Assembly: GCA_020060215.1 (NCBI GenBank)
Contig: JAGVAP010000011.1
Location: forward strand, 1-64,000
DNA: 64,000 nt
From: Deltaproteobacteria bacterium
Lineage (GTDB): Bacteria > Desulfobacterota > DSM-4660 > Desulfatiglandales > HGW-15
Direction: 5' to 3'
The position numbers and the translations under genes are program-made. This document shows, in pieces, positions 1 through 64,000 of this stretch (within the stretch, counting starts at the first letter, position 1; each line of letters starts with the position of its first letter). The notes under the pieces were generated by a model that was not told the origin of the DNA, did not search any database, and saw only the letters and a program-made list of their open reading frames with translations.

Positions 1-1
1 G

Positions 2-1960
2 GAGATCAAAAACCGGATTTGTATGCCCGCCATGCACATGAACATGTGCCGGAATTTCGAAGTGACCGATCCATTGATCGATTTCTACGCCGAGCGGGCC
101 CGTGGGGGAGCAGGCATGATCTCCGTGGGCTTCGCGACGGTGGACGAGTATTCAGGGAATCCCACCAACATCGGTGCCCATCGGGATGATTTCATTCCGG
201 GTTTGAACCTCCTGGCGCGAGCCATAAAGAGGGAAGGGGCCCGGGCGGCTGTTCAGATCAATCATGCCGGCCGTTACAATCGGTCTTCCTTCCTCGGAGG
301 AAGGCAGGCGGTGGCGCCTTCGGCTGTTTCATCCCGCATGACCGGCGAAACTCCGAGAGCGCTCACCTTGGAGGAGATCGCGCGGACCGTGGAGTGCTTT
401 GCTGAGGCGGCAAACCGGGTAAAGACCGCCGGGTACGATGCGGTTGAGGTCCTTTGCGGCACAGGGTACCTCATCAGCGAATTTCTTTCGCCCCTGACAA
501 ACAAGAGAAACGATACCTATGGTGGTGCTTTCCACAATCGGATGCGCTTCGGCCTTGAGGTTATCGGCGCAATCCGCTCCAAGGTGGGGAAAGATTTTCC
601 GGTCATCGTGCGCATGAACGGCAATGACTTTATGCCGGGAGGAAACGGCCGCCACGATCTCCAGGAGTTCGCAAAGCACTTGGTAGGGAAGGGGGTCGAC
701 GCCCTCAGCATCAACGCAGGCTGGCACGAGGCCAGGGTGCCCCAGATTGTCACAGCGGTTCCACGAGGCGTTTTCGCATACCTTGCACGGGGTTTCAAGG
801 AGCGGTTGGGTGTGCCGGTCCTGGCCGGTCACCGAATCAACGACCCCGGGACCGCCAGGGAGATGCTCGCAGAAGGGATGTGTGACATGGTAGCCATGGG
901 CCGGTCCCTCATCGCTGATCCCTATCTTCCTGAGAAGGCTAGAAATGGGAGGGAGGACGAGATTATTCATTGCATTGCCTGTGCCCAAGGCTGCTTCGAC
1001 CATCTGTTCGAGGGGAAACCCGTGGGGTGCCTCTGCAATCCGGTTGCCGGACGCGAAACAGCGGCCGCTGTCCGAAAAACAGATCCCCCCAAAAGGGTCA
1101 TGGTTGTGGGAGGGGGCCCGGGAGGCATGAGCGCCGCTCTGGCTGCCGCCGAAGCAGGTCATCATGTCACCCTGGTTGAAAGGGGGGATCGGGTCGGCGG
1201 TCAGCTTCATCTGGCCGGGGCTCCCCCCGGACGGGAAGAGTTTGCCGTGCTCGCACGGGATCTCGAGCGTCAGCTATACCTGAAATCGGTAACGGTGATC
1301 CTCAATCAGACAGCTGATCCGGCATTCATCCATAGGGAAAACCCTGATGCCGTCATCCTTGCGACGGGTGCAGCGCCAATCTCTCCGGCGATACCGGGGG
1401 CGGACCAGCCCCATGTTTGCCAGGCCTGGGATGTGCTTCGAAACCGCGTGATCACGGGTCGACGAGTGGCAATTGTCGGCGGTGGGGCGGTGGGCGCGGA
1501 AACGGCCCTCTTCTTGGCTGAAAAGGGGACCATGCCGGCCGAGGCGGTCAAGTTCCTTCTCGTGAACAGGGCCGAAGATCCCGAGAGCCTCTACGAGTTT
1601 GCCACACGCGGAACGAAAACGGTCACCCTCGTCGAAATGGTGGACAGGATCGGAAAAGAGATCGGACGTACGACCCGATGGGGGATGCTCCAGGATCTTG
1701 AGAGGATGGGGGTAAAGATCAGAACCGCAACCAGGGTCCTGGAAATCACCCCTGAAGGCATCAGGGTCGAGAAGGGAAATGCCGTCGAGCTGACCCCGGC
1801 GGATTCGGTGGTGCTCGCCATTGGAGCCATCCCCTTCAACCCGTTGGAGGAACGTCTGAAACAAATGGGGATCCCCTGCCGGGTCATTGGAGATGCCCTC
1901 AGGATCGGCCTGGCCATGGACGCAATCCATCAGGGGTTTAAGGAAGGAAGACAGGTGTAA
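2..1960 (+). CDS. NADH:flavin oxidoreductase / 2,4-dienoyl-CoA reductase family protein (5' partial)
   Basis: Old-yellow-enzyme type reductase that reduces activated C=C bonds with FMN, a [4Fe-4S] cluster, FAD and NAD(P)H. The reading frame is open to the window edge (codons from position 2), and the internal ATG at 23 lies in the conserved N-terminal strand (xNRIxMPAMxM), so a short N-terminus lies outside. The order is an FMN TIM barrel, a Cys cluster CxxCxxxC near 970-993 with a further CxC near 1030, an FAD Rossmann motif (GGGPGG) near 1100 and a second dinucleotide motif (GGGAVG) near 1478. This is the FadH layout. Substrate cannot be read from sequence; enoate or dienoyl-CoA reduction is likely. 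Confidence 0.88.
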   Translation, partial: EIKNRICMPAMHMNMCRNFEVTDPLIDFYAERARGGAGMISVGFATVDEYSGNPTNIGAHRDDFIPGLNLLARAIKREGARAAVQINHAGRYNRSSFLGGRQAVAPSAVSSRMTGETPRALTLEEIARTVECFAEAANRVKTAGYDAVEVLCGTGYLISEFLSPLTNKRNDTYGGAFHNRMRFGLEVIGAIRSKVGKDFPVIVRMNGNDFMPGGNGRHDLQEFAKHLVGKGVDALSINAGWHEARVPQIVTAVPRGVFAYLARGFKERLGVPVLAGHRINDPGTAREMLAEGMCDMVAMGRSLIADPYLPEKARNGREDEIIHCIACAQGCFDHLFEGKPVGCLCNPVAGRETAAAVRKTDPPKRVMVVGGGPGGMSAALAAAEAGHHVTLVERGDRVGGQLHLAGAPPGREEFAVLARDLERQLYLKSVTVILNQTADPAFIHRENPDAVILATGAAPISPAIPGADQPHVCQAWDVLRNRVITGRRVAIVGGGAVGAETALFLAEKGTMPAEAVKFLLVNRAEDPESLYEFATRGTKTVTLVEMVDRIGKEIGRTTRWGMLQDLERMGVKIRTATRVLEITPEGIRVEKGNAVELTPADSVVLAIGAIPFNPLEERLKQMGIPCRVIGDALRIGLAMDAIHQGFKEGRQV

Positions 1961-1993
1961 GTTAACTCTGTCATGGGAGTTGACAACAGGAGA

Positions 1994-2056
1994 GGAAGCA
2001 GCTTGCGATCTTCCTGGAGCCGAAAGAATCGCAAGCACGAGCTTGCTCCTACAGAA
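1994..2056. repeat. REP-like element, GTAGGAGC family (copy 1)
   Basis: The right arm ends in GCTTGCTCCTACAG preceded by ATCGCAAGC; the left arm carries GCTTGCGAT. The same arms recur at 3299, 10935, 12711 and 13993. It fills the spacer between the reductase and threonine aldolase. Confidence 0.75.
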
Positions 2057-2159
2057 AACCAGGGAACCCATTAGAAGTCATCCCACTCTGCCCCTTTTGG
2101 CCTTCCATCCGTTCTCTTTGGCTGCTAGAGTGGCTCACTTGCCGAGAAGGAGAATCAGT

Positions 2160-3197
2160 ATGCGTGTGGTCGACTTGAGATCAGACACCGTCACCCGGCC
2201 GACTCCGGCCATGTACAGGGCCATGGCGTCCGCGGAAGTCGGAGACGATGTGTTCGGGGAGGATCCGACGGTAAACCGACTCCAGGAATTGGCTGCCGAA
2301 GTGGTAGGAAAGGAAGCCGCCCTGTTCGTGGCCAGCGGGACGATGGGAAACCTGGTGAGCCAGCTCTCTCAGTGTGGACGGGGGGACGAAATCATCCTCG
2401 GGGACAAGTCCCACATGTTCCTATTCGAGCAGGGGGGCTCCGCCTCTCTCGGGGGAATCCATCCCCGAGCCCTGCCGAACATGCCTGACGGGAGTATTCC
2501 TCTTGAGGGGATCGAGGCGGCGATCCGGCCCGACAATGTCCATTTTCCCATCACGAGAATGATCGCAGTCGAGAACACGCACAATCGCTGCTGCGGCTGT
2601 GCGCTTCCTCTCTCCTATATGAAGGAGATTGGAGATCTCGCCCGCCGGCATGGGCTGAAGGTTCACCTTGACGGCGCCAGGCTTTTCAACGCTGCCGTGG
2701 CCCTCGGCGTGAAAGCACGGGATCTCGCGGCCGATGCCGATTCGGTCAACATCTGCCTGAGCAAAGGACTGGGCGCTCCCGTGGGCTCTCTGGTTTGCGG
2801 CAGCCGGGAATTCATCGCCAAAGCGAGGCGCGCCCGGAAGGTGGTGGGTGGGGGAATGCGCCAGGCCGGGGTTCTCGCCGCTGCCGGAATCGTGGCATTG
2901 ACGGAGATGGTCGATCGGCTCGCAGAGGATCATGCAAACGCAAGGAGTCTCGCCGAAGGACTGGCTGAAATAAAGGGGATCTCCCTGAATCCTGAAACGG
3001 TCAAGACCGACATCGTCATTTTCGACCTCGTCGGGATCGATGCCCACACCCTGGCAGCCCGGCTCGGAGAGGAAGGAGTCCGCGTGCTCCCAATCGGCCC
3101 CACCCAGATCCGCGCAGTGACGAACTACCATGTCACGGCCGACGATATCGAGTATGCCATTGGGACCTTTCGGAAAGCGATAACACAACAGCGATGA
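2160..3197 (+). CDS. ltaE: Low-specificity L-threonine aldolase
   Basis: PLP enzyme cleaving L-threonine or allo-threonine to glycine and acetaldehyde. The N-terminus has the family signature DLRSDTVTRPT followed by GDDVFGEDPTVNRLQ. HLDGARLFNAA and the PLP-lysine region SVNICLSKGLGAPVGS are present. Length is 345 residues, normal for the family. The start at 2160 is chosen because an AAGGAG lies 8-9 bases upstream and the family motif follows at once; the open frame further upstream runs through the REP-like spacer and is not coding. The gene stands alone, convergent with the minus-strand carboxyltransferase. Confidence 0.93.
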   Translation: MRVVDLRSDTVTRPTPAMYRAMASAEVGDDVFGEDPTVNRLQELAAEVVGKEAALFVASGTMGNLVSQLSQCGRGDEIILGDKSHMFLFEQGGSASLGGIHPRALPNMPDGSIPLEGIEAAIRPDNVHFPITRMIAVENTHNRCCGCALPLSYMKEIGDLARRHGLKVHLDGARLFNAAVALGVKARDLAADADSVNICLSKGLGAPVGSLVCGSREFIAKARRARKVVGGGMRQAGVLAAAGIVALTEMVDRLAEDHANARSLAEGLAEIKGISLNPETVKTDIVIFDLVGIDAHTLAARLGEEGVRVLPIGPTQIRAVTNYHVTADDIEYAIGTFRKAITQQR

Positions 3198-3298
3198 ACC
3201 TCTGCTTGCCCTCTGAGAGGACAAGGTGATTGAAGCTCACCCAAATGAATGCGCTCGCTCTTCCGGTTCAACCGGGACTTTTTTGGCGCATCTGTTTT

Positions 3299-3335
3299 CT
3301 GCAGGAGACGGCGCATGAAATCGCAAGCAGGAGCT
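3299..3335. repeat. REP-like element, GTAGGAGC family (degenerate copy)
   Basis: Contains CTGCAGGAG and AATCGCAAGCAGGAGCT, the two arms of the family in shortened form, in the convergent spacer between ltaE and the carboxyltransferase. Confidence 0.55.
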
Positions 3336-3364
3336 CCGTATGCATCCGGAACGCCGAACCTGGT

Positions 3365-4948
3365 TTACCAGGGGTCGACAAAATCGTGACCCATATCGCC
3401 GGCGCTCCTGGAGGGAACCGATTTCAATCCCTGCACCACCCATCTTCTTGTGTCCGCCGGGTCGATGACCGCATCGATTTCAAGGTGAGCCGCCATGTTG
3501 ACGGCCTTTCCCCTTTCATACGATATCGATACCAGTTGCTGATAGAACGCCTCCCTCTCCGCAGGATCTTCGATGGCCTCGAGTTCCTTCCTGAACCCGG
3601 CCTTGACTGCCCCTTCCAGCCCCATGCCGCCGAATTCTCCGGTGGGCCACGCCACAGTAAAGAACGATTCATGAAACCCGCCCCTGGCCATGGCCATGGC
3701 TCCGAGGCCGTATCCACGGCGCAGCACAACCGTGAAGAAAGGCACCCTCAAGTGGGAGCCTACCACGTACATACGGCAGACATGGCGGACCTGGGCGCGC
3801 TTCTCGATCTCCGGTCCTACCATGAAGCCGGGCGTGTCGCAGAGAGACAGGATGGGGAGACGGTGCGCATTGCACAGCTGCATGAAACGGGCTGCCTTGT
3901 CCCCATCGTCCGCTTCGATGGCCCCTGCCGTGTGCATGCAGTTATTGGCCATCAGACCGATCGGCCTGCCTTCGATGCGCATTAGGCCCGTGATGATGCC
4001 GGGCCCGAATTCGGGCCGGAGCTCGAGGAAAGAGCCCGTATCGGCGAGCGCGTTGATAACGGCCCGCACGTCGTAGACGCGCCGCCGGTTTTCAGGGACC
4101 AGGGTGCGGAGGATGCGTTGGTCGGCGGCTTCCCACGGGGAGGCCGGCCCCTGGAAATAGGAGAGGTACTGCCTGGCGACCGCCACCGCCTCCCGCTCGT
4201 CGACCACGGCAATGTCTACGACCCCGTTCTTCGTCTGCACATCCAGAGGTCCGATCTCCTGCGGCCGGAAGGCCCCAAGCCCCCCGCCCTCAATCATCAC
4301 GGGGCCGCCCATGCCGATATTGGCATCCCGAGCGGCGATAATGACGTCGCAACACCCCAGGAGCGCGGCGTTGCCGGCAAAACAAAAGCCTGACACGATG
4401 CCCACCATCGGCACCCGTCCACTCAGTCTTGCGAATAGACTGAAGGTAGGCAGATCCAGTCCCGCGACTGCAACTCCGTAGGAATCGACATCGCCGGGCC
4501 TGCCTCCTCCTCCTTCCGCGAAGAGGACCAGGGGTAAGCGCTGCTCGTAAGCCAGGTTCAGCAACCGGTCCATTTTCTTATGGTTGAAATGGCCCTGCGT
4601 GCCTGCCATGACCGTATAATCGTAAGCCATGACCATGCAGCGGGATTGATCCTCAGCGAACAGAGACCCGTTGATGGTTCCGATGCCGGCAATCAGACCG
4701 TCGGCAGGAGTCCTGCGAATCAGATCGTCGAGGGAACGGCGCTGGCGCTGAGCGGCGATGGTGAGCGCCCCGTATTCGATGAAGCGGCCGTTGTCCAGGA
4801 GGTCCATGACATTGGCTCGGGCGGTACGCTGATTCTTCTCCTGCCGTCGCGCTACTTCCTCGGGGCGCCGCTCGTCCAGGAGGAAGGAATGCCTTTCGAT
4901 GACTTCCGCCAGGTCCGGACGTATGGGATCATCATCTTCAGGGTTCAT
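3365..4948 (-). CDS. Acyl-CoA carboxylase carboxyltransferase (beta) subunit
   Basis: Carboxyltransferase half of a biotin-dependent acyl-CoA carboxylase (propionyl-, methylcrotonyl- or geranyl-CoA type). It moves CO2 from carboxybiotin to an acyl-CoA. Length is 527 residues, usual for the family, with N- and C-terminal crotonase-like halves: ERHSFLLDERRPEEVARR at the start, GxxGxRxP-like glycine stretches around the first oxyanion site, and DTPGFMVGPEIEKR plus the RRGYGLGAMAM stretch in the second half. No biotin carboxylase or biotin carrier gene is in the window, so the partner is encoded elsewhere. The start overlaps the 3' end of mdoG by 11 bases, implying one transcript. Acyl specificity is not readable. 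Confidence 0.88.
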   Translation of the reverse strand: MNPEDDDPIRPDLAEVIERHSFLLDERRPEEVARRQEKNQRTARANVMDLLDNGRFIEYGALTIAAQRQRRSLDDLIRRTPADGLIAGIGTINGSLFAEDQSRCMVMAYDYTVMAGTQGHFNHKKMDRLLNLAYEQRLPLVLFAEGGGGRPGDVDSYGVAVAGLDLPTFSLFARLSGRVPMVGIVSGFCFAGNAALLGCCDVIIAARDANIGMGGPVMIEGGGLGAFRPQEIGPLDVQTKNGVVDIAVVDEREAVAVARQYLSYFQGPASPWEAADQRILRTLVPENRRRVYDVRAVINALADTGSFLELRPEFGPGIITGLMRIEGRPIGLMANNCMHTAGAIEADDGDKAARFMQLCNAHRLPILSLCDTPGFMVGPEIEKRAQVRHVCRMYVVGSHLRVPFFTVVLRRGYGLGAMAMARGGFHESFFTVAWPTGEFGGMGLEGAVKAGFRKELEAIEDPAEREAFYQQLVSISYERGKAVNMAAHLEIDAVIDPADTRRWVVQGLKSVPSRSAGDMGHDFVDPW

Positions 4949-6506
4949 AGACGTAGCTCCAAGTCTCGGTCAGGACATCCTCCCCCAGCCTCAGAAACGC
5001 GCGGAGCTCCACCGGGTCCATTCGCTTCGCCGCCTTCTCATCCAGGAGGACGTGGATCGCCAACCGCCATCCGCCGGTGAAGTGGTTTCTCAAGACCTGT
5101 TGCTCCACCACCTTGGCGCCGCGACCGACGCTGACCACACCCTCAACCGGCTTTTCGGGGTGGAGGTCATCCAGCCGTCCCCCTGCGAAGTCGACCACGA
5201 AGAGCCTCGCATCAGGATATCTCGCATTTTCCATCTTGTTTTTGCCGGCTCGTGTGGCAATGACCCGTCCTCCCGGTGGTCGCGGGCTCTCGTTGGCATA
5301 ATGCCAGATCATCTCGTAGGAGAGCGTCAACGGTTCGCCTATCGCGGGTAGTCTTGCAGGCACCCAATAGGCCACAATGTTGTCGAAGATCTCCCTGTCC
5401 GTGGGGATCTGGACCAGTTCCACCCGGCCCTCGCCCCAATCGCCCAGGGCCTTGATCCACAGACTCGGGCGGTTCTGATAGTTGCTTTCCAGGTCCTGGT
5501 AGTGATCGAATTCGACGTCTCGCTGGATGAGCCCGAATCCGACGGGGTTCCTGTCCATGAACGAGTTGATGAACAGGGTCTTCGGGTTCAGGAGCGGTCT
5601 CCAGATCCACTCTCCGGATCCCGTGGCGATCATGAGACCGTCGGAGTCGTGAATCTCGGGTCTGAAATCGTCAAGCACCCGATCGACCGTGTTCTCTGCA
5701 TGGTGGAACATGCTGGTCAACGGCGCCAGGCCCAGTTTGGCCACCGCCTTTCTCAGAAACAGGGTGAGCCTGACCTGGATGACGTTCTCCTCTCCAGGAG
5801 AGATGATGAACCGGTACGCTCCGGTCACGCTTGGGCTGTCGAGAAGGGCATAAAGCATGATGTCTCTGGCGTCGGGTGCAGGCCGGACGAGCCAGAATTT
5901 CTTGAAGTAGGGGAACTCCTCTCCGGATGGGAGCGCCGTGTCCACAGCCAGCCCCCGGGCCGAAAGGCCGTAATTCATCCCCTTCCCGACCGCCCTGAAG
6001 TAGCTCGCTCCCAGGAAGACGGCGATCTCGTCGTGGTAGTCGCTTCGGTTCAATGGATAGTGGATGCGGAACCCGGCGAACCCCAGGTCATCCGGGACCA
6101 TGGCCTTGACCTTCTCGTCCCTGTAGTCGAAAAAGTCCTTTGAAAAACGGAGCGGAGCCACCCTCCCCTCCTGGTCGACCACCGCCAGGCTCACGGTCCG
6201 GTCATAGAAGAGTCCTGCGTGGAAGAACTGGAGTGTGAAGGGAAGCCCCTCCTTTCGCCAGAAGGATCCGGCCGGCTTGAAGCGGATGTCTCGCCACTGA
6301 TCGTACTTGATCCGGAGCAGGGACTCCGGCACGTCCTTACGGGGATGATATGGCCGAGACGAGAGCTCTTTCGCCTCATGGATGACATCCTCAAAACGGA
6401 AGACCGTTTTTTCACCCTGTGCCGATGCCGGATCACCGATGAAAGGCAGCAGCAGAATCCAGAGGAGGGAAAGAGAAAGGATCCGGTTCACATTTTGCAT
6501 AGACAA
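4938..6506 (-). CDS. mdoG: Glucan biosynthesis protein G (periplasmic OPG protein)
   Basis: Periplasmic protein needed for making osmoregulated periplasmic glucans, probably acting on the beta-1,2-glucan backbone or its branching. The N-terminus is a signal peptide (hydrophobic residues about 9-24, cleavage likely after ASA near 29). The MdoG beta-sandwich sequence follows (FRFEDVIHEAKELSSRPY; YDQWRDIRFKP). Length is 522 residues, matching the family. No mdoH glycosyltransferase is beside it, which is odd because mdoGH are usually paired; here the next gene is a carboxyltransferase. A sigma70-like promoter lies upstream at 6660-6689. Confidence 0.92.
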   Translation of the reverse strand: MSMQNVNRILSLSLLWILLLPFIGDPASAQGEKTVFRFEDVIHEAKELSSRPYHPRKDVPESLLRIKYDQWRDIRFKPAGSFWRKEGLPFTLQFFHAGLFYDRTVSLAVVDQEGRVAPLRFSKDFFDYRDEKVKAMVPDDLGFAGFRIHYPLNRSDYHDEIAVFLGASYFRAVGKGMNYGLSARGLAVDTALPSGEEFPYFKKFWLVRPAPDARDIMLYALLDSPSVTGAYRFIISPGEENVIQVRLTLFLRKAVAKLGLAPLTSMFHHAENTVDRVLDDFRPEIHDSDGLMIATGSGEWIWRPLLNPKTLFINSFMDRNPVGFGLIQRDVEFDHYQDLESNYQNRPSLWIKALGDWGEGRVELVQIPTDREIFDNIVAYWVPARLPAIGEPLTLSYEMIWHYANESPRPPGGRVIATRAGKNKMENARYPDARLFVVDFAGGRLDDLHPEKPVEGVVSVGRGAKVVEQQVLRNHFTGGWRLAIHVLLDEKAAKRMDPVELRAFLRLGEDVLTETWSYVYEP

Positions 6507-6576
6507 ACCTCTGAAGAATCTTGGACCCCAAAACGGGTCCCTGTTGAATTCCGCCGCCCATGAGCGGCGGCAAATC

Positions 6577-6646
6577 GTAACACTTCAGCTCTCTGAAACA
6601 TCGAGTTGATAAGGGGGGTGCCGTTTCCAAAGAGCTAGAGTGTTAC
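6577..6646. repeat. Imperfect inverted repeat in divergent spacer
   Basis: Arms of 16 bases at 6577-6592 and 6631-6646 (core GTAACACT / AGTGTTAC) match with two differences and enclose 38 bases. They lie in the mdoG leader, downstream of its promoter. Could be a stem in the mdoG mRNA or a mobile palindrome. Confidence 0.6.
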
Positions 6647-6659
6647 GGCAAATCCAGTA

Positions 6660-6689
6660 ATTCTAGGAAGAGAGTCCCATGAGTGTCAA
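6660..6689 (-). promoter_or_regulatory. Predicted sigma70 promoter of mdoG
   Basis: On the minus strand a perfect TTGACA (6684-6689) is followed after 18 bases by TAGAAT (6660-6665). It faces mdoG with a leader of about 150 bases. Confidence 0.6.
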
Positions 6690-6723
6690 GCGTCTCTTCT
6701 ATGGACGCAGGATCAGTTGTCTG

Positions 6724-6752
6724 TTGACAGTGGGGGCAAAAGAAAATATTTT
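6724..6752 (+). promoter_or_regulatory. Predicted sigma70 promoter of the lytic transglycosylase gene
   Basis: TTGACA at 6724-6729, 17-base spacer, TATTTT at 6747-6752. The predicted transcript begins near 6759, which excludes the in-frame start at 6717 and supports the ATG at 6798. The two divergent promoters have -35 boxes 34 bases apart. Confidence 0.6.
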
Positions 6753-6797
6753 CCAAGTCCGAATTTTCCCCGTGTCCTTATCCCCCGGCGAGGTTGG

Positions 6798-8297
6798 ATG
6801 GTGAAGATGAAGATTCCCGCAGTCCTGATGTCCTCCATTCTTCTTTTTTTTGTTTCTGAAACGATGATCTGGCCTTCCGAGGACCAAGCACCTTCAAAAC
6901 CCAATCGGTCGGTCGTGAGTGCCAGAGAGACAAAGAAGAAACCAAAGGAGACCAGACGCATCCGCAAAGAGACCCGCCGCCCCCAAAAGGGTGACACGGT
7001 TCCAATGCCGCCCCTCGACGATGCCCCTTTTGCGGCGGAGGTCTCCCTGCTGCCGGTCCTGAGGGAGGCGAAGAGTCTGCTGACCAGGGAAAAGGTCTCT
7101 TTTGTCGCTGCATCCGGCGGACAGCCCGCAAGGCGGGAATTAAAGCTTGCCCTTGCCGATTTCAAGACAGGCAAGATCTCGATTGTCTCGGGATACGAGG
7201 AGAACCAGGGGCTTTTCCTGAACCATCCTGCTGTGCGGTATTCCGTCCATTGGTGGAACGGTTTTAATTCCTCGATCGACATCCTGGAGCCACCCAACAC
7301 CGGCATTGTGGGGCTGTTATACGCGCTCGACCCGAAACGGAAGTCGGCCCTCCGCCGGGATTCGGTGATCTATACGCCTTACTCGAGGGCGTTGCTGCAG
7401 CCCGAACTCGTCGAAGCGGGAAGGCGCTACCTCAGCGACAAGATCTCCCAGGCCAGGCGGGAGTTGCGCCATGTGAACTCCAGGGCAAGATCCAGGGCGC
7501 CGCTGCAGGACTGCCCCGTCTTCACTGAAGCCGACTATTTCAACCTGATCCTGGCAGAGCACATGGACCCCGGATCGTTCCGGGCAATCACCGGCAGGGA
7601 GCATTCGGCCTTTGACAGCACCAGGGAACGGCGGCTGACCCGGCTCGTGAATCGGATCCTGGTGATCATCGGTTCAAACCAGGAAGACGCGTACAAGTTC
7701 ACCGGCAACTATGCAAGCGCACGCGGCCTTACCCAATTCACGCCGATCGGGATGAGGGTCGTCTGGAACAAATACACGGAGGCGGATATCTCCACCGATT
7801 TCCTCGAGGCCACGGCCGATCATCTCTTCGCGATCAAGGCGGAGATCTGCCTTTTGGACCACTACCTTGCGGAAGTGGTCCGGGTTTATCCGCCGCTCTC
7901 GGGAACCGGACTCGAAAAATATGCGGCAGGAGCGTGCTATAACGGCGGTCCCAAGAACGTTTTTTACGGTCTGAGGAATTTCGGGACAGGGTGGCTCTAC
8001 CCGATGCGGAGAATGTCCGATCTGGGACAGAAATCGTCCCTGAGCCGAAGGGAGAAACGGGAGCTCGAGTGGCTCAAGAAGAACCAGAACCACGAGACCT
8101 TCATCTATCTGAACAAGATGCATGCGATAGAACGCCTTCAGCCGAAGGCGCGGGTCATCCCTGTGCAATCCTATTCGGAACCCGACCCCCCCGTAGAGGA
8201 GGGGTCCGCCCCGCCCGCACAAACGGATTCTGCCCTGCCTGTGCAGATGGAACCTACTCTGCCCGTGCAACCGGAAGGAGCCTCCTGCCCCTTCTGA
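6798..8297 (+). CDS. Lytic transglycosylase-like murein hydrolase
   Basis: Probably cleaves peptidoglycan glycan strands in the periplasm. Residues about 4-20 form a hydrophobic export signal. A long linker rich in Arg, Lys and Pro follows. The C-terminal half holds the SLT-type fold: a candidate catalytic Glu in the NQEDAYKF segment, then NYASARGLTQFTP (equivalent of the xxSxxGAxGLMQ motif), and the AAGACYNGGPKNV segment (equivalent of the AYNAGPxNV motif). The tail has short Pro-rich near-repeats (LPVQ-like units). Start 6798 is chosen from the GGCGAGG upstream and the promoter at 6724. Family membership is by motif only; the SLT core is divergent. Confidence 0.75.
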   Translation: MVKMKIPAVLMSSILLFFVSETMIWPSEDQAPSKPNRSVVSARETKKKPKETRRIRKETRRPQKGDTVPMPPLDDAPFAAEVSLLPVLREAKSLLTREKVSFVAASGGQPARRELKLALADFKTGKISIVSGYEENQGLFLNHPAVRYSVHWWNGFNSSIDILEPPNTGIVGLLYALDPKRKSALRRDSVIYTPYSRALLQPELVEAGRRYLSDKISQARRELRHVNSRARSRAPLQDCPVFTEADYFNLILAEHMDPGSFRAITGREHSAFDSTRERRLTRLVNRILVIIGSNQEDAYKFTGNYASARGLTQFTPIGMRVVWNKYTEADISTDFLEATADHLFAIKAEICLLDHYLAEVVRVYPPLSGTGLEKYAAGACYNGGPKNVFYGLRNFGTGWLYPMRRMSDLGQKSSLSRREKRELEWLKKNQNHETFIYLNKMHAIERLQPKARVIPVQSYSEPDPPVEEGSAPPAQTDSALPVQMEPTLPVQPEGASCPF

Positions 8298-8325
8298 CCA
8301 AACGGCACCGCAGTCGGCATGGCCA

Positions 8326-9159
8326 ATGTCTGTGAATTTGCATAGACCGCCTTACCAGGATCTGTATATCTATCTGCTGGACGGAATCGTCTCCGAGGCG
8401 GAAGAGAACACCTTGGGGAGGGAGTTCATCGGCAATTGGGTCGAAGGGGAGAATTCGTTTCTCTTCTTTTCCGTTCCCTCCGGTGGGCGCGTGTCCGCGC
8501 TGTTGAGTTCAAAGACGGACCTTCACCTGCTGGATGATTTTCACTTCAGCTATGAAGAGTGGCAGGGCGGGGGGCTCGAGCCGCTGAGGGTAGGCCCATT
8601 CCTCGTGATCCCGCCCTGGGTGCATCTCGCTCACGAACCGGACGAGGTCCGGCTGGTGATCGATCCGGGGGTCGTTTTCGGAACAGGCCTTCATCCCACG
8701 ACAAGGGATTGCCTGAGGGCCATTGCCCGGCTGCATGAAAAGGCGGCCATGGGGCGGGTCTTGGATATTGGAACCGGGACGGGCATCCTTGCCCTGGCCG
8801 CAGCAGCGATGGGGGCCGAAGAGGTCTGGGGTATCGATGCCAACCCCCTCTGCGTGAAGACCGCGAGGAGGAACGTCGGACTCAATCACAAGGATGATCT
8901 TGTCACCATAGACCTGGGGAACGCGGAGGACTTTTCAGGCAGACCTGCGGAAACCGTGCTGGCCAACATCCATTTTGATGCAACGGTGCGGTTGATGAAG
9001 GACCCCGGGTTTCGGGAGAAGCAATGGTTCATCCTTTCCGGGCTGATGAGAGGCCAGGCAAGAGATCTCAAAGCGCTCCTGGTGCAATTCGGCCTGCAGA
9101 TGGTGGACGAGTGGGACAGCGAGATGATATGGCATACGATGCTGGTGAAGGGTCATTGA
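8326..9159 (+). CDS. prmA: Ribosomal protein L11 methyltransferase (PrmA)
   Basis: SAM-dependent methyltransferase that trimethylates ribosomal protein L11. Residues about 100-277 form the catalytic domain: DPGVVFGTGLHPTT just before it, SAM motif I VLDIGTGTGILALAA, then GIDANPLCVKTARRN and VLANIHFDA. The FGTGLHPTT motif is diagnostic for PrmA. The N-terminal third is the weaker substrate-binding region. Length is 277 residues, slightly short of the E. coli enzyme. It follows the lytic transglycosylase by 28 bases and probably shares its transcript. Confidence 0.87.
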   Translation: MSVNLHRPPYQDLYIYLLDGIVSEAEENTLGREFIGNWVEGENSFLFFSVPSGGRVSALLSSKTDLHLLDDFHFSYEEWQGGGLEPLRVGPFLVIPPWVHLAHEPDEVRLVIDPGVVFGTGLHPTTRDCLRAIARLHEKAAMGRVLDIGTGTGILALAAAAMGAEEVWGIDANPLCVKTARRNVGLNHKDDLVTIDLGNAEDFSGRPAETVLANIHFDATVRLMKDPGFREKQWFILSGLMRGQARDLKALLVQFGLQMVDEWDSEMIWHTMLVKGH

Positions 9160-9190
9160 TTTCCCTTTGAAACCTCTCTGGAGGACCCGG

Positions 9191-9392
9191 AGAGGTTCTA
9201 CCGAGACGGGATGAAGGACCGCATGAAATCCAAATGTCAAAGCTCAAATGACCAATCAAATGACAAAGGTTCCAAACGAGAGCTCGATAGGGATGACAAC
9301 CAACAACCAACCCGAAACGAACAACAAACGATCAGCAGCAGGGTCGAAAGCAGTATTGAGGACCGATGGCCAATGACGAATGACCAGTCCCT
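9191..9392. repeat. Low-complexity word repeat spacer (CAAATGAC family) with partial 40-bp element
   Basis: Begins with a 14-base match (9191-9204) to the 40-bp element found at 24650 and 29003. After that come repeated words: CAAATGACCAAT-type at 9231-9268, GACAACCAACAACCAAC-type at 9294-9328 and CCAATGACGAATGACC near 9370-9386. Open frames here are accidental. The spacer runs from prmA to the thioesterase. Confidence 0.6.
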
Positions 9393-9409
9393 CTAGGAAG
9401 GAAACGAAC

Positions 9410-9898
9410 ATGAGTATGGAACGAGTCGATCTGCCCAAACTTGAGGGACACTGGTGTTTTGCATGCGGCACGGCAAACCCGATCGGATTGAATCTGCAGT
9501 TCTATCGCACGGGAGACTCCATCTGTTCGGACGTCACCCTCAAGAAGTCCTACGAGGGCTGGGACGGCATGGCGCATGGGGGGATCATTTCCACCTTGCT
9601 CGATGAAGTGATGTCCTGGACCATCATCTATCTCAGGGGGGTTTTTTTCGTCACCCGGAAGATGGAAGTGAAGTATATCAGGCCGGTGCTGATCGGGACC
9701 CCTCTGACCGTCCGGGGGGAGCTGAGGGAGGAGCGAAGGGAGCGCTTCATCAGGGCCCAGGCCAGGGTCATGGATGCCCAAGGGCGGATCCTCTCGCGGG
9801 CCGTCGGGGAATTCGTGGAACTGCCGCCGGAGAGGCTTTCGGCCGTGCCCGACAGCATGAAGAGAGAGATGGTGGACCTCTTCAGAAAGGTCCGGTAG
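9410..9898 (+). CDS. PaaI/YbgC-like hotdog thioesterase
   Basis: Single hotdog-fold domain, 162 residues, predicted to hydrolyse an acyl-CoA thioester. The N-terminus carries CFACGTANPIGLNL, typical of this subgroup, and GMAHGGIISTLLDEVM supplies the HGG-x5-D active-site helix. Start 9410 is chosen over the upstream in-frame ATG at 9380 because AGGAAGGA lies 6-8 bases ahead and the family sequence starts there. It stands alone between two repeat-filled spacers. The acyl substrate is unknown. Confidence 0.82.
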   Translation: MSMERVDLPKLEGHWCFACGTANPIGLNLQFYRTGDSICSDVTLKKSYEGWDGMAHGGIISTLLDEVMSWTIIYLRGVFFVTRKMEVKYIRPVLIGTPLTVRGELREERRERFIRAQARVMDAQGRILSRAVGEFVELPPERLSAVPDSMKREMVDLFRKVR

Positions 9899-9990
9899 GG
9901 AAAGAACCGAGGGATGGAGGATTGGGGGAATCAGTACTCCAATACTCCGGCGGCGCTCCGTTCGGCTTTTCGGCGAGCTTTCATTTTCAA

Positions 9991-10017
9991 ATCCTGTCAA
10001 TCCTGTTATCCTGTCAA
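9991..10017. repeat. Short tandem word repeat (ATCCTGTCA)
   Basis: Three consecutive 9-base words, ATCCTGTCA, ATCCTGTTA and ATCCTGTCA, in the leader of the metallo-hydrolase gene. Confidence 0.6.
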
Positions 10018-10053
10018 GAATTCATCCAAAGTCCAACAAGGAGACCGAAACCC

Positions 10054-10686
10054 ATGGAGATGGAGCAGATCAAAGTCGGGTTCATGGCGGTGTTTTCGTA
10101 TCTCGTCGCGTGCCCCCGCACCCGGGAGGCCCTGATCATCGATCCTGGAGGGAACGAAGAAGAGCTCGTGAGCAGGGTCAGGGAGAAGGGGCTCGATCTC
10201 AAATACATCGTCAATACCCATGGACACGGTGACCACACCTGCGGCAACGGGCGGGTAAAGGCGCTCACGGGCGCGAAGATCGTCATGCACGCCATGGACG
10301 ACAAGGTCTTCAATTCTCCCGCCGGTCACAGAAGGGCAAGAGAGTGGGGTTTCGAGCCCTCGCCGAGCGCCGACATCCTGATCGACAATCATGATCAGAT
10401 CACCGTGGGAGACGTCTCCCTCGAAGTGATCCACACCCCAGGGCACAGCCCGGGAGGCGTCTGCCTCCTCGGGAACGGCAATCTGTTCACCGGAGATACC
10501 CTCTTCGTCGGCGGAATCGGCCGCACCGACCTGCCGGGTTCGTCACACGAGACCTTCATGAAGAGCATCAGGGAGAGACTCCTCAATCTTCCACCTGAGA
10601 CGGTGGTCTGGCCGGGCCATGACTATGGGGACTTCCCTTCGTCCACCATCGGGAGGGAAATCGCGACCAACCCGTGGCTGAGCTGA
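10054..10686 (+). CDS. MBL-fold metallo-hydrolase (glyoxalase II-like)
   Basis: Zinc-dependent hydrolase of the hydroxyacylglutathione-hydrolase branch, 210 residues. It shows THGHGDHTCG (HxHxDH metal site), then TPGHSPGG, FTGDTLF with the bridging Asp, and a final WPGHDYG His. The short length and lack of the C-terminal glutathione-binding helices place it with the small GloB-like thioesterases or persulfide dioxygenase relatives; substrate uncertain. Start 10054 has AAGGAG about 10 bases upstream. The frame open back to 9922 runs through repeat DNA. Confidence 0.84.
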   Translation: MEMEQIKVGFMAVFSYLVACPRTREALIIDPGGNEEELVSRVREKGLDLKYIVNTHGHGDHTCGNGRVKALTGAKIVMHAMDDKVFNSPAGHRRAREWGFEPSPSADILIDNHDQITVGDVSLEVIHTPGHSPGGVCLLGNGNLFTGDTLFVGGIGRTDLPGSSHETFMKSIRERLLNLPPETVVWPGHDYGDFPSSTIGREIATNPWLS

Positions 10687-10760
10687 AGCCGGATATCAGA
10701 GGTCAGCGGGGCCGCTTGCCGCTGAGGCGCAAGATTGATCGAATAGGAAACTTCACGGGG

Positions 10761-10830
10761 TGTCAGGTGTCGGGTGTCAGCCCGGTAATCCATCGATTTC
10801 CTGGCACCTGAACACTGAAACCTGAAACCT
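10761..10830. repeat. Inverted word repeat (GGTGTC / ACCTGAAAC)
   Basis: The left part TGTCAGGTGTCGGGTGTCAG (10761-10780) is mirrored at 10804-10830 by CACCTGAACACTGAAACCTG-type words. Could form an imperfect stem. Confidence 0.55.
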
Positions 10831-10934
10831 CTACCTTGACGAAGTTTCACAAGAGATCAGAGGTCAGCTGGGCTCCGATTTCCTCTGACCCGCATGATTG
10901 CCCGAACCGTAGACTTTCTGGTCGTGCTGGTTTT

Positions 10935-11003
10935 CTGTAGGAGCAGCTCCTGCTTGCGACTCCGGGTGCTGATGGATCGCAAGCAGGAGCTTGCTCCTAC
11001 AGG
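10935..11003. repeat. REP-like element, GTAGGAGC family (best copy)
   Basis: Left arm CTGTAGGAGCAGCTCCTGCT with TGCGA (10935-10959) and right arm ATCGCAAGCAGGAGC plus TTGCTCCTACAG (10976-11002) are near-perfect reverse complements around a 16-base loop. This is the clearest palindrome of the family. Confidence 0.8.
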
Positions 11004-11070
11004 GCGATGAAGTTCCATACCGCCAAGAGCAGCAAGGAAGAGCGTACCTCTGCGCTCTGTGAGAGATGAT

Positions 11071-12663
11071 ATGAAGACATGGCGCCTACTCGATATCCCT
11101 CCCATGACCGCAGCCGAGAATATGGCTTTGGACGAGACCCTGCTCGAGGTCAAGGGAAGAGGAGGGGCCCCCGACACGATCCGTTTCCTCCAGTTTTCGC
11201 CCCGGGCGGTGCTGATCGGTTATCACCAGGCCGTACGGGAGGAGGTGAGGGAGGAGTTCTGCAGGAGCGCAGGGATCGAGGTCAGTCGCCGGATCACCGG
11301 GGGCGGCGCCATTTTTTTCGATGAGAGTCAGCTGGGATGGGAGGTGATCTGCGGCAAGTCCTTCTTCGGCCTCACGACTCCTACCCCCGGGCTCTTCAGA
11401 ATGCTCTGCGACCCGGTGGTCTTTGCACTGGACCTCCTCGGACTGAAGGCGACTTTCCGCCCCAGAAACGACATCGAGATCCGGGGCCGCAAGATATCCG
11501 GAACCGGCGGGACGGAGTCCGACGGGGCGTTTCTGTTCCAGGGCACCATGCTTACCGACTTCGACGTGGATACCATGCTCCGGTCCCTGAGGATCCCGGT
11601 TGAAAAACTGAAGGCCAAGGAGATCGACTCTGTGAAGGAGCGGGTCACCTGTCTGAAGTGGGAGCTGGGGAGGACGCCGGCCCTCGAGGAGATCAAGGGG
11701 GCCATCCGGGCCGGGTTCGAACGTCATCTCGGCATCCGCCTCGAGCCGGGGCCGCTGACAGAGGAGGAGCGGAGGGTCTTCAAGGAAAAGGTGCCGTTCT
11801 TTCGCTCGTCCGACTGGATCCACATGGTGCATCCGAAATTCAACCGGCAGGAGGTGGTCCAGTCGGCCTACAAGAGCCCCGAGGGGATGGTGAAGTTCAC
11901 GGTGGTGGTGAACGTCCCCGGCAAGAGGGTCAAGGACCTTTACATCACCGGCGATTTCCTCTCTTTTCCTCCGGGGGCATTGTTCGGGCTGGAGGCCGCG
12001 CTCAGGGGGCTGCCGCTTCGCAAGGGCCCCATTCACGACATCCTGCGGAGTCACTTCGATCGAGGGCTGATTCACATCCCCGGGATGAGCTACCGCGATT
12101 TTCTGAAACCGATGGATCAGGTGATCCAGAAATTCGGGCTGACCGAGTACGGGATTCCACTCGAATACTGCAACCTCATCTCCGTGACCAACGGCACCTT
12201 TGAAGATGTCCTTCGGAGACATCCGTCCGTCCTGCTGCTGCCTTACTGCTCCAAAGACCCGGCATGCGATCTGAGGCACGAGAAGGGTTGCCGCGTGTGC
12301 GGCGAGTGCTCCGTGGGGGGCGCATGTCTGCTCGGTCTTGACCGCAAAATGGTGAATGTCTGCATTCAAAGCTTCGAAGACCTGATGGACGAGCTGGACA
12401 GAATGAAAAGAGCAGGCGTTGGAGCCTTCATCGGCTGCTGCTGCCAGCCGTTCTTCACAAAGCATGTGGATGATTTCGAAAGGGCCGGCCTCCCGGGAAT
12501 CCTTCTCGATATCGAAAACACGACCTGTTATGACCTGGACCAGGCAAAGGAGGCCTATGCCGGCCGGTTCGAGAGCCAGACGCATCTGAACCTCGAGTTG
12601 CTGGAAATGGTGCTGGGACTCGGGCAAAGAATATCGGGTTCAAGCATCGGACAAGGGGCCTGA
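11071..12663 (+). CDS. Lipoate-protein ligase (LplA + LplB domains) fused to DUF116
   Basis: Predicted to activate lipoate or octanoate and attach it to lipoyl-carrier proteins. Residues about 1-245 are the LplA catalytic domain with RRITGGGAIFFDES (nucleotide/acyl loop), RPRNDIEIRGRKISGTGG (catalytic Lys) and LFQGTML. About 255-340 resembles the LplB accessory domain (HPKFNRQEVVQSAYKSPEGM). About 385-525 is a Cys-rich DUF116 domain (PYCSKDPACDLRHEKGC, CGECSVGGAC, FIGCCCQPFF). The DUF116 fusion is unusual. ATG 11071 is preferred to GTG 11059. It heads a group with a flavoprotein and two radical SAM enzymes, matching the LipS1/LipS2 lipoate pathway. Confidence 0.8.
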   Translation: MKTWRLLDIPPMTAAENMALDETLLEVKGRGGAPDTIRFLQFSPRAVLIGYHQAVREEVREEFCRSAGIEVSRRITGGGAIFFDESQLGWEVICGKSFFGLTTPTPGLFRMLCDPVVFALDLLGLKATFRPRNDIEIRGRKISGTGGTESDGAFLFQGTMLTDFDVDTMLRSLRIPVEKLKAKEIDSVKERVTCLKWELGRTPALEEIKGAIRAGFERHLGIRLEPGPLTEEERRVFKEKVPFFRSSDWIHMVHPKFNRQEVVQSAYKSPEGMVKFTVVVNVPGKRVKDLYITGDFLSFPPGALFGLEAALRGLPLRKGPIHDILRSHFDRGLIHIPGMSYRDFLKPMDQVIQKFGLTEYGIPLEYCNLISVTNGTFEDVLRRHPSVLLLPYCSKDPACDLRHEKGCRVCGECSVGGACLLGLDRKMVNVCIQSFEDLMDELDRMKRAGVGAFIGCCCQPFFTKHVDDFERAGLPGILLDIENTTCYDLDQAKEAYAGRFESQTHLNLELLEMVLGLGQRISGSSIGQGA

Positions 12664-12710
12664 TCATCTTCATTTCTGTCGCATCATGATGGGGCGGTCT
12701 CTCGCGAAGG

Positions 12711-12740
12711 AGGTCGCGAGCAGAAACTCGCTCCTACAGG
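12711..12740. repeat. REP-like element, GTAGGAGC family (half copy)
   Basis: Only the right arm is clear: TCGCGAGC, then CTCGCTCCTACAGG. It lies in the 238-base spacer before the flavoprotein gene, where I see no other feature. Confidence 0.6.
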
Positions 12741-12901
12741 TACAAAGGGAGAGCATCCCCGCAGAGACCCCTGGAGCAACCTCCGGTTGCGATTCCTTCG
12801 GGGTCCGAGGTGATTGCGAACAGCCCGTCCTCCGCAGTGACAGAATGGAGGATGGAGAGCTCGCACCTTCAGGTCTCTGTAGGCCGAACGGAGCATGGGT
12901 G

Positions 12902-13960
12902 ATGAAGATCTATGACGTCGTTGTGGTTGGGGCGGGCCCTGCAGGCGCGTCGGCTGCCCGCAGCGCGGCTTCGATGGGGGCGTGTGTCCTGATGGTCGAG
13001 CGAAAGACCGCAGTCGGCTTCCCTGTGAGATGTGCTGAATATATTCCCGCTCCTCTCCTGGGCGAGATCGATATCGGTCATGAGTTCCTGGTGCAGCGTG
13101 TCCGGGGAATGAAGACCTTTCTCCCCGATGGCGAGGAAAAAACGACCCTTACGCCCGGGCTCATGATCAGAAGGGATCTCTTTGACCAGGCCCTCTGCAG
13201 TTCGGCTCAGGACGCAGGGGCGGAGCTCATGCTCGACACGGCCGCCGTCTCATTCCAGGATGGGAGACTCCGGCTCAGGCAAAGAGGGGGCAATCTCCTG
13301 GAGATCGAAACGAAAGTGATTATCGGTGCCGACGGTCCTCATTCACGCGTCGGCAAGTGGATGGGATCCGTCAATGGTCATCTCATCGCCGCAGTGCAGG
13401 CGAGAGTTCCCCTTGTCCAGCCGCTGGAGCATACGGAGGTGTATTTCGATAAAGGTTTTTTCGGCGGTTATGGATGGCTGTTTCCGAAAGGCGAAGAGGC
13501 GAACGTGGGGCTGGGCATCAGCGGGAACCGGTGCAATTCGCGCATGCTTCCCAGTGCGATCGAGGGTTTCCTGGAGAGGTTGGTTAAAGAGGGAAAAATC
13601 CGCAACGCGCCGTCCATCCGAACAGCGGGCTGGGTTCCTTCGGAGCCGCTTAGAGCTGTAGTGAAAGGGCAGTTCATGCTCGCAGGGGATGCCGCCGGAC
13701 ATACCCATCCGATTACGGGCGCGGGTGTATTTCAGGCTGTGGTGGGGGGCAAAATGGCCGGGAAATGGGCGGCCACTGCGGTTGTGGAAAAAGATCTGAC
13801 TCTTCTCACCGAGTATGAGGAAGAATGGAGGGATCTGTTCGGGGAGACCCATGAAAGGGCCTTCCAACGGAGGCTGCTCCTGGACGGGGAATGGGAAAGG
13901 CTCGATCAGGTAATCAAAAAGTGCTGGGTCGCGTTCAGGGAGTACTATGCGGATCGTTGA
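12902..13960 (+). CDS. Geranylgeranyl-reductase-family FAD oxidoreductase (LipT-like candidate)
   Basis: FAD-dependent oxidoreductase of the GGR/FixC group, 352 residues. The N-terminal FAD motif VVVGAGPAGASAARSAA is followed by ERKTAVGFPVRCAEYIP; VIIGADGPHSRVGKW lies mid-protein, and the second FAD site FMLAGDAAGHTHPITGAG near 260. Such proteins reduce isoprenoid double bonds or pass electrons. Because it sits between the lipoate ligase and two radical SAM genes, the likelier role is the LipT-type electron donor of the LipS1/LipS2 pathway. That is context, not proof. A GTG directly precedes the chosen ATG. Confidence 0.77.
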   Translation: MKIYDVVVVGAGPAGASAARSAASMGACVLMVERKTAVGFPVRCAEYIPAPLLGEIDIGHEFLVQRVRGMKTFLPDGEEKTTLTPGLMIRRDLFDQALCSSAQDAGAELMLDTAAVSFQDGRLRLRQRGGNLLEIETKVIIGADGPHSRVGKWMGSVNGHLIAAVQARVPLVQPLEHTEVYFDKGFFGGYGWLFPKGEEANVGLGISGNRCNSRMLPSAIEGFLERLVKEGKIRNAPSIRTAGWVPSEPLRAVVKGQFMLAGDAAGHTHPITGAGVFQAVVGGKMAGKWAATAVVEKDLTLLTEYEEEWRDLFGETHERAFQRRLLLDGEWERLDQVIKKCWVAFREYYADR

Positions 13961-13992
13961 TCGGCAGACATTTGTCCTGTAAGTCCCTTGAA

Positions 13993-14060
13993 CTGTAGGA
14001 GCGCGCTCCTGCTCGCGATCCCTCAGGACGAAAGAATCGCAACCAATAGGTTGCTCCTAC
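13993..14060. repeat. REP-like element, GTAGGAGC family (copy 5)
   Basis: Left arm CTGTAGGAGCGCGCTCCTGC (13993-14012) and right arm AATCGCAACCAATAGG then TTGCTCCTAC (14035-14060). The arms are diverged but clearly of the same family. Confidence 0.72.
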
Positions 14061-14135
14061 GAAACCACTGGGAACGGCAAACCGGAACAATTTCGAGAAG
14101 AATCAAATCCGGGCGGACCAAGAAACGATCTTTCA

Positions 14136-15092
14136 ATGAAAAGAGATCAAGGTGAAATGACAACCGATCCATGGGCTCGGGCCCGCGAGATCTCCTGGAA
14201 GGAAAAGGGGAAAAAGATCGCCTTTTATCTCCCGGGCATGTTCAAGCTGAACGGCATCTGCGGGAGCTACCCCTGTCTTTCCATCACCGGAAGGGAATGC
14301 ACTCTCCAGTGCGACCACTGCAGGGGAAGTCTCCTGACCGACATGATCCCGGCCATGACCCCGGAGCGTCTTCTGCAGGAATGTCTCCGGATGACGGAAA
14401 AAGGGGTCGAAGGGGTTCTTCTGAGCGGCGGGAGCGATTTTGAAGGCCGGCTCCCCTGGGGTCCTTTCATCCCGGCTATCACGGAGATCAAGAAACGGAC
14501 CTCGCTCTTCGTCTCCGTCCACTCGGGGCTGGTGGACGATGAAACCGCCCGGAGCCTGAAAGAGGCCGGGGTGGATCAGGCCCTGATCGATGTGGTCGGA
14601 GACGACGAGACATACCAGACCGTCTGCCACGTCCCGTTCGGTGTCTCCCGGATAGCAGGCACCCTGGAGGCTTTTCACAACGCCGGTCTTCCGGTGATTC
14701 CACATATCGTCTGCGGGCTCTACTACGGGGAGATCAGGGGGGAGATGTCCGCGGTCGAGATGATCTCCCGTTTCGACGTGGAACAGGTGGTGGTGGTCTC
14801 TCTCATGCAGGGCAGGCATGCGCCCAAGTACGCCAGGAAGGTCAAGGCAGAGGAGGTTGCGGACGTGATCGCGGCTGTCAGGTTCCGCATGCCCCGTGTG
14901 ATCGTCAGCCTCGGGTGCGCAAGGGAGCGCGGCAATACCCGGATGGAACTTCTCGCCCTGGATGCAGGGGTGAACCGGATGGCGCTCCCCTCTGAGGAGA
15001 CGATCCTGCGTGCCAAGGAATACGATCTGGAGATTCGATATCAGCGGACCTGCTGCTCCGTATCGCTGGATAGATCCAAACCGGAATGGTAA
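14136..15092 (+). CDS. Radical SAM protein, candidate lipoyl synthase component (LipS1/LipS2 type)
   Basis: Radical SAM enzyme of 318 residues with the [4Fe-4S] motif ECTLQCDHC (CX3CX2C) preceded by a further Cys in SYPCLSITGR. LLSGGSDFEGR matches the SAM-binding GGE-like strand. The C-terminal CCSVSLDRS adds two Cys, which could hold an auxiliary cluster. It is one of two radical SAM genes in tandem behind an unusual lipoate ligase and a GGR-like flavoprotein; that set matches the two-enzyme lipoyl synthase LipS1/LipS2. I cannot tell which of the two this is. An ATG at 14157 is a possible alternative start. BioB/HydE-like roles are less likely. Confidence 0.75.
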   Translation: MKRDQGEMTTDPWARAREISWKEKGKKIAFYLPGMFKLNGICGSYPCLSITGRECTLQCDHCRGSLLTDMIPAMTPERLLQECLRMTEKGVEGVLLSGGSDFEGRLPWGPFIPAITEIKKRTSLFVSVHSGLVDDETARSLKEAGVDQALIDVVGDDETYQTVCHVPFGVSRIAGTLEAFHNAGLPVIPHIVCGLYYGEIRGEMSAVEMISRFDVEQVVVVSLMQGRHAPKYARKVKAEEVADVIAAVRFRMPRVIVSLGCARERGNTRMELLALDAGVNRMALPSEETILRAKEYDLEIRYQRTCCSVSLDRSKPEW

Positions 15093-15419
15093 AGGAGTCT
15101 ACCCTAGCGTTACACAAAATCGGGTAGCTTTGTAGGATGGGTGGAGAGCAGCGAAACCCATCCATTCGAGCTGTCGGTGAGATCGCTTCATTCCGTGATT
15201 GTCTTGATAAAGCACCCGGGCGCCTCAAGTTTGGCTCAAAGCTAGAGCCTTCGCCTTCCTTTGCAATGGAACCGAACTCCTTCCCGATGAGAGGGTACTT
15301 GGTTGTTGTCCGCCGTCTCGTTTCCTGGCAATATACTGCCGCCGCCCATTCCATTTTCCACCTACGAACCGGGACATGGAGTGAAGGGTGAGCGGTGGTC
15401 CATCGTGAAGGAGTGAAGA
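15093..15419. other. Gene-free spacer
   Basis: Apart from one REP-like copy at 15132-15161, I see nothing coding or structured between the two radical SAM genes. The open frame at 15137-15391 has no recognisable protein. Confidence 0.6.
15132..15161. repeat. REP-like element, GTAGGATGGGTGG family (single copy)
   Basis: GTAGGATGGGTGGAG followed by CAGCGAAACCCAT. The same unit, in either orientation, recurs at 22640, 22672, 27616 and 27680. Confidence 0.7.
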
Positions 15420-16496
15420 ATGCTTTCAGGAGAACAGGAGCTTGAAAGAGAGAAAACGGAGCCGGAAAGCCCGGAATACGTCCGCATGAGCCTGGCCGCG
15501 GCCATGACGCTCGGCTTCAAGCAGGGGCTCTTTTATCGCCATGCCAGGCTCTACTGCATCAACCTGCTTTTGACGTACCCGCAAGGTTGTGCGGCCAGGT
15601 GCGCGTACTGCGGCCTCTCCGGGAAACGGCCGGGGTCCTACAGCGGCAAGAGCTTCATCAGGGTCACATGGCCGACCTACTCCGTGGAGGACGTGATCCG
15701 TGCAATCTCCGAGAGGGTGGACAGGGTGAAGAGGATCTGCATCTCGATGATCACGCGCAAGGAGGCGGTTCGGCATACGGCAGAAATCTGCTCACGCCTC
15801 AGGTCCGCTTTCGACATCCCGGTCTCCCTGCTTATCTCTCCGACCATCCTGAACCGCTGGGACCTCATCGATTTCAAGTCTGCGGGGGCCGACAAGATCG
15901 GCGTGGCCGTCGATCTGGCGACGAAGGATCTCTTCGATCGCTTCAGGGGGACGGGTGTCGGAGGGCCGCACCGGTGGGAGCGCTACTGGCAGGTCCTTTC
16001 GGATTCCATTTCGGTCTTCGGCGAGGGCAATGCAGGATCCCATTTCATGGTGGGGATGGGCGAGACGGAAAAGGAGATGTGTGAGGCGATCGGGCGGGTG
16101 AGGGATATGGGCGGCCGCACGCACCTCTTCTCCTTTTTCCCCGAACCCGGTTCCGCCATGGGTGCTCATAAGCCTCCGCTGATCGGGCATTACCGGCGGA
16201 TCCAGATCGCCCGGTTTCTCATAGACGAGGGGATCGGCCATGTTTCCGGCTTTGATTTCGATGATTCATCCCGCATCAGGGAGTTCGGGGTCTCACGGGA
16301 CCAATTGGGCAAGATCATCGATTCAGGGAAACCCTTCCGCACCAGCGGGTGCACCGGCTATGACGGACAGGTTGCGTGCAACAGACCCTATGCCAACTCC
16401 CGTCCCGGCCCGGGGATCAGAAACTTCCCATTCCCCCCCGAGAGGGAGGACCTGCAGCGCATCCGGAGACAGTTGAAGAAAGATGCTTTCAGTTGA
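15420..16496 (+). CDS. Radical SAM protein, candidate lipoyl synthase component (LipS1/LipS2 type)
   Basis: Second radical SAM enzyme, 358 residues, with GCAARCAYCG (CX3CX2C), a partial TIM barrel, FMVGMGETEKEM, and SFFPEPGS, a BioB/lipoyl-synthase-like strand. The C-terminal region TSGCTGYDGQVACNRPYANS adds two conserved-looking Cys near an RPGPGI motif. The start has a strong AAGGAG 6-7 bases upstream. Together with the 14136 gene, the ligase and the flavoprotein it fits the two-component lipoyl synthase. Biotin-synthase-like function is the main alternative, but no bioA/D/F genes are present. Confidence 0.76.
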   Translation: MLSGEQELEREKTEPESPEYVRMSLAAAMTLGFKQGLFYRHARLYCINLLLTYPQGCAARCAYCGLSGKRPGSYSGKSFIRVTWPTYSVEDVIRAISERVDRVKRICISMITRKEAVRHTAEICSRLRSAFDIPVSLLISPTILNRWDLIDFKSAGADKIGVAVDLATKDLFDRFRGTGVGGPHRWERYWQVLSDSISVFGEGNAGSHFMVGMGETEKEMCEAIGRVRDMGGRTHLFSFFPEPGSAMGAHKPPLIGHYRRIQIARFLIDEGIGHVSGFDFDDSSRIREFGVSRDQLGKIIDSGKPFRTSGCTGYDGQVACNRPYANSRPGPGIRNFPFPPEREDLQRIRRQLKKDAFS

Positions 16497-16662
16497 GTCC
16501 ATAGCATCCAGGAGGTTTCGGGAGGATTCAGCTTTGCAGGGTCCTCTCCCAACCCCGCCGGACGACCAGGTCGGGCATGGGGTAGTGGGATAGATCCTGT
16601 GTCACGACCCGGCCACCGCACACGGCGACCGATATCCCTGGACCCGGACATTTTGAAACCGA

Positions 16663-16692
16663 TTGACCCCTTCCTCCATGCTGGGGTATATT
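16663..16692 (+). promoter_or_regulatory. Predicted sigma70 promoter of the aminotransferase gene
   Basis: TTGACC (16663-16668), 18-base spacer, TATATT (16687-16692), about 95 bases before the start codon. Confidence 0.5.
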
Positions 16693-16785
16693 GCCTTTTT
16701 TGGCAGAAAGCGCGCAAGGATAGCTTAACGCCGTGTACCGGGCCCGGTGGACCGGAACGTTTCAGCATAGGAGAAGGAGGCTGCA

Positions 16786-17976
16786 ATGGGCTTGAACGTG
16801 AATGAATTCAGATACATCAATCCTGCACAGAGGATTCTCTTGGGGCCGGGGCCCAGCGAGGTCCCGCCACGCGTACTCCAGTCCATGGCTGCGCCGTGCG
16901 TGGGGCATCTGGATCCGTACTTCCTGGCGGTCATGGATGAGACGCAGCACCTCCTCCGGTTTGTCTTTCAGACCGAGAACGCGATGACCATTGCCGTCTC
17001 AGGCACCGGGACGGCAGGGATGGAGGCATGCCTCGTCAATATGCTCGAGCCCGGGGACGAAGCGGTCATCTGTGTGCACGGTGCATTCGGGGCCAGGATG
17101 TGCGAGATGGTGGAACGGATAGGAGGGAAACTCATCCGCGTGGACGCGCAGTGGGGCAGGGCCACGGATCCCGAGGCGGTCCGGAAGGCGGTGAAAGGAA
17201 GAAACCCGAAACTCCTCGCCGTTGTCCACGGGGAAACCTCCACGGGGGTCTGCCAGCCCTTGCAGGATCTTCAGGCTGTGGCAAGAGAGACCGGCGCCCT
17301 CTTCATGGTCGACATGGTGACCTCTCTCGGAGGCATGGATGTCCCGCTGGACAAGCTCGGGATCGACGTGGCCTACAGCGGAACCCAGAAGTGCATCTCC
17401 TGCCCGCCGGGACTGGCGCCCATCTCCTTCAATGACAGGGCCATGAAGGTTCTCAAGAATCGAAAGACACCCGTGCTGAGCTGGTATCTCGATATGAGCA
17501 TGATCCAGAACTACTGGGGAGCCGAGAGAAAGTATCATCATACGGCCCCGATCAACATGACGTACGCTCTCCGGGAGTCCTTGCGCATCATCGCCGACGA
17601 GGGGTTGGAGCGCCGCTTTGCCAGGCATAAGCTGAACCACCGGGCCCTGGTCGCGGGCCTGGAGACGATGGGGCTCCAGATGCTTGTGCCCGAGCCCGAG
17701 CGGCTGCCCAGCCTGAACGCGGTCAAGATCCCGGACGGAGTGAATGATCTGAAGGTCAGAAAGGCCCTCTTGGACGATTTCGGGATCGAGGTCGGCGGCG
17801 GCCTGGGGGCCCTTGCCGGCAAGATCTGGCGTGTGGGCCTGATGGGCCACTCCTCCACGAAGAGAAACGTCTTCATCTTCCTGTCCGCCATTGAGACCAT
17901 CCTGAAGGCGGAGGGGGTCAAGCTCAAGAACGGGGCCATCGAGGCGGCAGAGGCGGTGTACGGCAAGGCTAGTTGA
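16786..17976 (+). CDS. Class V aminotransferase (alanine/serine-glyoxylate aminotransferase family)
   Basis: PLP transaminase of 396 residues. LLGPGPSEVPPRVLQSM at the N-terminus, SGTGTAGMEACLVNML (phosphate/PLP loop), VHGETSTGVCQP, DMVTSLGGMD (PLP-binding Asp), and YSGTQKCISCPPG with PLP Lys at residue 202. These are the alanine-glyoxylate / serine-glyoxylate aminotransferase motifs. The start has AGGAGAAGGAGG a few bases upstream. The next gene is a beta-hydroxyacid dehydrogenase; a serine to hydroxypyruvate or glyoxylate to glycine route would suit the pair, but substrates are unproven. Confidence 0.86.
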   Translation: MGLNVNEFRYINPAQRILLGPGPSEVPPRVLQSMAAPCVGHLDPYFLAVMDETQHLLRFVFQTENAMTIAVSGTGTAGMEACLVNMLEPGDEAVICVHGAFGARMCEMVERIGGKLIRVDAQWGRATDPEAVRKAVKGRNPKLLAVVHGETSTGVCQPLQDLQAVARETGALFMVDMVTSLGGMDVPLDKLGIDVAYSGTQKCISCPPGLAPISFNDRAMKVLKNRKTPVLSWYLDMSMIQNYWGAERKYHHTAPINMTYALRESLRIIADEGLERRFARHKLNHRALVAGLETMGLQMLVPEPERLPSLNAVKIPDGVNDLKVRKALLDDFGIEVGGGLGALAGKIWRVGLMGHSSTKRNVFIFLSAIETILKAEGVKLKNGAIEAAEAVYGKAS

Positions 17977-18050
17977 TGGTGGCGGGTTGTTGGTTGTCAA
18001 AAAGGGCAAGGACCTTCGTTCTTTTACAACCCGCAACCAACCACCAACCC
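17977..18050. repeat. Inverted word repeat (GGTTGTTGG / CCAACCACC)
   Basis: Left GGTGGCGGGTTGTTGGTTG directly after the aminotransferase stop; right CAACCCGCAACCAACCACC at 18027-18045. A long imperfect stem would span most of the 84-base spacer. Confidence 0.7.
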
Positions 18051-18060
18051 AAGGTTATCC

Positions 18061-18936
18061 ATGAACATCGGCTGGATCGGCACAGGGATCATGGGCGCTT
18101 CCATGGCGGGCCATCTCCAGGCCGCCGGGCACGCACTTTGCGTCTACAACAGGACCAGGGAAAAGGCGGAGGGGCTGATCAAGGCGGGGGCCGAGTGGTG
18201 CAATTCCCCGGCCGAGGCTGCATCCAGAACGGAGATTGTCTTCACGATCGTGGGCCACCCGAGGGATGTCGAAGAGGTCTACCTGGGCGGGAAGGGCATT
18301 CTGAGCGCGCAGGGGCCATGTCGCACCATGGTCGACATGACGACAAGCCGGCCCAGTCTTGCACGGACGATCGCCGAGAGGGCCGCCCCCCGCGGGATCG
18401 AGAGCCTGGATGCACCTGTGTCGGGCGGGGACGTGGGGGCTCGAAACGGCACCCTGGCCATCATGGTCGGCGGTGAAAAGGCCGCATTTGAAAAGGTCCT
18501 GCCCCTTTTCCAGCTCATGGGGAAGAGCATTTCCCTCATGGGCGGGCCGGGGGCAGGTCAGCACACGAAGATGTGCAACCAGATCCTGGTCGCGGGGACG
18601 ATGATCGGGATCTGCGAATCCCTCCTGTATGCGGTCAAACTGGGGCTGGACCAGGAGGCGGTCCTGGACATCGTCGGCAAAGGGCTCGCCGGCTCCAATC
18701 TTCTCAACGTATTCGGCCCCAGGATCGCACAAGGCGATTTTGCACCCGGTTTCTTCGTCGAACACTTCATCAAGGACATGGGAATCGCCCTCTCGGAGGC
18801 CGAGGCCGTCGGCCTTTCACTGCCCGGATTATCCGTGGTCCATCAGATCTATGTGGCGCTCAAGGGGCAGGGCCATGCCCGCTCCGGCACCCAGGCGCTT
18901 TATCTTGCGCTGAAGGCCATGAACGGCATGGACTGA
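18061..18936 (+). CDS. NAD(P)-dependent beta-hydroxyacid dehydrogenase
   Basis: Oxidoreductase of the 3-hydroxyisobutyrate dehydrogenase / tartronate semialdehyde reductase / succinic semialdehyde reductase family, 291 residues. N-terminal Rossmann motif GWIGTGIMGASMAGHL, cofactor loop YNRTREKAEGL, substrate motif DAPVSGGDVGARNGTLAIMVGG, and catalytic Lys in GAGQHTKMCNQI. The NRT stretch suggests NADPH preference. It lies 84 bases behind the aminotransferase. Exact substrate unknown. Confidence 0.87.
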   Translation: MNIGWIGTGIMGASMAGHLQAAGHALCVYNRTREKAEGLIKAGAEWCNSPAEAASRTEIVFTIVGHPRDVEEVYLGGKGILSAQGPCRTMVDMTTSRPSLARTIAERAAPRGIESLDAPVSGGDVGARNGTLAIMVGGEKAAFEKVLPLFQLMGKSISLMGGPGAGQHTKMCNQILVAGTMIGICESLLYAVKLGLDQEAVLDIVGKGLAGSNLLNVFGPRIAQGDFAPGFFVEHFIKDMGIALSEAEAVGLSLPGLSVVHQIYVALKGQGHARSGTQALYLALKAMNGMD

Positions 18937-18955
18937 GACGAGCAAGACCGATTTC

Positions 18956-18984
18956 TTGACAGAGACAGAACCCGCTCCTATACT
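18956..18984 (+). promoter_or_regulatory. Strong predicted sigma70 promoter
   Basis: Perfect TTGACA (18956-18961), 17-base spacer, TATACT (18979-18984). It lies upstream of an intrinsic terminator, which itself precedes the ABC importer gene. Confidence 0.75.
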
Positions 18985-18990
18985 CGCCCT

Positions 18991-19093
18991 GTAAGTACCT
19001 TTCTCCGCGAGATGGCAATGGTTCGCCCTGAGGTATCGAAAGACAGCTGTCAGCTCCCCGATCCGGTGGGGAGCTTTTGTTTAGGAGAGAGCA
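18991..19093 (+). promoter_or_regulatory. Candidate attenuator / riboswitch leader of the ABC importer operon
   Basis: Short leader between a strong promoter and the first gene. TACCT (18996-19000) can pair with AGGTA (19031-19035), enclosing two small hairpins (TCTC/GAGA at 19002-19012; GGC/GCC at 19014-19027), a three-way junction. A perfect palindrome GACAGCTGTC (19042-19051) follows, then the terminator. An alternative GCGA/UCGC pairing exists. I could not match it to a known riboswitch class. Confidence 0.5.
19052..19082 (+). terminator. Intrinsic terminator inside the leader
   Basis: AGCTCCCC (19052-19059), 8-base loop, GGGGAGCT (19068-19075), then TTTGTTT. The Shine-Dalgarno AGGAGAG starts one base later, so read-through is needed for expression. 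It could instead end the upstream dehydrogenase transcript, but the promoter at 18956 reads into it. Confidence 0.85.
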
Positions 19094-20083
19094 ATGAAAT
19101 CTGTGATCTTGCTGTTATGGTTATGTCTGATGGGGATGCTTCCGGCGGGAGGTCTATCCGCCGAGGCCGCTGAGCCCGGGCGGTCGGATGGAGCTCCACT
19201 GAAGGTCGCCCTTTTGCCCATCCTGGATTCGCTCCCTTTCCATGTGGCCCAGGAAAAGGGGATGTTTGCCGAACGCGGCATCGAGGTCCAGGCCGTGCCG
19301 GTGGCCAGTGCCATCGAAAGAGATCAACTCATGCAGTCCGGCCGGATCGACGGTATGCTGACGGAACTGAATACGACGGCCGCTTTCAACCGCGAAGCCC
19401 TGCGGATCAAGATCGTCCGTTTGGCAAGGATCGCCTATCCCCATTTCCCGCTGTTTCGGATCCTCTCTGCACCCGGCAGCTCTATCCGCACCGTTTCCGA
19501 TCTGAGAGGCGTCGGGATCGCCGTTGCACGGAACACGGTCATCGAATACGTGGCCGATCGGCTGCTGGAGGCCAAAGGGCTCAAGCAGGACCGGATCGTC
19601 AAGCAGTCCGTACCCGTGATCCCGGAACGGTTCCAGCTCCTCCTGCAGGGCCGGATCAAGGCGGCCGTTCTTCCGGATCCGCTCGCGAGGAGCGCCATGG
19701 AATCGGGAGCCCACGAGGTCGTGGCGGATTCGGAATTCCCGGTGTACGGCGTAAGCGTGCTTGCGTTTCGCGCAGAGAGCCTCGACACCAGAAGGGAGGC
19801 TGTGCGGTCGTTCCTGGATGGTTGGGATCGTGCCTCTTCGTGGATCAACGACCACCCGGAGGAGGCCCTTGCCGTGCTCCTGCGGAGAATTCCCATGCCG
19901 GAGAATGTACGTCGTACGTACAAGGTTCCACCCTTTCCGGGAAACGGGGTTCCCAGCCGTGAGCAGTGGGAGGATGTGATTCAATGGATGCAGGCAAGAG
20001 GACTGTTGGAGGGCACGGTCTCCTATGAGAGCTCCGTGACTGCCGAGTTTCTGCAAAATCACGCGCCGCAAATCTCCAGATGA
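19094..20083 (+). CDS. ABC importer substrate-binding protein (NitT/TauT family)
   Basis: Periplasmic binding protein of 329 residues. An N-terminal signal peptide (hydrophobic residues about 3-20, ending GGLSAEAA) precedes LKVALLPILDSLPFHVAQEKGMF, the usual first strand of the SsuA/TauA/ThiY fold, with VSDLRGVGIAVARNTVIEYV as the hinge region. This family binds sulfonates, nitrate, bicarbonate, pyrimidine precursors and other small anions or aromatics; ligand not readable. Its stop overlaps the ATPase start by 4 bases. Downstream menA hints at a quinone-precursor or cofactor link, which is speculation. Confidence 0.85.
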   Translation: MKSVILLLWLCLMGMLPAGGLSAEAAEPGRSDGAPLKVALLPILDSLPFHVAQEKGMFAERGIEVQAVPVASAIERDQLMQSGRIDGMLTELNTTAAFNREALRIKIVRLARIAYPHFPLFRILSAPGSSIRTVSDLRGVGIAVARNTVIEYVADRLLEAKGLKQDRIVKQSVPVIPERFQLLLQGRIKAAVLPDPLARSAMESGAHEVVADSEFPVYGVSVLAFRAESLDTRREAVRSFLDGWDRASSWINDHPEEALAVLLRRIPMPENVRRTYKVPPFPGNGVPSREQWEDVIQWMQARGLLEGTVSYESSVTAEFLQNHAPQISR

Positions 20084-20853
20084 TCGAGATCAAAGGGCTC
20101 AGTTTCGGCTACCCGGGCCGCCCCAGGATATTCGAGGGATACAGCCTCTCCGTCGGAAGGGGGGAGGCATGGTCGATCATCGGCCCCTCCGGATGCGGAA
20201 AAACCACCTTTCTTTATCTCCTGGCCGGGCTTCTCAAACCGACGGCGGGCGCGGTCCTGATCGGCGGAAACCCTGTCCGGCGCCCCAGGCCGAGGACCGG
20301 GCTGGTGCTCCAGGACCATGGCCTTCTCCCGTGGGCGACCGTAGAGGAAAATGCGATGCTGGGATGGGTGATCCGGGGCTTCTACGGCCCCGACGGCAAG
20401 CACAGTCCCACCGATGCCGGCGTCGACAGGGGCGCCGCTCTGCAGAAGGTCCATGGTTGGCTGACAAGACTTCGGATCGACGCGCTTCGGGACAAGTATC
20501 CTTCCCACCTCTCCAAGGGACAGCGGCAGAGGGCCGCCATCGCCCGCACCCTGTCCCTGGAGCCGGACCTCCTGCTCATGGATGAGCCCTTTTCGGCCCT
20601 GGATGCGGTGATCCGGGAAGATCTCCACAGGACCATGCTTTCGTATCAGCACGAATCCGGCATCACGAGCATCGTGGTCACCCACGACATCGAGGAGGCC
20701 CTTGTGGTGGGCAGGCGCATCCTGGTCCTGAGCGCCCAGTGCAACCGGACCGCGACGGTGCTCGAGAATCCGGTGGAGGAGGGCGATGGGCCGGGTTCCC
20801 GGGTGTTCCGGCAGAGGCTGGAATACCTGCGGCGGAAGCTGGAAGTGTCGTAA
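20080..20853 (+). CDS. ABC importer ATPase (NitT/TauT family)
   Basis: Cytoplasmic ATPase, 257 residues. Walker A GPSGCGKTT, Q-loop VLQDHGLLPW, signature LSKGQRQRAAIAR, Walker B LLLMDEPFSALD, and switch His in VVTHDIEEA. A short extra loop (FYGPDGKHSPTDAGVDRGAA) sits between Q-loop and signature. Start ATG overlaps the binding-protein stop (ATGA). A repeat-filled 106-base spacer then separates it from its permease. Confidence 0.92.
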   Translation: MIEIKGLSFGYPGRPRIFEGYSLSVGRGEAWSIIGPSGCGKTTFLYLLAGLLKPTAGAVLIGGNPVRRPRPRTGLVLQDHGLLPWATVEENAMLGWVIRGFYGPDGKHSPTDAGVDRGAALQKVHGWLTRLRIDALRDKYPSHLSKGQRQRAAIARTLSLEPDLLLMDEPFSALDAVIREDLHRTMLSYQHESGITSIVVTHDIEEALVVGRRILVLSAQCNRTATVLENPVEEGDGPGSRVFRQRLEYLRRKLEVS

Positions 20854-20855
20854 AG

Positions 20856-20923
20856 ACGTGTAACGTGAACGTGCAACGTGGACGAAAGAAAGTCACCTCG
20901 TACACGCTACACGCTTCACGTAC
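20856..20923. repeat. Inverted word repeat (AACGTG / CACGTT-like)
   Basis: Left ACGTGTAACGTGAACGTGCA (20856-20875) and right CGTACACGCTACACGCTTCA (20899-20918) are degenerate reverse complements built on a 6-8 base word. It is located inside the ABC operon between ATPase and permease genes. Confidence 0.68.
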
Positions 20924-20959
20924 AGGATCAATGAAATCGGAAAGAAGTGGTGAAGCGGC

Positions 20960-21718
20960 ATGAAAGGAACCTCGAGGCCGGCCAGCATGCTCGTGGGACT
21001 TGCCATGTTTTTCGTTCTATGGCAGGTCCTTGCCTGGATCGTCCACAGGCCCGTGCTCCCTGCGCCGGCCGTGGTCCTCCCGGTCTTTCTCGATGCCCTC
21101 ACAGGGAGCCTGGGTGTCCATTTCCTTGCGAGCACGGCGCGGGTCCTGTGCGCCATCGCCTTGTCCGTGATCCTTGCGGTTCCCATCGGACTGGGGCTGG
21201 GTCAGTTCAAACAGGTCGACCGCGTCTTCTCTCCCCTCATCGCGATCCTGTATCCGATCCCCAAGATCGTGCTCCTGCCGGTGGTGTACATCCTGGTCGG
21301 CATCACGGACGTTTCCAAGGTGCTCCTCATCTCGCTCATCCTCTTCTTCCAGGTCCTGGTCGTGGTCAGGGATGAGGCCGCGGCACTCCATCCGGAACTG
21401 ATCCAGTCCGTGCGCTCCCTTGGGGCGGGCAGAAAGGCCCTTTTCCGTTACGTGTATCTGCCCGCAAGCCTTCCTGCCGTTCTCACGGCCATCCGCGTAT
21501 CGGTCGGCACAGCGATAGCGGTGCTCTTCATAGCCGAACAGTCCCTGACCCATTACGGGCTGGGGTACTACATCGTCGTGGAGACCTACCAGGTCCTGAG
21601 GTACCCGGAGATGTATGCCGGTATCCTGGCCATGAGTCTTCTCGGCGTCTTTCTGTATCTCGCGATCGAGACCGTGGAAAGGCGCGTGAACCGCCATCTC
21701 TATTCGGAGGGGGGTTGA
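20960..21718 (+). CDS. ABC importer permease (NitT/TauT family)
   Basis: Inner-membrane permease of 252 residues with about six hydrophobic segments and the coupling loop ELIQSVRSLGAGRKALFRYVYLPA, the EAA-type motif. PIPKIVLLPVVYI before it is typical of the SsuC/TauC group. Completes the importer of the two preceding genes. The menA start lies 20 bases past the stop. Confidence 0.9.
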   Translation: MKGTSRPASMLVGLAMFFVLWQVLAWIVHRPVLPAPAVVLPVFLDALTGSLGVHFLASTARVLCAIALSVILAVPIGLGLGQFKQVDRVFSPLIAILYPIPKIVLLPVVYILVGITDVSKVLLISLILFFQVLVVVRDEAAALHPELIQSVRSLGAGRKALFRYVYLPASLPAVLTAIRVSVGTAIAVLFIAEQSLTHYGLGYYIVVETYQVLRYPEMYAGILAMSLLGVFLYLAIETVERRVNRHLYSEGG

Positions 21719-21738
21719 GTCACCATGGGGAGGTCGGC

Positions 21739-22629
21739 GTGAAACGTGGAATCGGAGCCTGGCTGCTGGCCATCAGGCCACGCACCCTTCCGGCCGCCGT
21801 TTCTCCCGTCGTGGTGGGGACGGCTGCGGCCGCTGCCGACCATGGGATGCGATCCTACCCCGCGGCCGCTGCATTTGCCGGTGCGCTCCTTCTGCAGGTC
21901 GGTGTGAACCTGGCCAACGATTACTTCGACTACACCAAGGGCGTCGATACGGCGGAGAGGCTGGGACCCGTGCGGGTGACCCAGAGCGGTCTGATTCCTC
22001 CCCGGGAGGTCCTGGGGGGCATGTTCCTGGCCTTCTTCCTGGCCACGGCCGCGGGGACTTACCTGGTCTGGGAGGCGGGGTGGGTTGTGGCCGTGATCGG
22101 GGCTGCGTCCATCCTGGCGGCCGTGCTTTACAGCGGTGGACCGTTTCCCCTCGCCTCCCACGGACTGGGCGACCTCTTCGCCTTCCTCTTCTTCGGTCCG
22201 GTCGCGGTCTGCGGCACCTACTATGTGCAGACACTCCGCCTCAACCTCACCTCCCTGCTGATCTCCCTGCCGATCGGGTTCCTGGTCGCATCCATTCTGG
22301 TGGTGAACAACCTCAGAGACATATCCACGGATCTGAAGGTGGGCAAGCGAACGCTGGCCGTGGTCCTCGGCGCCAGGGGCGCAAGGGTGGAGTATGGGTT
22401 GCTTCTGATGACAGCCTATGGGCTGACCGTCATCCTTGCGGCGCTCGGGTCCATTCCGTCGTGGGGACTTCTGCCCCTTCTGTCCGCCCCAATGGCACTG
22501 AAGCTGATTCGATCGCTGCAGGTCTTGTCGGGCGGGGGCCTCAACCGGGCCCTTGCAGATACCGCCAGGCTCACCCTCATGTTCAGCCTTCTCATCTCCC
22601 TCGGGCTGCTCGTCCCTCTGTTGCGGTGA
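21739..22629 (+). CDS. menA: 1,4-dihydroxy-2-naphthoate (or related) polyprenyltransferase, UbiA family
   Basis: Membrane prenyltransferase joining a polyprenyl diphosphate to the naphthoate ring in menaquinone synthesis. NLANDYFDYTKGVDT is the first Asp-rich motif and NNLRDISTDLKVGKRTLAV the second, both diagnostic for MenA. About eight to nine hydrophobic segments; 296 residues. GTG 21739 is chosen because GGGGAGG lies 5 bases upstream; a TTG at 21715 overlapping the permease stop is the alternative. The 3' end, including the stop codon, is duplicated 101 bases downstream (see the repeat at 22606). Confidence 0.88.
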   Translation: MKRGIGAWLLAIRPRTLPAAVSPVVVGTAAAAADHGMRSYPAAAAFAGALLLQVGVNLANDYFDYTKGVDTAERLGPVRVTQSGLIPPREVLGGMFLAFFLATAAGTYLVWEAGWVVAVIGAASILAAVLYSGGPFPLASHGLGDLFAFLFFGPVAVCGTYYVQTLRLNLTSLLISLPIGFLVASILVVNNLRDISTDLKVGKRTLAVVLGARGARVEYGLLLMTAYGLTVILAALGSIPSWGLLPLLSAPMALKLIRSLQVLSGGGLNRALADTARLTLMFSLLISLGLLVPLLR

Positions 22630-22733
22630 GCTGCTCCTGATGGGTTTCGCTACCGCTCCACCCATCCTACAATGGGTTTCGCTACCGCTCCACCCATCCT
22701 ACGGTTCTGCTCGTCCCTCTGCTGCGGTGAGCT
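22606..22733. repeat. Two tandem GTAGGATGGGTGG-family elements bracketed by a 27-bp direct repeat
   Basis: Two identical 31-base elements (22640-22670 and 22672-22702) lie head to tail. They are flanked by direct repeats at 22606-22632 and 22707-22733 that differ at one base; the first is the 3' end of menA through its stop codon. This looks like an insertion with target duplication, or a local rearrangement. Confidence 0.85.
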
Positions 22734-22896
22734 TCCCATTCCGGCCAGGGGCCGCAAAAATACAGGCTATACTCCATTTGTTTCCCTGCTCGATTGACCG
22801 ATTCTGGCCCTGTGGGGTATGTTCGAGTACACCCCTGGTCGATATCCTTTGGTACTGCCACATCCCCCATAACGCCGAACCGGGTCGGAGAGAGAG

Positions 22897-24615
22897 ATGA
22901 TCTTCAGGCATGATGTCGTCATCGTAGGTGCAGGTCTTGCGGGACTCAGGGCTGCGGTCGAAGTGGCGGGCAGAGCGGACGTGGCCCTCATCAGCAAGCT
23001 CTACCCCACCCGCTCCCATTCCGGCGCAGCCCAGGGGGGGATCGCTGCGGCCCTCGGCAACGAGGAACCCGATTCCTGGGAATGGCACATGTACGACACG
23101 GTCAAGGGGAGCGATTTCCTCGCGGATCAGGACGCCGCGGAGGTGCTCGCCGTGGATGCGGCCAGGGCGGTGTACGAGCTGGAGCACATGGGGGTGCCTT
23201 TTAACCGCAACGGAGAGGGGGCCATCGCCCAGAGGGCCTTCGGAGGCCATACGGGCGAGCATGGGAAGAGACCCATCAAACGGGCCTGCCACGCGGCGGA
23301 TCGGACCGGGAGGGTGATCATGGACACCCTTTACCACGAGGCCGTGCGGAAAGGGATCCGGGTCTACTCCGAGTTCTATCTCATGGATCTGCTCCACAGG
23401 GATGGGCGGATCACCGGACTGGCCGCCTATGAACTGGCGAACGGGGAAGTCCACGTGTTCGAGGCCAAGGCGGTCGTCCTTGCGACCGGCGGCTTCGGAA
23501 AGGTCTACAAGACGACATCCAATTGTTTCGCGAATACGGGCGACGGGGTCTACCTCGCATATCAGGCGGGCATCCCCCTCCAGGACATGGAATTCGTGCA
23601 GTTCCATCCGACCGGTATCCGGCACTTGGGGGTGCTCATCAGCGAGGCGGCCCGGGGTGAAGGGGGAGTGCTCCGGAACGGTCCGGGGGAGCGGTTCATG
23701 GAGAGGTATGCCCCGACCCTGAAGGATCTCGCCCCCAGGGACATGGTCAGCCGCGCCATCGCCCAGGAGGTCCGGCAGGGCAGGGGGGTGGACGGGATGG
23801 ATTTCGTTCATCTCGATCTGACCCACCTGGGCACGGACCGCCTCGCAGAGAAACTTCAGGACATCTCCTCTTTTGTCCGCATCTATCTCGGTCTGGATCC
23901 GGCCAGGGACCTGATTCCGGTCGAGCCGACCTGTCATTACATGATGGGGGGCATACCCACCGACCTGGAGGGTGCGGTGCTGGGCCCCGACCTGGAACTT
24001 TTTCACGGCCTCTATGCCGCCGGCGAATGCGCCTGCGTTTCGGTGCATGGGGCGAACAGGCTCGGCTGCAACTCGCTCCTGGACCTGGTGGTATTCGGAA
24101 GGCGTGCAGGCAAGAGGATCCTGCAGGATCTGGACCACCTGGAAGGCGGGCCGGTGCCAGACGGGGCGGATGAAGCTCGCTCCAAGCTGGAGCGGATCAA
24201 GGGCCGCCGGAAAGGAGTGAGGCCCCATATCCTCCGGACGCGGGTGCAGGAGATCATGTCGGAGTCCTGCTCGGTCTACAGGAACTCTGCCGGACTGCTG
24301 AACGGGCTGGAAGCCGTTCGGGGACTCATCGCCCGCCTCGAGGAGGTTTCGCCGGACGACAAGGGGCGCCGGTTCAACACGGACCTGACCGACTGCATCG
24401 AGCTCGAGTGCCTCCTCACGCTTTCCGAGGTCATCCTGGTCTCGGCGGAGGCCAGGGAGGAGAGCAGGGGGGCCCACTTCAGGGAGGACTTCCCCGCGCG
24501 GGACGATCAGAACTGGCTCAAGCATACGCTGGTGCAGAGGACTGAAAAAGGTCCCATGGTCTCGTACAAACCCGTGACCATCACCCGATTTCAGCCGGTA
24601 GCGAGGGTGTATTAG
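22897..24615 (+). CDS. sdhA: Succinate dehydrogenase / fumarate reductase flavoprotein subunit
   Basis: Flavoprotein subunit, 572 residues, interconverting succinate and fumarate. FAD motif [16 protein letters not shown], covalent-FAD His 41 in [12 protein letters not shown], capping-domain [24 protein letters not shown], the catalytic [14 protein letters not shown] stretch, and a C-terminal helical domain. It is of the SdhA type found in menaquinone users. No membrane-anchor gene (sdhC/D or a heterodisulfide-reductase-like sdhE) is next to it; sdhB follows after 183 bases of repeat DNA. Part of the sdhA-sdhB-acn-gltA group. Confidence 0.93.
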
Positions 24616-24649
24616 TCGTCACTCAACCCTCCTCGGATGGCGAACCCGG

Positions 24650-24689
24650 AGAGGTTCTACCGATCCGGCGGGAAGCAGCACAGGGTTCA
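24650..24689. repeat. 40-bp repeated element (copy 1 of 2)
   Basis: Forty bases identical to 29003-29042, beginning AGAGGTTCTACCGATCCGGC. A 14-base piece is also found at 9191. It lies between sdhA and sdhB. Confidence 0.9.
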
Positions 24690-24798
24690 GGATTCAGTAA
24701 AGACCGTTGCAGTGAAGCGACATGTCGATCCAAAAGTGTAGGCCGCCAGCTCTGCTGGTGGAGCCGGGATTGGGCGAGGCGAGGGGGGGCCAATCAGC

Positions 24799-25518
24799 AT
24801 GGCGGAGATATCGCTCAGGGTTTTTCGCTTTGATCCGGAGGTCGATCGGGAAGGCCGCTTTGTGACCTACAAGGTCCAGGCGGACCCGACCGAAAGGATC
24901 CTGGATTGCCTCAATCGCATCAAGTGGGAACAGGACGGATCCCTGTCCTACCGGATGTCCTGCGGGCATGGCGTGTGCGGGTCGGACGGGATGAAGATCA
25001 ACGGCCGGTGCGGGCTCGCCTGCCAGAAACTGGTCAGGGAATACCAGGGCGAAGAGATCGTCGTCGAGCCCCTTCCATTCTACAGGGTGCAAAAAGATCT
25101 GGTCGTGGACCTGGACCCTTTTTTCGAGCGTGTCGATCTGATCAGGCCCTACCTGATCAGCGAAGCCCCCGCACCGGAAAAAGAGCGCACACAGACCCAT
25201 GAGGACAGTCAACGGCTGAAGGAGGCGATACGCTGCATCCTCTGCGCGTGCTGCATGGGGGCGTGTCCGGTGCTCAACGGGGAGAACGAACGCTTCATCG
25301 GCCCGGCCCCTCTGGTCTGGGTGTTCCGGTACATCTTCGATTCCAGGGACGATGCGGCCCTGGAGCGATTGGCCCAGATGGACAACCCCGACGGTGCCTG
25401 GGGATGCAGGAATTATTTCGAGTGCACCCGCGTCTGTCCCAAGGAGATCCCCGTGACCAAGCAGATCAACATCATCAAGAGGGAGATCCGGAAGAAGCTT
25501 CCGAAGAAGACCGAATAG
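24799..25518 (+). CDS. sdhB: Succinate dehydrogenase / fumarate reductase iron-sulfur subunit
   Basis: Iron-sulfur subunit, 239 residues, moving electrons from SdhA toward the quinone. The [2Fe-2S] site is CGHGVCGSDGMKINGRCGLAC; the C-terminal half has CILCACCMGACP and CRNYFECTRVCP for the [4Fe-4S] and [3Fe-4S] clusters. All ligands are present and length is normal. No anchor gene follows; the next gene is aconitase, so the anchor must be elsewhere or absent. Confidence 0.93.
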   Translation: MAEISLRVFRFDPEVDREGRFVTYKVQADPTERILDCLNRIKWEQDGSLSYRMSCGHGVCGSDGMKINGRCGLACQKLVREYQGEEIVVEPLPFYRVQKDLVVDLDPFFERVDLIRPYLISEAPAPEKERTQTHEDSQRLKEAIRCILCACCMGACPVLNGENERFIGPAPLVWVFRYIFDSRDDAALERLAQMDNPDGAWGCRNYFECTRVCPKEIPVTKQINIIKREIRKKLPKKTE

Positions 25519-25627
25519 GCCCATGCAGGAAATCATGCATCCTTCCCTGCGGATGCTTATGTTGATCTCGGATTCGTGAGGGTCTATTTGGGCCGATAGA
25601 GGAATGGAGAAGGGAGAGAGGATAAAG

Positions 25628-27586
25628 ATGGCACGCAATCTGACGCGAAAGATCCTGGAAGACCACCTGGTAGAGGGGGAGCTGATCCCCGGGCAGGAGA
25701 TCGCCGTGAAGATCGATCAGACCCTCCTGCAGGACGCCACGGGGACCGTGGCCATGCTGGAGTTCGAGGCCCTGAACATGGAGAGGGTGAAGGTGGGGCT
25801 GGCTGTCCAATATGTAGACCACAACATCCTCCAGACGAACAGCCATAACGCAGACGACCACGTCTACCTGCAGAGCGCATCCGCCCGGTACGGGATCCAT
25901 TACAGCCCCCCGGGAAACGGCATCTCCCACCAGGCCCACATGGAACGGTTCGGCGTCCCGGGCATGACCTTGCTCGGGTCCGACAGCCACACGCCGGGGG
26001 CGGCGGGGGTCTCCATGCTCGGAATCGGCGCGGGCGGGCTCGACGTGGCCCTGGCGATGGCCGGAATGCCCTATCACATGCCCTGTCCCGTGGTCCTGGG
26101 GGTGCGGCTTACAGGGGAGCTTCCGGACTGGGTGAGCGCAAAGGACGTGATCCTGGAGATGCTCCGAAGATACGGTGTCAAGGGGTGTGTCGGGAAGGTC
26201 GTGGAGTACTACGGCCCCGGTGTTCGATCCCTCTCCGCGACGGACCGGGAGACCATCGGGAACATGGGGACCGAGCTGGGCGCCACCAGCAGCATCTTCC
26301 CGTCCGACGAACGGACCCGGGTCTATCTGGAATCGCAGAATCGGGGGGGGGCCTGGAAGGAGCTCTTTGCGGATGAAGGGGCCGACTACGACGAGCACGA
26401 CGAGATCGATCTGACCAAAGTGGAGCCCCTGATCGCGATGCCGTCTTCTCCGGGCAATGTGGTGCCGGTCACCAAGGTGGCGGGGCTGCCGGTGGAGCAG
26501 GTCATTGTGGGGAGCAGCGTCAATTCCTCGTACCGGGACCTGATGGTCGTGGCGAGGACGGTGGAAGGCCGGCATTGCCATCCTCGCGTCTCCTTTCACG
26601 TCAACCCCGGGAGCAGGCAGGTCATGGAAAACGTGGCCCACACCGGAGGGATGCTTCCCCTCCTCCGCAGCGGGGCGCGGATCCACGAGTCCGGCTGTCT
26701 GGGGTGCATCGGCATGGGGCAGGCCCCCGGGACCGGCCAGGTGAGCCTGAGGACCTTCCCGAGGAATTTCCCCGGACGCTCCGGCACCAAGGACGATCAG
26801 GTCTACCTGTGTTCGCCGGAGACCGCTGCCGCCGCCGCCCTCAGAGGCGTGATCACCGATCCCAGGGAGCTCGGAAAGGAGATGGCCTACCCCAGGATCG
26901 AGGACCCCGAGAGGTACCTCATCGACGAGGAGTCCATCATCTCCCCGTCCGAAGATCTGAAGGAGACGGATGTCTTGAGGGGGCCGAACATCCGCCCGCT
27001 GCCCCATATGGAGCCCCTGCCGCAGACGCTCGCTGCGGAGGTGGCGATCAGGGTCGGCGACAATATCAGCACGGATACGATCATGCCTGCCGGCAGCAGG
27101 GTGCTCCCCTTCCGCTCCAACATCGAGGCGCTCAGCGAGTTCGTGTTCTACCAGATCGATCCCGAATTCCACAGGACCTGCAAGAAGCTGGGAACGGCGG
27201 CCGTCATAGGAGGGGAGAACTACGGACAGGGATCGAGCCGGGAGCATGCCGCCCTTGCGCCGAGACATCTGGGGGTCCGAGTGAAGATCGCGAAGGGCTT
27301 CGCCAGGATCCATAAGGCCAACCTCTGCAACTACGGGATCCTTCCGCTGGTCTTCAAGGACCCCGCTGATTATGAGTCGATCCAGGAAGGGGACAGGATC
27401 GTGCTCTCGGATATCCGGAACCGGATATCGCGGGGGGATACGGAGATCCCGGTCGAGGTCGGGGAGAGGAAGATCATGACCGTCCTCGATGTATCGGAGC
27501 GCCAGAGAAAACACCTTCTCGCGGGGGGCACCCTGAACCATGTGCGAAATGAATTGAATGTGGACCTGGGCAAGGTGATGAAGTGA
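25628..27586 (+). CDS. acn: Aconitate hydratase (short, Aquifex-type)
   Basis: [4Fe-4S] dehydratase interconverting citrate and isocitrate. Length 652 residues, matching the short bacterial class rather than the roughly 900-residue AcnA. LGSDSHTPGAAGVSMLGIGAGG is the substrate/cluster signature, SGCLGCIGMG supplies paired cluster Cys, and the swivel domain has GENYGQGSSREHAAL. ATG 25628 has GAGAGG 7 bases upstream; the ATG at 25604 is less well placed. It precedes citrate synthase across a hairpin-forming REP pair. Confidence 0.92.
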   Translation: MARNLTRKILEDHLVEGELIPGQEIAVKIDQTLLQDATGTVAMLEFEALNMERVKVGLAVQYVDHNILQTNSHNADDHVYLQSASARYGIHYSPPGNGISHQAHMERFGVPGMTLLGSDSHTPGAAGVSMLGIGAGGLDVALAMAGMPYHMPCPVVLGVRLTGELPDWVSAKDVILEMLRRYGVKGCVGKVVEYYGPGVRSLSATDRETIGNMGTELGATSSIFPSDERTRVYLESQNRGGAWKELFADEGADYDEHDEIDLTKVEPLIAMPSSPGNVVPVTKVAGLPVEQVIVGSSVNSSYRDLMVVARTVEGRHCHPRVSFHVNPGSRQVMENVAHTGGMLPLLRSGARIHESGCLGCIGMGQAPGTGQVSLRTFPRNFPGRSGTKDDQVYLCSPETAAAAALRGVITDPRELGKEMAYPRIEDPERYLIDEESIISPSEDLKETDVLRGPNIRPLPHMEPLPQTLAAEVAIRVGDNISTDTIMPAGSRVLPFRSNIEALSEFVFYQIDPEFHRTCKKLGTAAVIGGENYGQGSSREHAALAPRHLGVRVKIAKGFARIHKANLCNYGILPLVFKDPADYESIQEGDRIVLSDIRNRISRGDTEIPVEVGERKIMTVLDVSERQRKHLLAGGTLNHVRNELNVDLGKVMK

Positions 27587-27615
27587 GCAAGACGGCCGGG
27601 ATTTGAAGTCTCGGG

Positions 27616-27709
27616 GGATGGGTGGAGCGAAGCGAAACCCGTCGATTCGGGACGCGGTGGGACGCAAACCTCTAGAAAGATGGGTTTCGCTTCGCTCCAC
27701 CCATCCTAC
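27616..27709. repeat. Inverted pair of GTAGGATGGGTGG-family REP-like elements
   Basis: GGATGGGTGGAGCGAAGCGA at 27616-27635 (continuing to 27642) is mirrored by ATGGGTTTCGCTTCGCTCCA at 27680-27699 (to 27709). The arms enclose about 37 bases and would give a long stem in the acn-gltA spacer. Confidence 0.85.
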
Positions 27710-27768
27710 ACGCCCATGGTTGATTATCCGGCGAAGCGCATGCGGCGAACCTCAGGGGAGGAGGCAAA

Positions 27769-28950
27769 ATGGCTGAATACGTGAACGTGAAGAACACGGG
27801 ACTCCGCGGGATCCCGGTGGCGGACACCAAGATCAGTTTCATCGATGGAGAGAAGGGCATCCTGATCTATCGGGGGTTCCGCATCGAGGAGCTTGCGGAA
27901 AGGGCGACCTTCCTGGAAGTGGCCTATCTCCTTCTCAACGGCCAGTTGCCTTCCGCGGAAACCCTCAAGGATTTTGAAGAGCGCACCGCAAAGGCGAGAC
28001 CCCTCCCGGGCTACATCCTGGAGTGCTTCCGGCGATTACCCAAGGAGGCGCATCCCATGGATGTGCTTCAGGCGACCGTTCCCCTCCTGGCCATGGCCGA
28101 CCCGGATCTCGGAAAGGAATCCAGGGAGGCCCATGTGAACATGGCGGTTCGGCTCATAGCCCGGTTTCCCACAGCGGTAGCGGCCTGGCACCGGATCAGG
28201 CAGGGACTCGATCCCCTGGAACCCGATCCGTCCCTTTCGCATGCGGCGGATCTCCTGCGCCAGCTTCACGGCAAGATGCCGGATGAGGAGATGGCCCGGG
28301 CGATGGATGTGTGCCTCATCCTCCACGCGGACCACACCTTCAATGCCTCGACCTTTGCATGCAGGGAAGTGGCCTCCACCAGGGCGCATATGTATGCGGG
28401 GGTGACCGCCGGGATCGGGGCCCTTTCCGGGAGCCTGCACGGGGGCGCCAATGCAGAGGTCATGAAGATGCTGCTCGAGCTTGAAACGGAAAAGGATATT
28501 CCGGGATGGGTAAAGAAACAGCTGGAGAGCGGGAATCGGATCATGGGCATGGGTCACGCGGTCTACAAGACCATGGACCCGAGGGCAAAATACCTGAAGG
28601 AGATGGGTTGGCGGCTCGGCCGCAAGACTGGACAGGCGCAGTGGCCCGCCCTCTCGGCCCAGGTGGAGGAAGCCGGCCTGAAGGAGTTCGCAGCGCGCGG
28701 GAAGACGGAGATCCAGCCCAACGTGGATTTTTTCAGCGCCCCGGTTTACCACATCATGGGCGTTCCCAGGGACCTCATGACCCCCATCTTCGCCATCTCC
28801 CGCGTATCCGGGTGGTGCAGCCACATCATCGAGGAAAAGTTCGCAGAGGCCCAGGAGAAGCCCCAGCTCTACAGGCCCCAGGCCGAGTACGTGGGCCGTT
28901 ACTGCGGCCTGATGGGATGTGAGTGGGAACCCGTGGAGGCGAGGAGTTAA
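27769..28950 (+). CDS. gltA: Citrate synthase
   Basis: Condenses acetyl-CoA and oxaloacetate, or cleaves citrate if run in reverse. 393 residues of the small bacterial type. HADHTFNASTFACREVAST gives one catalytic His, SLHGGANAEVMKMLL the second, GMGHAVYKTMDPRAKYL the third motif, and NVDFFSAPVY the catalytic Asp. All active-site residues are seen. AGGGGAGGAGG lies before the start. It closes the sdhA-sdhB-acn-gltA group. Confidence 0.95.
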   Translation: MAEYVNVKNTGLRGIPVADTKISFIDGEKGILIYRGFRIEELAERATFLEVAYLLLNGQLPSAETLKDFEERTAKARPLPGYILECFRRLPKEAHPMDVLQATVPLLAMADPDLGKESREAHVNMAVRLIARFPTAVAAWHRIRQGLDPLEPDPSLSHAADLLRQLHGKMPDEEMARAMDVCLILHADHTFNASTFACREVASTRAHMYAGVTAGIGALSGSLHGGANAEVMKMLLELETEKDIPGWVKKQLESGNRIMGMGHAVYKTMDPRAKYLKEMGWRLGRKTGQAQWPALSAQVEEAGLKEFAARGKTEIQPNVDFFSAPVYHIMGVPRDLMTPIFAISRVSGWCSHIIEEKFAEAQEKPQLYRPQAEYVGRYCGLMGCEWEPVEARS

Positions 28951-29002
28951 AGAGGTTCATTGTACCTTCCACGGTCCGGCACCTCTTGTGGGGGGACCCG
29001 CC

Positions 29003-29042
29003 AGAGGTTCTACCGATCCGGCGGGAAGCAGCACAGGGTTCA
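29003..29042. repeat. 40-bp repeated element (copy 2 of 2)
   Basis: Identical over 40 bases to 24650-24689. It follows gltA by 52 bases; the rest of the spacer to 29187 shows nothing clear. Confidence 0.9.
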
Positions 29043-29187
29043 TCGCTCAGGGTTCGCTCACCTGCCTAACCTCCTTTAATCACATCATTTTCCCCATTAA
29101 ATACAGGATCTCCCCCATTTCGAAGAAACGGATCATCACTTAACTTGGTCCTTACCGCTGCGTTCGAAAAAAGTGAGGTGATGAGCT

Positions 29188-29553
29188 TTGGAGAAGAAGA
29201 AAGTCCCGGTGATTCAAGAAGAGGTGAAGGTCGGGAAGCGCCCGAAGAGGAGCGGTGTCCTTAGGGTCCGGAAGAGAGTCCACGACCGGGAGGAGCTCGT
29301 GGAGCAACCCCTCCTGAAAGAGGAGGCTGTGGTCACGCGAGTCCCTGTGAACCGCTACCTGGAAACACCTGCGGAAATCCGTGAGGAGGACGGGGTGATC
29401 ATCGTTCCTCTCATGGAGGAGGTGGCGGTCGTGGAGAAACGATTGCTGCTCAAGGAAGAGATCCGCATCCAAAGAAGAAAGATGGAAGTGCGCGAGCATC
29501 AGAAGATCGTCTTGAGGAGTGAAGAGGCAGTGATCGAGCACAGCGGGAAATAG
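29188..29553 (+). CDS. DUF2382 (YsnF/AvaK) domain protein
   Basis: Small charged protein, 121 residues, made almost wholly of a DUF2382 domain: alternating Glu/Lys/Arg beta-strand-like segments such as EEVKVGKRPKRSGVLRVRK, REELVEQPLLKEEAVVTRVP and VVEKRLLLKEEIRI. The family is linked to general stress responses; no catalytic role is known. The start is TTG with AGGTGAT 6 bases upstream; no ATG or GTG fits better. The next gene, 19 bases on, has the same domain fused to a stress domain. Confidence 0.8.
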   Translation: MEKKKVPVIQEEVKVGKRPKRSGVLRVRKRVHDREELVEQPLLKEEAVVTRVPVNRYLETPAEIREEDGVIIVPLMEEVAVVEKRLLLKEEIRIQRRKMEVREHQKIVLRSEEAVIEHSGK

Positions 29554-29572
29554 ATCATGAGAGGTTCAGGGT

Positions 29573-30472
29573 ATGAGAACAATCGTAGGATTTTTTGACA
29601 AATACAAGGAAGCGGAGGGGCTTGTGAACGCCCTGGTGGAGCGCGGCTTCAACCGGGAGAATATCGATCTTGGCAGGACGGCCAAGGGGGAATCCGTGAA
29701 AGGGAAAAAGAGAGAAGGTTTTTTCGATTGGCTCTTCGGTTCTCCTGAGGAAAAGCATGAAGCTGTAAGGGGATACTACCCCGAGGGCCCGCACGGGGAA
29801 GAGGCCTATGTGGCCGTTTATGCGAGCGACACAGAAGCCATGCTCGCGCGGGACATCATGAGCAACCATGGCGTCGCGGACATAGAGGAGCGGTCGGAGG
29901 ATTGGATGGAGCCCGGTCGTTTTCGAGAAAGAGGCCCGTTGGGCATGGGAGCCGAGGGCGTTCTCCCGATCGCCGAGGAAGAAGTACGGGTTGGGAAGAG
30001 GGAGATCCCGAAGGGTAAGGTCCGCGTGACCAGCCATGTGACCGAGACGCCGGTGGAGGAGGATGTCCGTTTGAGGGAAGAACACGCCAAGGTCGAGCGG
30101 CGGCCCGTGGACCGGCCTCTTTCGGAGGCGGATAAGGAAGCCGCCTTCAGGGAGACTTCCTTTGAGGTCCACGAGACCGCCGAAGAGCCTGTGGTCTCGA
30201 AAGAGGCCAGGGTGAAGGAGGAAGTGATCATCGGCAAGGAGGAGACGGAGAGGATCGAGAGGGTTCGCGAGACCGCCAGACGCACGGATGTGGAGATCGA
30301 GGAAGAGGAGCTCGGAACGTACTCTGATCGGCTCAGAGAAGACATGCGGTTCAGGGGGAAGCGCTGGGCCGATATCGAAGAGGATGTCCGGGCGGACTGG
30401 GAGAGAGATCGTCCTGGGACCTGGAGCCGGTATCGGGATCCTCTGCGCCGTCGTTGGGAAGTGCGTGAATAG
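29573..30472 (+). CDS. YflT-like stress domain protein with C-terminal DUF2382
   Basis: 299 residues. Residues 1 to about 100 resemble the heat-induced stress protein YflT domain (TIVGFFDKYKEAEGLVNALVERGF at the start, VAVYASDTEAMLARDIMSNHG later). DUF2382 follows at about 130-240 (EEEVRVGKREIPKGKVRV, PVEEDVRLREEHAKVERRPVDRP). The tail is highly charged, ending in Trp/Arg-rich sequence. Likely an envelope or general stress protein; function not established. Same operon as the preceding gene. Confidence 0.82.
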   Translation: MRTIVGFFDKYKEAEGLVNALVERGFNRENIDLGRTAKGESVKGKKREGFFDWLFGSPEEKHEAVRGYYPEGPHGEEAYVAVYASDTEAMLARDIMSNHGVADIEERSEDWMEPGRFRERGPLGMGAEGVLPIAEEEVRVGKREIPKGKVRVTSHVTETPVEEDVRLREEHAKVERRPVDRPLSEADKEAAFRETSFEVHETAEEPVVSKEARVKEEVIIGKEETERIERVRETARRTDVEIEEEELGTYSDRLREDMRFRGKRWADIEEDVRADWERDRPGTWSRYRDPLRRRWEVRE

Positions 30473-30808
30473 GTGTGCTGCCCGGCCGGGGGGGAATGTG
30501 GCCCCCCCGGCTCCCCTTGCTCCCGCCCGGTTTTCCACCGTGCCGTTTTCGACGGGGGTCCGCCCGGTCGCCGGGTCGCTCCGGAAGACGTCTCTGGTCC
30601 TCCACCGACCACCCTGCCTGTGAATCCAATCCCCTGAATACGTCAAAAACCCAACAGGTCGACGCATCGCTCCCGTTCTGAAGGGTCCTCCAGGCCTTCT
30701 CCACAGCCGAAATCGACCTCCTTCAAGGCAGTAGAACCCATCCACCCGCCGAACTTCCGGAGGAACCGGAAAGGCATCAATCTTGCTTTCCAGATAAAGA
30801 GCACAGGT
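30473..30808. other. Gene-free spacer
   Basis: Apart from the GC hairpin at 30485-30511, nothing recognisable. No clear promoter for the following kinase was found by eye. Confidence 0.6.
30485..30511 (+). terminator. GC-rich hairpin, possible terminator of the DUF2382 operon
   Basis: Perfect 10-base stem GCCGGGGGGG / CCCCCCCGGC with a 7-base loop, 13 bases after the stop codon. No T-run follows, so intrinsic termination is doubtful; transcript protection is the alternative. Confidence 0.45.
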
Positions 30809-32941
30809 ATGCGCCGGATCGTCCCGCCCGGATTCTCCCTGAATTCTCCGGACCGGAGGTTGAACGAGAATAGAACGACCATGCACCTTTCGATTCCGAC
30901 ATATGAATCAGATCAGACGTTCCCTGAGCGGGCCGCCCCTGGAAATCCATTGAATTCGGAAACCATAAGGCTCAAGATCAACCCGGTTACCCTCGCCTTT
31001 CGAGAGGAACAGGCCGATCTCGAGGCTCTCTTCCACCAGAATTATTTCAGGACCAACCTCGGGCACATGAGACTGGCCATGTCCATGGCTGCGTTGTTCT
31101 ACGGGCTCGCCGGGCTGGTGGAAAACACCTTCCTGCCCAGTGCATCCATGGCCATATGGGTGATCCGGTATGGGGTCGTGGTTCCGCTGTTCATCCTTGG
31201 CGTCTTCTTTTCCTTCACGCGCCATTATGAAAAATGCTGGTATGCCCTCTCATGCTTCTACATCCTGGCATCCGGGGGCGGCTTCGTCACGATGATCATT
31301 CTGGGGCCAAAGCCCGAGATCTATTCGTACTACGTAGGAGTGATCATTTGTCTGTTCTTCGGCTACACCTTTGCGCGGGAGAGGTTTATCCATGCCTCCC
31401 TTGCCGGCTGCATGGTTTCGACATTCTATGTGGCGGCGTCGATTTCAGTCGACACCCCCGTCAGGGATTTTCTTCATGGTATCCAGTACATTTTCATCGC
31501 GAATTCTCTGGGAATGATGACCTGCTACTACATCGAATACTCGGCGCGCAGGGACTTTCTCCTGGTCCACCTCTACCAGGAGGAACGGGAAAAGGTCGAG
31601 GCGGCGAATCTGAGGCTGGAAAAACGGGTGGAAGAGCGAACCGCGGATCTGACCTCCGCGAACCGGCGTCTGGTGGAAGAGATGGAGGCCCACAGGAGGG
31701 CTGAAAAACAGAAGGAGGAACTCGAATCGAGCCTGCGGCGCGCCCAGAAGATGGAATCCCTCGGAACCCTGGCAGGGGGGGTGGCCCATGACCTCAACAA
31801 CATCCTCTCCGGTGTTGTCAGCTACCCGGACCTGCTGTTGAGCGTGATCCCTAAAGACGACCCCTTCAGGGACTCCATTTCCCTCATCAAGAAATCCGGA
31901 GAAAAAGCGGCGGCCATCGTTCAGGATCTGTTGACCCTTGCCCGCCGGGGGGTAGCCATCTTTTCGGTCGTCAACCTGAATACGATCATCGATGAGTACA
32001 TCGGGAGTCCGGAATTCAGGAGACTGCAGGCCCATCACCCGAATGTGGAGTGCGACCTGAAGTTGGAGCCCCGATTGCGGAATGTCCTGGGGTCGCCGGT
32101 ACACCTGTCCAAGACGATCATGAACCTCGTATCGAATGCAGCCGAAGCCATGCCGGAGGGGGGCACGATCGAGATCCGCACGGGGGAAAGGGAAATCAAG
32201 GGCCCGGTAAGCGGCTGTCCGGATCTCAAGGCCGGTTGCTACGCCGCCGTAACCGTTTCGGACACCGGCGTGGGGATCCCCCCGGAGGATCTGGAAAAGA
32301 TATTCGAACCGTTCTATTCCAAGAAGGTCCTGGGGCGCAGCGGGACGGGTCTGGGGATGGCCGTGGTGTGGGGAACGGTTCATGACCATCATGGGTTCAT
32401 CGATGTCAAGAGCGTGCCCGGAAAGGGTACCACGTTTGAGCTGTATTTCCCTTCTACGGATCAGCCGATACGTGCTGAAAAGGAACGGATTCCGATCGAC
32501 CGCTACAAGGGCGAAGGCGAGTCCGTCCTGATCGTCGACGATGTCCGGGAACAGAGGGAAATCGCGTGCCAGATGCTGACCAGCCTGGGTTATTGCGTCA
32601 CCGCCCTGCAGAGCGGGGAGGCGGCTGTAGAATACATGAGGAGCCATTCAGTCGACCTGATCGTCCTGGATATGATCATGGATCCGGGGATCGACGGGCT
32701 TGAAACCTACCGGCAGATCATCGAACAACACCCCGGCCAGAGAGCCGTCATCGCAAGCGGCTTTTCCGAGACCCGGCGCGTCGCCGAACTGCAGGAGCTG
32801 GGGGCGGGTGAATACATCCGCAAGCCCTACAGCGTGGAAAAGCTTGGCGTGGCCGTCAAGAAGGCCCTCACCGGTCGGCCAGGGGGGCCACCGGAGCTTC
32901 ATCATCGGTCTGAAGCCGGTTCATCACACCAAGGGTGCTAA
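30809..32941 (+). CDS. Membrane hybrid histidine kinase with receiver domain
   Basis: Sensor kinase, 710 residues. About five to six hydrophobic segments (residues about 85-235) carry no recognised sensor domain. A coiled coil follows (EKVEAANLRLEKRVEERT), then HisKA with the phospho-His in GGVAHDLNNILSG, HATPase with NLVSNAAEAM, DTGVGIP and GTGLGMAVV, and a C-terminal receiver (VLIVDD; phospho-acceptor Asp in VLDMIMDPG; Lys in IRKPY). A later ATG at 30881 is possible. The stop TAA overlaps the Shine-Dalgarno of the PKS gene 13 bases downstream, so the two are almost certainly co-transcribed. No DNA-binding regulator is nearby. Confidence 0.88.
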   Translation: MRRIVPPGFSLNSPDRRLNENRTTMHLSIPTYESDQTFPERAAPGNPLNSETIRLKINPVTLAFREEQADLEALFHQNYFRTNLGHMRLAMSMAALFYGLAGLVENTFLPSASMAIWVIRYGVVVPLFILGVFFSFTRHYEKCWYALSCFYILASGGGFVTMIILGPKPEIYSYYVGVIICLFFGYTFARERFIHASLAGCMVSTFYVAASISVDTPVRDFLHGIQYIFIANSLGMMTCYYIEYSARRDFLLVHLYQEEREKVEAANLRLEKRVEERTADLTSANRRLVEEMEAHRRAEKQKEELESSLRRAQKMESLGTLAGGVAHDLNNILSGVVSYPDLLLSVIPKDDPFRDSISLIKKSGEKAAAIVQDLLTLARRGVAIFSVVNLNTIIDEYIGSPEFRRLQAHHPNVECDLKLEPRLRNVLGSPVHLSKTIMNLVSNAAEAMPEGGTIEIRTGEREIKGPVSGCPDLKAGCYAAVTVSDTGVGIPPEDLEKIFEPFYSKKVLGRSGTGLGMAVVWGTVHDHHGFIDVKSVPGKGTTFELYFPSTDQPIRAEKERIPIDRYKGEGESVLIVDDVREQREIACQMLTSLGYCVTALQSGEAAVEYMRSHSVDLIVLDMIMDPGIDGLETYRQIIEQHPGQRAVIASGFSETRRVAELQELGAGEYIRKPYSVEKLGVAVKKALTGRPGGPPELHHRSEAGSSHQGC

Positions 32942-32954
32942 GGAGACCTCTATC

Positions 32955-35900
32955 ATGGATGCAAAAGGCACTACTCTCCCCATCGCCGTGATCGGAATGG
33001 GCTGCCGGTATCCGGGGGCCGACTCACCTCGACAGCTGTGGGCCAACGTGCTCAGCCGCCGGCGGCAGTTCAGACGTATTCCGAAATGCCGACTTCCTCT
33101 GGAGGAGTATCACCACGAAGACCGACGGGAGGCAGACAGGACCTATCTCCGCATGGCCGCCGTGATCGACGGGTTCACGTTCGATTGGGTATCGCGGCGC
33201 ATACCGCGATCGACCTATCTGGCAACGGACGTCGTTCATTGGCTTGCCCTCGAAACGGCACTGCAGGCGGTTGCCGACGCGGGGTACACCGTCGAGACCT
33301 TTCCCGGCCCGCGCACCGGCGTGATCGTGGGCAACAGCCTGACCGGCGAACAGTCCCGGTCGTCCACCTTGCGGCTGAGATGGCCCTATGTGCGAAAAGC
33401 CTTCCTGGCCGCCGCCCGCCGGTCCCCCTTGGCGGCCGAGGAAGCCGGCGGATTGGAAAAGGTGTTGGAAACCTATTACAAGTCGGCCTTCCCCGAGGTC
33501 AACGAAGACACCCTGGCGGGCGGCCTCTCCAACACGATTGCGGGCCGCATCTGCAACTACCTGAACCTCGACGGCGGCGGCTATACCGTAGACGGGGCAT
33601 GCTCATCCTCCCTGCTGGCCATTGCCACGGCCGCCTCCGTCCTCTCTGCGGGGGACCTGGACCTGGCTCTGGCAGGGGGCGTCGACATCAGCCTCGATCC
33701 GTTCGAGCTGGTGGGGTTCGCCAGGACCGGCGCCCTGACATCGGGCGAGATGACCGTCTACGACCGGAGGGCCAGCGGATTCATCCCGGGGGAAGGGTGC
33801 GGGTTTGTCGTCCTGAAGCGGTACGAAGACGCGCTCAGGGACGGCAACGATGTCTATGCCGTGTTGCGGGGGTGGGGCATATCGTCGGACGGCGGCAATG
33901 CCTCCATCACCGCTCCGAGCGTCCCGGGTCAGGCGGAGGCCCTGAGAAGGGCATACGCCAAGGCGGGCTATGGCGCCGAGCAGCTGAGATTCATCGAAGG
34001 CCACGGCACCGGGACCGCCGTCGGCGACCGGGTCGAGGTGGAAGCGATCGCCTCCCTCTTCACCGATCTTCCTCTGCAGCGACCACCCGGCCGCTTCTGC
34101 GGCATCACCTCCCTGAAATCGATCATCGGTCATGCCAAGGCGGCAGCCGGGGTCGGCGGCTTCATCAAGGCCGTCATGGCGGTCAACCGCCGAGTTTGTC
34201 CGCCCACCGCAGGCTGCCGCACCCCCAACCGGGTATTCGAGGAATCTGCGAAACGGCTTTTCCCGGTCCTCATGGGAAAGCGGTTCCCCCCTGACGAGAC
34301 GGTACGGGCGGGGGTTTCGGCCATGGGGTTCGGCGGCATCAACAGCCATGTGACCATCGAATCGGCCGGAGGGCCCAGCTGCAGGTTTGACCCCGAGATG
34401 GATGAACGGGCCCTGATGGTCTCTTCGCAGGATGACGAGGTATTCGTCCTGACTGCGGATGATGAGTCCGATCTGGGTGCGAAATGCCGGGCACTGGCAG
34501 TGACGGTCGAGGGGATCAGTTACGCGGAACTGACGGACCTCGCGGCCGGTCTCGGGCAGAAAACGGATTCACGACATCGCCTGCGTGCGGCGGTGGTCGC
34601 AGGGAGTCCGGATGAACTGGCGGGAAAGCTCCGCAGATTGCATGTCATCCTGGAAACCGGGCCTCTGAACCCCGGCCGGGTATACCGGGAGGAATCGGAG
34701 CATCTCTGGCTGGGCCATCCGGGCAAACGTCCGCGTGTGGCCTTCCTGTTTCCCGGCCAGGGGTCGCAGAAACTGAACATGGCCAGGTTCCTGGTGGAAC
34801 GCTTTCCATGGGCCCGTGAGCTCGTGGAGCGCGCGGACCTGATATCCGGCGAATTCAAGACCACCCCCCTCAGTCAGATCATGTTCCCACCGATCGATCA
34901 GGCCGCTGACGCCGGCCAGTTCGAATCCTGGTTTCACGAACTGACCTTGACCGCCAACGCCCAGCCCGCAATCTGCCTGGCCTCGGTCTTATGGTGCCGG
35001 TTCCTGAGAGAGCTGGGGATCACGCCGGCGGTCGTCGGAGGCCACAGTCTCGGAGAGGCGACGGCGTTTTATGCGGCCGGCGGTTTCGATGAAACGACCC
35101 TCCTGCGTTTTGCCTTCACCCGCGGCCGGGCCATGACCCTGCCGCAGGAGATCGCCGGCGCCATGCTCGGCTTGCGATGCAACCGCCGCCAGGCCGAGGG
35201 CCTGCTCGGGAGGATCTCCGACGGGTACGTCGCACTGGCCAATATCAACGCACCCGACCAGGTGGTCGCTTCCGGAGAGCTTTCCGCGATCGAGCAGCTG
35301 AGCCGACTGGCCAGAGAAGAGGGGATCGCCGCCAGCCGATTGCCCGTCTCCAGCGCATTTCACTGCAGGCTGACCTCCCATGCCGCGAAAAAACTGGAGG
35401 AAGAGGCGAGTCTGCCGACCAGGCTGTCAAAGCCCTCAATCCGCCTGCTCAGCTGCATGGACGGCCGCGAGATCCCCGGGGGGCATGACCTGAAGAACCA
35501 CTTTGTCCAACAGGTCACCTCCCAGGTCGACTTCACGGCATTGGTTGAATCCGCAGCCCGCGGGTCGGACATCCTGGTCGAGGTCGGCCCCGGCCGGGTT
35601 CTAACGGGACTGGTCGGCGCAATTCTTCAAGGCGGCGGCCCCCCGTGTCTTCCGGTGGAATCGTCACCCTTTCAAACCACCGATCTGAACCGGCTGCTTG
35701 CCACCCTTTTCGTTCATGGGCTGGACATCCACTGGAATGGACTGTATGCCAACAGGCTGGTGTACCCCTTTGTCGCGCCGGCCGATCGATCCTTCATCGG
35801 GAATCCCTGCGAGACCCCGCTTGACGTCGAAACGGCCGATCCTCCCGACACCCAAGCCGGGGCACGGGGGTTGACGGCCTCCCTGCTGCCCGGCCTTGGC

Positions 35901-38900
35901 GATGTTCCGCTCACCACGCTGCGGTCCTACCTGGAGAAGCGCGGTCCGTTCCTGGCCGACGTCGTCAGGGCCGATCTCAAGTCCATGGCTCCGGAACAAC
36001 CGGTTGCGGATGTCGAGATGCGGCCGCCCTCCATGATCCGTCCGGACACAACCGACCCGAAACAGGACCGGCAGGTCGATCGGTCGGCGGAGGAGATCCT
36101 CTATGGGCTGGTCGAGGAGGTGACCGGGTTTCCAAAGGAGACGTTGACCCCCGAGGCCCGGCTCCTGGATGACCTGAACCTGGATTCCATTAAGTCGGGC
36201 GAGCTCATTGCACGATTCGCGAAACACTTCAATCTTTCCGGAGAGCTCGACCCCGCCGAATGGACCAACGCCTCGCTCGGAAGGATCGTCGATCTGATCG
36301 TTCATCGCCGTTCGGATCAGTCCGGGGCCGGCCATAAAGATCGGCTGCTGGACATCGCGGAGGTCCTGAGAACGCTCCTCGACCAGACCTCGCAGATCAC
36401 GGGGATCCCCTCCGGGGACATACCGATCGACGCCCCTGTCGGAGCCGGGCTGAAACTGGAGGCGGATCAACTCCATCTTGTCCTGACCGCCACTTCAAAG
36501 GTGCTCAAACGCGACCTGAACCTGGACCTGCAGCCGCTTCTCCATCGCAGCCTGGAACAGATTGCCGAGATTGTGGTCCGGATCGCGCGAAGCGGAGAGA
36601 AGGGCGACCTGAGACCGGTCCTCCATCTGTCCAACACCTGGGTTCGGGAACTGCGGATCGATGTCATAGAAAGTGAACGGCCCCCACTCCCTCCCTGGTA
36701 TGGAAAACGCGCAGAGGACCAGTGGCCCAACGCCCGGGTCCTGGTCCTGGGGGACGACCCGGAGGATGAGGTCTGTCACGCCATGGAGAGACACTTGAGC
36801 CGCCTGGGCGCCAGGGTGCTCGTAAAGAGCTTCGACTCAGCCCGGTCCGTGGAGTTCAGGCGGACGGTGGACGGGTTTTCCCATTTCATCGCCGTCCTGC
36901 CCCGCACAGCCCGGGTCTCCGATCCGTCCGAGGACGATGTGAAGCACATGGTCCATCGTCTGTCCTTTGCGGCGGCTCCGCCGCCGGCCAGCCATGGACC
37001 CAGGCGCCGTAACTGCCTGGGTTTTGTCCAGTTCGGGGGGGGCTTTTTCGGTATTCGCCCGGATGCACCGTTCCTGGACCAGTGCTGCGCGACCGCATTG
37101 GCCAAGAGCGTCTATCTCGAGCGCGACGATCTGAAGACCCGGGTGATCGACTTTGATCCCGGGATCGGGGCGAAGGATATAGCGGAAAAGACGATCCTGG
37201 AGATGCAGGGGCCGCAGGATTTTGCGGAAGTGGGTTACGATCACCGGTTGATCCGGCGCACCCCCGTCGCGAACGCCATCGAACCAGCCCAGTACGACAG
37301 AGACCCGATCACTTGGTCGAGCAAGGATGTCATCCTGGCGACCGGGGGCGCAAAGGGGATTACCGCGGAATGCGCATTCGCCCTGGCCCGGACCCTGGGA
37401 ACCGGAATGGCCCTGGTCGGAAGAACGCCGATCCCGGATCCGGGAGCCGCCGGTCCCGAGGGAGAGAAGATCCTCGAGATCCTCCGGCGATATAGTGACC
37501 AGGGGCTTCAGGCCCGTTATTACAGCTGCGACATCTGCGACCGAAGATCCCTGGCGGAAACGGTAAGGCAGATTCAAAGAGAGATGGGTCCAATAACGGG
37601 TGTCATCCACGGAGCAGGCCGGAATTCCCCACGACGATTTCACCAGGTTCCCGTGGAAGAGGCGCTCAAAGAAGTCGCTCCGAAAGTGATCGGCGCCCTC
37701 AACCTGCTCTCCCTGCTGCAGGAGGCCCCTCCGAAGATCATTGTCGGGCTCACTTCCAGCATCGGAATCACCGGAATGCAGGGCAATGCGTGGTATGCGT
37801 TTTCCAACGAGGCCCTGGATCTCATCCTTCGGCGCTACGGGGCGAACCACCCGACGACGCGAACGCTGTCCGTGGCCTACAGCATCTGGCGCGACGAAGG
37901 AATGGGGGCCAGGATGGGGAGCGTCCAGGTCCTCAAGAGACAGGGAATCGATGCCATCCCCACGAAAGAAGGGGTCAAACGGTTCATCCGCCTGTTTCTC
38001 CGCAACCCCGGGACCCACCAGGTCCTCGTGGCCGCCCGCATGACGCAAATGGATACCCTGGGAACGCCGGCCGCGCCTCCTGTGGAGGGGGCGAGGTTTC
38101 TTGAAAAACGGATTCACTACATCCCCGGGGTCGAATCCGCGTTCCTGGTTCACCTCTCCCTGGAGGAGGATCTGTATCTCCAGGACCATTGCTACAACGG
38201 TTCCTACCTTTTCCCGGCGGTCTTCGGTCTGGAGGCCATGGCCCAGGCTGTCGCCCATGTGACCGGGGTCACCGGATTCCGCGGCGTGCGGGTGGAGAAC
38301 CTCTTGTTGAGGCGGCCGATCATCGTAGACCCGGAGAAGGGTGCGGACATCATCGTCTGGGCCCAGGCAGAGGAGCGCGCTGCCGCCGAAGATCCTTTGT
38401 CCGTCCGGGCAGGGATAGCCAGGGTCGGCGTGGATTCAAACCCGGATTTCTTCTCAGCCACCTTCATCATGGGGTCATGGGACTCCCCCCACAGGCAGCC
38501 TCCAGAGCTCCCCGCCGAACCCCTCGATCTTGATCCCCCGACAGACCTGTACCGCAACACCTTCCTGTTTCAGGGGCCTCGTTTTCAACGCTTCGACCGG
38601 GTCCATCTGCTGGAGCGTTCCTCGGACGACTCGGGGGTCGCGGTCATCAGCGTCCGGCCTTCGGAAGAGGATTGCGCCAGGCTCGCCTTTGCCGGCCCGG
38701 AACACCACGCACTCTTGCTAGGGGATCCTTTCCAGCGGGACAACCTGCTCCAGTCGGTGACCCTGCTGGTCCCCCAGGAGGGGGCCCTTCCGCTCTCCGT
38801 CCGCCGCTGGGACATCTACCCCCGGCGCATGTCGGGACAGGTTCGGATGCTCGTGCAGACCCGCCTCCTTGGGTTGCAGCAGGACGAAATCGACACGTCG

Positions 38901-40742
38901 GTGGAATCCTTCGACCCCTCCGGTCTGCCGGCGGAGACGCTGGATGGATTTCGTTTGAAGGTCCTGAAACACCATGATGAACATCCGACCACGGCCGACC
39001 TGTTGCACCCCGACGACCGCGACACGAGAGAGGTGCAGAAAAGGATCTCCGAACTTGCCGCCGGGCTTCGTCTGCGGATCCCGCTGGTCCGTGTGTCTCA
39101 CCTGCCGGGCCTTCACGAAAAGACCAGACAGGAACGGAGGGAGGCTGAGCTCCCTCTGCTGAACAAGGCCGTCGAGCAATGGGCGGAGCGCAGAAACGGA
39201 AACCGATCGGCGGTGAGGATCGAGTGGGAGCCCTCCGGGCGACCGGCGGCATGGATCGGCGATGAAGCGGTGGGCGTCTCCCTTGCCCACGATGCGCGCT
39301 ACTGCATCGTTGCGGTCGGGGCTGCTCCCCTCGGGTGCGACCTGGCCCCGGTTCTGCATCGCACGCTGGAGCAGTGGCACGCGCTCCTGGGCCCTTTCGG
39401 AAGGGCCCTGATCGAGGGGAACCTGGCCGAAGAGGAGATCGATCGCCGCGGGACGGCGCTCTGGGCCGCAAGGGAAGTCCTGCAGAAGCTGAACGTGAAG
39501 GAGACCCTGTCCATCGGACTTGAAAAGCCGAGCGAGGACACCCTCCTGTTTCTCTGCACGACGGAAAAGAGGGTGATCAAGGTTCTCGCCTTCCGGGCGG
39601 TCTTCACCCTGGGCGGAGAAGGGGTGGTCGCCCTGTCCGTAGGCGATTCCCAGGCTTCGATCATGGCCGACGATGCGCAAGCGGTCGACTATCCGGGGTA
39701 TGAATCCCTGTTCGATCGGCAACATTTCAGGCTGATCAAAGGGGGTCCCCAGGGGCAGGCCGTCTTTGTTCACCGCTTTCCGGTCACGTTCATGCCGGTC
39801 GGACAACTCAGCCGGCACGTCTATTACTCCCACTACTTCTTCTGGGCCGGGACGGTCCGTGAGGCCTCTGCCTGGCCCGTGCTGGGAAAGATCGCCGACC
39901 AGTTCTCGACCGGGAAATGGGGCGGCGTGACCAATTTTGCGGACCTGAAAATCCTGGGAGAGGCAACGACTCACGACCTGGTTGAGGTGCGGATGTGGTC
40001 ATCAGGCAACGGCGGCCCGCAGAACTCCGTCCTGGACCTGACCTACGACTTCAGGAAGGTGCTGCCGACGGGCGGATACGAGCGCCTTGCCTGGCTGGAG
40101 CAGAAAACGACCTGGGTGAGGATCCTCGATCACGGCGTCGCCAAGGTGGAACCCTATCCCGATTATTATGCCGACTTCATTGATTACATGCTGCCCCGAT
40201 ACGATGGTCCCAACTCTCCGGAGCCGATCGCAGAGCCTCTTCAGCCGTTGTTCGAGCATGGGGGCGAGGATGATCTGTACATGGCCCCGCCCGGGCCCGC
40301 AGTCAAACCGGTCCTTCACAGCCAGTGGATAGAGACCTCCCTGGAGGAGGTCAACATCGTCGGAAATATCTACTTCGCCAACTACTACGCATGGCAGGGG
40401 AGGGTCCGCGACCGGTATCTGTATGATCTTATCCCGGACCATTTCCGGGGCACCGGAGAGAAGGGGGAGCTGATCTGTCTGAACTGCCGCACAGACCACC
40501 TTCGGGAAGCGATGCCTTTTGAGCGCGTCGAGGTGAGAATGGCGCTGAAAGCGCTCAAGACATGTCGCGCCACCCTTCACTTCGAATACTTCAAACCCGG
40601 TCACGACGGCAGCCCCGTGAAGCTGGCCACCGGAAGACAGGAGGTGGTCTGGGTGCAGAGGGACGCCCAGGGGCGTCCCGTACCCCATCCTTTCCCGTCG
40701 GCGGTTCAGGCGGCCTTCCTGGGAGCGGTCGAGGCGAAATGA
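32955..40742 (+). CDS. Iterative type I polyketide synthase of enediyne-PKS type with two fused thioesterase domains
   Basis: Giant synthase, 2595 residues; start 32955 has AAGGAG upstream. Order with approximate residues: KS 10-465 (Cys216 in GACSSSL, His350, His393); AT 590-890 (Ser698 in GHSLGE); ACP 1030-1110 (Ser1078 in LNLDSIKS); an ACP-like segment 1120-1205 with no acceptor Ser; KR with its structural part 1215-1700 (TGGAKGIT near 1463, Tyr1614); DH 1715-1990 (His1745 in DHCYNGSYLFP); 4'-phosphopantetheinyl transferase 2040-2230 (GCDLAPV with Asp2129, WAAREVLQK with Glu2174); hotdog domains 2255-2430 and 2450-2595. KS-AT-ACP-KR-DH-PPTase is the enediyne PKS order. The last domain carries NIVGNIYFANYYAWQGRVRD, like CalE7/SgcE10 thioesterases. 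It likely makes a linear polyene; no other enediyne genes are near. Confidence 0.88.
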   Translation: MDAKGTTLPIAVIGMGCRYPGADSPRQLWANVLSRRRQFRRIPKCRLPLEEYHHEDRREADRTYLRMAAVIDGFTFDWVSRRIPRSTYLATDVVHWLALETALQAVADAGYTVETFPGPRTGVIVGNSLTGEQSRSSTLRLRWPYVRKAFLAAARRSPLAAEEAGGLEKVLETYYKSAFPEVNEDTLAGGLSNTIAGRICNYLNLDGGGYTVDGACSSSLLAIATAASVLSAGDLDLALAGGVDISLDPFELVGFARTGALTSGEMTVYDRRASGFIPGEGCGFVVLKRYEDALRDGNDVYAVLRGWGISSDGGNASITAPSVPGQAEALRRAYAKAGYGAEQLRFIEGHGTGTAVGDRVEVEAIASLFTDLPLQRPPGRFCGITSLKSIIGHAKAAAGVGGFIKAVMAVNRRVCPPTAGCRTPNRVFEESAKRLFPVLMGKRFPPDETVRAGVSAMGFGGINSHVTIESAGGPSCRFDPEMDERALMVSSQDDEVFVLTADDESDLGAKCRALAVTVEGISYAELTDLAAGLGQKTDSRHRLRAAVVAGSPDELAGKLRRLHVILETGPLNPGRVYREESEHLWLGHPGKRPRVAFLFPGQGSQKLNMARFLVERFPWARELVERADLISGEFKTTPLSQIMFPPIDQAADAGQFESWFHELTLTANAQPAICLASVLWCRFLRELGITPAVVGGHSLGEATAFYAAGGFDETTLLRFAFTRGRAMTLPQEIAGAMLGLRCNRRQAEGLLGRISDGYVALANINAPDQVVASGELSAIEQLSRLAREEGIAASRLPVSSAFHCRLTSHAAKKLEEEASLPTRLSKPSIRLLSCMDGREIPGGHDLKNHFVQQVTSQVDFTALVESAARGSDILVEVGPGRVLTGLVGAILQGGGPPCLPVESSPFQTTDLNRLLATLFVHGLDIHWNGLYANRLVYPFVAPADRSFIGNPCETPLDVETADPPDTQAGARGLTASLLPGLGDVPLTTLRSYLEKRGPFLADVVRADLKSMAPEQPVADVEMRPPSMIRPDTTDPKQDRQVDRSAEEILYGLVEEVTGFPKETLTPEARLLDDLNLDSIKSGELIARFAKHFNLSGELDPAEWTNASLGRIVDLIVHRRSDQSGAGHKDRLLDIAEVLRTLLDQTSQITGIPSGDIPIDAPVGAGLKLEADQLHLVLTATSKVLKRDLNLDLQPLLHRSLEQIAEIVVRIARSGEKGDLRPVLHLSNTWVRELRIDVIESERPPLPPWYGKRAEDQWPNARVLVLGDDPEDEVCHAMERHLSRLGARVLVKSFDSARSVEFRRTVDGFSHFIAVLPRTARVSDPSEDDVKHMVHRLSFAAAPPPASHGPRRRNCLGFVQFGGGFFGIRPDAPFLDQCCATALAKSVYLERDDLKTRVIDFDPGIGAKDIAEKTILEMQGPQDFAEVGYDHRLIRRTPVANAIEPAQYDRDPITWSSKDVILATGGAKGITAECAFALARTLGTGMALVGRTPIPDPGAAGPEGEKILEILRRYSDQGLQARYYSCDICDRRSLAETVRQIQREMGPITGVIHGAGRNSPRRFHQVPVEEALKEVAPKVIGALNLLSLLQEAPPKIIVGLTSSIGITGMQGNAWYAFSNEALDLILRRYGANHPTTRTLSVAYSIWRDEGMGARMGSVQVLKRQGIDAIPTKEGVKRFIRLFLRNPGTHQVLVAARMTQMDTLGTPAAPPVEGARFLEKRIHYIPGVESAFLVHLSLEEDLYLQDHCYNGSYLFPAVFGLEAMAQAVAHVTGVTGFRGVRVENLLLRRPIIVDPEKGADIIVWAQAEERAAAEDPLSVRAGIARVGVDSNPDFFSATFIMGSWDSPHRQPPELPAEPLDLDPPTDLYRNTFLFQGPRFQRFDRVHLLERSSDDSGVAVISVRPSEEDCARLAFAGPEHHALLLGDPFQRDNLLQSVTLLVPQEGALPLSVRRWDIYPRRMSGQVRMLVQTRLLGLQQDEIDTSVESFDPSGLPAETLDGFRLKVLKHHDEHPTTADLLHPDDRDTREVQKRISELAAGLRLRIPLVRVSHLPGLHEKTRQERREAELPLLNKAVEQWAERRNGNRSAVRIEWEPSGRPAAWIGDEAVGVSLAHDARYCIVAVGAAPLGCDLAPVLHRTLEQWHALLGPFGRALIEGNLAEEEIDRRGTALWAAREVLQKLNVKETLSIGLEKPSEDTLLFLCTTEKRVIKVLAFRAVFTLGGEGVVALSVGDSQASIMADDAQAVDYPGYESLFDRQHFRLIKGGPQGQAVFVHRFPVTFMPVGQLSRHVYYSHYFFWAGTVREASAWPVLGKIADQFSTGKWGGVTNFADLKILGEATTHDLVEVRMWSSGNGGPQNSVLDLTYDFRKVLPTGGYERLAWLEQKTTWVRILDHGVAKVEPYPDYYADFIDYMLPRYDGPNSPEPIAEPLQPLFEHGGEDDLYMAPPGPAVKPVLHSQWIETSLEEVNIVGNIYFANYYAWQGRVRDRYLYDLIPDHFRGTGEKGELICLNCRTDHLREAMPFERVEVRMALKALKTCRATLHFEYFKPGHDGSPVKLATGRQEVVWVQRDAQGRPVPHPFPSAVQAAFLGAVEAK

Positions 40743-40757
40743 GTGACCCTCGCTGCG

Positions 40758-41621
40758 TCACAGGAACGTCTCCACCAGTTCCTCCGCCTTGGAAGGGTCC
40801 AGCTTCAGTCGGTTGAGGGGGCCCTTCCTGAGCGCAGGGACCCGCTCCTCGAAGGACTGCGCCTTGCCGTTGCGGTAGAAGATCCCAATGGGGACCCGGT
40901 CGCCCCACTCGCGGGACTTGTGGATGGCCGCCACCAGGTCCTCGGGGTCGTGTCCTTCCTCGTTCAGGTCGTAGATCCGCTCCTCATACCACCGGAAGGT
41001 GTGGATTCGGTCGAAGGTCACGCACGGCTGCAGCACATCCACCAGGGAAAACCCCTGCACCTGCATCGCTTCCTTGATCAATCCGGTCAGATGCGGGATT
41101 CGTCCCGCAAACCCTCGGGCCACGAAAGGCGCCTCGAAGAGGGAGGCGATGGCGAGCGGGTTGAAGGGGGTCAGGAAGACCCCATGGCCCTGGACCTTGG
41201 TCACGAACCCCCTCTCGGTGGTCGGCGATGCCTGACCCAGGGTGAGACCGAAGACCTGGTTGTTGTGGGTGATCAGGGTGAGGTTCACATTCCGGCGAAG
41301 GGCGTGGATGAAATGGTTCCCCCCTTCTCCGTAGCTGTCGCCGTCGCCGCCGATGACGACAACGGGGATCCTCGTTTCGGCTATCCTGATTCCGGTCGCC
41401 ACGGGGAGGGCCCGGCCGTGAAGACCGTTGAACATGTTCCCTCTCATGTAGTGAGGCAGTTTTCCGGCCTGGCCGATGCCCGAGACCATGATGACCTCGT
41501 GAGGCTTCAGGCCGAGTTCGGCCAGGGACTGTTTGACCGCTCTCAGGATGGAAAAGTTGCCGCATCCCGGGCACCAGGCAATGGGGAAGTCATTGTCGAA
41601 ATCCTTTGGGGAACTCTTCAT
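40758..41621 (-). CDS. korB: 2-oxoacid:ferredoxin oxidoreductase beta subunit (KorB-like)
   Basis: TPP-binding subunit, 287 residues. WCPGCGNFSIL starts the domain, and GDGDSYGEGGNHFIHALRRN with NNQVFGLTLGQ forms the TPP/Mg motif. With the fused gamma-alpha partner it forms a two-gene oxidoreductase that decarboxylates a 2-oxoacid (2-oxoglutarate or pyruvate class) to acyl-CoA and reduces ferredoxin. ATG 41621 has AAGGAGGTG upstream and overlaps the korA stop by 4 bases. It converges with the PKS gene, leaving 15 bases between stops and no obvious terminator. Confidence 0.87.
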   Translation of the reverse strand: MKSSPKDFDNDFPIAWCPGCGNFSILRAVKQSLAELGLKPHEVIMVSGIGQAGKLPHYMRGNMFNGLHGRALPVATGIRIAETRIPVVVIGGDGDSYGEGGNHFIHALRRNVNLTLITHNNQVFGLTLGQASPTTERGFVTKVQGHGVFLTPFNPLAIASLFEAPFVARGFAGRIPHLTGLIKEAMQVQGFSLVDVLQPCVTFDRIHTFRWYEERIYDLNEEGHDPEDLVAAIHKSREWGDRVPIGIFYRNGKAQSFEERVPALRKGPLNRLKLDPSKAEELVETFL

Positions 41622-43360
41622 CGGCCGAGCACCTCCTTCCTGAATCCCTCGACGATCTCGGACGCCGTAAACGGCCTCCCCGTATACTTCAGGATGTGGG
41701 CGTCCGGTTTCCTCCCGAGCTCCATGGTCATGAGACGGGCGAACTGTCCGGTGAAATTGATCTCCGCCACCGCCCACCTCCGAGCCCCCTTCAATGCATT
41801 CTCGGCATGAATACGGGGGAAAGGCCAGATCTCGCCGAAGTGCACTCCCCGGACGTCCACACCATCCCTGTTGAGGATCTCGATCGCCTCCGAGACCGCG
41901 CCCAGGGTGGAGCCCCAGCTCACGAGCAGCAGCTCCGCCTTGGGATTACCCAGCGTCCTCGGGGGGGAGATCTCCTTCTCCATGCCGGCGAGCTTTCGAA
42001 AACGCTTCTCGTTCATCTCCCTTCGAACCTCGGGCTCTTCCGTGATGTGGCCCCATTCGTCATGTTCATGGCTGTCCGAGATCACCTCGAAGCCGAAGGC
42101 CGAAGGGATGGAGCGCGGGGATATGCCCGATTCCGTGACCGCGTACCTCTTGTACTCCTTGACCCCGCGGGCCTCCTCCTCGTTCACCAGATGCCGGTCG
42201 ATCCGGATGGAGGAGACATCGAAGCGCTCTTCCGTGTAATAGCAGTCGGCAAGGTACTCGTCGGTCAGGATGACGACAGGCACATGGTACTTCTCCGCAA
42301 GGTCAAAACCCTTCACGGTCGCAGAGAAAGCTTCCCCCGGTGTGGCCGGCGCGAATACAAACCTCGGGAACTCTCCCTGGGACGCGTGGACCACGAAGAG
42401 CAGGTCGCCCTGCTCCGTTCGTGTGGGGAGTCCGGTGGCCGGGCCAGGTCTCTGTCCTTCCACCACCACGAGCGGCGTCTCGGAGACGGCCGCCAGACCG
42501 AAGGCCTCCGTCATGAGGCTGAACCCTCCCCCTGAGGTGGCGGTCATGGAACGGACCCCGCCGTAGGAAGCGCCGATGGCCATGTTGATGGCGGCGATCT
42601 CGTCCTCCGCCTGTTCCACAACGAGATCGAAGGGCTCCCCGTGTTCCGCAAGAAACGTGAGGATGGCCGTGGAAGGACTCATGGGATAGGCCGTAAAGAA
42701 ACGGCACCCTGCGGCGATCGCGCCCAGGCAGACCGCTTCATGCCCCGTGATGAGCATCCTTGACGCCTTGTCGAGAGGCGAAAAGCCGGGCCGCTCCAAG
42801 GTTTCGGACTGCTTCACGGCCGCTTCATACCCGGCCTTGGCCGCCTTCACGTTTCGCTCCCCCGCTTCCCCTTCAAAACGGGAGGCCAGGTACTCTGTAA
42901 GGTATCTCAGGTCCCAGCCGATGATCCCCAGGGCGGCCCCGGCTGCGACCGTATTCGCGTAGACCCTGCTGCCGCCGGCTTCCTTGGCGATCTCCTCGAA
43001 GGCGAGCCCGACGACAGGATGACTTTGCCCCTCGGGCGGGCTGCCCTTCTGCGAGTCATAGAGGATGACACCGGAGGGGCCGAGTTCCTGGCTGTGCAGC
43101 CCTATGCTTTCTCCCGTCAGGGCGATCAAAAGGTCCAGCGGCAACGCATGACAACCCACGGGTCTCCGGGTAACCCGCATGTGGAAGAAATTGTGACCTC
43201 CGCGGATGCGGGACTCCTTGTCCTGAAGCGCAAAGACATGCCAGGCTCCTCTGACGAAGACCTTCCCCAGGATCACCGAAAGGGTTTCTATTCCCTGGCC
43301 CGCTGCACCGGCAGCGAGCAGATTGAATTCAGAGACGCTGTTCTTGTGATTGGCAGCCAT
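41618..43360 (-). CDS. korA: 2-oxoacid:ferredoxin oxidoreductase gamma-alpha fusion (KorA-like)
   Basis: 580 residues in two parts. Residues about 10-190 are the gamma domain (AAGAAGQGIETLSVILGKVF, ESRIRGGHNFFHMRV). Residues about 210-580 are the alpha pyrimidine-binding domain (AAGCRFFTAYPMSPSTAIL, VVEQAEDEIAAINMAIGAS, TATSGGGFSLMTEAFG). This is the KorA layout known from 2-oxoglutarate:ferredoxin oxidoreductase with separate ferredoxin. No delta ferredoxin subunit is adjacent. It is distinct from the four-gene complex at 50.4-53.1 kb. Substrate could be 2-oxoglutarate, feeding the TCA module upstream. Confidence 0.87.
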   Translation of the reverse strand: MAANHKNSVSEFNLLAAGAAGQGIETLSVILGKVFVRGAWHVFALQDKESRIRGGHNFFHMRVTRRPVGCHALPLDLLIALTGESIGLHSQELGPSGVILYDSQKGSPPEGQSHPVVGLAFEEIAKEAGGSRVYANTVAAGAALGIIGWDLRYLTEYLASRFEGEAGERNVKAAKAGYEAAVKQSETLERPGFSPLDKASRMLITGHEAVCLGAIAAGCRFFTAYPMSPSTAILTFLAEHGEPFDLVVEQAEDEIAAINMAIGASYGGVRSMTATSGGGFSLMTEAFGLAAVSETPLVVVEGQRPGPATGLPTRTEQGDLLFVVHASQGEFPRFVFAPATPGEAFSATVKGFDLAEKYHVPVVILTDEYLADCYYTEERFDVSSIRIDRHLVNEEEARGVKEYKRYAVTESGISPRSIPSAFGFEVISDSHEHDEWGHITEEPEVRREMNEKRFRKLAGMEKEISPPRTLGNPKAELLLVSWGSTLGAVSEAIEILNRDGVDVRGVHFGEIWPFPRIHAENALKGARRWAVAEINFTGQFARLMTMELGRKPDAHILKYTGRPFTASEIVEGFRKEVLGR

Positions 43361-43780
43361 AGATCCAAGTCTCTCCTCTCCAGACAGCAGATTTTCGAAC
43401 TGGTCCTTGCCGCAGCATGAGCCCCCTCGGGCGGGCTAAGAAACCCTGGATTCCCGAAAGCGGGACACCTTTTTTACCGAGCCACCACTATACCCGCCGG
43501 TGAAGTAGGTGAAAGGTAGCCCTATCCCGTATTTTCAATCCCCTCTGTTCGTATCCGGCCGTTGGACATCGGTCCACTCCCCCGACTCGATCTCCTTTCT
43601 CCGGCCCGGGCCCCCCCATAATCTACAGTAAGAGGGGATCCTATATACAGTGAATATTCTATTTCAGTCCTGTTGCGAAGGTATTAATCGCAAGGAGTCC
43701 CCTTGCTTCGGGAAATCATCCGGCGTGGCAGCCAACGTAAATACGTTCCTGGTCCCGTTAAGGGAGGAGGTCGCTGGGGC
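43361..43780. other. Gene-free divergent spacer
   Basis: About 420 bases between korA (minus) and the FemAB-like gene (plus). Two small hairpins are visible: AGCCC/GGGCT at 43420-43437, and TCCCG/CGGGA at 43452-43465 followed by six Ts at 43470-43475, with no plus-strand gene ahead of it. Promoters for both flanking genes should be here but I could not assign them. Confidence 0.6.
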
Positions 43781-44902
43781 ATGAAAATGAGATTGGAGCC
43801 TGGTTACGGTGCAGAAGTCGACAGCGTCGACAAGGAGAGCTGGGAGTCCCTTCTCCGGGGGTTCGACGATGCGAATATCTACCAGACGTGGTCCTATGAA
43901 GCCGTGATCAGTGGAGAAAAAAAGGTGAGTCGTCTGGTGTTGAAGAAAGGAGGCGTGGTCACAGCGCTTGCGCAGGTCAGGCTCGTGAAGGTGCCGTTTA
44001 CCCCCTTCGGGGCAGCCCACATCCGCGGCGGGCCGGTCTGGAGAAGGAAGGGGGAAAGGCCGAGCATGGAGATCTTCCGGCAGGCCCTTCGTGCCCTGCG
44101 GAACGAATATGCCTGCAAACGCAGGCTGGTCGTTCGAATCCTCCCCTCCCTTTTCAACCACCAGGCAGGGACATTTGACCCCATTCTCGAGGAGGAGGGA
44201 TTCGACCGACTCTCGCTGGAGCCCGCGGACAGGACCCTGCTGATCAGGCTGGACAAGGACGTGGACCAACTGAGGAGGGGCCTGGACCAGAAGTGGCGAA
44301 ACCGTCTGAACTATGCCGAGAGGCAGAACCTGGATGTGATGGAAGGGGACGAAGACCTCCTCTTTTCCGATTTCATCGACATCTACGATGAGATGCATGC
44401 ACGAAAAAGGTTTGTGAAGACCTCGGATGTCCGTCAGTTCAGGGAAATGCAGGAGATCCTCCCGACCCCTCTGCGGATGCGGGTCTCCATGGCGTACTAC
44501 GGGAAGAATCCCGCCGCCGGCCTGATCTGCAGCCCGATCGGGGACACGGGCGTGTGTCTCTTTGCCGCCACCGCCAATGCAGGACTGAACAGCCAGGCCT
44601 CTTACCTGCTCCAGTGGAGGACGCTCTGCTGGCTCCGGGAAAAAGGTGTGAAGTGGTACGATCTGAACGGGATCAGCCCTCAGGCCAATCCCGGGACCTA
44701 CCGGTTCAAGGCCGGCCTCTGCGGAAAGAACGGCGCGGATCTTCGTCACCTGGGGACGTACGTGTCGCACGAGAACGCGATCGCCAGTAAGGTGATATGG
44801 CTCGCCAATGTCACCCGCAACCAGTACAGGAAAAGCAGGAGGATCGTAACCAGCCTCGTATACCAGCCCGGCGGAAAGGAGGGGCGAAGGAAGACCGGCT
44901 GA
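43781..44902 (+). CDS. FemAB-like GNAT-fold aminoacyl/acyl transferase
   Basis: 373 residues. Tandem GNAT-like halves of the FemAB / lipid II:glycine glycyltransferase family: ANIYQTWSYEAVIS near the start, KWRNRLNYAERQNLDVMEG in the middle, and the C-terminal LLQWRTLCWLREKGVKWYDLNGI and NPGTYRFKAGLCG strands. In Gram-positives this fold adds amino acids to peptidoglycan. In Gram-negatives such proteins often sit in polysaccharide or exosortase loci; here there is no such context, so the substrate is unknown. ATG 43781 has GGGAGGAGG upstream. Confidence 0.8.
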   Translation: MKMRLEPGYGAEVDSVDKESWESLLRGFDDANIYQTWSYEAVISGEKKVSRLVLKKGGVVTALAQVRLVKVPFTPFGAAHIRGGPVWRRKGERPSMEIFRQALRALRNEYACKRRLVVRILPSLFNHQAGTFDPILEEEGFDRLSLEPADRTLLIRLDKDVDQLRRGLDQKWRNRLNYAERQNLDVMEGDEDLLFSDFIDIYDEMHARKRFVKTSDVRQFREMQEILPTPLRMRVSMAYYGKNPAAGLICSPIGDTGVCLFAATANAGLNSQASYLLQWRTLCWLREKGVKWYDLNGISPQANPGTYRFKAGLCGKNGADLRHLGTYVSHENAIASKVIWLANVTRNQYRKSRRIVTSLVYQPGGKEGRRKTG

Positions 44903-44937
44903 GTTGCGGGTAACTCTCCCCCCTTTCTGACTCGATA

Positions 44938-45072
44938 GAAGATGAGAAGATGAGAGGTTTAGAAGTTGAGAAGAGAGCATGGGAACCAAAGACCGCATCT
45001 TCTCAACCGCTCGTCTTCTCACCCTCTTGTTTCTCAACTTCTCAACTTCTCATCCTCTCAACTTCTCGTCTT
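44938..45072. repeat. Inverted word repeat (AGAAGTTGAGAAG / CTTCTCAACTTCTC)
   Basis: Left half 44938-44976 repeats GAAGATGAGAAGATGAGAGG and AGAAGTTGAGAAG. The right half 44998-45072 repeats the reverse complement five or so times. The spacer lies between the FemAB-like gene and the PAS kinase. Confidence 0.8.
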
Positions 45073-45158
45073 TGGCCTGACAGTTGCATGATCTGCTTCA
45101 GGGCGTGATCGCCTGAGAACGGGAGCGAAGCCGATCGTTTTCTGTAAGCAGAGTCGAC

Positions 45159-47030
45159 GTGACCTACCTGTCTTTACTTCATTTCGTCAGCTTTCTCATC
45201 TACCTGGGACTGGCATGCTATGTCCTGGGCAAGAGCCCGCGATCCCTCCTGAACCGGTTGTGCACGGTGATCCTCATCTGTTTTGCCATTTGGTGCATGG
45301 GGAAGACCGTCAGCCACAACCCGGGCACCCCTGAGCAGATCGCCCTTTTCTACTGCGATGTCGTCATCATAGGCGCATGGACCTTCCCGGGTTTTCTCCT
45401 CTGGTTCGCCCTGGCGTTCACCGGCAGGGAGGGGCTGCTGAAAAAGTGGTGGGTCTACGGGGCCATCTTTTTCATTCCCGCAGGGGGAATCCTTCAGCAG
45501 TGGGCCTTCACCAACCTGCTGCTCTATGTAAAGCGGCCCTACGGGTGGGGACTCCAATGGACCGGGGCCTACTGGAATCTTCTGCTGGTTCCCTACTTCT
45601 TGCTGGCCGTCTGTGCGGCCGTCGGCCTGATGCTCCATTTCGCAGCAAGGACAGGGGACCAGTTGAAGAGAAAGCAGGGACTCATCATAGGGGTGGGGAC
45701 CATCCTGCCGTTTCTCCTCGGTTACCTCACCAATATCATCCTCCCGCCGCTGGGCGTGGCACCGGTCCCGGACCTCGCGCAGAACACGGCCCTCATATGG
45801 GCCTTCGGTCTCGTCTATGCGATCGTCAAATACAGGTTCCTGGTCATCAGCCCCGAAACGGCGGCGGAACATATCCTCTCCACCATGGCGGACGCCCTGA
45901 TCCTGGCTGAGCCGCGAGGCAGGATCGTGGCCGTCAACCAGGCCACCGCCGATCTCCTGGGACATGAAAGGCGCGAACTGACGAAGATGAGGCTGGACGA
46001 CATCCTCGAAAGCCGAAGCAGACGGGACTTGAAGGAGATCTGGACCAGGAAGGTCGTCAAAGGACGGGATGTGATGCTGAAGACCAGGGAAGGAGGGAGC
46101 GTTCCGGTCGGCTTCTCGAGCTCCCTGCTCATGGGAGAAGGAGGTTCCGTGGTCGGAGTCGTATGCATCGCAAGGGACATCACCGAAAGAAAGCGATACG
46201 AGCGGCAACTGAGAAAGGCCAAGGAGCAAGCGGAGCAGGGGAGCAGGGCAAAGAGCGAGTTCCTGGCCAACATGAGTCATGAGCTCAGGACGCCGCTGAA
46301 CCACATCCTGGGATTCACCGAACTCGTTCTGGACCAAAAGGTGGGCGGTCTCAACGAGACCCAAGCCGAATACCTGGGAGATGTGGTCCGTAGCGGGAAA
46401 CATCTCCTTGCACTAATCAATGACATCCTGGACCTCTCCAAGGTGGAAGCGGGGAGGATGATCCTGGAGCTCGAGGACGTCGACCTGAAGGAGGTGCTGG
46501 AAGGCAGCCTGATGATGGTCCATGAAGGGGCCCTGAAAAAACAGATCCGGATCGAGAAAGCGATGAACGGGGTCGATGGAATCTTCAGGGCGGATGAGCG
46601 GAAACTGAAGCAGGTCCTCTGCAACCTGCTCTCCAATGCCGTGAAGTTCTCCCCGCAGGGCGCGGTCGTCACCCTGCGCGCGGATATGGTCGCCGCACCC
46701 GCGTCGGAACCCCCCGTCGGAGGATCGGCCGGTGATCAGTCGGGTCCGATACCGAAGGGCGGCCCGCCTGCGGAGGGGCCCACCACCCATCTCGAGGTCT
46801 CGGTCGAAGACGAGGGCGTCGGTATCCGGCCGGAGGACCTCGAACGGATCTTCAACCGTTTCGAGCAGGCGGGAGGGCCTTCGTACCGCCGGTCGCAGGG
46901 AACCGGGCTGGGGCTTTCGCTCACGAGGGAGCTGGTCAGACTGCAGGGGGGAAGGATCCGGGCCGAAAGCGAGGGGGAAGGGAAAGGGAGCCGGTTTAGG
47001 GTGGTCATACCGATCGGCAGGGCCGGGTGA
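45159..47030 (+). CDS. PAS-domain membrane histidine kinase
   Basis: 623 residues. The N-terminal seven hydrophobic segments (about 1-235) fit the histidine-kinase 7TM sensor module. PAS follows (about 240-350; LILAEPRGRIVAVNQATADLLG), then HisKA with phospho-His in FLANMSHELRTPLNHILGF, and HATPase with NLLSNAVKFS, DEGVGIRPEDLERIF and GTGLGLSLT. A 30-residue Gly/Pro-rich insert lies inside the HATPase domain. The GTG start has no good ribosome site. No response regulator is adjacent, so it is an orphan kinase here. Confidence 0.87.
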   Translation: MTYLSLLHFVSFLIYLGLACYVLGKSPRSLLNRLCTVILICFAIWCMGKTVSHNPGTPEQIALFYCDVVIIGAWTFPGFLLWFALAFTGREGLLKKWWVYGAIFFIPAGGILQQWAFTNLLLYVKRPYGWGLQWTGAYWNLLLVPYFLLAVCAAVGLMLHFAARTGDQLKRKQGLIIGVGTILPFLLGYLTNIILPPLGVAPVPDLAQNTALIWAFGLVYAIVKYRFLVISPETAAEHILSTMADALILAEPRGRIVAVNQATADLLGHERRELTKMRLDDILESRSRRDLKEIWTRKVVKGRDVMLKTREGGSVPVGFSSSLLMGEGGSVVGVVCIARDITERKRYERQLRKAKEQAEQGSRAKSEFLANMSHELRTPLNHILGFTELVLDQKVGGLNETQAEYLGDVVRSGKHLLALINDILDLSKVEAGRMILELEDVDLKEVLEGSLMMVHEGALKKQIRIEKAMNGVDGIFRADERKLKQVLCNLLSNAVKFSPQGAVVTLRADMVAAPASEPPVGGSAGDQSGPIPKGGPPAEGPTTHLEVSVEDEGVGIRPEDLERIFNRFEQAGGPSYRRSQGTGLGLSLTRELVRLQGGRIRAESEGEGKGSRFRVVIPIGRAG

Positions 47031-47101
47031 CGATCCGCCGGATGGGTGAAATGCATGGGCGGGCAAACCATTATTCCATCATTCCAGGAGTCCGGTTTAC
47101 A

Positions 47102-48052
47102 CTAGAGTTCCTCCGGCGTGAACGCCACGACGTCTCGTATATCCGCCTGATCCGCAAACAACATCACCAGTCGGTCCACGCCCAGGGCGATGCCCGCGCA
47201 CTCCGGCAGATGGGGAAGGGAGTCGATGAATCTCTCCGGAAACGGATAGACCGGCCTGCCGGACCTCCTGCGCTCCTCCCTCTCCGCTTCGAACCGCTCA
47301 CGCTGCTCGCGCGCATCGGTCAGCTCCGAGAAGCCGTTGGCGAGCTCCAGGCGGGCCACGTAGAGTTCGAACCTCTCCGCAACGGTCTCGTCCTCCCTCT
47401 TTTTCCTGGAGAGCGCGGCCAGCCGTGCCGGGTAATCGTAGAGAAAGGCCGGCCTGGAAAGCCCTAGAAAGGGTTCGATCCCGGTGACCATCACCTCGTC
47501 GAAGCGATCTTCGCGCAAGGCCTCGTCGGCATCCGTCCCGGCGTACCGCTGAAACGCCTCCCGGACCGAGATCCGCTCCCACGGGGGCTCAAGGGAGATC
47601 TCGTCTCCCCGGTAACGCAACCGGTCTCCGCGCCCGAGTTCGCGGGAGATGAACCGGACCAGTTCCTCGCAATCTCTCATGAGGTCCCGGTAGTCCATGC
47701 CCGCACCATACCACTCGAGCATGGTGAATTCCGGGAGATGGCGGGAGCCTCTTTCCCCCTGCCGGAAGCAGCGGCAGATCTGAAACAGCCGGGAGAAGCC
47801 CGCAGAGAGGAGTCTCTTCATGCACAGCTCAGGGGAGGTGTGGAGGAAAAGATCCCCTGCCGGGACGGCTTCGATATGGACTTCGGGCGCAGGGGCCGGG
47901 ATGAGGTACGGGGTCTCGATCTCCAGGTAACCTTGGGCGACGAAGAAAGAGCGTATGGCCTGAATGACCCTTGCGCGAAGCCGGAGGGACTCCTTCTTCG
48001 CGGCCGGTCTCCACGTCTCGTCGGTTGTATTATGATTTGACCCGGGTGACAT
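47102..48052 (-). CDS. epmA: Elongation factor P--(R)-beta-lysine ligase (EpmA/GenX)
   Basis: Class II lysyl-tRNA-synthetase-like enzyme without the anticodon domain, 316 residues, which lysylates EF-P. Motif 1 region RARVIQAIRSFFVAQGYLEIETPYL, motif 2 FRQGERGSRHLPEFTMLEWY, and motif 3 GIALGVDRLVMLFA are all present. The stand-alone catalytic core is diagnostic. It overlaps the end of efp by 23 bases, so modifier and target are co-expressed. EpmB, which makes beta-lysine, is not in the window. Confidence 0.93.
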   Translation of the reverse strand: MSPGSNHNTTDETWRPAAKKESLRLRARVIQAIRSFFVAQGYLEIETPYLIPAPAPEVHIEAVPAGDLFLHTSPELCMKRLLSAGFSRLFQICRCFRQGERGSRHLPEFTMLEWYGAGMDYRDLMRDCEELVRFISRELGRGDRLRYRGDEISLEPPWERISVREAFQRYAGTDADEALREDRFDEVMVTGIEPFLGLSRPAFLYDYPARLAALSRKKREDETVAERFELYVARLELANGFSELTDAREQRERFEAEREERRRSGRPVYPFPERFIDSLPHLPECAGIALGVDRLVMLFADQADIRDVVAFTPEEL

Positions 48053-48593
48053 ACTCCCCGGTTCTCGTGTCTACCGTGATCTTGATCCCCTGCTCCACGA
48101 AGGGGGGGACCCTGACGGTGTACCCTGTCTCCAGGGTAACGGGTTTGCTGTCGCCGGCGACCGAGTCCCCTTTGGCCCAGGGTTCGGCCTTGACCACGAG
48201 GAGGTCCACGAAGTTCGGAAGGGTGATGCCGATCGGCCTGCCGTCGAAGAGGAGGATATCCACCTCGAGATTGTCGATCAGGTAGTTCTTGGCGTCCCCG
48301 ACCTGCTCCTCACCCAGCACGGACTGCTCGTAATTCTGCGTGTCCATGAAATAGAACTGACCGTCCTGGCTGTAGAGGTACTGCATCTTCCTCTGCTCCA
48401 GGTCCGCGGGCTCGAACACATCGCCGGAGCGGTAGGTCCTGTCGAGGATCACGCCCGTGATCATGTTCCTCATCTTGCATCGGTATAGCGCCTGTCCCTT
48501 TCCGGGCTTGACGAACTGGAAATCGATGATCACATACGGCTCTTTGTCGATCTGGATCTTGAGTCCTTTTTTCAACTCGCCGGCATTGTACAT
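48030..48593 (-). CDS. efp: Translation elongation factor P
   Basis: EF-P, 187 residues, rescues ribosomes stalled on polyproline. Three domains as usual: KOW-like N-terminal with FVKPGKGQAL, where Lys32 matches the E. coli modification site Lys34; the middle OB fold (MDTQNYEQSVL); and the C-terminal GYTVRVPPFVEQGIKITVDTRTGEYVTR. The lysine-type tip agrees with the overlapping epmA. A strong promoter lies at 48722-48750, giving a leader of about 120 bases with a 9-base inverted repeat. Confidence 0.96.
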   Translation of the reverse strand: MYNAGELKKGLKIQIDKEPYVIIDFQFVKPGKGQALYRCKMRNMITGVILDRTYRSGDVFEPADLEQRKMQYLYSQDGQFYFMDTQNYEQSVLGEEQVGDAKNYLIDNLEVDILLFDGRPIGITLPNFVDLLVVKAEPWAKGDSVAGDSKPVTLETGYTVRVPPFVEQGIKITVDTRTGEYVTRVKS

Positions 48594-48721
48594 GGGCCCT
48601 GTCCTCTTTTCGTGAATAGGATCGTCCGGTGTCTTGTCACCAATCAGGAGTGGCTTTGCGGGCCGTTAAAAATGACATGGATGTCGCGTAGTTCCATGAC
48701 AAGACCAAGAAAGTATAAAAC

Positions 48722-48750
48722 TATATAGGGAAGAGCACGAGGTGTGTCAA
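48722..48750 (-). promoter_or_regulatory. Strong predicted sigma70 promoter of efp-epmA
   Basis: Minus-strand TTGACA (48745-48750), exactly 17 bases, TATATA (48722-48727). Confidence 0.75.
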
Positions 48751-48815
48751 GATCAAACCAGGAGCAATCGGTCTTCAGGGCCGGAGCGGAAAGGTACCGG
48801 GGCCGGTGGCGGGGT

Positions 48816-50210
48816 TCAGTCTGTGATCAGAGGAGTCCTTCCGTCCAGGACGAGCTGATGGAGCTTCTCCACCACGGCGGGAAAGCGCTCGGACGTGAGC
48901 CCCAGCATGTTGAGACGGACGGGGAGATCCTTTGTGCCGAGCCTCTCCATCTCCTGCCCGACCATGAACCGCGAAATGATCAGATCGGCGAGATACACCA
49001 GGTGCACCAGTTCAGGGTCTGCGGCGGCCTTCTCCGGGGTATGGTGATAGAGGATCACATCCGTATGCACCTCGGGGAGGCACCATTTCTTTGCGAGCAG
49101 CCCGCCCACCTCGGCGTGAGTGGTCCCGAGCAATTCCCTCTCGGCAGTGGTGATATTCTTCCCATCCGTCTGGACGCGGCGATAGAAGAGGCCCAAGGCC
49201 CTGGCCACGTGCTGGTCCAGAACGACCTTCCCGATATCGTGCAGCAGCCCTGCCGTGTAGGCGACGTCGGCCGGCGCCTTCCCGGTGAAATTGGCCAGCG
49301 CCTCGCACAGGACGGCCATGCCGAGGGCATGCTTATAGAGACCGCCCTTGCACAAAGAATACCCGTTGCCGCTGTTGGGGTAGAAGTCTTCGAGGGAGGC
49401 CGAAACCACGAGTTGAAGGAAGCGCTTCTCACCGAGCATGACCAGCGCCCGGTCGACGGAATCGACGCCCTTCTTCATCCCGAACAGCGCGGAACGGCAG
49501 AGCCTGAGGACCTTGGCGCTGAGGACCTGATCCTGTCGAATCTCCCTGGCCACATCCCGGAAGCTGTATTTACCTTCCCGGACCATATGGGTGATCTTGA
49601 GGGCGATCTGGGGGATCGGTCGCACGCGGTCCAGGGAGGCCTCGATCTCATTGGGGGTGGGCTTCCAGGAATATCCCCTGTCGGTACCGGTGAACGCGGG
49701 CTCCAGGGGGTCGATGCGGGTCTCCATCGAGCGAAGATCCAGGCTCAGCCGGCAGGTGAAAAAGCCTCCGGTTTCCATCTTCTGCAAGGGGATGTGGCGG
49801 CTGCGCAGGAACTCTTCCACCACCTCGGCCGTGCGTCCGCCGATGTTGAGGTTCAGGTCCAGCTCGGAGACCGGGCCGACGAGGGCCCCGCCGGCCAAAC
49901 ATGCCCGCAGTCTTCCCGGGGACGCGCCCGCCTCCTGAAGGGCCTTGAGGAACAGAGGCATGCCTGTGGTGGCGTAGGCCGCCGGGGCCCAGGGGCTGTC
50001 CGGGCCGGCCGGTTCCGGGAGAAGGAGGTGGATCAGACCGCCGATCCGGGCATCCGGGTCGATGAGCGTGACCCCGAGGCAAGTCCCCAGATAGGCCTCC
50101 AGAACCTCATCCCGTGTGCTGTCCACAATGAAGGTTCCCGAGGGAACGGACCGTTTCTCGATCGCATGAGCTTCTGTGTTCACCGGAGTTACCTGCCTGA
50201 GTGGGATCAT
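48816..50210 (-). CDS. CheD-HDOD fusion protein
   Basis: 464 residues. Residues about 20-155 resemble CheD, the receptor glutamine deamidase: SGTFIVDSTRDEV, LGTCLGVTLIDPDARIGGLIHLLLP with the catalytic-type Cys and His, and GGALV later. Residues about 185-390 are an HDOD domain (RPIPQIALKITHMVREGKYS, LSAKVLRLCRSALFG, AGLLHDIGKVVLDQH, and a YHHTPE helix). The HD pair (LLHDIG) is intact, so hydrolase activity is not excluded. No chemotaxis genes are in the window. Likely a signalling protein linking chemoreceptor modification to another regulatory input. Confidence 0.83.
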   Translation of the reverse strand: MIPLRQVTPVNTEAHAIEKRSVPSGTFIVDSTRDEVLEAYLGTCLGVTLIDPDARIGGLIHLLLPEPAGPDSPWAPAAYATTGMPLFLKALQEAGASPGRLRACLAGGALVGPVSELDLNLNIGGRTAEVVEEFLRSRHIPLQKMETGGFFTCRLSLDLRSMETRIDPLEPAFTGTDRGYSWKPTPNEIEASLDRVRPIPQIALKITHMVREGKYSFRDVAREIRQDQVLSAKVLRLCRSALFGMKKGVDSVDRALVMLGEKRFLQLVVSASLEDFYPNSGNGYSLCKGGLYKHALGMAVLCEALANFTGKAPADVAYTAGLLHDIGKVVLDQHVARALGLFYRRVQTDGKNITTAERELLGTTHAEVGGLLAKKWCLPEVHTDVILYHHTPEKAAADPELVHLVYLADLIISRFMVGQEMERLGTKDLPVRLNMLGLTSERFPAVVEKLHQLVLDGRTPLITD

Positions 50211-50270
50211 GCCTTCCCATTCGGCATTCTCAGGGGATACCTTTAGCGGAAAGAACGGGGGAGAAGCGTG

Positions 50271-50419
50271 GAGTGCTGGAATGACGGAATGCCGGGATGA
50301 CGGGTAGAAGAAAGGATGCGGTGACGGATTCCTTGGAAGGAATGGAATGACAGGGTGGTCAGGACGGGGAAAATCCCGGTTTCCCCATCATCCCATTCCC
50401 CCGGTATTCCATTCCCCCA
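50271..50419. repeat. Inverted word repeat (GGAATGACGGAATG / CATTCCCCCGGTATTCC)
   Basis: Words of the GGAATGAC type at 50278-50302 and 50333-50352 are mirrored by CATCATCCCATTCCC and GGTATTCCATTCCCCC at 50386-50419. It occupies the whole spacer between the CheD-HDOD gene and the 2-oxoacid oxidoreductase gamma gene. Confidence 0.78.
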
Positions 50420-50422
50420 TGG

Positions 50423-50965
50423 TTACCTGCCGTTTTTCGCAAAGGCGAACCCGCGCTCGATGCCTTTGCAGTTCAGGGGAAAGAACTTCTCCTTGCCCTT
50501 GAGCGCCGCCTCCATGCCCTTGACGGTCTCTTCGATTGACAGGATCCCGGTCTTTGCACAGAGGGCGCCGATCATGACCATGTTGGAGGCCCTGTCCGAT
50601 CCGACCTCCTGGGCCAGCTGCAGTGTGGGAACCTGGACGACCTCCAGGTCCGCACGCGAGCCCCTGCCGTCGATCAGGGACGAGTTCAAGAGCATCAGGC
50701 CGTTCGCTACGACCGACGGCTCGAATTTTTCGAGGGAGGGGTAGTTCATGGCCACCAGCACGTCCGGATTGGAGGCCACCGGGGAGGCGATCTTCTTATC
50801 CGAGAGCGTGACGGTGCAGTTGGCCGTGCCCCCGCGCATCTCCGCCCCATATGCGGGGAAGTAGGTGACGTTGAGCCCCTTGTGCATGGCCCCGTGGCTT
50901 AGGATGTACCCCATCAGGAGCACACCCTGCCCGCCGAATCCTGAGAAAACGGTCCTGAATATCAT
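50423..50965 (-). CDS. 2-oxoacid:ferredoxin oxidoreductase gamma subunit
   Basis: Gamma subunit, 180 residues: FSGFGGQGVLLMGYILSHGA at the start, FPAYGAEMRGGTANCTVTLS, then NSSLID. Last gene of a delta-alpha-beta-gamma operon. It converts a branched-chain 2-oxoacid or 2-oxoglutarate, CoA and ferredoxin to acyl-CoA, CO2 and reduced ferredoxin. Start overlaps the beta stop by 4 bases. Confidence 0.9.
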   Translation of the reverse strand: MIFRTVFSGFGGQGVLLMGYILSHGAMHKGLNVTYFPAYGAEMRGGTANCTVTLSDKKIASPVASNPDVLVAMNYPSLEKFEPSVVANGLMLLNSSLIDGRGSRADLEVVQVPTLQLAQEVGSDRASNMVMIGALCAKTGILSIEETVKGMEAALKGKEKFFPLNCKGIERGFAFAKNGR

Positions 50966-51735
50966 TTCTTGTCCCCGTACCCGGTGATATCCTTGATTAC
51001 GCCCAGCGGATAGGTCTTGACCATGACCTCATTGACCCATGCCCAGGCCTCCTGGGACGACATCTTCCAGTTGGTCGGACAGGGCGAGAGCAGCTCCACC
51101 AGGGAGAAACCCAGGCCGTCCAGCTGACATCGAAAGGATTTCATGACGGCCTTCTTTGCCTGTCGAATCTGCTTGAGCGAGCTGAGGGCGCATCGTTCGA
51201 TGTAGACCACCCCGTCGCACACGGCAAGCATGCGGGAGATATCGATCGGCCTGCCGTGGAGCTTCTCATCCCTTCCTCCGGGGGACGTGGTGGCATCCTG
51301 CCCGATAATGGTGGTGGGCGCCATCTGTCCGCCGGTCATCCCGTAGATCGCGTTGTTGATGAAGATCGTCGAAATCATCTCCCCCCGGTTCGCCGCGTGG
51401 ATCGTCTCCGCAGTGCCGATCGCAGCCAGGTCCCCGTCCCCCTGGTAGGTGATGACAAGATCATCGGGACGGACCCTCTTGATGCCTGTGGCCACGGCGA
51501 GGGCGCGGCCGTGGGGGGCCTCGATCATGTCGAAATTGAAATAGTTGTAGGCCAGGACAGCGCACCCGACCGGAGGAACCCCGATGGTCTTTTCCCTGAG
51601 TCCGAGCTCGTCGATGCACTCGGCCACGAGTCGATGGGCAATGGAATGGCCGCATCCCGGACAGTAATGGGTCGGCTGGTCCTTCAGAGACTCAGGCCTG
51701 CCGAATATCTTCTTATAGGCCCCCTGCTCGCTCAT
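50962..51735 (-). CDS. 2-oxoacid:ferredoxin oxidoreductase beta (TPP) subunit
   Basis: 257 residues. HYCPGCGHSIAHRL begins the TPP domain, PVGCAVLAYNYFNFDMIEAPHGRA follows, and GDGDLAAIGTAETIHAANRGE plus NNAIYGMTGGQMAPTT complete the TPP/Mg site. ATG 51735 overlaps the alpha stop by 4 bases; the longer open frame upstream is the alpha gene in another phase. Part of the same four-subunit complex. Confidence 0.92.
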   Translation of the reverse strand: MSEQGAYKKIFGRPESLKDQPTHYCPGCGHSIAHRLVAECIDELGLREKTIGVPPVGCAVLAYNYFNFDMIEAPHGRALAVATGIKRVRPDDLVITYQGDGDLAAIGTAETIHAANRGEMISTIFINNAIYGMTGGQMAPTTIIGQDATTSPGGRDEKLHGRPIDISRMLAVCDGVVYIERCALSSLKQIRQAKKAVMKSFRCQLDGLGFSLVELLSPCPTNWKMSSQEAWAWVNEVMVKTYPLGVIKDITGYGDKK

Positions 51736-52823
51736 ACCTCTACCCTCCTGCCCATCCTGCCGTCCCCCGCAGATACGGATCGCATGAAGTTTCCTATCTC
51801 GGCCGGCGTGGGGATCACCCCGCCCGGGAGGCCGTAGAAATGGATCTCCGCCCGCTCCCCGACCGCCAGGATGACATCCTCCAGCATCTGGCCCAGACTG
51901 AGCTCGAAGACGGCGACCTTCCTGACCTTGGATGAGAGGGAGCGCAGAGGGAGGGTCGGGTAGGGCCACAAGGTGATGGGCCTGAAGAGACCCGCCCGGA
52001 GCCCCTCGGCCCGAAGCTCTTCGATGGCGCTTTCCGCGATTCGAGCAGCCGTTCCGTACGCCACAATGACCATCTCGGCGTCCTCGGTCTGAAGACTCTC
52101 CCACCGCTGCTCCTCCCTGGAGATCGTGTCGTACTTCTCCTGGAGGCGGAGATTGTGGCGGTGCATGGTGTCGACGTTCAGGATCATGGAGAAGATCGCC
52201 CGGGGCGGTCTGCCGGCGCATCCGTCCAGGATCCAGTCCTTGCGGGGCAGCTTCTGCGGATCGAGTGGGTCAGGGAAAACGACGGGTTCCATGACCTGCC
52301 CCATCAGCCCGTCTCCCAGAAGGAGGACCGGGGTGCGGTAACGGTCCGCGATGTCGAAGGCCGTGAAGGTAAGGTTGGCCAGTTCCTGGCACCCCGCAGG
52401 GGCGAGGACGGGCGTCCTGTAATCCCCATTGCCCCCGCCGCGCGTGGACTGGAAATAGTCCGCCGCAGAAGGCGCGATGTTTCCGAGACCGGGGCCGCCC
52501 CTCATCATATTGATGATGACCGCAGGCAGTTCCTGGCCGGCCATATACGAAATCCCTTCCTGCTTCAGGGCGATGCCGGGCGAGGAAGAGGAGGTCATGG
52601 CCCGGGCGCCGGCCGCCGCCGCACCGAGGACCATGTTGATGGAGGCAATCTCGCTTTCGGCCTGGATGAAGGTCCCTCCCACTTCAGGGAGGCGGGCAGA
52701 CAGGTATTCGGGGAGCTCGTTCTGGGGCGTAATAGGATACCCCGCATAAAAGCGGCACCCTGCCCTCACGGCCGCTTCGCCCACGACGTTGGACCCGCGC
52801 ATCAACATCTTTTCACTTGGCAC
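51732..52823 (-). CDS. vorB: 2-oxoacid:ferredoxin oxidoreductase alpha subunit (VorB type)
   Basis: 363 residues. GEAAVRAGCRFYAGYPITPQNELPEYL, then FIQAESEIASINMVLGAAAAGARAMTSSSSPGI and MRGGPGLGNIAPSAADYF. These match the subunit usually named VorB (3-methyl-2-oxobutanoate:ferredoxin oxidoreductase), though related complexes use 2-oxoglutarate. In a fermentative or syntrophic setting it would oxidise branched-chain 2-oxoacids. It overlaps the ferredoxin-type delta gene by 11 bases. Confidence 0.88.
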   Translation of the reverse strand: MPSEKMLMRGSNVVGEAAVRAGCRFYAGYPITPQNELPEYLSARLPEVGGTFIQAESEIASINMVLGAAAAGARAMTSSSSPGIALKQEGISYMAGQELPAVIINMMRGGPGLGNIAPSAADYFQSTRGGGNGDYRTPVLAPAGCQELANLTFTAFDIADRYRTPVLLLGDGLMGQVMEPVVFPDPLDPQKLPRKDWILDGCAGRPPRAIFSMILNVDTMHRHNLRLQEKYDTISREEQRWESLQTEDAEMVIVAYGTAARIAESAIEELRAEGLRAGLFRPITLWPYPTLPLRSLSSKVRKVAVFELSLGQMLEDVILAVGERAEIHFYGLPGGVIPTPAEIGNFMRSVSAGDGRMGRRVEV

Positions 52824-53055
52824 GATAGACCTCGATGGCTACCTCAGGACATACGATCGCACACTGGCAGCAGCCGGTGCAGCTCTTCAAGCCTTCGGCG
52901 GAGTTTTCGTTGAAACATGCAGGGATGTAGCCCTTCTGGTTGAGGGACTTGTCCGGGCCGATCCGGTGGTTCGGGCAGACCTCAAAGCAAAGCTGACAAC
53001 CTTTGCATCGCTCCCTGTTGATCTTGATCTTTCCTTTTGCCTTCTTCTCACCCAT
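52813..53055 (-). CDS. 2-oxoacid:ferredoxin oxidoreductase delta subunit (2[4Fe-4S] ferredoxin)
   Basis: 80-residue ferredoxin with CKGCQLCFEVCP and CTGCCQCAIVCP, the two [4Fe-4S] motifs that relay electrons out of the TPP site. ATG 53055 is chosen because the first cluster starts about 17 residues in, as in the family; the frame upstream is non-coding leader. It is first in the operon, about 75 bases downstream of a strong predicted promoter. Confidence 0.9.
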   Translation of the reverse strand: MGEKKAKGKIKINRERCKGCQLCFEVCPNHRIGPDKSLNQKGYIPACFNENSAEGLKSCTGCCQCAIVCPEVAIEVYRAK

Positions 53056-53137
53056 ATTTCGCTGCCGCAACCTGTTTTTGGTTCGCCTACTTTTTCGTCG
53101 CCTCTCCCAAGAAGAGGCTTCGTTCGCAAAAACACAA

Positions 53138-53166
53138 CGTATAGGATCAAAACGGTTTGTTGTCAA
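53138..53166 (-). promoter_or_regulatory. Strong predicted sigma70 promoter of the 2-oxoacid oxidoreductase operon
   Basis: Minus-strand TTGACA (53161-53166), 17 bases, TATACG (53138-53143). It lies in the 256-base divergent spacer shared with fdhA; no fdhA promoter of similar quality was seen. Confidence 0.7.
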
Positions 53167-53311
53167 TAAAATTTTACCTTTTCTGCGTCGGTCCTGTGAG
53201 AGATTTATATTGAAAAACCGCCTCTTTCTGATATATTCCAAATCGCTGAGAGGGAGGGGGCGCTTCTCCACCTCCCTCTCTTTCTTCGTATTTCCTCATC
53301 GAGGTCTGTAC

Positions 53312-56086
53312 ATGGAATCTCAAAACGCATTGGTCATCGATGGGCGAGAGGTCGCCTTCTCGTCAGGTGAGACCATCCTTGATGTCGCGCGCCGAAACGG
53401 CATCGATATCCCCACCCTCTGCCACATGAAGGGGGCTACGCCTACCGGGGCCTGCCGCATCTGCCTCGTTGAGGTGGACGGCGCCCGGTCCCTCCTGGCT
53501 GCATGCGCCACCCCCGCGGCTTCGAAGATGGTCGTCAGGACCGAATCCCCCAGGGTGTTGCAGGCCAGACGGCTCAATCTCGAACTCCTGCTCTCCTCGG
53601 GCCGCCACAACTGCCTGGCCCAGGACCTGGACATGGACTCCTGGACGGACTTCCAGCTCAGGGCCATGGAGACGAAAGGGCATGAGGATCGTTGCCCGGT
53701 TTATGGGGAATGCCGCCTGCAGGACCTCGCCATTCGTTACCAGATCCGGGGAAACCGGTTTGCCCCCAACGTGCCCAACCACCTTGTGGAGGACGTGAAC
53801 CCCTTCATCGTCAGGGACCTTTCCCGGTGCGTCCTCTGCGGGCGGTGCGTACAGGCCTGCAACGAGATCCAGGTGAATAACGCCATCAGCTACGGGTACC
53901 GGGGAAAGGGGTCCAAGATCGTCGCCCGCGGGGACCGTCCCCTCAAGGATTCCGACTGTGTCTTCTGCGGGGAATGCGTGCAGGCGTGCCCTGTGGGCGC
54001 CCTCGTGGCGAAGAATGACTTCGATCCGGGGAGCGCGGGCAAGGGGGAGAAGAGACTGGTTCGAACGACCTGCGCCTACTGCGGCGTCGGATGCCAGCTC
54101 TACCTCCATGTCCGAAACGACCGCGTGGCGGGGGTGACCGGGGTCGAGGAGGCGGGGCCCAATCACGGCAGCCTCTGCGCGAAGGGCCGCTTCGGATATG
54201 AGTTCATCCATCACGAGGGGAGACTCAAGACCCCGCTGATCCGGGAGGGCGGCAAGCTTCGTGACGCCTCCTGGGAGGAGGCCCTCCAATTCGTGGCGGA
54301 GAAGCTCGCCAAGATCAGAAAGAGCTCGGGGCCGGACTCCATCGGGGTCCTCACCAGCGCAAGGATGACCAACGAGGAGAACTACGTCGCCCAGAAATTC
54401 GCGAGGGCCGCGATCGGGACCAACAACGTCGATCACTGCGCCCGCCTCTGACACGCTTCCACGGTGGCCGGTCTGGCCGCGGCATTCGGAAGTGGCGCCA
54501 TGACGAACCCGATCGGGGACATCGAAAAGGCGGACGTCCTCCTGGCGACCGGTACGAATACGACGGAGAACCATCCCGTCCTCTCCTCCTATGTGAAGAG
54601 GGCGGTCTCTTTCAAGGGCGCCAGGCTCATCGTCATCGATCCGAGAAAGATAGACCTCGCGCGTTTCGCGACCCTCTGGCTGAGGCCCAACCTGGGGACG
54701 GACGTGGCCTGGATCAACGGGATGATGCATGTCATCTTCAGGGAAAAGCTCTACGACGAACCTTACGTGAACTCCCGGACCGTAGGGCTGGAGGAGCTGA
54801 AAAAGACGGTCGAGCGATACACGCCCCAGGTCGTGGAAGAGATCACGGGGATCCCGAAGGAGCAGATCATCGAGGCGGCAAGGCTGTATGCCGGTGCGAA
54901 AGCGGGATCCATCCTCTATGCCATGGGCATTACCCAGCACATCACGGGCACGGACAACGTCAAGTCCCTGGCGAACCTGGCCATGCTTTGCGGCCACGTG
55001 GGCAAGGAAGGGGGAGGCGTCAACCCGCTCCGCGGACAGAACAACGTCCAGGGGGCCTGCGACATGGGCGGCCTGCCGAACGTCTTCACGGGCTACCAGA
55101 GGGTGACCGACCAGGCGGTGCGCGAGAAGATGGCCAAGGCCTGGGGGGTCGGGAGTCTCCCGGAGAAACCGGGCCTCACGGCCACGGAGATGATGGAAGG
55201 GGCCGCAAAGGGGATGCTGAAGGCGCTGTATGTCATCGGCGAAAACCCCATGGTCTCCGACCCCGATCTCCACCATGCGAAGAAGAGTCTCGAGCGGCTC
55301 GATCTCCTGGTGGTCCAGGATATCTTCCTGACCGAGACCGCGAAGCTGGCCCACGTGGTGCTCCCCTCCGCCTCGTTTGCGGAGAAGGAGGGCACCTTCA
55401 CGAACACGGAACGCAAGGTCCAGCGTGTGCGAAAGGCGGTAAACCCCCCGGGCCAGGCCAAGGAGGACTGGGACATCATCGCCAAGATCTCCGGACGGAT
55501 CGGTTACCCCATGAAGTACGAGAACACCCGGGCCATCATGGAAGAGATTGCGCAGGTCACGCCTTCCTACTGCGGCATCCGGTACGAAAGGCTGGAGAAG
55601 GAGGGGATCCCGTGGCCTTGTACGGGGACGGATCACCCCGGAACCCCCTGCCTTCACATGGATCAGTTCACCTGCGGACTGGGTGTGTTCCATGCCATCG
55701 AGTGGGTGCCTCCTGCGGAGACGCCGGACCCGGAATACCCGTTCTATTTGACGACGGGACGGCTCCTGTATCAGTACCATACCGGTACCATGACGATGAA
55801 GAGCGAGGGGCTGAACCGTCTCGCTCCCGACTGCTTTGTCGAGATGTCTCCGGCCGACGCGGACGCCGGCGGTGTTCGGGACGGCGATCTGCTTCGGGTG
55901 GCCTCTCGGAGGGGAGAGATTCAGGCCAAGGCCAGGATCTCCGACAGGGCCGTGGAAGGGACCCTGTTCATCCCCTTCCATTATGCGGAGGCCGCCGCGA
56001 ACGTGCTCACCCACACGGCACTCGATCCCGTCGCCAAGATCCCGGAGCTCAAGGTGTGCGCCGTGCGAATTGAAAAAGTAGTATAG
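53312..56086 (+). CDS. fdhA: Selenocysteine-containing formate dehydrogenase catalytic subunit (NuoG-like N-terminus)
   Basis: Molybdenum/tungsten formate dehydrogenase, 924 residues, read through TGA at 54449 as selenocysteine 380 (context DHCARL-Sec-HAS, as in FdhF). The N-terminus is like NuoG/HydA: [2Fe-2S] CHMKGATPTGACRIC, a His/Cys cluster (RHNCLAQDL; RCPVYGEC), then CVLCGRCVQAC and CVFCGECVQACP. The catalytic part starts with CAYCGVGCQ and CAKGRFG; the C-terminal domain binds the dinucleotide cofactor. It heads a run of hydrogenase-type partner genes (NuoE- and NuoF-like), so it is soluble and NAD-linked, perhaps electron-bifurcating. The frame is continuous on both sides of the TGA. 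Confidence 0.93.
54449..54492 (+). promoter_or_regulatory. Bacterial SECIS element with Sec codon
   Basis: The UGA is followed by a stem-loop: lower stem CTTCC (54456-54460) with GGAAG (54488-54492), upper stem GGCC (54466-54469) with GGCC (54475-54478), apical loop GGUCU. The E. coli fdhF element has the same GGUCU loop. It directs SelB-dependent Sec insertion. Confidence 0.88.
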
Positions 56087-56112
56087 GTCCTATAAGACCT
56101 ATAAGACCTATT
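56082..56112. repeat. Short word repeat (TATAGGTCC / AAGACCTAT)
   Basis: TATAGGTCC, then TATAAGACC repeated, partly mirror images. The repeat begins inside the fdhA stop codon and fills the spacer before the NuoE-like gene. Confidence 0.7.
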
Positions 56113-56129
56113 CTTCTAGAGGAGAACCC

Positions 56130-56630
56130 ATGCTGAATGCCGAAAAACTCCATGCGTTGAATGGAGATCTCAATCCGGAAGTCATGGCCGAGGTGGACCG
56201 GATCATCGAGAGGAACAAAGGGAAACCGGGTTGCCTGATCCCCGTCCTTGAAGAATGCCAGGGGGTGGTCGGCTACCTGCCCCTCGAGCTCCAGGAGTAT
56301 ATCGGTGAGGGTCTGAATATCCCGGGGAGCACCGTCTTCGGGGTGGTCACGTTCTATTCCTTCTTCTCCATGATCCCGAAGGGCAGGCACGTCATCAAGG
56401 TCTGTATGGGAACGGCCTGTTACGTGAGGGGGATTGCCGAGATCCTCAATCGCCTCAAGGCGGAGTTCCATCTGGAAGTGGGGGCCACGTCCGGGGACAG
56501 GAGGTTCTCCCTGGAGGCGGTGAGATGTCTGGGCGCATGCGGTCTTGCGCCTGTGATCGTAGTTGACAGCGATACGCATGGAGGGGTGACCCCGGACAAG
56601 GTGCTCGATGTGCTGAACAGGTATGAATGA
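56130..56630 (+). CDS. NuoE/HndA-like [2Fe-2S] thioredoxin-fold subunit
   Basis: 166 residues. The 24-kDa complex I subunit fold: helical N-terminus ending PVLEECQGVVGYLP, then VFGVVTFYSFFSMIPKGRHVIKVCMGTACYVRG and VRCLGACGLAPVIVV, giving the CX4C...CX3C [2Fe-2S] site. It passes electrons between the NuoF-like NAD site and FdhA. AGAGGAG precedes the start. Its stop overlaps the next small gene's start by 8 bases. Confidence 0.93.
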   Translation: MLNAEKLHALNGDLNPEVMAEVDRIIERNKGKPGCLIPVLEECQGVVGYLPLELQEYIGEGLNIPGSTVFGVVTFYSFFSMIPKGRHVIKVCMGTACYVRGIAEILNRLKAEFHLEVGATSGDRRFSLEAVRCLGACGLAPVIVVDSDTHGGVTPDKVLDVLNRYE

Positions 56631-56820
56631 GGGGCGGTCATTTCTCAGGCGATCGGGAGAGAGGATCAGATCGGCAGGATCCTGCAGAGTCTCCCTCCAG
56701 AAAGAGTGCGGCGCCTTCGGATCTCCGGATTGCCTCAACTTTGCGGAGGGTGTGATCGAGGGGAGGGCGTTCCTGGAAGGATGCATCTGTCTGCGCATGC
56801 AGGAGGAGAACGGCCATTGA
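56623..56820 (+). CDS. Small protein with FeS (PF04060-like) motif
   Basis: 65 residues. Cys at 21, 29, 37, 54 and 56; the stretch ECGAFGSPDCLNFAEGVIEG followed by Cys54 resembles the FeS motif CGxCGxxxCxxFAxxxxxG(n)C, but the second Cys is Phe32. Codon third positions look like the neighbours'. It overlaps the NuoE-like stop by 8 bases, and its own stop overlaps the TTG start of the DRTGG gene, so translation appears coupled. The family assignment is by motif only. Confidence 0.6.
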   Translation: MNEGRSFLRRSGERIRSAGSCRVSLQKECGAFGSPDCLNFAEGVIEGRAFLEGCICLRMQEENGH

Positions 56821-57164
56821 AAGCGGGGGAGATGCAGCGCGCCTTGAAACTGGAGCTCACGGGCGGTGAAAAGGGCCTGGACCGGGAAGTCCTCTCCGGC
56901 TATTGCGGCGATCTGCTGAGCGATGTGATGACCAATGCCCCGCAAGGGTCTGTCTGGTTGACCATCCAGTCCCACCAGAACATTATGGCCGTGGCGGTCC
57001 TCCGGGAGCTTTCAGCGGTCGTGCTGGTGAACGGCCGGAAACCCGACGAGGACACCCGCAAGAGGGCGGAGGAGGAGGGCATTCCGCTCCTCGTCTCCCC
57101 CCTCTCTTCCTATGAACTCGCGGGCAGGCTGATGGAACTCGGGATCGGCCGGGCTGAGCCTTGA
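56817..57164 (+). CDS. DRTGG domain protein
   Basis: 115 residues. LSGYCGDLLSDVMTNAPQGSVWLTIQSHQNIMAVAVLRELSAVVLVNGRKPDEDT matches the DRTGG domain found beside hydrogenase and formate dehydrogenase modules; it probably binds a nucleotide or regulates the complex. A TTG start at 56817 with AGGAGG 10 bases upstream is preferred; ATG 56832 would follow a ribosome site with no spacing. Stop overlaps the next start (TTGA). Confidence 0.8.
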   Translation: MKAGEMQRALKLELTGGEKGLDREVLSGYCGDLLSDVMTNAPQGSVWLTIQSHQNIMAVAVLRELSAVVLVNGRKPDEDTRKRAEEEGIPLLVSPLSSYELAGRLMELGIGRAEP

Positions 57165-57769
57165 GGGAACTGTCCCTTCATATCATGGATATCGTGGAGA
57201 ACGGTCTTGCCGCCGGTGGTTCGCTGATCGAGATCGGAGTGGTCGAAGACAGCGGCGCGAACCGGCTGGAGATCAGGGTTTGCGACAACGGCCGCGGAAT
57301 CCCGGCCGATCTTGTCGGGGAGGTCACCAGCCCCTTTTACACGACCAGAACGACCCGAACGGTCGGATTGGGCCTCTCCCTGCTCCGAGAAGCTGCAAAG
57401 AGGTGCAACGGCGGATTCCTGGTTCAATCCCAGCCAGGCAAGGGGACAGAGGTGCGCGCGTCGTTCGAGAGGAATCATATCGACCGAGCCCCCATGGGGG
57501 ATGTGGCCGGATCCCTGACCGGACTGATCATGGGGAACCCGGAAGTGGATTTCATCTACCGTCACGAGATCGACGGAAGGGTGTTCAGCCTGGATACGAG
57601 GGAGATCCGGAAGGAGCTGGAGGACGTGCCGATCAATCACCCGAGGGTCCTCGTCCAGTTGGCGGAGATGATCCGGGAGTCGATCGCGGAGATGGGGGAA
57701 AGACACAGGTCCATTGGTCCTGGGTCCAGGGTCCAGGGTCGAAAAGACGGTGGACCGGCGGAGCCGTAG
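57161..57769 (+). CDS. GHKL ATPase (anti-sigma/histidine-kinase-like ATP-binding protein)
   Basis: 202 residues with an HATPase_c domain at about 1-105: HIMDIVENGLAAGGSLIEI (N-box), VCDNGRGIPADL (G1), TVGLGLSLLREAAKR (G2). No HisKA or sensor part. Such proteins occur in NuoEF-type hydrogenase clusters, role unknown. TTG start overlaps the DRTGG stop. The last 17-18 codons run into a GGGTCCAG repeat, so the C-terminus is likely recent and non-conserved. Confidence 0.8.
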   Translation: MRELSLHIMDIVENGLAAGGSLIEIGVVEDSGANRLEIRVCDNGRGIPADLVGEVTSPFYTTRTTRTVGLGLSLLREAAKRCNGGFLVQSQPGKGTEVRASFERNHIDRAPMGDVAGSLTGLIMGNPEVDFIYRHEIDGRVFSLDTREIRKELEDVPINHPRVLVQLAEMIRESIAEMGERHRSIGPGSRVQGRKDGGPAEP

Positions 57770-57835
57770 GGACCGGGGACCTTGAGACCACAAGTGGCGG
57801 GGCCGTATGAGCGGGGAACCTGGAAAGACCGGGTG
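57715..57835. repeat. Word repeat (GGTCCAGG / GGGACCGGGGACC)
   Basis: GGTCCTGGGTCCAGGGTCCA with more of the same words at 57716-57740; GGGACCGGGGACC at 57769-57781; GGGGAACCTGG and GACCGGG further on. It begins inside the ATPase coding region and runs to the next gene. Confidence 0.65.
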
Positions 57836-57861
57836 ACAAATGACAAAACGGGAGCAAGACC

Positions 57862-58239
57862 ATGCCCAAGCTGACCATCGAAGATCTCAAGAGGATCAAG
57901 GAAAGCGCCAAGAAGTCGATCGCCCTTCGGGAAGGGGGGGCAACCGTGAAGATCACTGTTCACATGGGGACCTGCGGAATCGCCGCGGGGGGCAGGGAGG
58001 TCATGGAATCCCTCCTGGAGGAGCTTGCGCAGACGGACCGGCGGGACATCCGGGTGGTCACTTCGGGATGCATGGAGATGTGCAGCAGTGAGCCCCACGT
58101 GACGGTCGAGATGCAGGGGCAGGATCCCGTGACCTACCAGCACATGGACAGGAACAAGATGAGACAGGTGTTCAAGCGGCACGTCCTCATGGGAGAGGTC
58201 CAGACGGAATTTGCGCTGGCGAGAATGAAACAGGAGTGA
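57862..58239 (+). CDS. [2Fe-2S] ferredoxin-like thioredoxin-fold protein (HndB-like)
   Basis: 125 residues. After a helical start (TIEDLKRIKESAKKSIALRE) comes VKITVHMGTCGIAAGG and VVTSGCMEMCSSEPHVTV; only three Cys are seen (TCG, GCMEMC), against four usual [2Fe-2S] ligands. It matches the small subunit between NuoE- and NuoF-like proteins in NADP-reducing hydrogenases. Likely an electron relay of the formate dehydrogenase complex. Confidence 0.85.
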   Translation: MPKLTIEDLKRIKESAKKSIALREGGATVKITVHMGTCGIAAGGREVMESLLEELAQTDRRDIRVVTSGCMEMCSSEPHVTVEMQGQDPVTYQHMDRNKMRQVFKRHVLMGEVQTEFALARMKQE

Positions 58240-58292
58240 GCGTCCAAAGACCCGGTCCTTTGGGCGGGGTCGGGACACCACCGGGTGGAAAA

Positions 58293-58371
58293 ACTGGAAT
58301 GATGGAATGATGGGTTGATGGAAAATCGGGGTGAAGACGGTTTGTCTCCACCCCTGATCCCCCACTGTTCC
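58293..58371. repeat. Word repeat (TGGAATGATGGAATGATGGG)
   Basis: Tandem TGGAATGA words at 58296-58320 followed by GGGGTG near 58329 mirrored by CACCCC near 58349. Lies between the HndB-like and nuoF-like genes. Confidence 0.65.
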
Positions 58372-58413
58372 TGATTTTACGGCTCCGGAGAGCGGAGAGG
58401 GAGGCCACAGAAC

Positions 58414-60201
58414 ATGGGTATTTATCGATCGGACCTGCTTCTATGCGGCGGGACAGGGTGCCATGCGTCGGGAAGTCTGGAGGTGAAAAAGGTACTCCGG
58501 CAGGAACTCGCGAGGCAGAAGCTGGACCGGGAGATCCGCATCATCGAGACAGGCTGCAACGGTTTTTGCGCCCAGGGACCGCTCATGATCGTCCAGCCCG
58601 ACGGCATCTTTTATCAGAAGCTCAAACCCGAGGACATCCCCCACCTGGTCGAGGAGCACTTCCTCAAGGGCCGGCCCGTGAAGAAGCTCTTCTACAAGGT
58701 GCCCGCATCGGCGGAGACCATCCCGACCATGGAAGACATCCCCTTCTACTCCAAGCAGATGCTGATCGTGCTGAGGAACAGGGGGCTCATCGATCCGGAA
58801 AGCATCGATGAATATATCGCAAGGGACGGGTACGTGGGGGCGGGCAAGGCGCTGCTGGAGATGACCCCGGAGGCGATCATCCATGAAGTCAAGAAGTCCG
58901 GTCTGAGGGGCCGCGGGGGCGCCGGATTCTCGACCGGGATGAAGTGGGAGTTTGCCGCCAAGTCGGAGGGAGAGGTGAAGTACGTCGTGTGCAATGCCGA
59001 CGAAGGAGACCCCGGGGCGTTCATGGACCGGAGCGTCCTGGAGGCGGACCCCCACGCGGTCCTCGAGGGGATGCTCATCGCCGGCAAGGCGATCGGGGCC
59101 CACAAGGGCTATGTCTACTGCAGGGCCGAGTACCCGCTGGCGGTCAAACGGCTGAACATCGGGATCCAGGCCGCCCGGGAGTACGGTCTCCTCGGCGAGG
59201 ACATCCTGGGGAGCGGCTTCAGCTTCGACGTGGAGGTCTATCAGGGGGCAGGGGCGTTCGTCTGCGGCGAAGAAACGGCCCTGATGCATTCCATCGAAGG
59301 CAAACGGGGGATGCCGAGACCCAGACCCCCCTTTCCCGCCCGGCAGGGGCTCTGGAAGAAACCCACCGTGCTCAACAACGTGGAGACCTATGCCAATATC
59401 CCCCAGATCATCGAGAAGGGGGGCGACTGGTACGCTTCCATCGGCACGGCGTCGAGCAAGGGGACCAAGGTCTTCGCCCTGACCGGTGCGGTCAGCAACA
59501 TCGGCCTCGTGGAAGTGCCCATGGGTACCACCCTGAGGACCATCATCTTCGATATCGGGGGCGGTATCCCCAGGAAGCGGAAGTTCAAGGCGGTGCAGCT
59601 CGGGGGCCCCTCGGGCGGGTGCGTGCCCGAGAGATACATCGATACCCCTGTGGATTACGAGTCCATCCTGAAGGTCGGCGCGATCATGGGGTCGGGGGGC
59701 ATGATCGTCATGGACGACCGCACCTGCATGGTGGACATGGCTCGTTTTTTCATGGACTTCATCCAGGATGAATCCTGCGGAAAATGCACCCCCTGTCGCG
59801 AGGGGACGAACCGCATGCTGGAGATCCTGGAGAAGATCACGCACGGCCACGGAGAGCCTTCGGACCTCGATCTCCTCAGGGAGCTGAGCGCCATGGTCAA
59901 GGAGAGCTCCCTCTGCGGGCTCGGACAGACGGGGCCCAACCCCGTGCTCTCCACCATCCAGTACTTCATGGACGAGTACGAGGCGCACATCCTGGAGAAG
60001 CGCTGCCCCGCAAAGCGGTGCGCGGCCCTGGTCAAGTTCGAGGTAAACCCGGAGAAGTGCACGAAGTGCGGGCGCTGTTTCAAGAACTGCCCCGCAGGCG
60101 CGATCCAGTGGCAGAAGAAGGAGCCGGCCGTCATCATCAAGGAGAAGTGCATCCGATGCCTGAGCTGTATCGGCAACTGCCCGGCGGATGCGATCGATTA
60201 G
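58414..60201 (+). CDS. NuoF/HndC-like NADH-binding subunit with C-terminal ferredoxin domain
   Basis: 595 residues. An N-terminal thioredoxin-like [2Fe-2S] part (about 1-110: LLCGGTGCHASG, ETGCNGFCAQGP), then the 51-kDa complex I domain with SGLRGRGGAGFSTGMKWEF (FMN/NADH loop) and CNADEGDPGAFMDR, the [4Fe-4S] site SCGKCTPCREGTNRM with a later Cys in SLCGLGQTGPNP, and a C-terminal 2[4Fe-4S] ferredoxin (CTKCGRCFKNCP, CIRCLSCIGNCP). This is the HydB/HndC architecture used for NAD(P) reduction and bifurcation. With FdhA it gives formate:NAD(+) oxidoreductase, perhaps with ferredoxin. Confidence 0.95.
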   Translation: MGIYRSDLLLCGGTGCHASGSLEVKKVLRQELARQKLDREIRIIETGCNGFCAQGPLMIVQPDGIFYQKLKPEDIPHLVEEHFLKGRPVKKLFYKVPASAETIPTMEDIPFYSKQMLIVLRNRGLIDPESIDEYIARDGYVGAGKALLEMTPEAIIHEVKKSGLRGRGGAGFSTGMKWEFAAKSEGEVKYVVCNADEGDPGAFMDRSVLEADPHAVLEGMLIAGKAIGAHKGYVYCRAEYPLAVKRLNIGIQAAREYGLLGEDILGSGFSFDVEVYQGAGAFVCGEETALMHSIEGKRGMPRPRPPFPARQGLWKKPTVLNNVETYANIPQIIEKGGDWYASIGTASSKGTKVFALTGAVSNIGLVEVPMGTTLRTIIFDIGGGIPRKRKFKAVQLGGPSGGCVPERYIDTPVDYESILKVGAIMGSGGMIVMDDRTCMVDMARFFMDFIQDESCGKCTPCREGTNRMLEILEKITHGHGEPSDLDLLRELSAMVKESSLCGLGQTGPNPVLSTIQYFMDEYEAHILEKRCPAKRCAALVKFEVNPEKCTKCGRCFKNCPAGAIQWQKKEPAVIIKEKCIRCLSCIGNCPADAID

Positions 60202-60563
60202 ACCCTCAAGGGGGGAAACTTCTTCTACACCGGCGGAGAGGATCCGCCACGAAGGCACGAGGGCACAAAGAAAACCACCATGTTTTTCGGGTGTCTCCGT
60301 GGCCGGATTTGGCTGCGGCCGTAAGGCCTGTATATTAGGTAGAAGGATGAAAGAAGCCCGGACGAGGCCCTGCACCTTTTTTCATCGAGCGAAAGTCTTA
60401 CGGATTGTCAAAGGTGGGGGGAGTGTGTTATGGATTCAACCGGTCTGTTTCCCGTTATCCTTTGTGAATCCATTATCTTTGAACAACCGTATCAGTGGCC
60501 GAGGTAAGGGCGGCTGCGCACATCCGACCGCCCCGAGAGTTTCTGTTAGAAAAGGAAGATAGA
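60202..60563. other. Gene-free spacer ahead of the Rnf operon
   Basis: Contains a word-repeat hairpin (60244-60305). A weak promoter-like pair, TTGTCA at 60406 and TATGGA at 60430 with an 18-base spacer, faces the cytochrome gene. The open frames here are not convincing genes. Confidence 0.5.
60244..60305. repeat. Inverted word repeat (CCACGAAGGCACGAGG / CCGTGGCCGG)
   Basis: CCGCCACGAAGGCACGAGGG with CACAAAG at 60244-60270 is imperfectly mirrored by TTCGGGTGTCTCCGTGGCCG at 60286-60305. Confidence 0.65.
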
Positions 60564-60938
60564 ATGGAACCGAGAAAAGAACGTATTGTGGCCTATGTGA
60601 TCGCACTGGTCCTGTTCCTGGTAGGGGTCGTCAGTTATGCGGCCTACCCGGATCGAAAGCCCGCGGAGCCTCCGAGGGTCCTGCTGAAGAGCATCGGCGG
60701 GAATGTCCTTCTGGATCACAAGGAGCATACCGCGCAGTCCGGGTACGCCGTTGCGTGCATGGATTGCCACCACGACATGGATGACCCGAAGTCCACCCCT
60801 CAATCCTGCGGCGAGTGCCATACCGCGAGCGGGGAAGACGCCTTGAAACGGTCGGATGCCTTTCATAAGCTCTGCATGGGATGTCATGAGGATGGCGGCC
60901 TGGGGCCGGTGAAATGCGCGGGATGCCACATGCTGTGA
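60564..60938 (+). CDS. Tetraheme cytochrome c3-family protein
   Basis: 124 residues. A membrane anchor or uncleaved signal (residues about 7-27) precedes a periplasmic domain with four CXXCH heme sites (CMDCH at 65, CGECH at 82, CMGCH and CAGCH near the end) and extra His (DHKEH) as distal ligands, the class III cytochrome c3 pattern. ATG 60564 has AAGGAAG 6-7 bases upstream. It sits 24 bases before rnfC, so it is probably the redox partner of this Rnf complex, as cytochromes are in Rnf loci of sulfate reducers and methanogens. Confidence 0.93.
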   Translation: MEPRKERIVAYVIALVLFLVGVVSYAAYPDRKPAEPPRVLLKSIGGNVLLDHKEHTAQSGYAVACMDCHHDMDDPKSTPQSCGECHTASGEDALKRSDAFHKLCMGCHEDGGLGPVKCAGCHML

Positions 60939-60962
60939 GGGAAAGATGGGAGGATTCCATTT

Positions 60963-62411
60963 ATGCTGAAGAGATCGTTTTTCAATTTTGGAGCCCCGCC
61001 GAAATTCACCTATTCGGTCCTTGCGGGCGGTGCGGCCGGAGAAGTCAAGGACATCCCGGTCCCGGAAAGGGCCATAATGTACTACCCCGGTGCGACCCCC
61101 CCCGGACTCAAGACCGGGGACCGGGTGCGAACCGGGCAGAGGATCGGAGCGGGTGACGATACGCTGATCAGCACGGTAACGGGGAGCGTCGCGAGCATTT
61201 CATCCCAGAAGGGTTCCTTCGGGAGGGCCTACTCGGTCATCACCGTGGACGTCGCCTCCGCCGATGAATGGGACGAGGAGTTCCTGAAGGCGGCCAGCGG
61301 CGACCACAGGGAGGCTTGGCTCCCGTATCTGGACGCCCTCCCCGGGAGGCCGCTCTTCCGCTCCATTCTCGGGCCTCGCCCCGAAACCCCGGACACAGGG
61401 AGAGAAGCGGTCAGCGTCCACGACATGCGGCCGGCCCAACCCCTGCCGGCCGGCGTGACGGCCTTCTCTTCCTTGGAGGGGGCGGCATTGCCCACCGTGC
61501 AGGTGCAGGAACCGCCAATGGGGGGTACGGGCCTGGTTCGGAGCTCCCTGGGAAAACCGGTGTATTCCGCCCCGCCTCCGCACACCCTGGTGGTGAGCGC
61601 GATCGATCAGGACCTCCTGATCACGACCAACCAGTTCCTGCTGGTCACCCGGATGGCCGAGACGAGGGAAGGGATCGACCGCCTCCGGCAGTTGGCGAGG
61701 CCGGATCGCGTTCTCCTGGTGGTCCCCCCGCAACTGGCCGCCCAGGCGAAGGAGACCGGCGCGGAGGTGATGGCGATCAAACCGGTGTACCCAAACGCGC
61801 ACCCGCAAATCCTGGTTCGTGAGATCCTGCGCAAGCGGAAGGGGCTGGACGCCGAGGGGGTCGCGTTCCTCAGCGTGGAGGCCGTGATCGGGCTGAACTC
61901 GATCCTGGGGAAGAAGGAGTTTCCTGTGAAGAAGACCTTCACCCTCGTGGGCAAGGATCTGGCAACGACCCATGTGCAGGCGAGGATCGGCACACCCTTG
62001 AAGCATGTGCTCGATGCCCTGGGGATCCGGACGGCGTCCGGGGACCGCATCGTTCTGGGCGGTCCCATGTGCGGGGAATCCATATACTGGGAGGACACCC
62101 CGGTTTCGGCGGACACCGGCGGAATTCTCGTGCAGGGGAAGGACCAAATCCAGCCCTGGTCGGACACCCACTGCATCAACTGCGGCGAATGCGTCAGGGC
62201 GTGTCCGTCCCGGGTCCAGGTAAACATGCTGATCCGTTTCCTGGAGAACGGTCTCTACCAGGAAGCGGCGGACGTCTATGATCTCATGAGCTGCATCGAG
62301 TGCGGGGTGTGCGCCTCGGTCTGCCCCGCCCGTATACCCCTGTTCCAGTACATCATGCTGGGGAAACATGAGTGCGAACGGAAAAAGGCCGCGGAGGTCG
62401 CAAATGGCTAA
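60963..62411 (+). CDS. rnfC: Rnf complex subunit C (divergent)
   Basis: 482 residues. The C-terminus has the RnfC ferredoxin domain CINCGECVRACP and CIECGVCASVCP; the SLBB-like region and GPMCGESIYWEDTPVSADTGGILV are recognisable. However, the glycine-rich GGAGFPT loop and the AECEPY loop that bind NADH/FMN in canonical RnfC are not seen; the equivalent place reads VVSAIDQDLLITTNQFLL. Beside a tetraheme cytochrome gene, this suggests that electrons enter or leave through the cytochrome rather than NAD. It overlaps rnfD by 8 bases. Confidence 0.88.
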   Translation: MLKRSFFNFGAPPKFTYSVLAGGAAGEVKDIPVPERAIMYYPGATPPGLKTGDRVRTGQRIGAGDDTLISTVTGSVASISSQKGSFGRAYSVITVDVASADEWDEEFLKAASGDHREAWLPYLDALPGRPLFRSILGPRPETPDTGREAVSVHDMRPAQPLPAGVTAFSSLEGAALPTVQVQEPPMGGTGLVRSSLGKPVYSAPPPHTLVVSAIDQDLLITTNQFLLVTRMAETREGIDRLRQLARPDRVLLVVPPQLAAQAKETGAEVMAIKPVYPNAHPQILVREILRKRKGLDAEGVAFLSVEAVIGLNSILGKKEFPVKKTFTLVGKDLATTHVQARIGTPLKHVLDALGIRTASGDRIVLGGPMCGESIYWEDTPVSADTGGILVQGKDQIQPWSDTHCINCGECVRACPSRVQVNMLIRFLENGLYQEAADVYDLMSCIECGVCASVCPARIPLFQYIMLGKHECERKKAAEVANG

Positions 62412-63372
62412 CGGAAAACTACTCGTAGGCTCCCATGCCCCATACTGGCACATCGGGAGCAGCGTCACTGCAAGGAGCTACGACTTCATGCTCGCAGCGC
62501 TTCCTGCGGTGATCTTCGGCATCTCGCAGTTCGGGGTTCCGGCCCTGAGGGTCATCGCCTTCAGTGTGGCCACGGCCATGTTGTGGGAGCTCCTCATGAA
62601 CCGGGCCATGCGACGGCCCGCGACCATCGGCGATGGAAACGCCGCGGTCATCGGAATGATCATCGGCATGCTCCTCCCCGCAACATCCCCGTGGTGGTTC
62701 GTCGCCCTCGGCACACTCCTCGCCATCCTGGTCGGGAAGCAGATCTATGGGGGCATCGGGTGCAATCCGATGAATCCTGCGGCGGTCGCCATCGCCGCCC
62801 TCATGCTTTCGTGGGGCATCCTTCTGGACTTCAATGCGGCCCTGGTGAACTATGATTTCGGTTTTCCGGCGCTCTACCCGCTGGCCGGGATCAAGTACTT
62901 CGGCCCATCGGCGGCGGAAAATTACACCCTTTCGGGACTGCTCCTGGGGCAGCAGACGGGCGGGATCGGGACCACCTTCGGTCTGGGCCTGATCGTCGGC
63001 GGGCTCTACCTGGTCCTTCGCGGTTCGATCCGCTGGGAGCTGGCCTTGAGCTTCGTGGCAGGGGTGCTCATTACCGCCTTTATCTTCAACTCGGCGAACC
63101 CGGACAAGTACGCCCCGGCCCTGTTTCACCTGCTCACCGGCTACACCCTTTTCGGCGCCGTATTCCTGATCACGGAGGACTCCACCTCCCCCGTGAATTA
63201 CGGCCCCATGGTGATCTACGGGCTGGCCGCCGGGTTCCTGACGGTCCTGATCAGGAACGTCGGCTACTTCGTGGACGGAGTGATCTTTGCCGTCCTGATG
63301 GTGAACCTGGCCAGTCCACTCATCGACAAGATCAGGCCCAAGGCCTTGGGGAGGAAAGCGGAACATGAATAA
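62404..63372 (+). CDS. rnfD: Rnf complex subunit D
   Basis: 322 residues, about nine to ten hydrophobic segments. IGDGNAAVIGMIIGMLLPATSPWW, GKQIYGGIGCNPMNPAAVAIAALM and GTTFGLGLIVGGLYLVLRGSIRWE match RnfD/NqrB. The SGAT-type motif that carries covalent FMN in characterised RnfD is not visible where expected (region AAENYTLSGLLLGQQ). ATG 62404 is used; the frame open from 62368 lies in rnfC. It overlaps rnfG by 8 bases. Confidence 0.9.
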   Translation: MANGKLLVGSHAPYWHIGSSVTARSYDFMLAALPAVIFGISQFGVPALRVIAFSVATAMLWELLMNRAMRRPATIGDGNAAVIGMIIGMLLPATSPWWFVALGTLLAILVGKQIYGGIGCNPMNPAAVAIAALMLSWGILLDFNAALVNYDFGFPALYPLAGIKYFGPSAAENYTLSGLLLGQQTGGIGTTFGLGLIVGGLYLVLRGSIRWELALSFVAGVLITAFIFNSANPDKYAPALFHLLTGYTLFGAVFLITEDSTSPVNYGPMVIYGLAAGFLTVLIRNVGYFVDGVIFAVLMVNLASPLIDKIRPKALGRKAEHE

Positions 63373-63958
63373 GATGTTGAAACTCTTTATTGCGGTGGTC
63401 GTTTTCAGCGGCGCTTCCGGAGGGCTGCTCGCAACGCTTCGAGGCGCCACTCAGGAGAGGATCGAGTCCCAGCAGATCAAGTTCGTCAAAGGGCCGGCCA
63501 TCCAGGAACTGCTCAAGGGCGCATCCAACGATCCCCTGGCGGCCCGGTTCAAGATCAAGGACGGAAAAAAGGAGCTGGACTTCTTTCCGGGTGTATTTGA
63601 CGGCAAGGTCAAGACCGTGGCCATGGAGACCTTCGGGAAGGGGTACGGCGGGAACATCGGGCTCATCGTGGCCGTGAACATCGAAACGGACGAGATCGTC
63701 GGGGTGGCCGTCACCACGCACAGCGAAACCCCCGGACTCGGTTCGAGGGCACAGACGGACCCCTCCTTCACCAACCAGTTCAAGGGCGTCTCCCTGAAGG
63801 AGCCGATCAAGATGAAGTCCGAAGGAGGCAAGATCGACGCCATCAGCGGGGCGACCGTGACTTCGAAGGGGGTCACCGGCGGCGTGATGGCCGCTGCGGA
63901 GATGTACTCGCGGCTCAAGAACACCATCGTGGAAAAGGCGAAAGCGACGAAAGCCTAG
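63365..63958 (+). CDS. rnfG: Rnf complex subunit G
   Basis: 197 residues. One N-terminal membrane helix (about 4-26), then a periplasmic FMN-binding domain with THSETPGLGSRAQ and the covalent flavin motif DAISGATVTSKGVTGGV, in which the Thr of SGAT is esterified to FMN in known RnfG. All expected features are present. It should accept electrons near the cytochrome on the periplasmic face. Confidence 0.94.
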   Translation: MNKMLKLFIAVVVFSGASGGLLATLRGATQERIESQQIKFVKGPAIQELLKGASNDPLAARFKIKDGKKELDFFPGVFDGKVKTVAMETFGKGYGGNIGLIVAVNIETDEIVGVAVTTHSETPGLGSRAQTDPSFTNQFKGVSLKEPIKMKSEGGKIDAISGATVTSKGVTGGVMAAAEMYSRLKNTIVEKAKATKA

Positions 63959-63970
63959 GGAGAGAGGATA

Positions 63971-64000
63971 ATGGCAAAGACGGTTGTTCAGGAATTCACC
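63971..64000 (+). CDS. rnfE: Rnf complex subunit E (3' partial)
   Basis: Only the first ten codons (MAKTVVQEFT) are inside the window. GAGAGG lies 5 bases upstream, and the position after rnfG is where rnfE follows in rnfCDGEAB operons. Assignment is mainly by order. Confidence 0.6.
   Translation, partial: MAKTVVQEFT

What the first reader, a model, noticed from the sequence alone, without database searches (positions are those of the whole stretch)
32955..40742. Enediyne-type PKS in a probable Desulfobacterota genome without an enediyne cluster
The domain order KS-AT-ACP-KR-DH-PPTase and the CalE7/SgcE10-like end are hallmarks of enediyne PKSs, known mainly from actinomycetes. None of the usual accessory genes (E3/E4/E5/E11 type) is within the window. 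A self-activating, self-releasing single-gene polyene or polyketone synthase in an anaerobe would be a distinct branch. The product could be a linear polyene hydrocarbon, a lipid or a pigment.
Basis: partly seen in the sequence, partly recalled or inferred. Interest (0 to 1): 0.82.

Follow-up and report, generated by a model that had tools for sequence, protein, structure and literature searches.

The report
Self-contained polyene synthase beside sensor kinase
An uncultured bacterium, probably a relative of sulfate reducers, carries one giant enzyme that should build and release a chain of alternating double bonds, encoded next to a sensor kinase and not with the usual enediyne-making genes, which points to a pigment, lipid or signal rather than an enediyne.

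Summary
Window 32955-40742 (+) encodes a 2595-aa enediyne-type iterative PKS: KS-AT-ACP-(decayed ACP)-KR-DH-PPTase-hotdog-hotdog, with the expected catalytic residues. Its KS groups with actinomycete enediyne-type KSs and apart from PfaA (100/99; AU p 0.0098). The PPTase region has the Sfp/PptT fold. The tail is a double hotdog shaped like FatA acyl-ACP thioesterase; its second half is CalE7/DynE7-like. Proteins of the enediyne cassette (E3/E4/E5 types) were not found in the window, nor beyond trace local hits in 24 PKS-bearing genomes of the class. I expect a free linear polyene.

Related kinases hold the same place in six other loci whose remaining genes differ, although the kinase is not exclusive to PKS loci. 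In other lineages the PKS adjoins other signalling proteins (kinase-HD-GYP giants, 7TM kinases, GGDEF-EAL); cyanobacterial relatives mostly sit with halogenase-type genes.

The KS clade in anaerobic Deltaproteobacteria is already in print (PMC10308959). I did not see the fused double-hotdog architecture or the sensor pairing in my paper searches, which were mostly listings. Boldest reading not excluded: a polyene signal synthase with its own sensor, analogous to RpfF/RpfC or RpfF/RpfR.

The parts
32955..40742 (+). enediyne-type iterative type I PKS, 2595 aa, with cis PPTase and tandem hotdog thioesterase
32979..34217 (+). KS domain (C216, H350, H393 present)
   Evidence: Pfam; residues; trees
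34743..35606 (+). AT domain (S698, H803 present)
36099..36296 (+). ACP (S1078 in LNLDSIKS)
36336..36599 (+). decayed second ACP slot, DSI motif lost; intact in L032, L053, L079 and P0059; limits approximate
   Evidence: alignment
37332..37892 (+). KR domain (Y1614, N1618)
38133..38975 (+). DH domain (H1745, D1929, Q1933)
39012..39662 (+). Sfp-type PPTase domain (D2129, E2174 present; third metal-ligand position is A2131)
39726..40244 (+). hotdog 1, first half of the double hotdog
   Evidence: model; 24.6% to hotdog 2; SgcE10 hit 8.6e-5
40287..40739 (+). hotdog 2, CalE7/DynE7-like thioesterase (N2467, Y2477, R2485)
30809..32941 (+). hybrid histidine kinase: membrane sensor, HisKA, HATPase, receiver; 13 bases before the PKS, same strand
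   Evidence: Pfam; relatives; spacing
32940..32945 (+). ribosome-binding site AAGGAG of the PKS, overlapping the kinase stop codon
   Evidence: sequence

Best explanation
It is a self-contained iterative polyene synthase. Its own PPTase arms the ACP; KS and AT extend the chain from malonyl units; KR and DH leave a double bond each round, as no ER was found; the C-terminal double hotdog hydrolyses the finished polyene from the ACP, giving a free polyenoic or beta-keto polyenoic acid that may decarboxylate to a polyene hydrocarbon or methyl ketone. Shown here: domain set and order, catalytic residues, KS placement, predicted folds of PPTase and double hotdog, enediyne-core genes not found. Inferred: activity, chain length, product. 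The gene is probably co-transcribed with the hybrid kinase before it (13-base gap), and I infer that the two work in one pathway.
Against: No product or expression data. The window PPTase lacks the third acidic residue and gives no Pfam hit alone, so a trans PPTase may be needed. The second ACP slot is decayed. In 11 of 120 listed proteins a CrtI-like flavin domain is fused, so some family products are modified further. The kinase's sensor domain occurs in 99 of 389 class genomes, and in a sensor-only tree the seven PKS-adjacent sensors are not one clade (p-AU 0.0124).
Confidence: 0.8

Rival explanations
1. It is part of a true enediyne pathway whose other genes lie elsewhere in the genome.
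For: Enediyne-type KS and CalE7-like end. The window's own genome is not held, so it cannot be searched.
Against: In 24 PKS-bearing genomes of the class: the DUF1702 (E3-type) query gave one 53-residue hit at 8.8e-4, E5 none, E4 two short hits in one genome, best 8.8e-6; the C-1027 plasmid rang in all three. In print, enediynes only from Actinobacteria and ascidian extracts (PMC10308959).
Confidence: 0.04
2. It is a lipid synthase in the PUFA manner: the polyene goes into membrane lipids or hydrocarbons and stays in the cell.
For: PfaA is the neighbouring KS group. An HpnN-type lipid transporter gene follows the PKS in L028. 5 of 10 PKS genomes searched also carry PfaA-type genes over the family cut-off, so such hosts may make secondary lipids.
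Against: A clade of the non-actinomycete KSs with PfaA is rejected (p-AU 0.0098); no ER or second KS among the domains found, and no KS in the 40 further window ORFs scanned.
Confidence: 0.2
3. It makes a pigment or antibacterial polyene, like aryl polyenes or celluxanthenes, and the neighbouring kinase only regulates it.
For: Anaerobes make iterative-PKS polyene pigments (celluxanthenes, PMC12144888, parts 1 and 2 of 4 read). 23 of 26 cyanobacterial loci share a halogenase-type family near the PKS (family from one member).
Against: Nothing adjacent in the window looks like a tailoring enzyme, ligase or exporter; a UbiA prenyltransferase (21715-22629) and an ABC transporter (19094-21718) lie 10 kb and more from the PKS among unrelated genes. 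The cex cluster has a separate PPTase and other genes; kinship of CexF was not tested.
Confidence: 0.45
4. The kinase next door is a chance neighbour.
For: 17 of 31 loci of the Desulfobacterota-like set have no signalling ORF directly beside the PKS, some for want of flank. Relatives of the kinase occur elsewhere: 20 of 20 fetched ones have no PKS in the few kilobases round them.
Against: Related kinase next upstream, same strand, in 7 loci whose other genes differ; signalling ORFs at position -1 in 12 of 29 loci against 20 of 162 at the other positions, with the biases told under Tried and rejected.
Confidence: 0.15

Closest known systems
PksE enediyne synthases (SgcE of C-1027, CalE8, DynE8)
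   Same: KS clade, order KS-AT-ACP-KR-DH-PPTase, KS/AT/KR/DH residues; SgcE aligns at 42% over a 950-residue KS-AT half and 30% over 822 residues further on
   Different: SgcE is 1939 aa and a thioesterase gene lies separately in its cluster. Here about 2600 aa with a double hotdog in cis, DSIK ACP motif, decayed second ACP, no E3/E4/E5-type gene found
CalE7/DynE7/SgcE10 polyene thioesterases
   Same: hotdog 2 matches at 5e-19 to 2e-17, DynE7 fold TM-score 0.89-0.90, N/Y/R aligned to CalE7 positions 19, 29, 37 (catalytic role recalled)
   Different: fused to the PKS and paired with a diverged hotdog 1 into a double hotdog like FatA
Deltaproteobacterial/marine-sediment enediyne KS clade (PMC10308959)
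   Same: probably the same branch, reported there at KS level, anaerobes included
   Different: no fused thioesterase or sensor partner in the passages I read; identity of the clades not tested sequence by sequence
Celluxanthene synthase CexF (PMC12144888)
   Same: iterative polyene PKS in anaerobes
   Different: lies in a cluster with separate PPTase, KAS III, ligase and ACP; sequence kinship not tested
DSF systems RpfF/RpfC/RpfG and RpfF/RpfR
   Same: an unsaturated-acyl synthase with dehydratase and thioesterase activities, paired with a hybrid kinase plus REC-HD-GYP, or with a PAS-GGDEF-EAL receptor (PMC4698668, PMC3744752, passages)
   Different: RpfF is a crotonase, not a PKS; no evidence that these kinases sense the product; five of the six GGDEF-EAL neighbours show no PAS in Pfam

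Membership tests
Enediyne-type (PksE) KS clade | KS groups with actinomycete PksE to the exclusion of PfaA and ordinary KS | tested here: met
   33-row tree, 100/99; 94-row tree, SH-aLRT 99
Enediyne-type (PksE) PKS | KS-AT-ACP-KR-DH-PPTase in one chain | tested here: met
Enediyne-type (PksE) PKS | makes a conjugated polyene | not testable with these tools
   needs expression
Enediyne PKS cassette E3/E4/E5/E/E10 (definition from PMC5181780) | E3, E4 and E5 present beside the PKS | tested here: not met
   64 kb window; 24 PKS-bearing class genomes. Which C-1027 proteins are E3, E4, E5 is taken from gene order and recall. The host genome itself is not held, so genome-wide absence is not shown for it
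Enediyne PKS cassette | E10-type thioesterase | tested here: met
   fused C-terminal hotdog
PUFA synthase (PfaA) | KS inside the PfaA clade; over the TIGR02813 cut-off | tested here: not met
   542.8 bits against 1010.1
CalE7/DynE7 thioesterase | sequence and fold match, N/Y/R site | tested here: met
Sfp-type PPTase | fold | tested here: met
Sfp-type PPTase | metal-binding acids | tested here: inconclusive
   two of three present, A2131 at the third; roles recalled
DSF signalling system | crotonase-family RpfF synthase | tested here: not met
   the synthase is a PKS; no crotonase domain in it
DSF signalling system | partner perceives the product | not testable with these tools
   needs experiment

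The most novel reading that the evidence does not exclude
The PKS and the adjacent sensor form a signalling unit: an enediyne-type PKS makes a free polyenoic signal, and the neighbouring hybrid kinase (or, in other lineages, a 7TM kinase with REC-HD-GYP, or a GGDEF-EAL protein) perceives it. It would be a DSF-like system built independently on a polyketide synthase, in several phyla.
Probability: 0.15. Interest if true: 0.88.

Novelty: new variant of a known kind. Interest (0 to 1): 0.6.

Why it matters
It separates the enediyne-type polyene engine from enediynes: here it stands with its own activation and release domains and without the core-forming genes, so genome miners should not read such hits as enediyne producers. 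One gene plus one kinase is small enough to test directly for product and for signalling, and the repeated pairing with phosphorelay and c-di-GMP proteins gives a concrete hypothesis for what such polyenes do.

Tried and rejected
Rejected: a true enediyne pathway; PfaA membership. The + strand ORF 40743-41810, right after the PKS stop, has no family match and the opposite strand there encodes a POR beta subunit, so I treat it as spurious.

Kinase specificity, results against my reading. The sensor domain is in 99 of 389 class genomes: in 21 of the 24 PKS genomes and 78 of the other 365 (my count; Fisher), but kinship confounds this. The four best sensor matches are PKS-adjacent; the adjacent ones of G148 and G266 (L010, L145) rank below many that are not. 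I then fetched 20 non-adjacent kinases, none with a PKS in the stretch. On sensor plus kinase the seven adjacent ones fall in a group of eight with one outsider (88/85) and one clade is not rejected (p-AU 0.263); on the sensor alone one clade is rejected (p-AU 0.0124), with L010 and L145 apart from the other five. L010 and L145 are 85% alike, so they are nearly one observation. L004's upstream kinase, cut by the contig end, is different (31% in the kinase part). In L005 the gap to the PKS is 800 bases; elsewhere 13 to 103, or an overlap.

Adjacency counts and their weaknesses. Simple ORF caller; phmmer seeds taken from signalling proteins in these same loci, which favours finding their relatives; loci are related, so p-values are not probabilities. 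Directly beside the PKS a signalling ORF is in 14 of 31 Desulfobacterota-like loci, 10 of 31 of other phyla, 2 of 26 cyanobacterial. Non-cyanobacterial pooled: 25 of 102 adjacent positions against 21 of 245 at positions 2-4 (p 1.2e-4); cyanobacterial 2 of 47 against 3 of 124 (p 0.42). Against the reading: 8 loci have a divergent 537-613 aa gene upstream instead (shared family by sequence in 4, the rest by size and place).

Paper searches: (10 of 10). Listings only, except: passages of PMC10308959, PMC4247773, PMC3107222, PMC5181780, PMC8725005, PMC4698668, PMC3744752, and parts 1-2 of 4 of PMC12144888. Rfam and tRNA scans of the window found nothing.

Full report
What is there. The ORF at 32955-40742 (+) gives 2595 aa. 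Pfam places KS 9-421, AT 597-884, one PP-binding domain 1049-1114, KR 1460-1646, DH 1727-2007 and 4HBT_2 2463-2588. An alignment with 30 homologues, actinomycete PksEs and other references shows KS C216/H350/H393, AT S698/H803, ACP S1078, KR Y1614/N1618 and DH H1745/D1929/Q1933 (most positions checked). A second ACP slot follows but has lost its DSI motif; it is intact in L032 (Laceyella), L053 (Shimazuella), L079 (Methylococcus) and P0059. Of 103 proteins over 2300 aa from the set (window included), simple patterns find the KS cysteine motif in 103, the hotdog-2 motif in 95, and one, two or no ACP motifs in 70, 23 and 10 (near misses count as absent).

Phylogeny. KS identity to the window is 51-53% for six actinomycete enediyne-type PKSs (four with cassette genes annotated beside them, two in unannotated records), 34-38% for six PfaA-type KSs (five from genes over the TIGR02813 cut-off, L088 under it) and 28-30% for two ordinary PKSs. 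In a 94-row quick tree the enediyne-type branch has SH-aLRT 99, the actinomycetes 100. In a careful 33-row tree the enediyne-type branch has 100/99 and its non-actinomycete part 95/98; a clade of the non-actinomycete rows with PfaA is rejected at p-AU 0.0098. The nearest row is a Desulfosarcina MAG (L003, 77%). The genome scan gave 384 relatives by tblastn, of which the best 80 were kept; these span Desulfobacterota, Nitrospirota, Myxococcota, Bacteroidota, Bacillota, Cyanobacteria and others. Of 389 genomes drawn from the class of D. widdelii, 24 match the KR-to-end half at E 1e-60.

Not an enediyne cluster. The cassette is defined as E3/E4/E5/E/E10 (PMC5181780, passages). I took E3, E4, E5 as the DUF1702, CRTAC1 and RnfD-like genes before SgcE (names by order and recall). 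None hits the window. In the 24 genomes: one 53-residue DUF1702 hit (8.8e-4), no E5, two short E4 hits in one genome (best 8.8e-6); the C-1027 plasmid was the positive control. DUF1702 homologues occur in nine cyanobacterial loci; CRTAC1 and RnfD-like ones in none of the fetched loci L002-L082 at 1e-5. In the window I scanned 43 ORFs besides the PKS: the kinase before it and two ORFs likely spurious, and 40 more. They read mostly as central metabolism: succinate/fumarate enzymes, aconitase, citrate synthase, POR, NADH and molybdopterin oxidoreductases, Rnf-like genes, radical SAM, UbiA, an ABC transporter. I saw no biosynthetic cluster round the PKS.

The partner. A hybrid histidine kinase, 30809-32941, lies 13 bases upstream. 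Related kinases are next upstream and codirectional in L003 (64%), L005 (62%), L022 (53%), L028 (53%), L010 (45%) and L145 (44%). Between these loci and the window no other gene is shared (ORFs of 90 aa or more) except one of 333 aa between L003 and L145, leaving aside antisense ORFs within the two genes and further kinases (the six against the full window). Flanks are short in some: L010 holds almost nothing before its kinase, L003 1.4 kb after the PKS. Kinase trees give mixed support for one lineage of PKS-linked kinases (see Tried and rejected). Elsewhere the PKS adjoins Ser/Thr-kinase-AAA-GAF-PAS-HD-GYP giants (L015; L026, L073), a related giant plus REC-HD-GYP (L007; L020), 7TM kinase, second kinase and REC-HD-GYP in a row (L037; L009 alike), 7TM-GAF kinases (L059, L068), a hybrid kinase and REC-HATPase (L063), GGDEF-EAL without a Pfam PAS (five loci of the Nitrospirota clade) and PAS-GGDEF-EAL in Methylococcus (L079). 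Counts and bias are under Tried and rejected.

Reading. The enzyme should make and release a linear polyene. The pairing with sensors recalls both kinds of DSF circuit: hybrid kinase RpfC with REC-HD-GYP RpfG, and PAS-GGDEF-EAL RpfR, the RpfF homologue being a dehydratase-thioesterase acting on an ACP thioester (PMC4698668, PMC3744752, passages). That the polyene is the ligand is only a hypothesis; regulation of a pigment or lipid gene explains the pairing too and is likelier.

Known or new. The KS branch in anaerobic Deltaproteobacteria and marine sediment is in print (PMC10308959, passages), as are cyanobacterial enediyne-type KSs (PMC4247773, passages). I did not see the cis double-hotdog architecture or the sensor pairing in ten paper searches, mostly listings, of a library that lacks most subscription journals.

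Noticed in passing
window 53003-56086 (+), TGA at 54449: Two same-frame ORFs separated by one in-frame TGA encode a molybdopterin oxidoreductase; the context DHCARL-stop-HASTVAGL and a stem-loop just after (-20.9 kcal/mol, z -2.1) suggest a selenocysteine formate dehydrogenase-type subunit.
   Followed up: partly
P0096-P0101, P0103, P0107-P0110; L009 664-10266, L037 3446-13078; L016 19107-20579, L033 15422-16966: A CrtI/carotenoid-isomerase-like flavin domain is fused at the C-terminus in 11 of 120 listed proteins and in L009 and L037, or encoded just downstream (L033 next gene, L016 second gene); it may desaturate or isomerise the polyene.
   Followed up: partly
L002 7353-23409: Gloeothece plasmid: the PKS is split in two genes, followed by three tryptophan-7-halogenase genes and a carotenoid oxygenase; the halogenase-type family is in 23 loci, all cyanobacterial (cluster 1).
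   Followed up: partly
L006 8098-9939 (-), L046 7924-9537 (-) and equivalents: Desulfosarcina-type loci carry a divergent gene of about 540-610 aa beside the PKS; no Pfam match for L006, no NCBIfam match for L006 and L046.
   Followed up: no
G300:C116 and G300:C163: One genome matches the KR-to-end half twice, 72% and 47% identical to the window.
   Followed up: no
window 29188-30472 (+): Two adjacent DUF2382 proteins before the kinase.
   Followed up: no
L004 2-1411; L010 274-2187; L145 10330-12243: PKS-adjacent kinases seem to mix sensor and kinase halves: L004 shares 44% over 63 sensor residues but 31% in the kinase part, and sensor-only and longer kinase trees disagree on L010 and L145.
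   Followed up: partly
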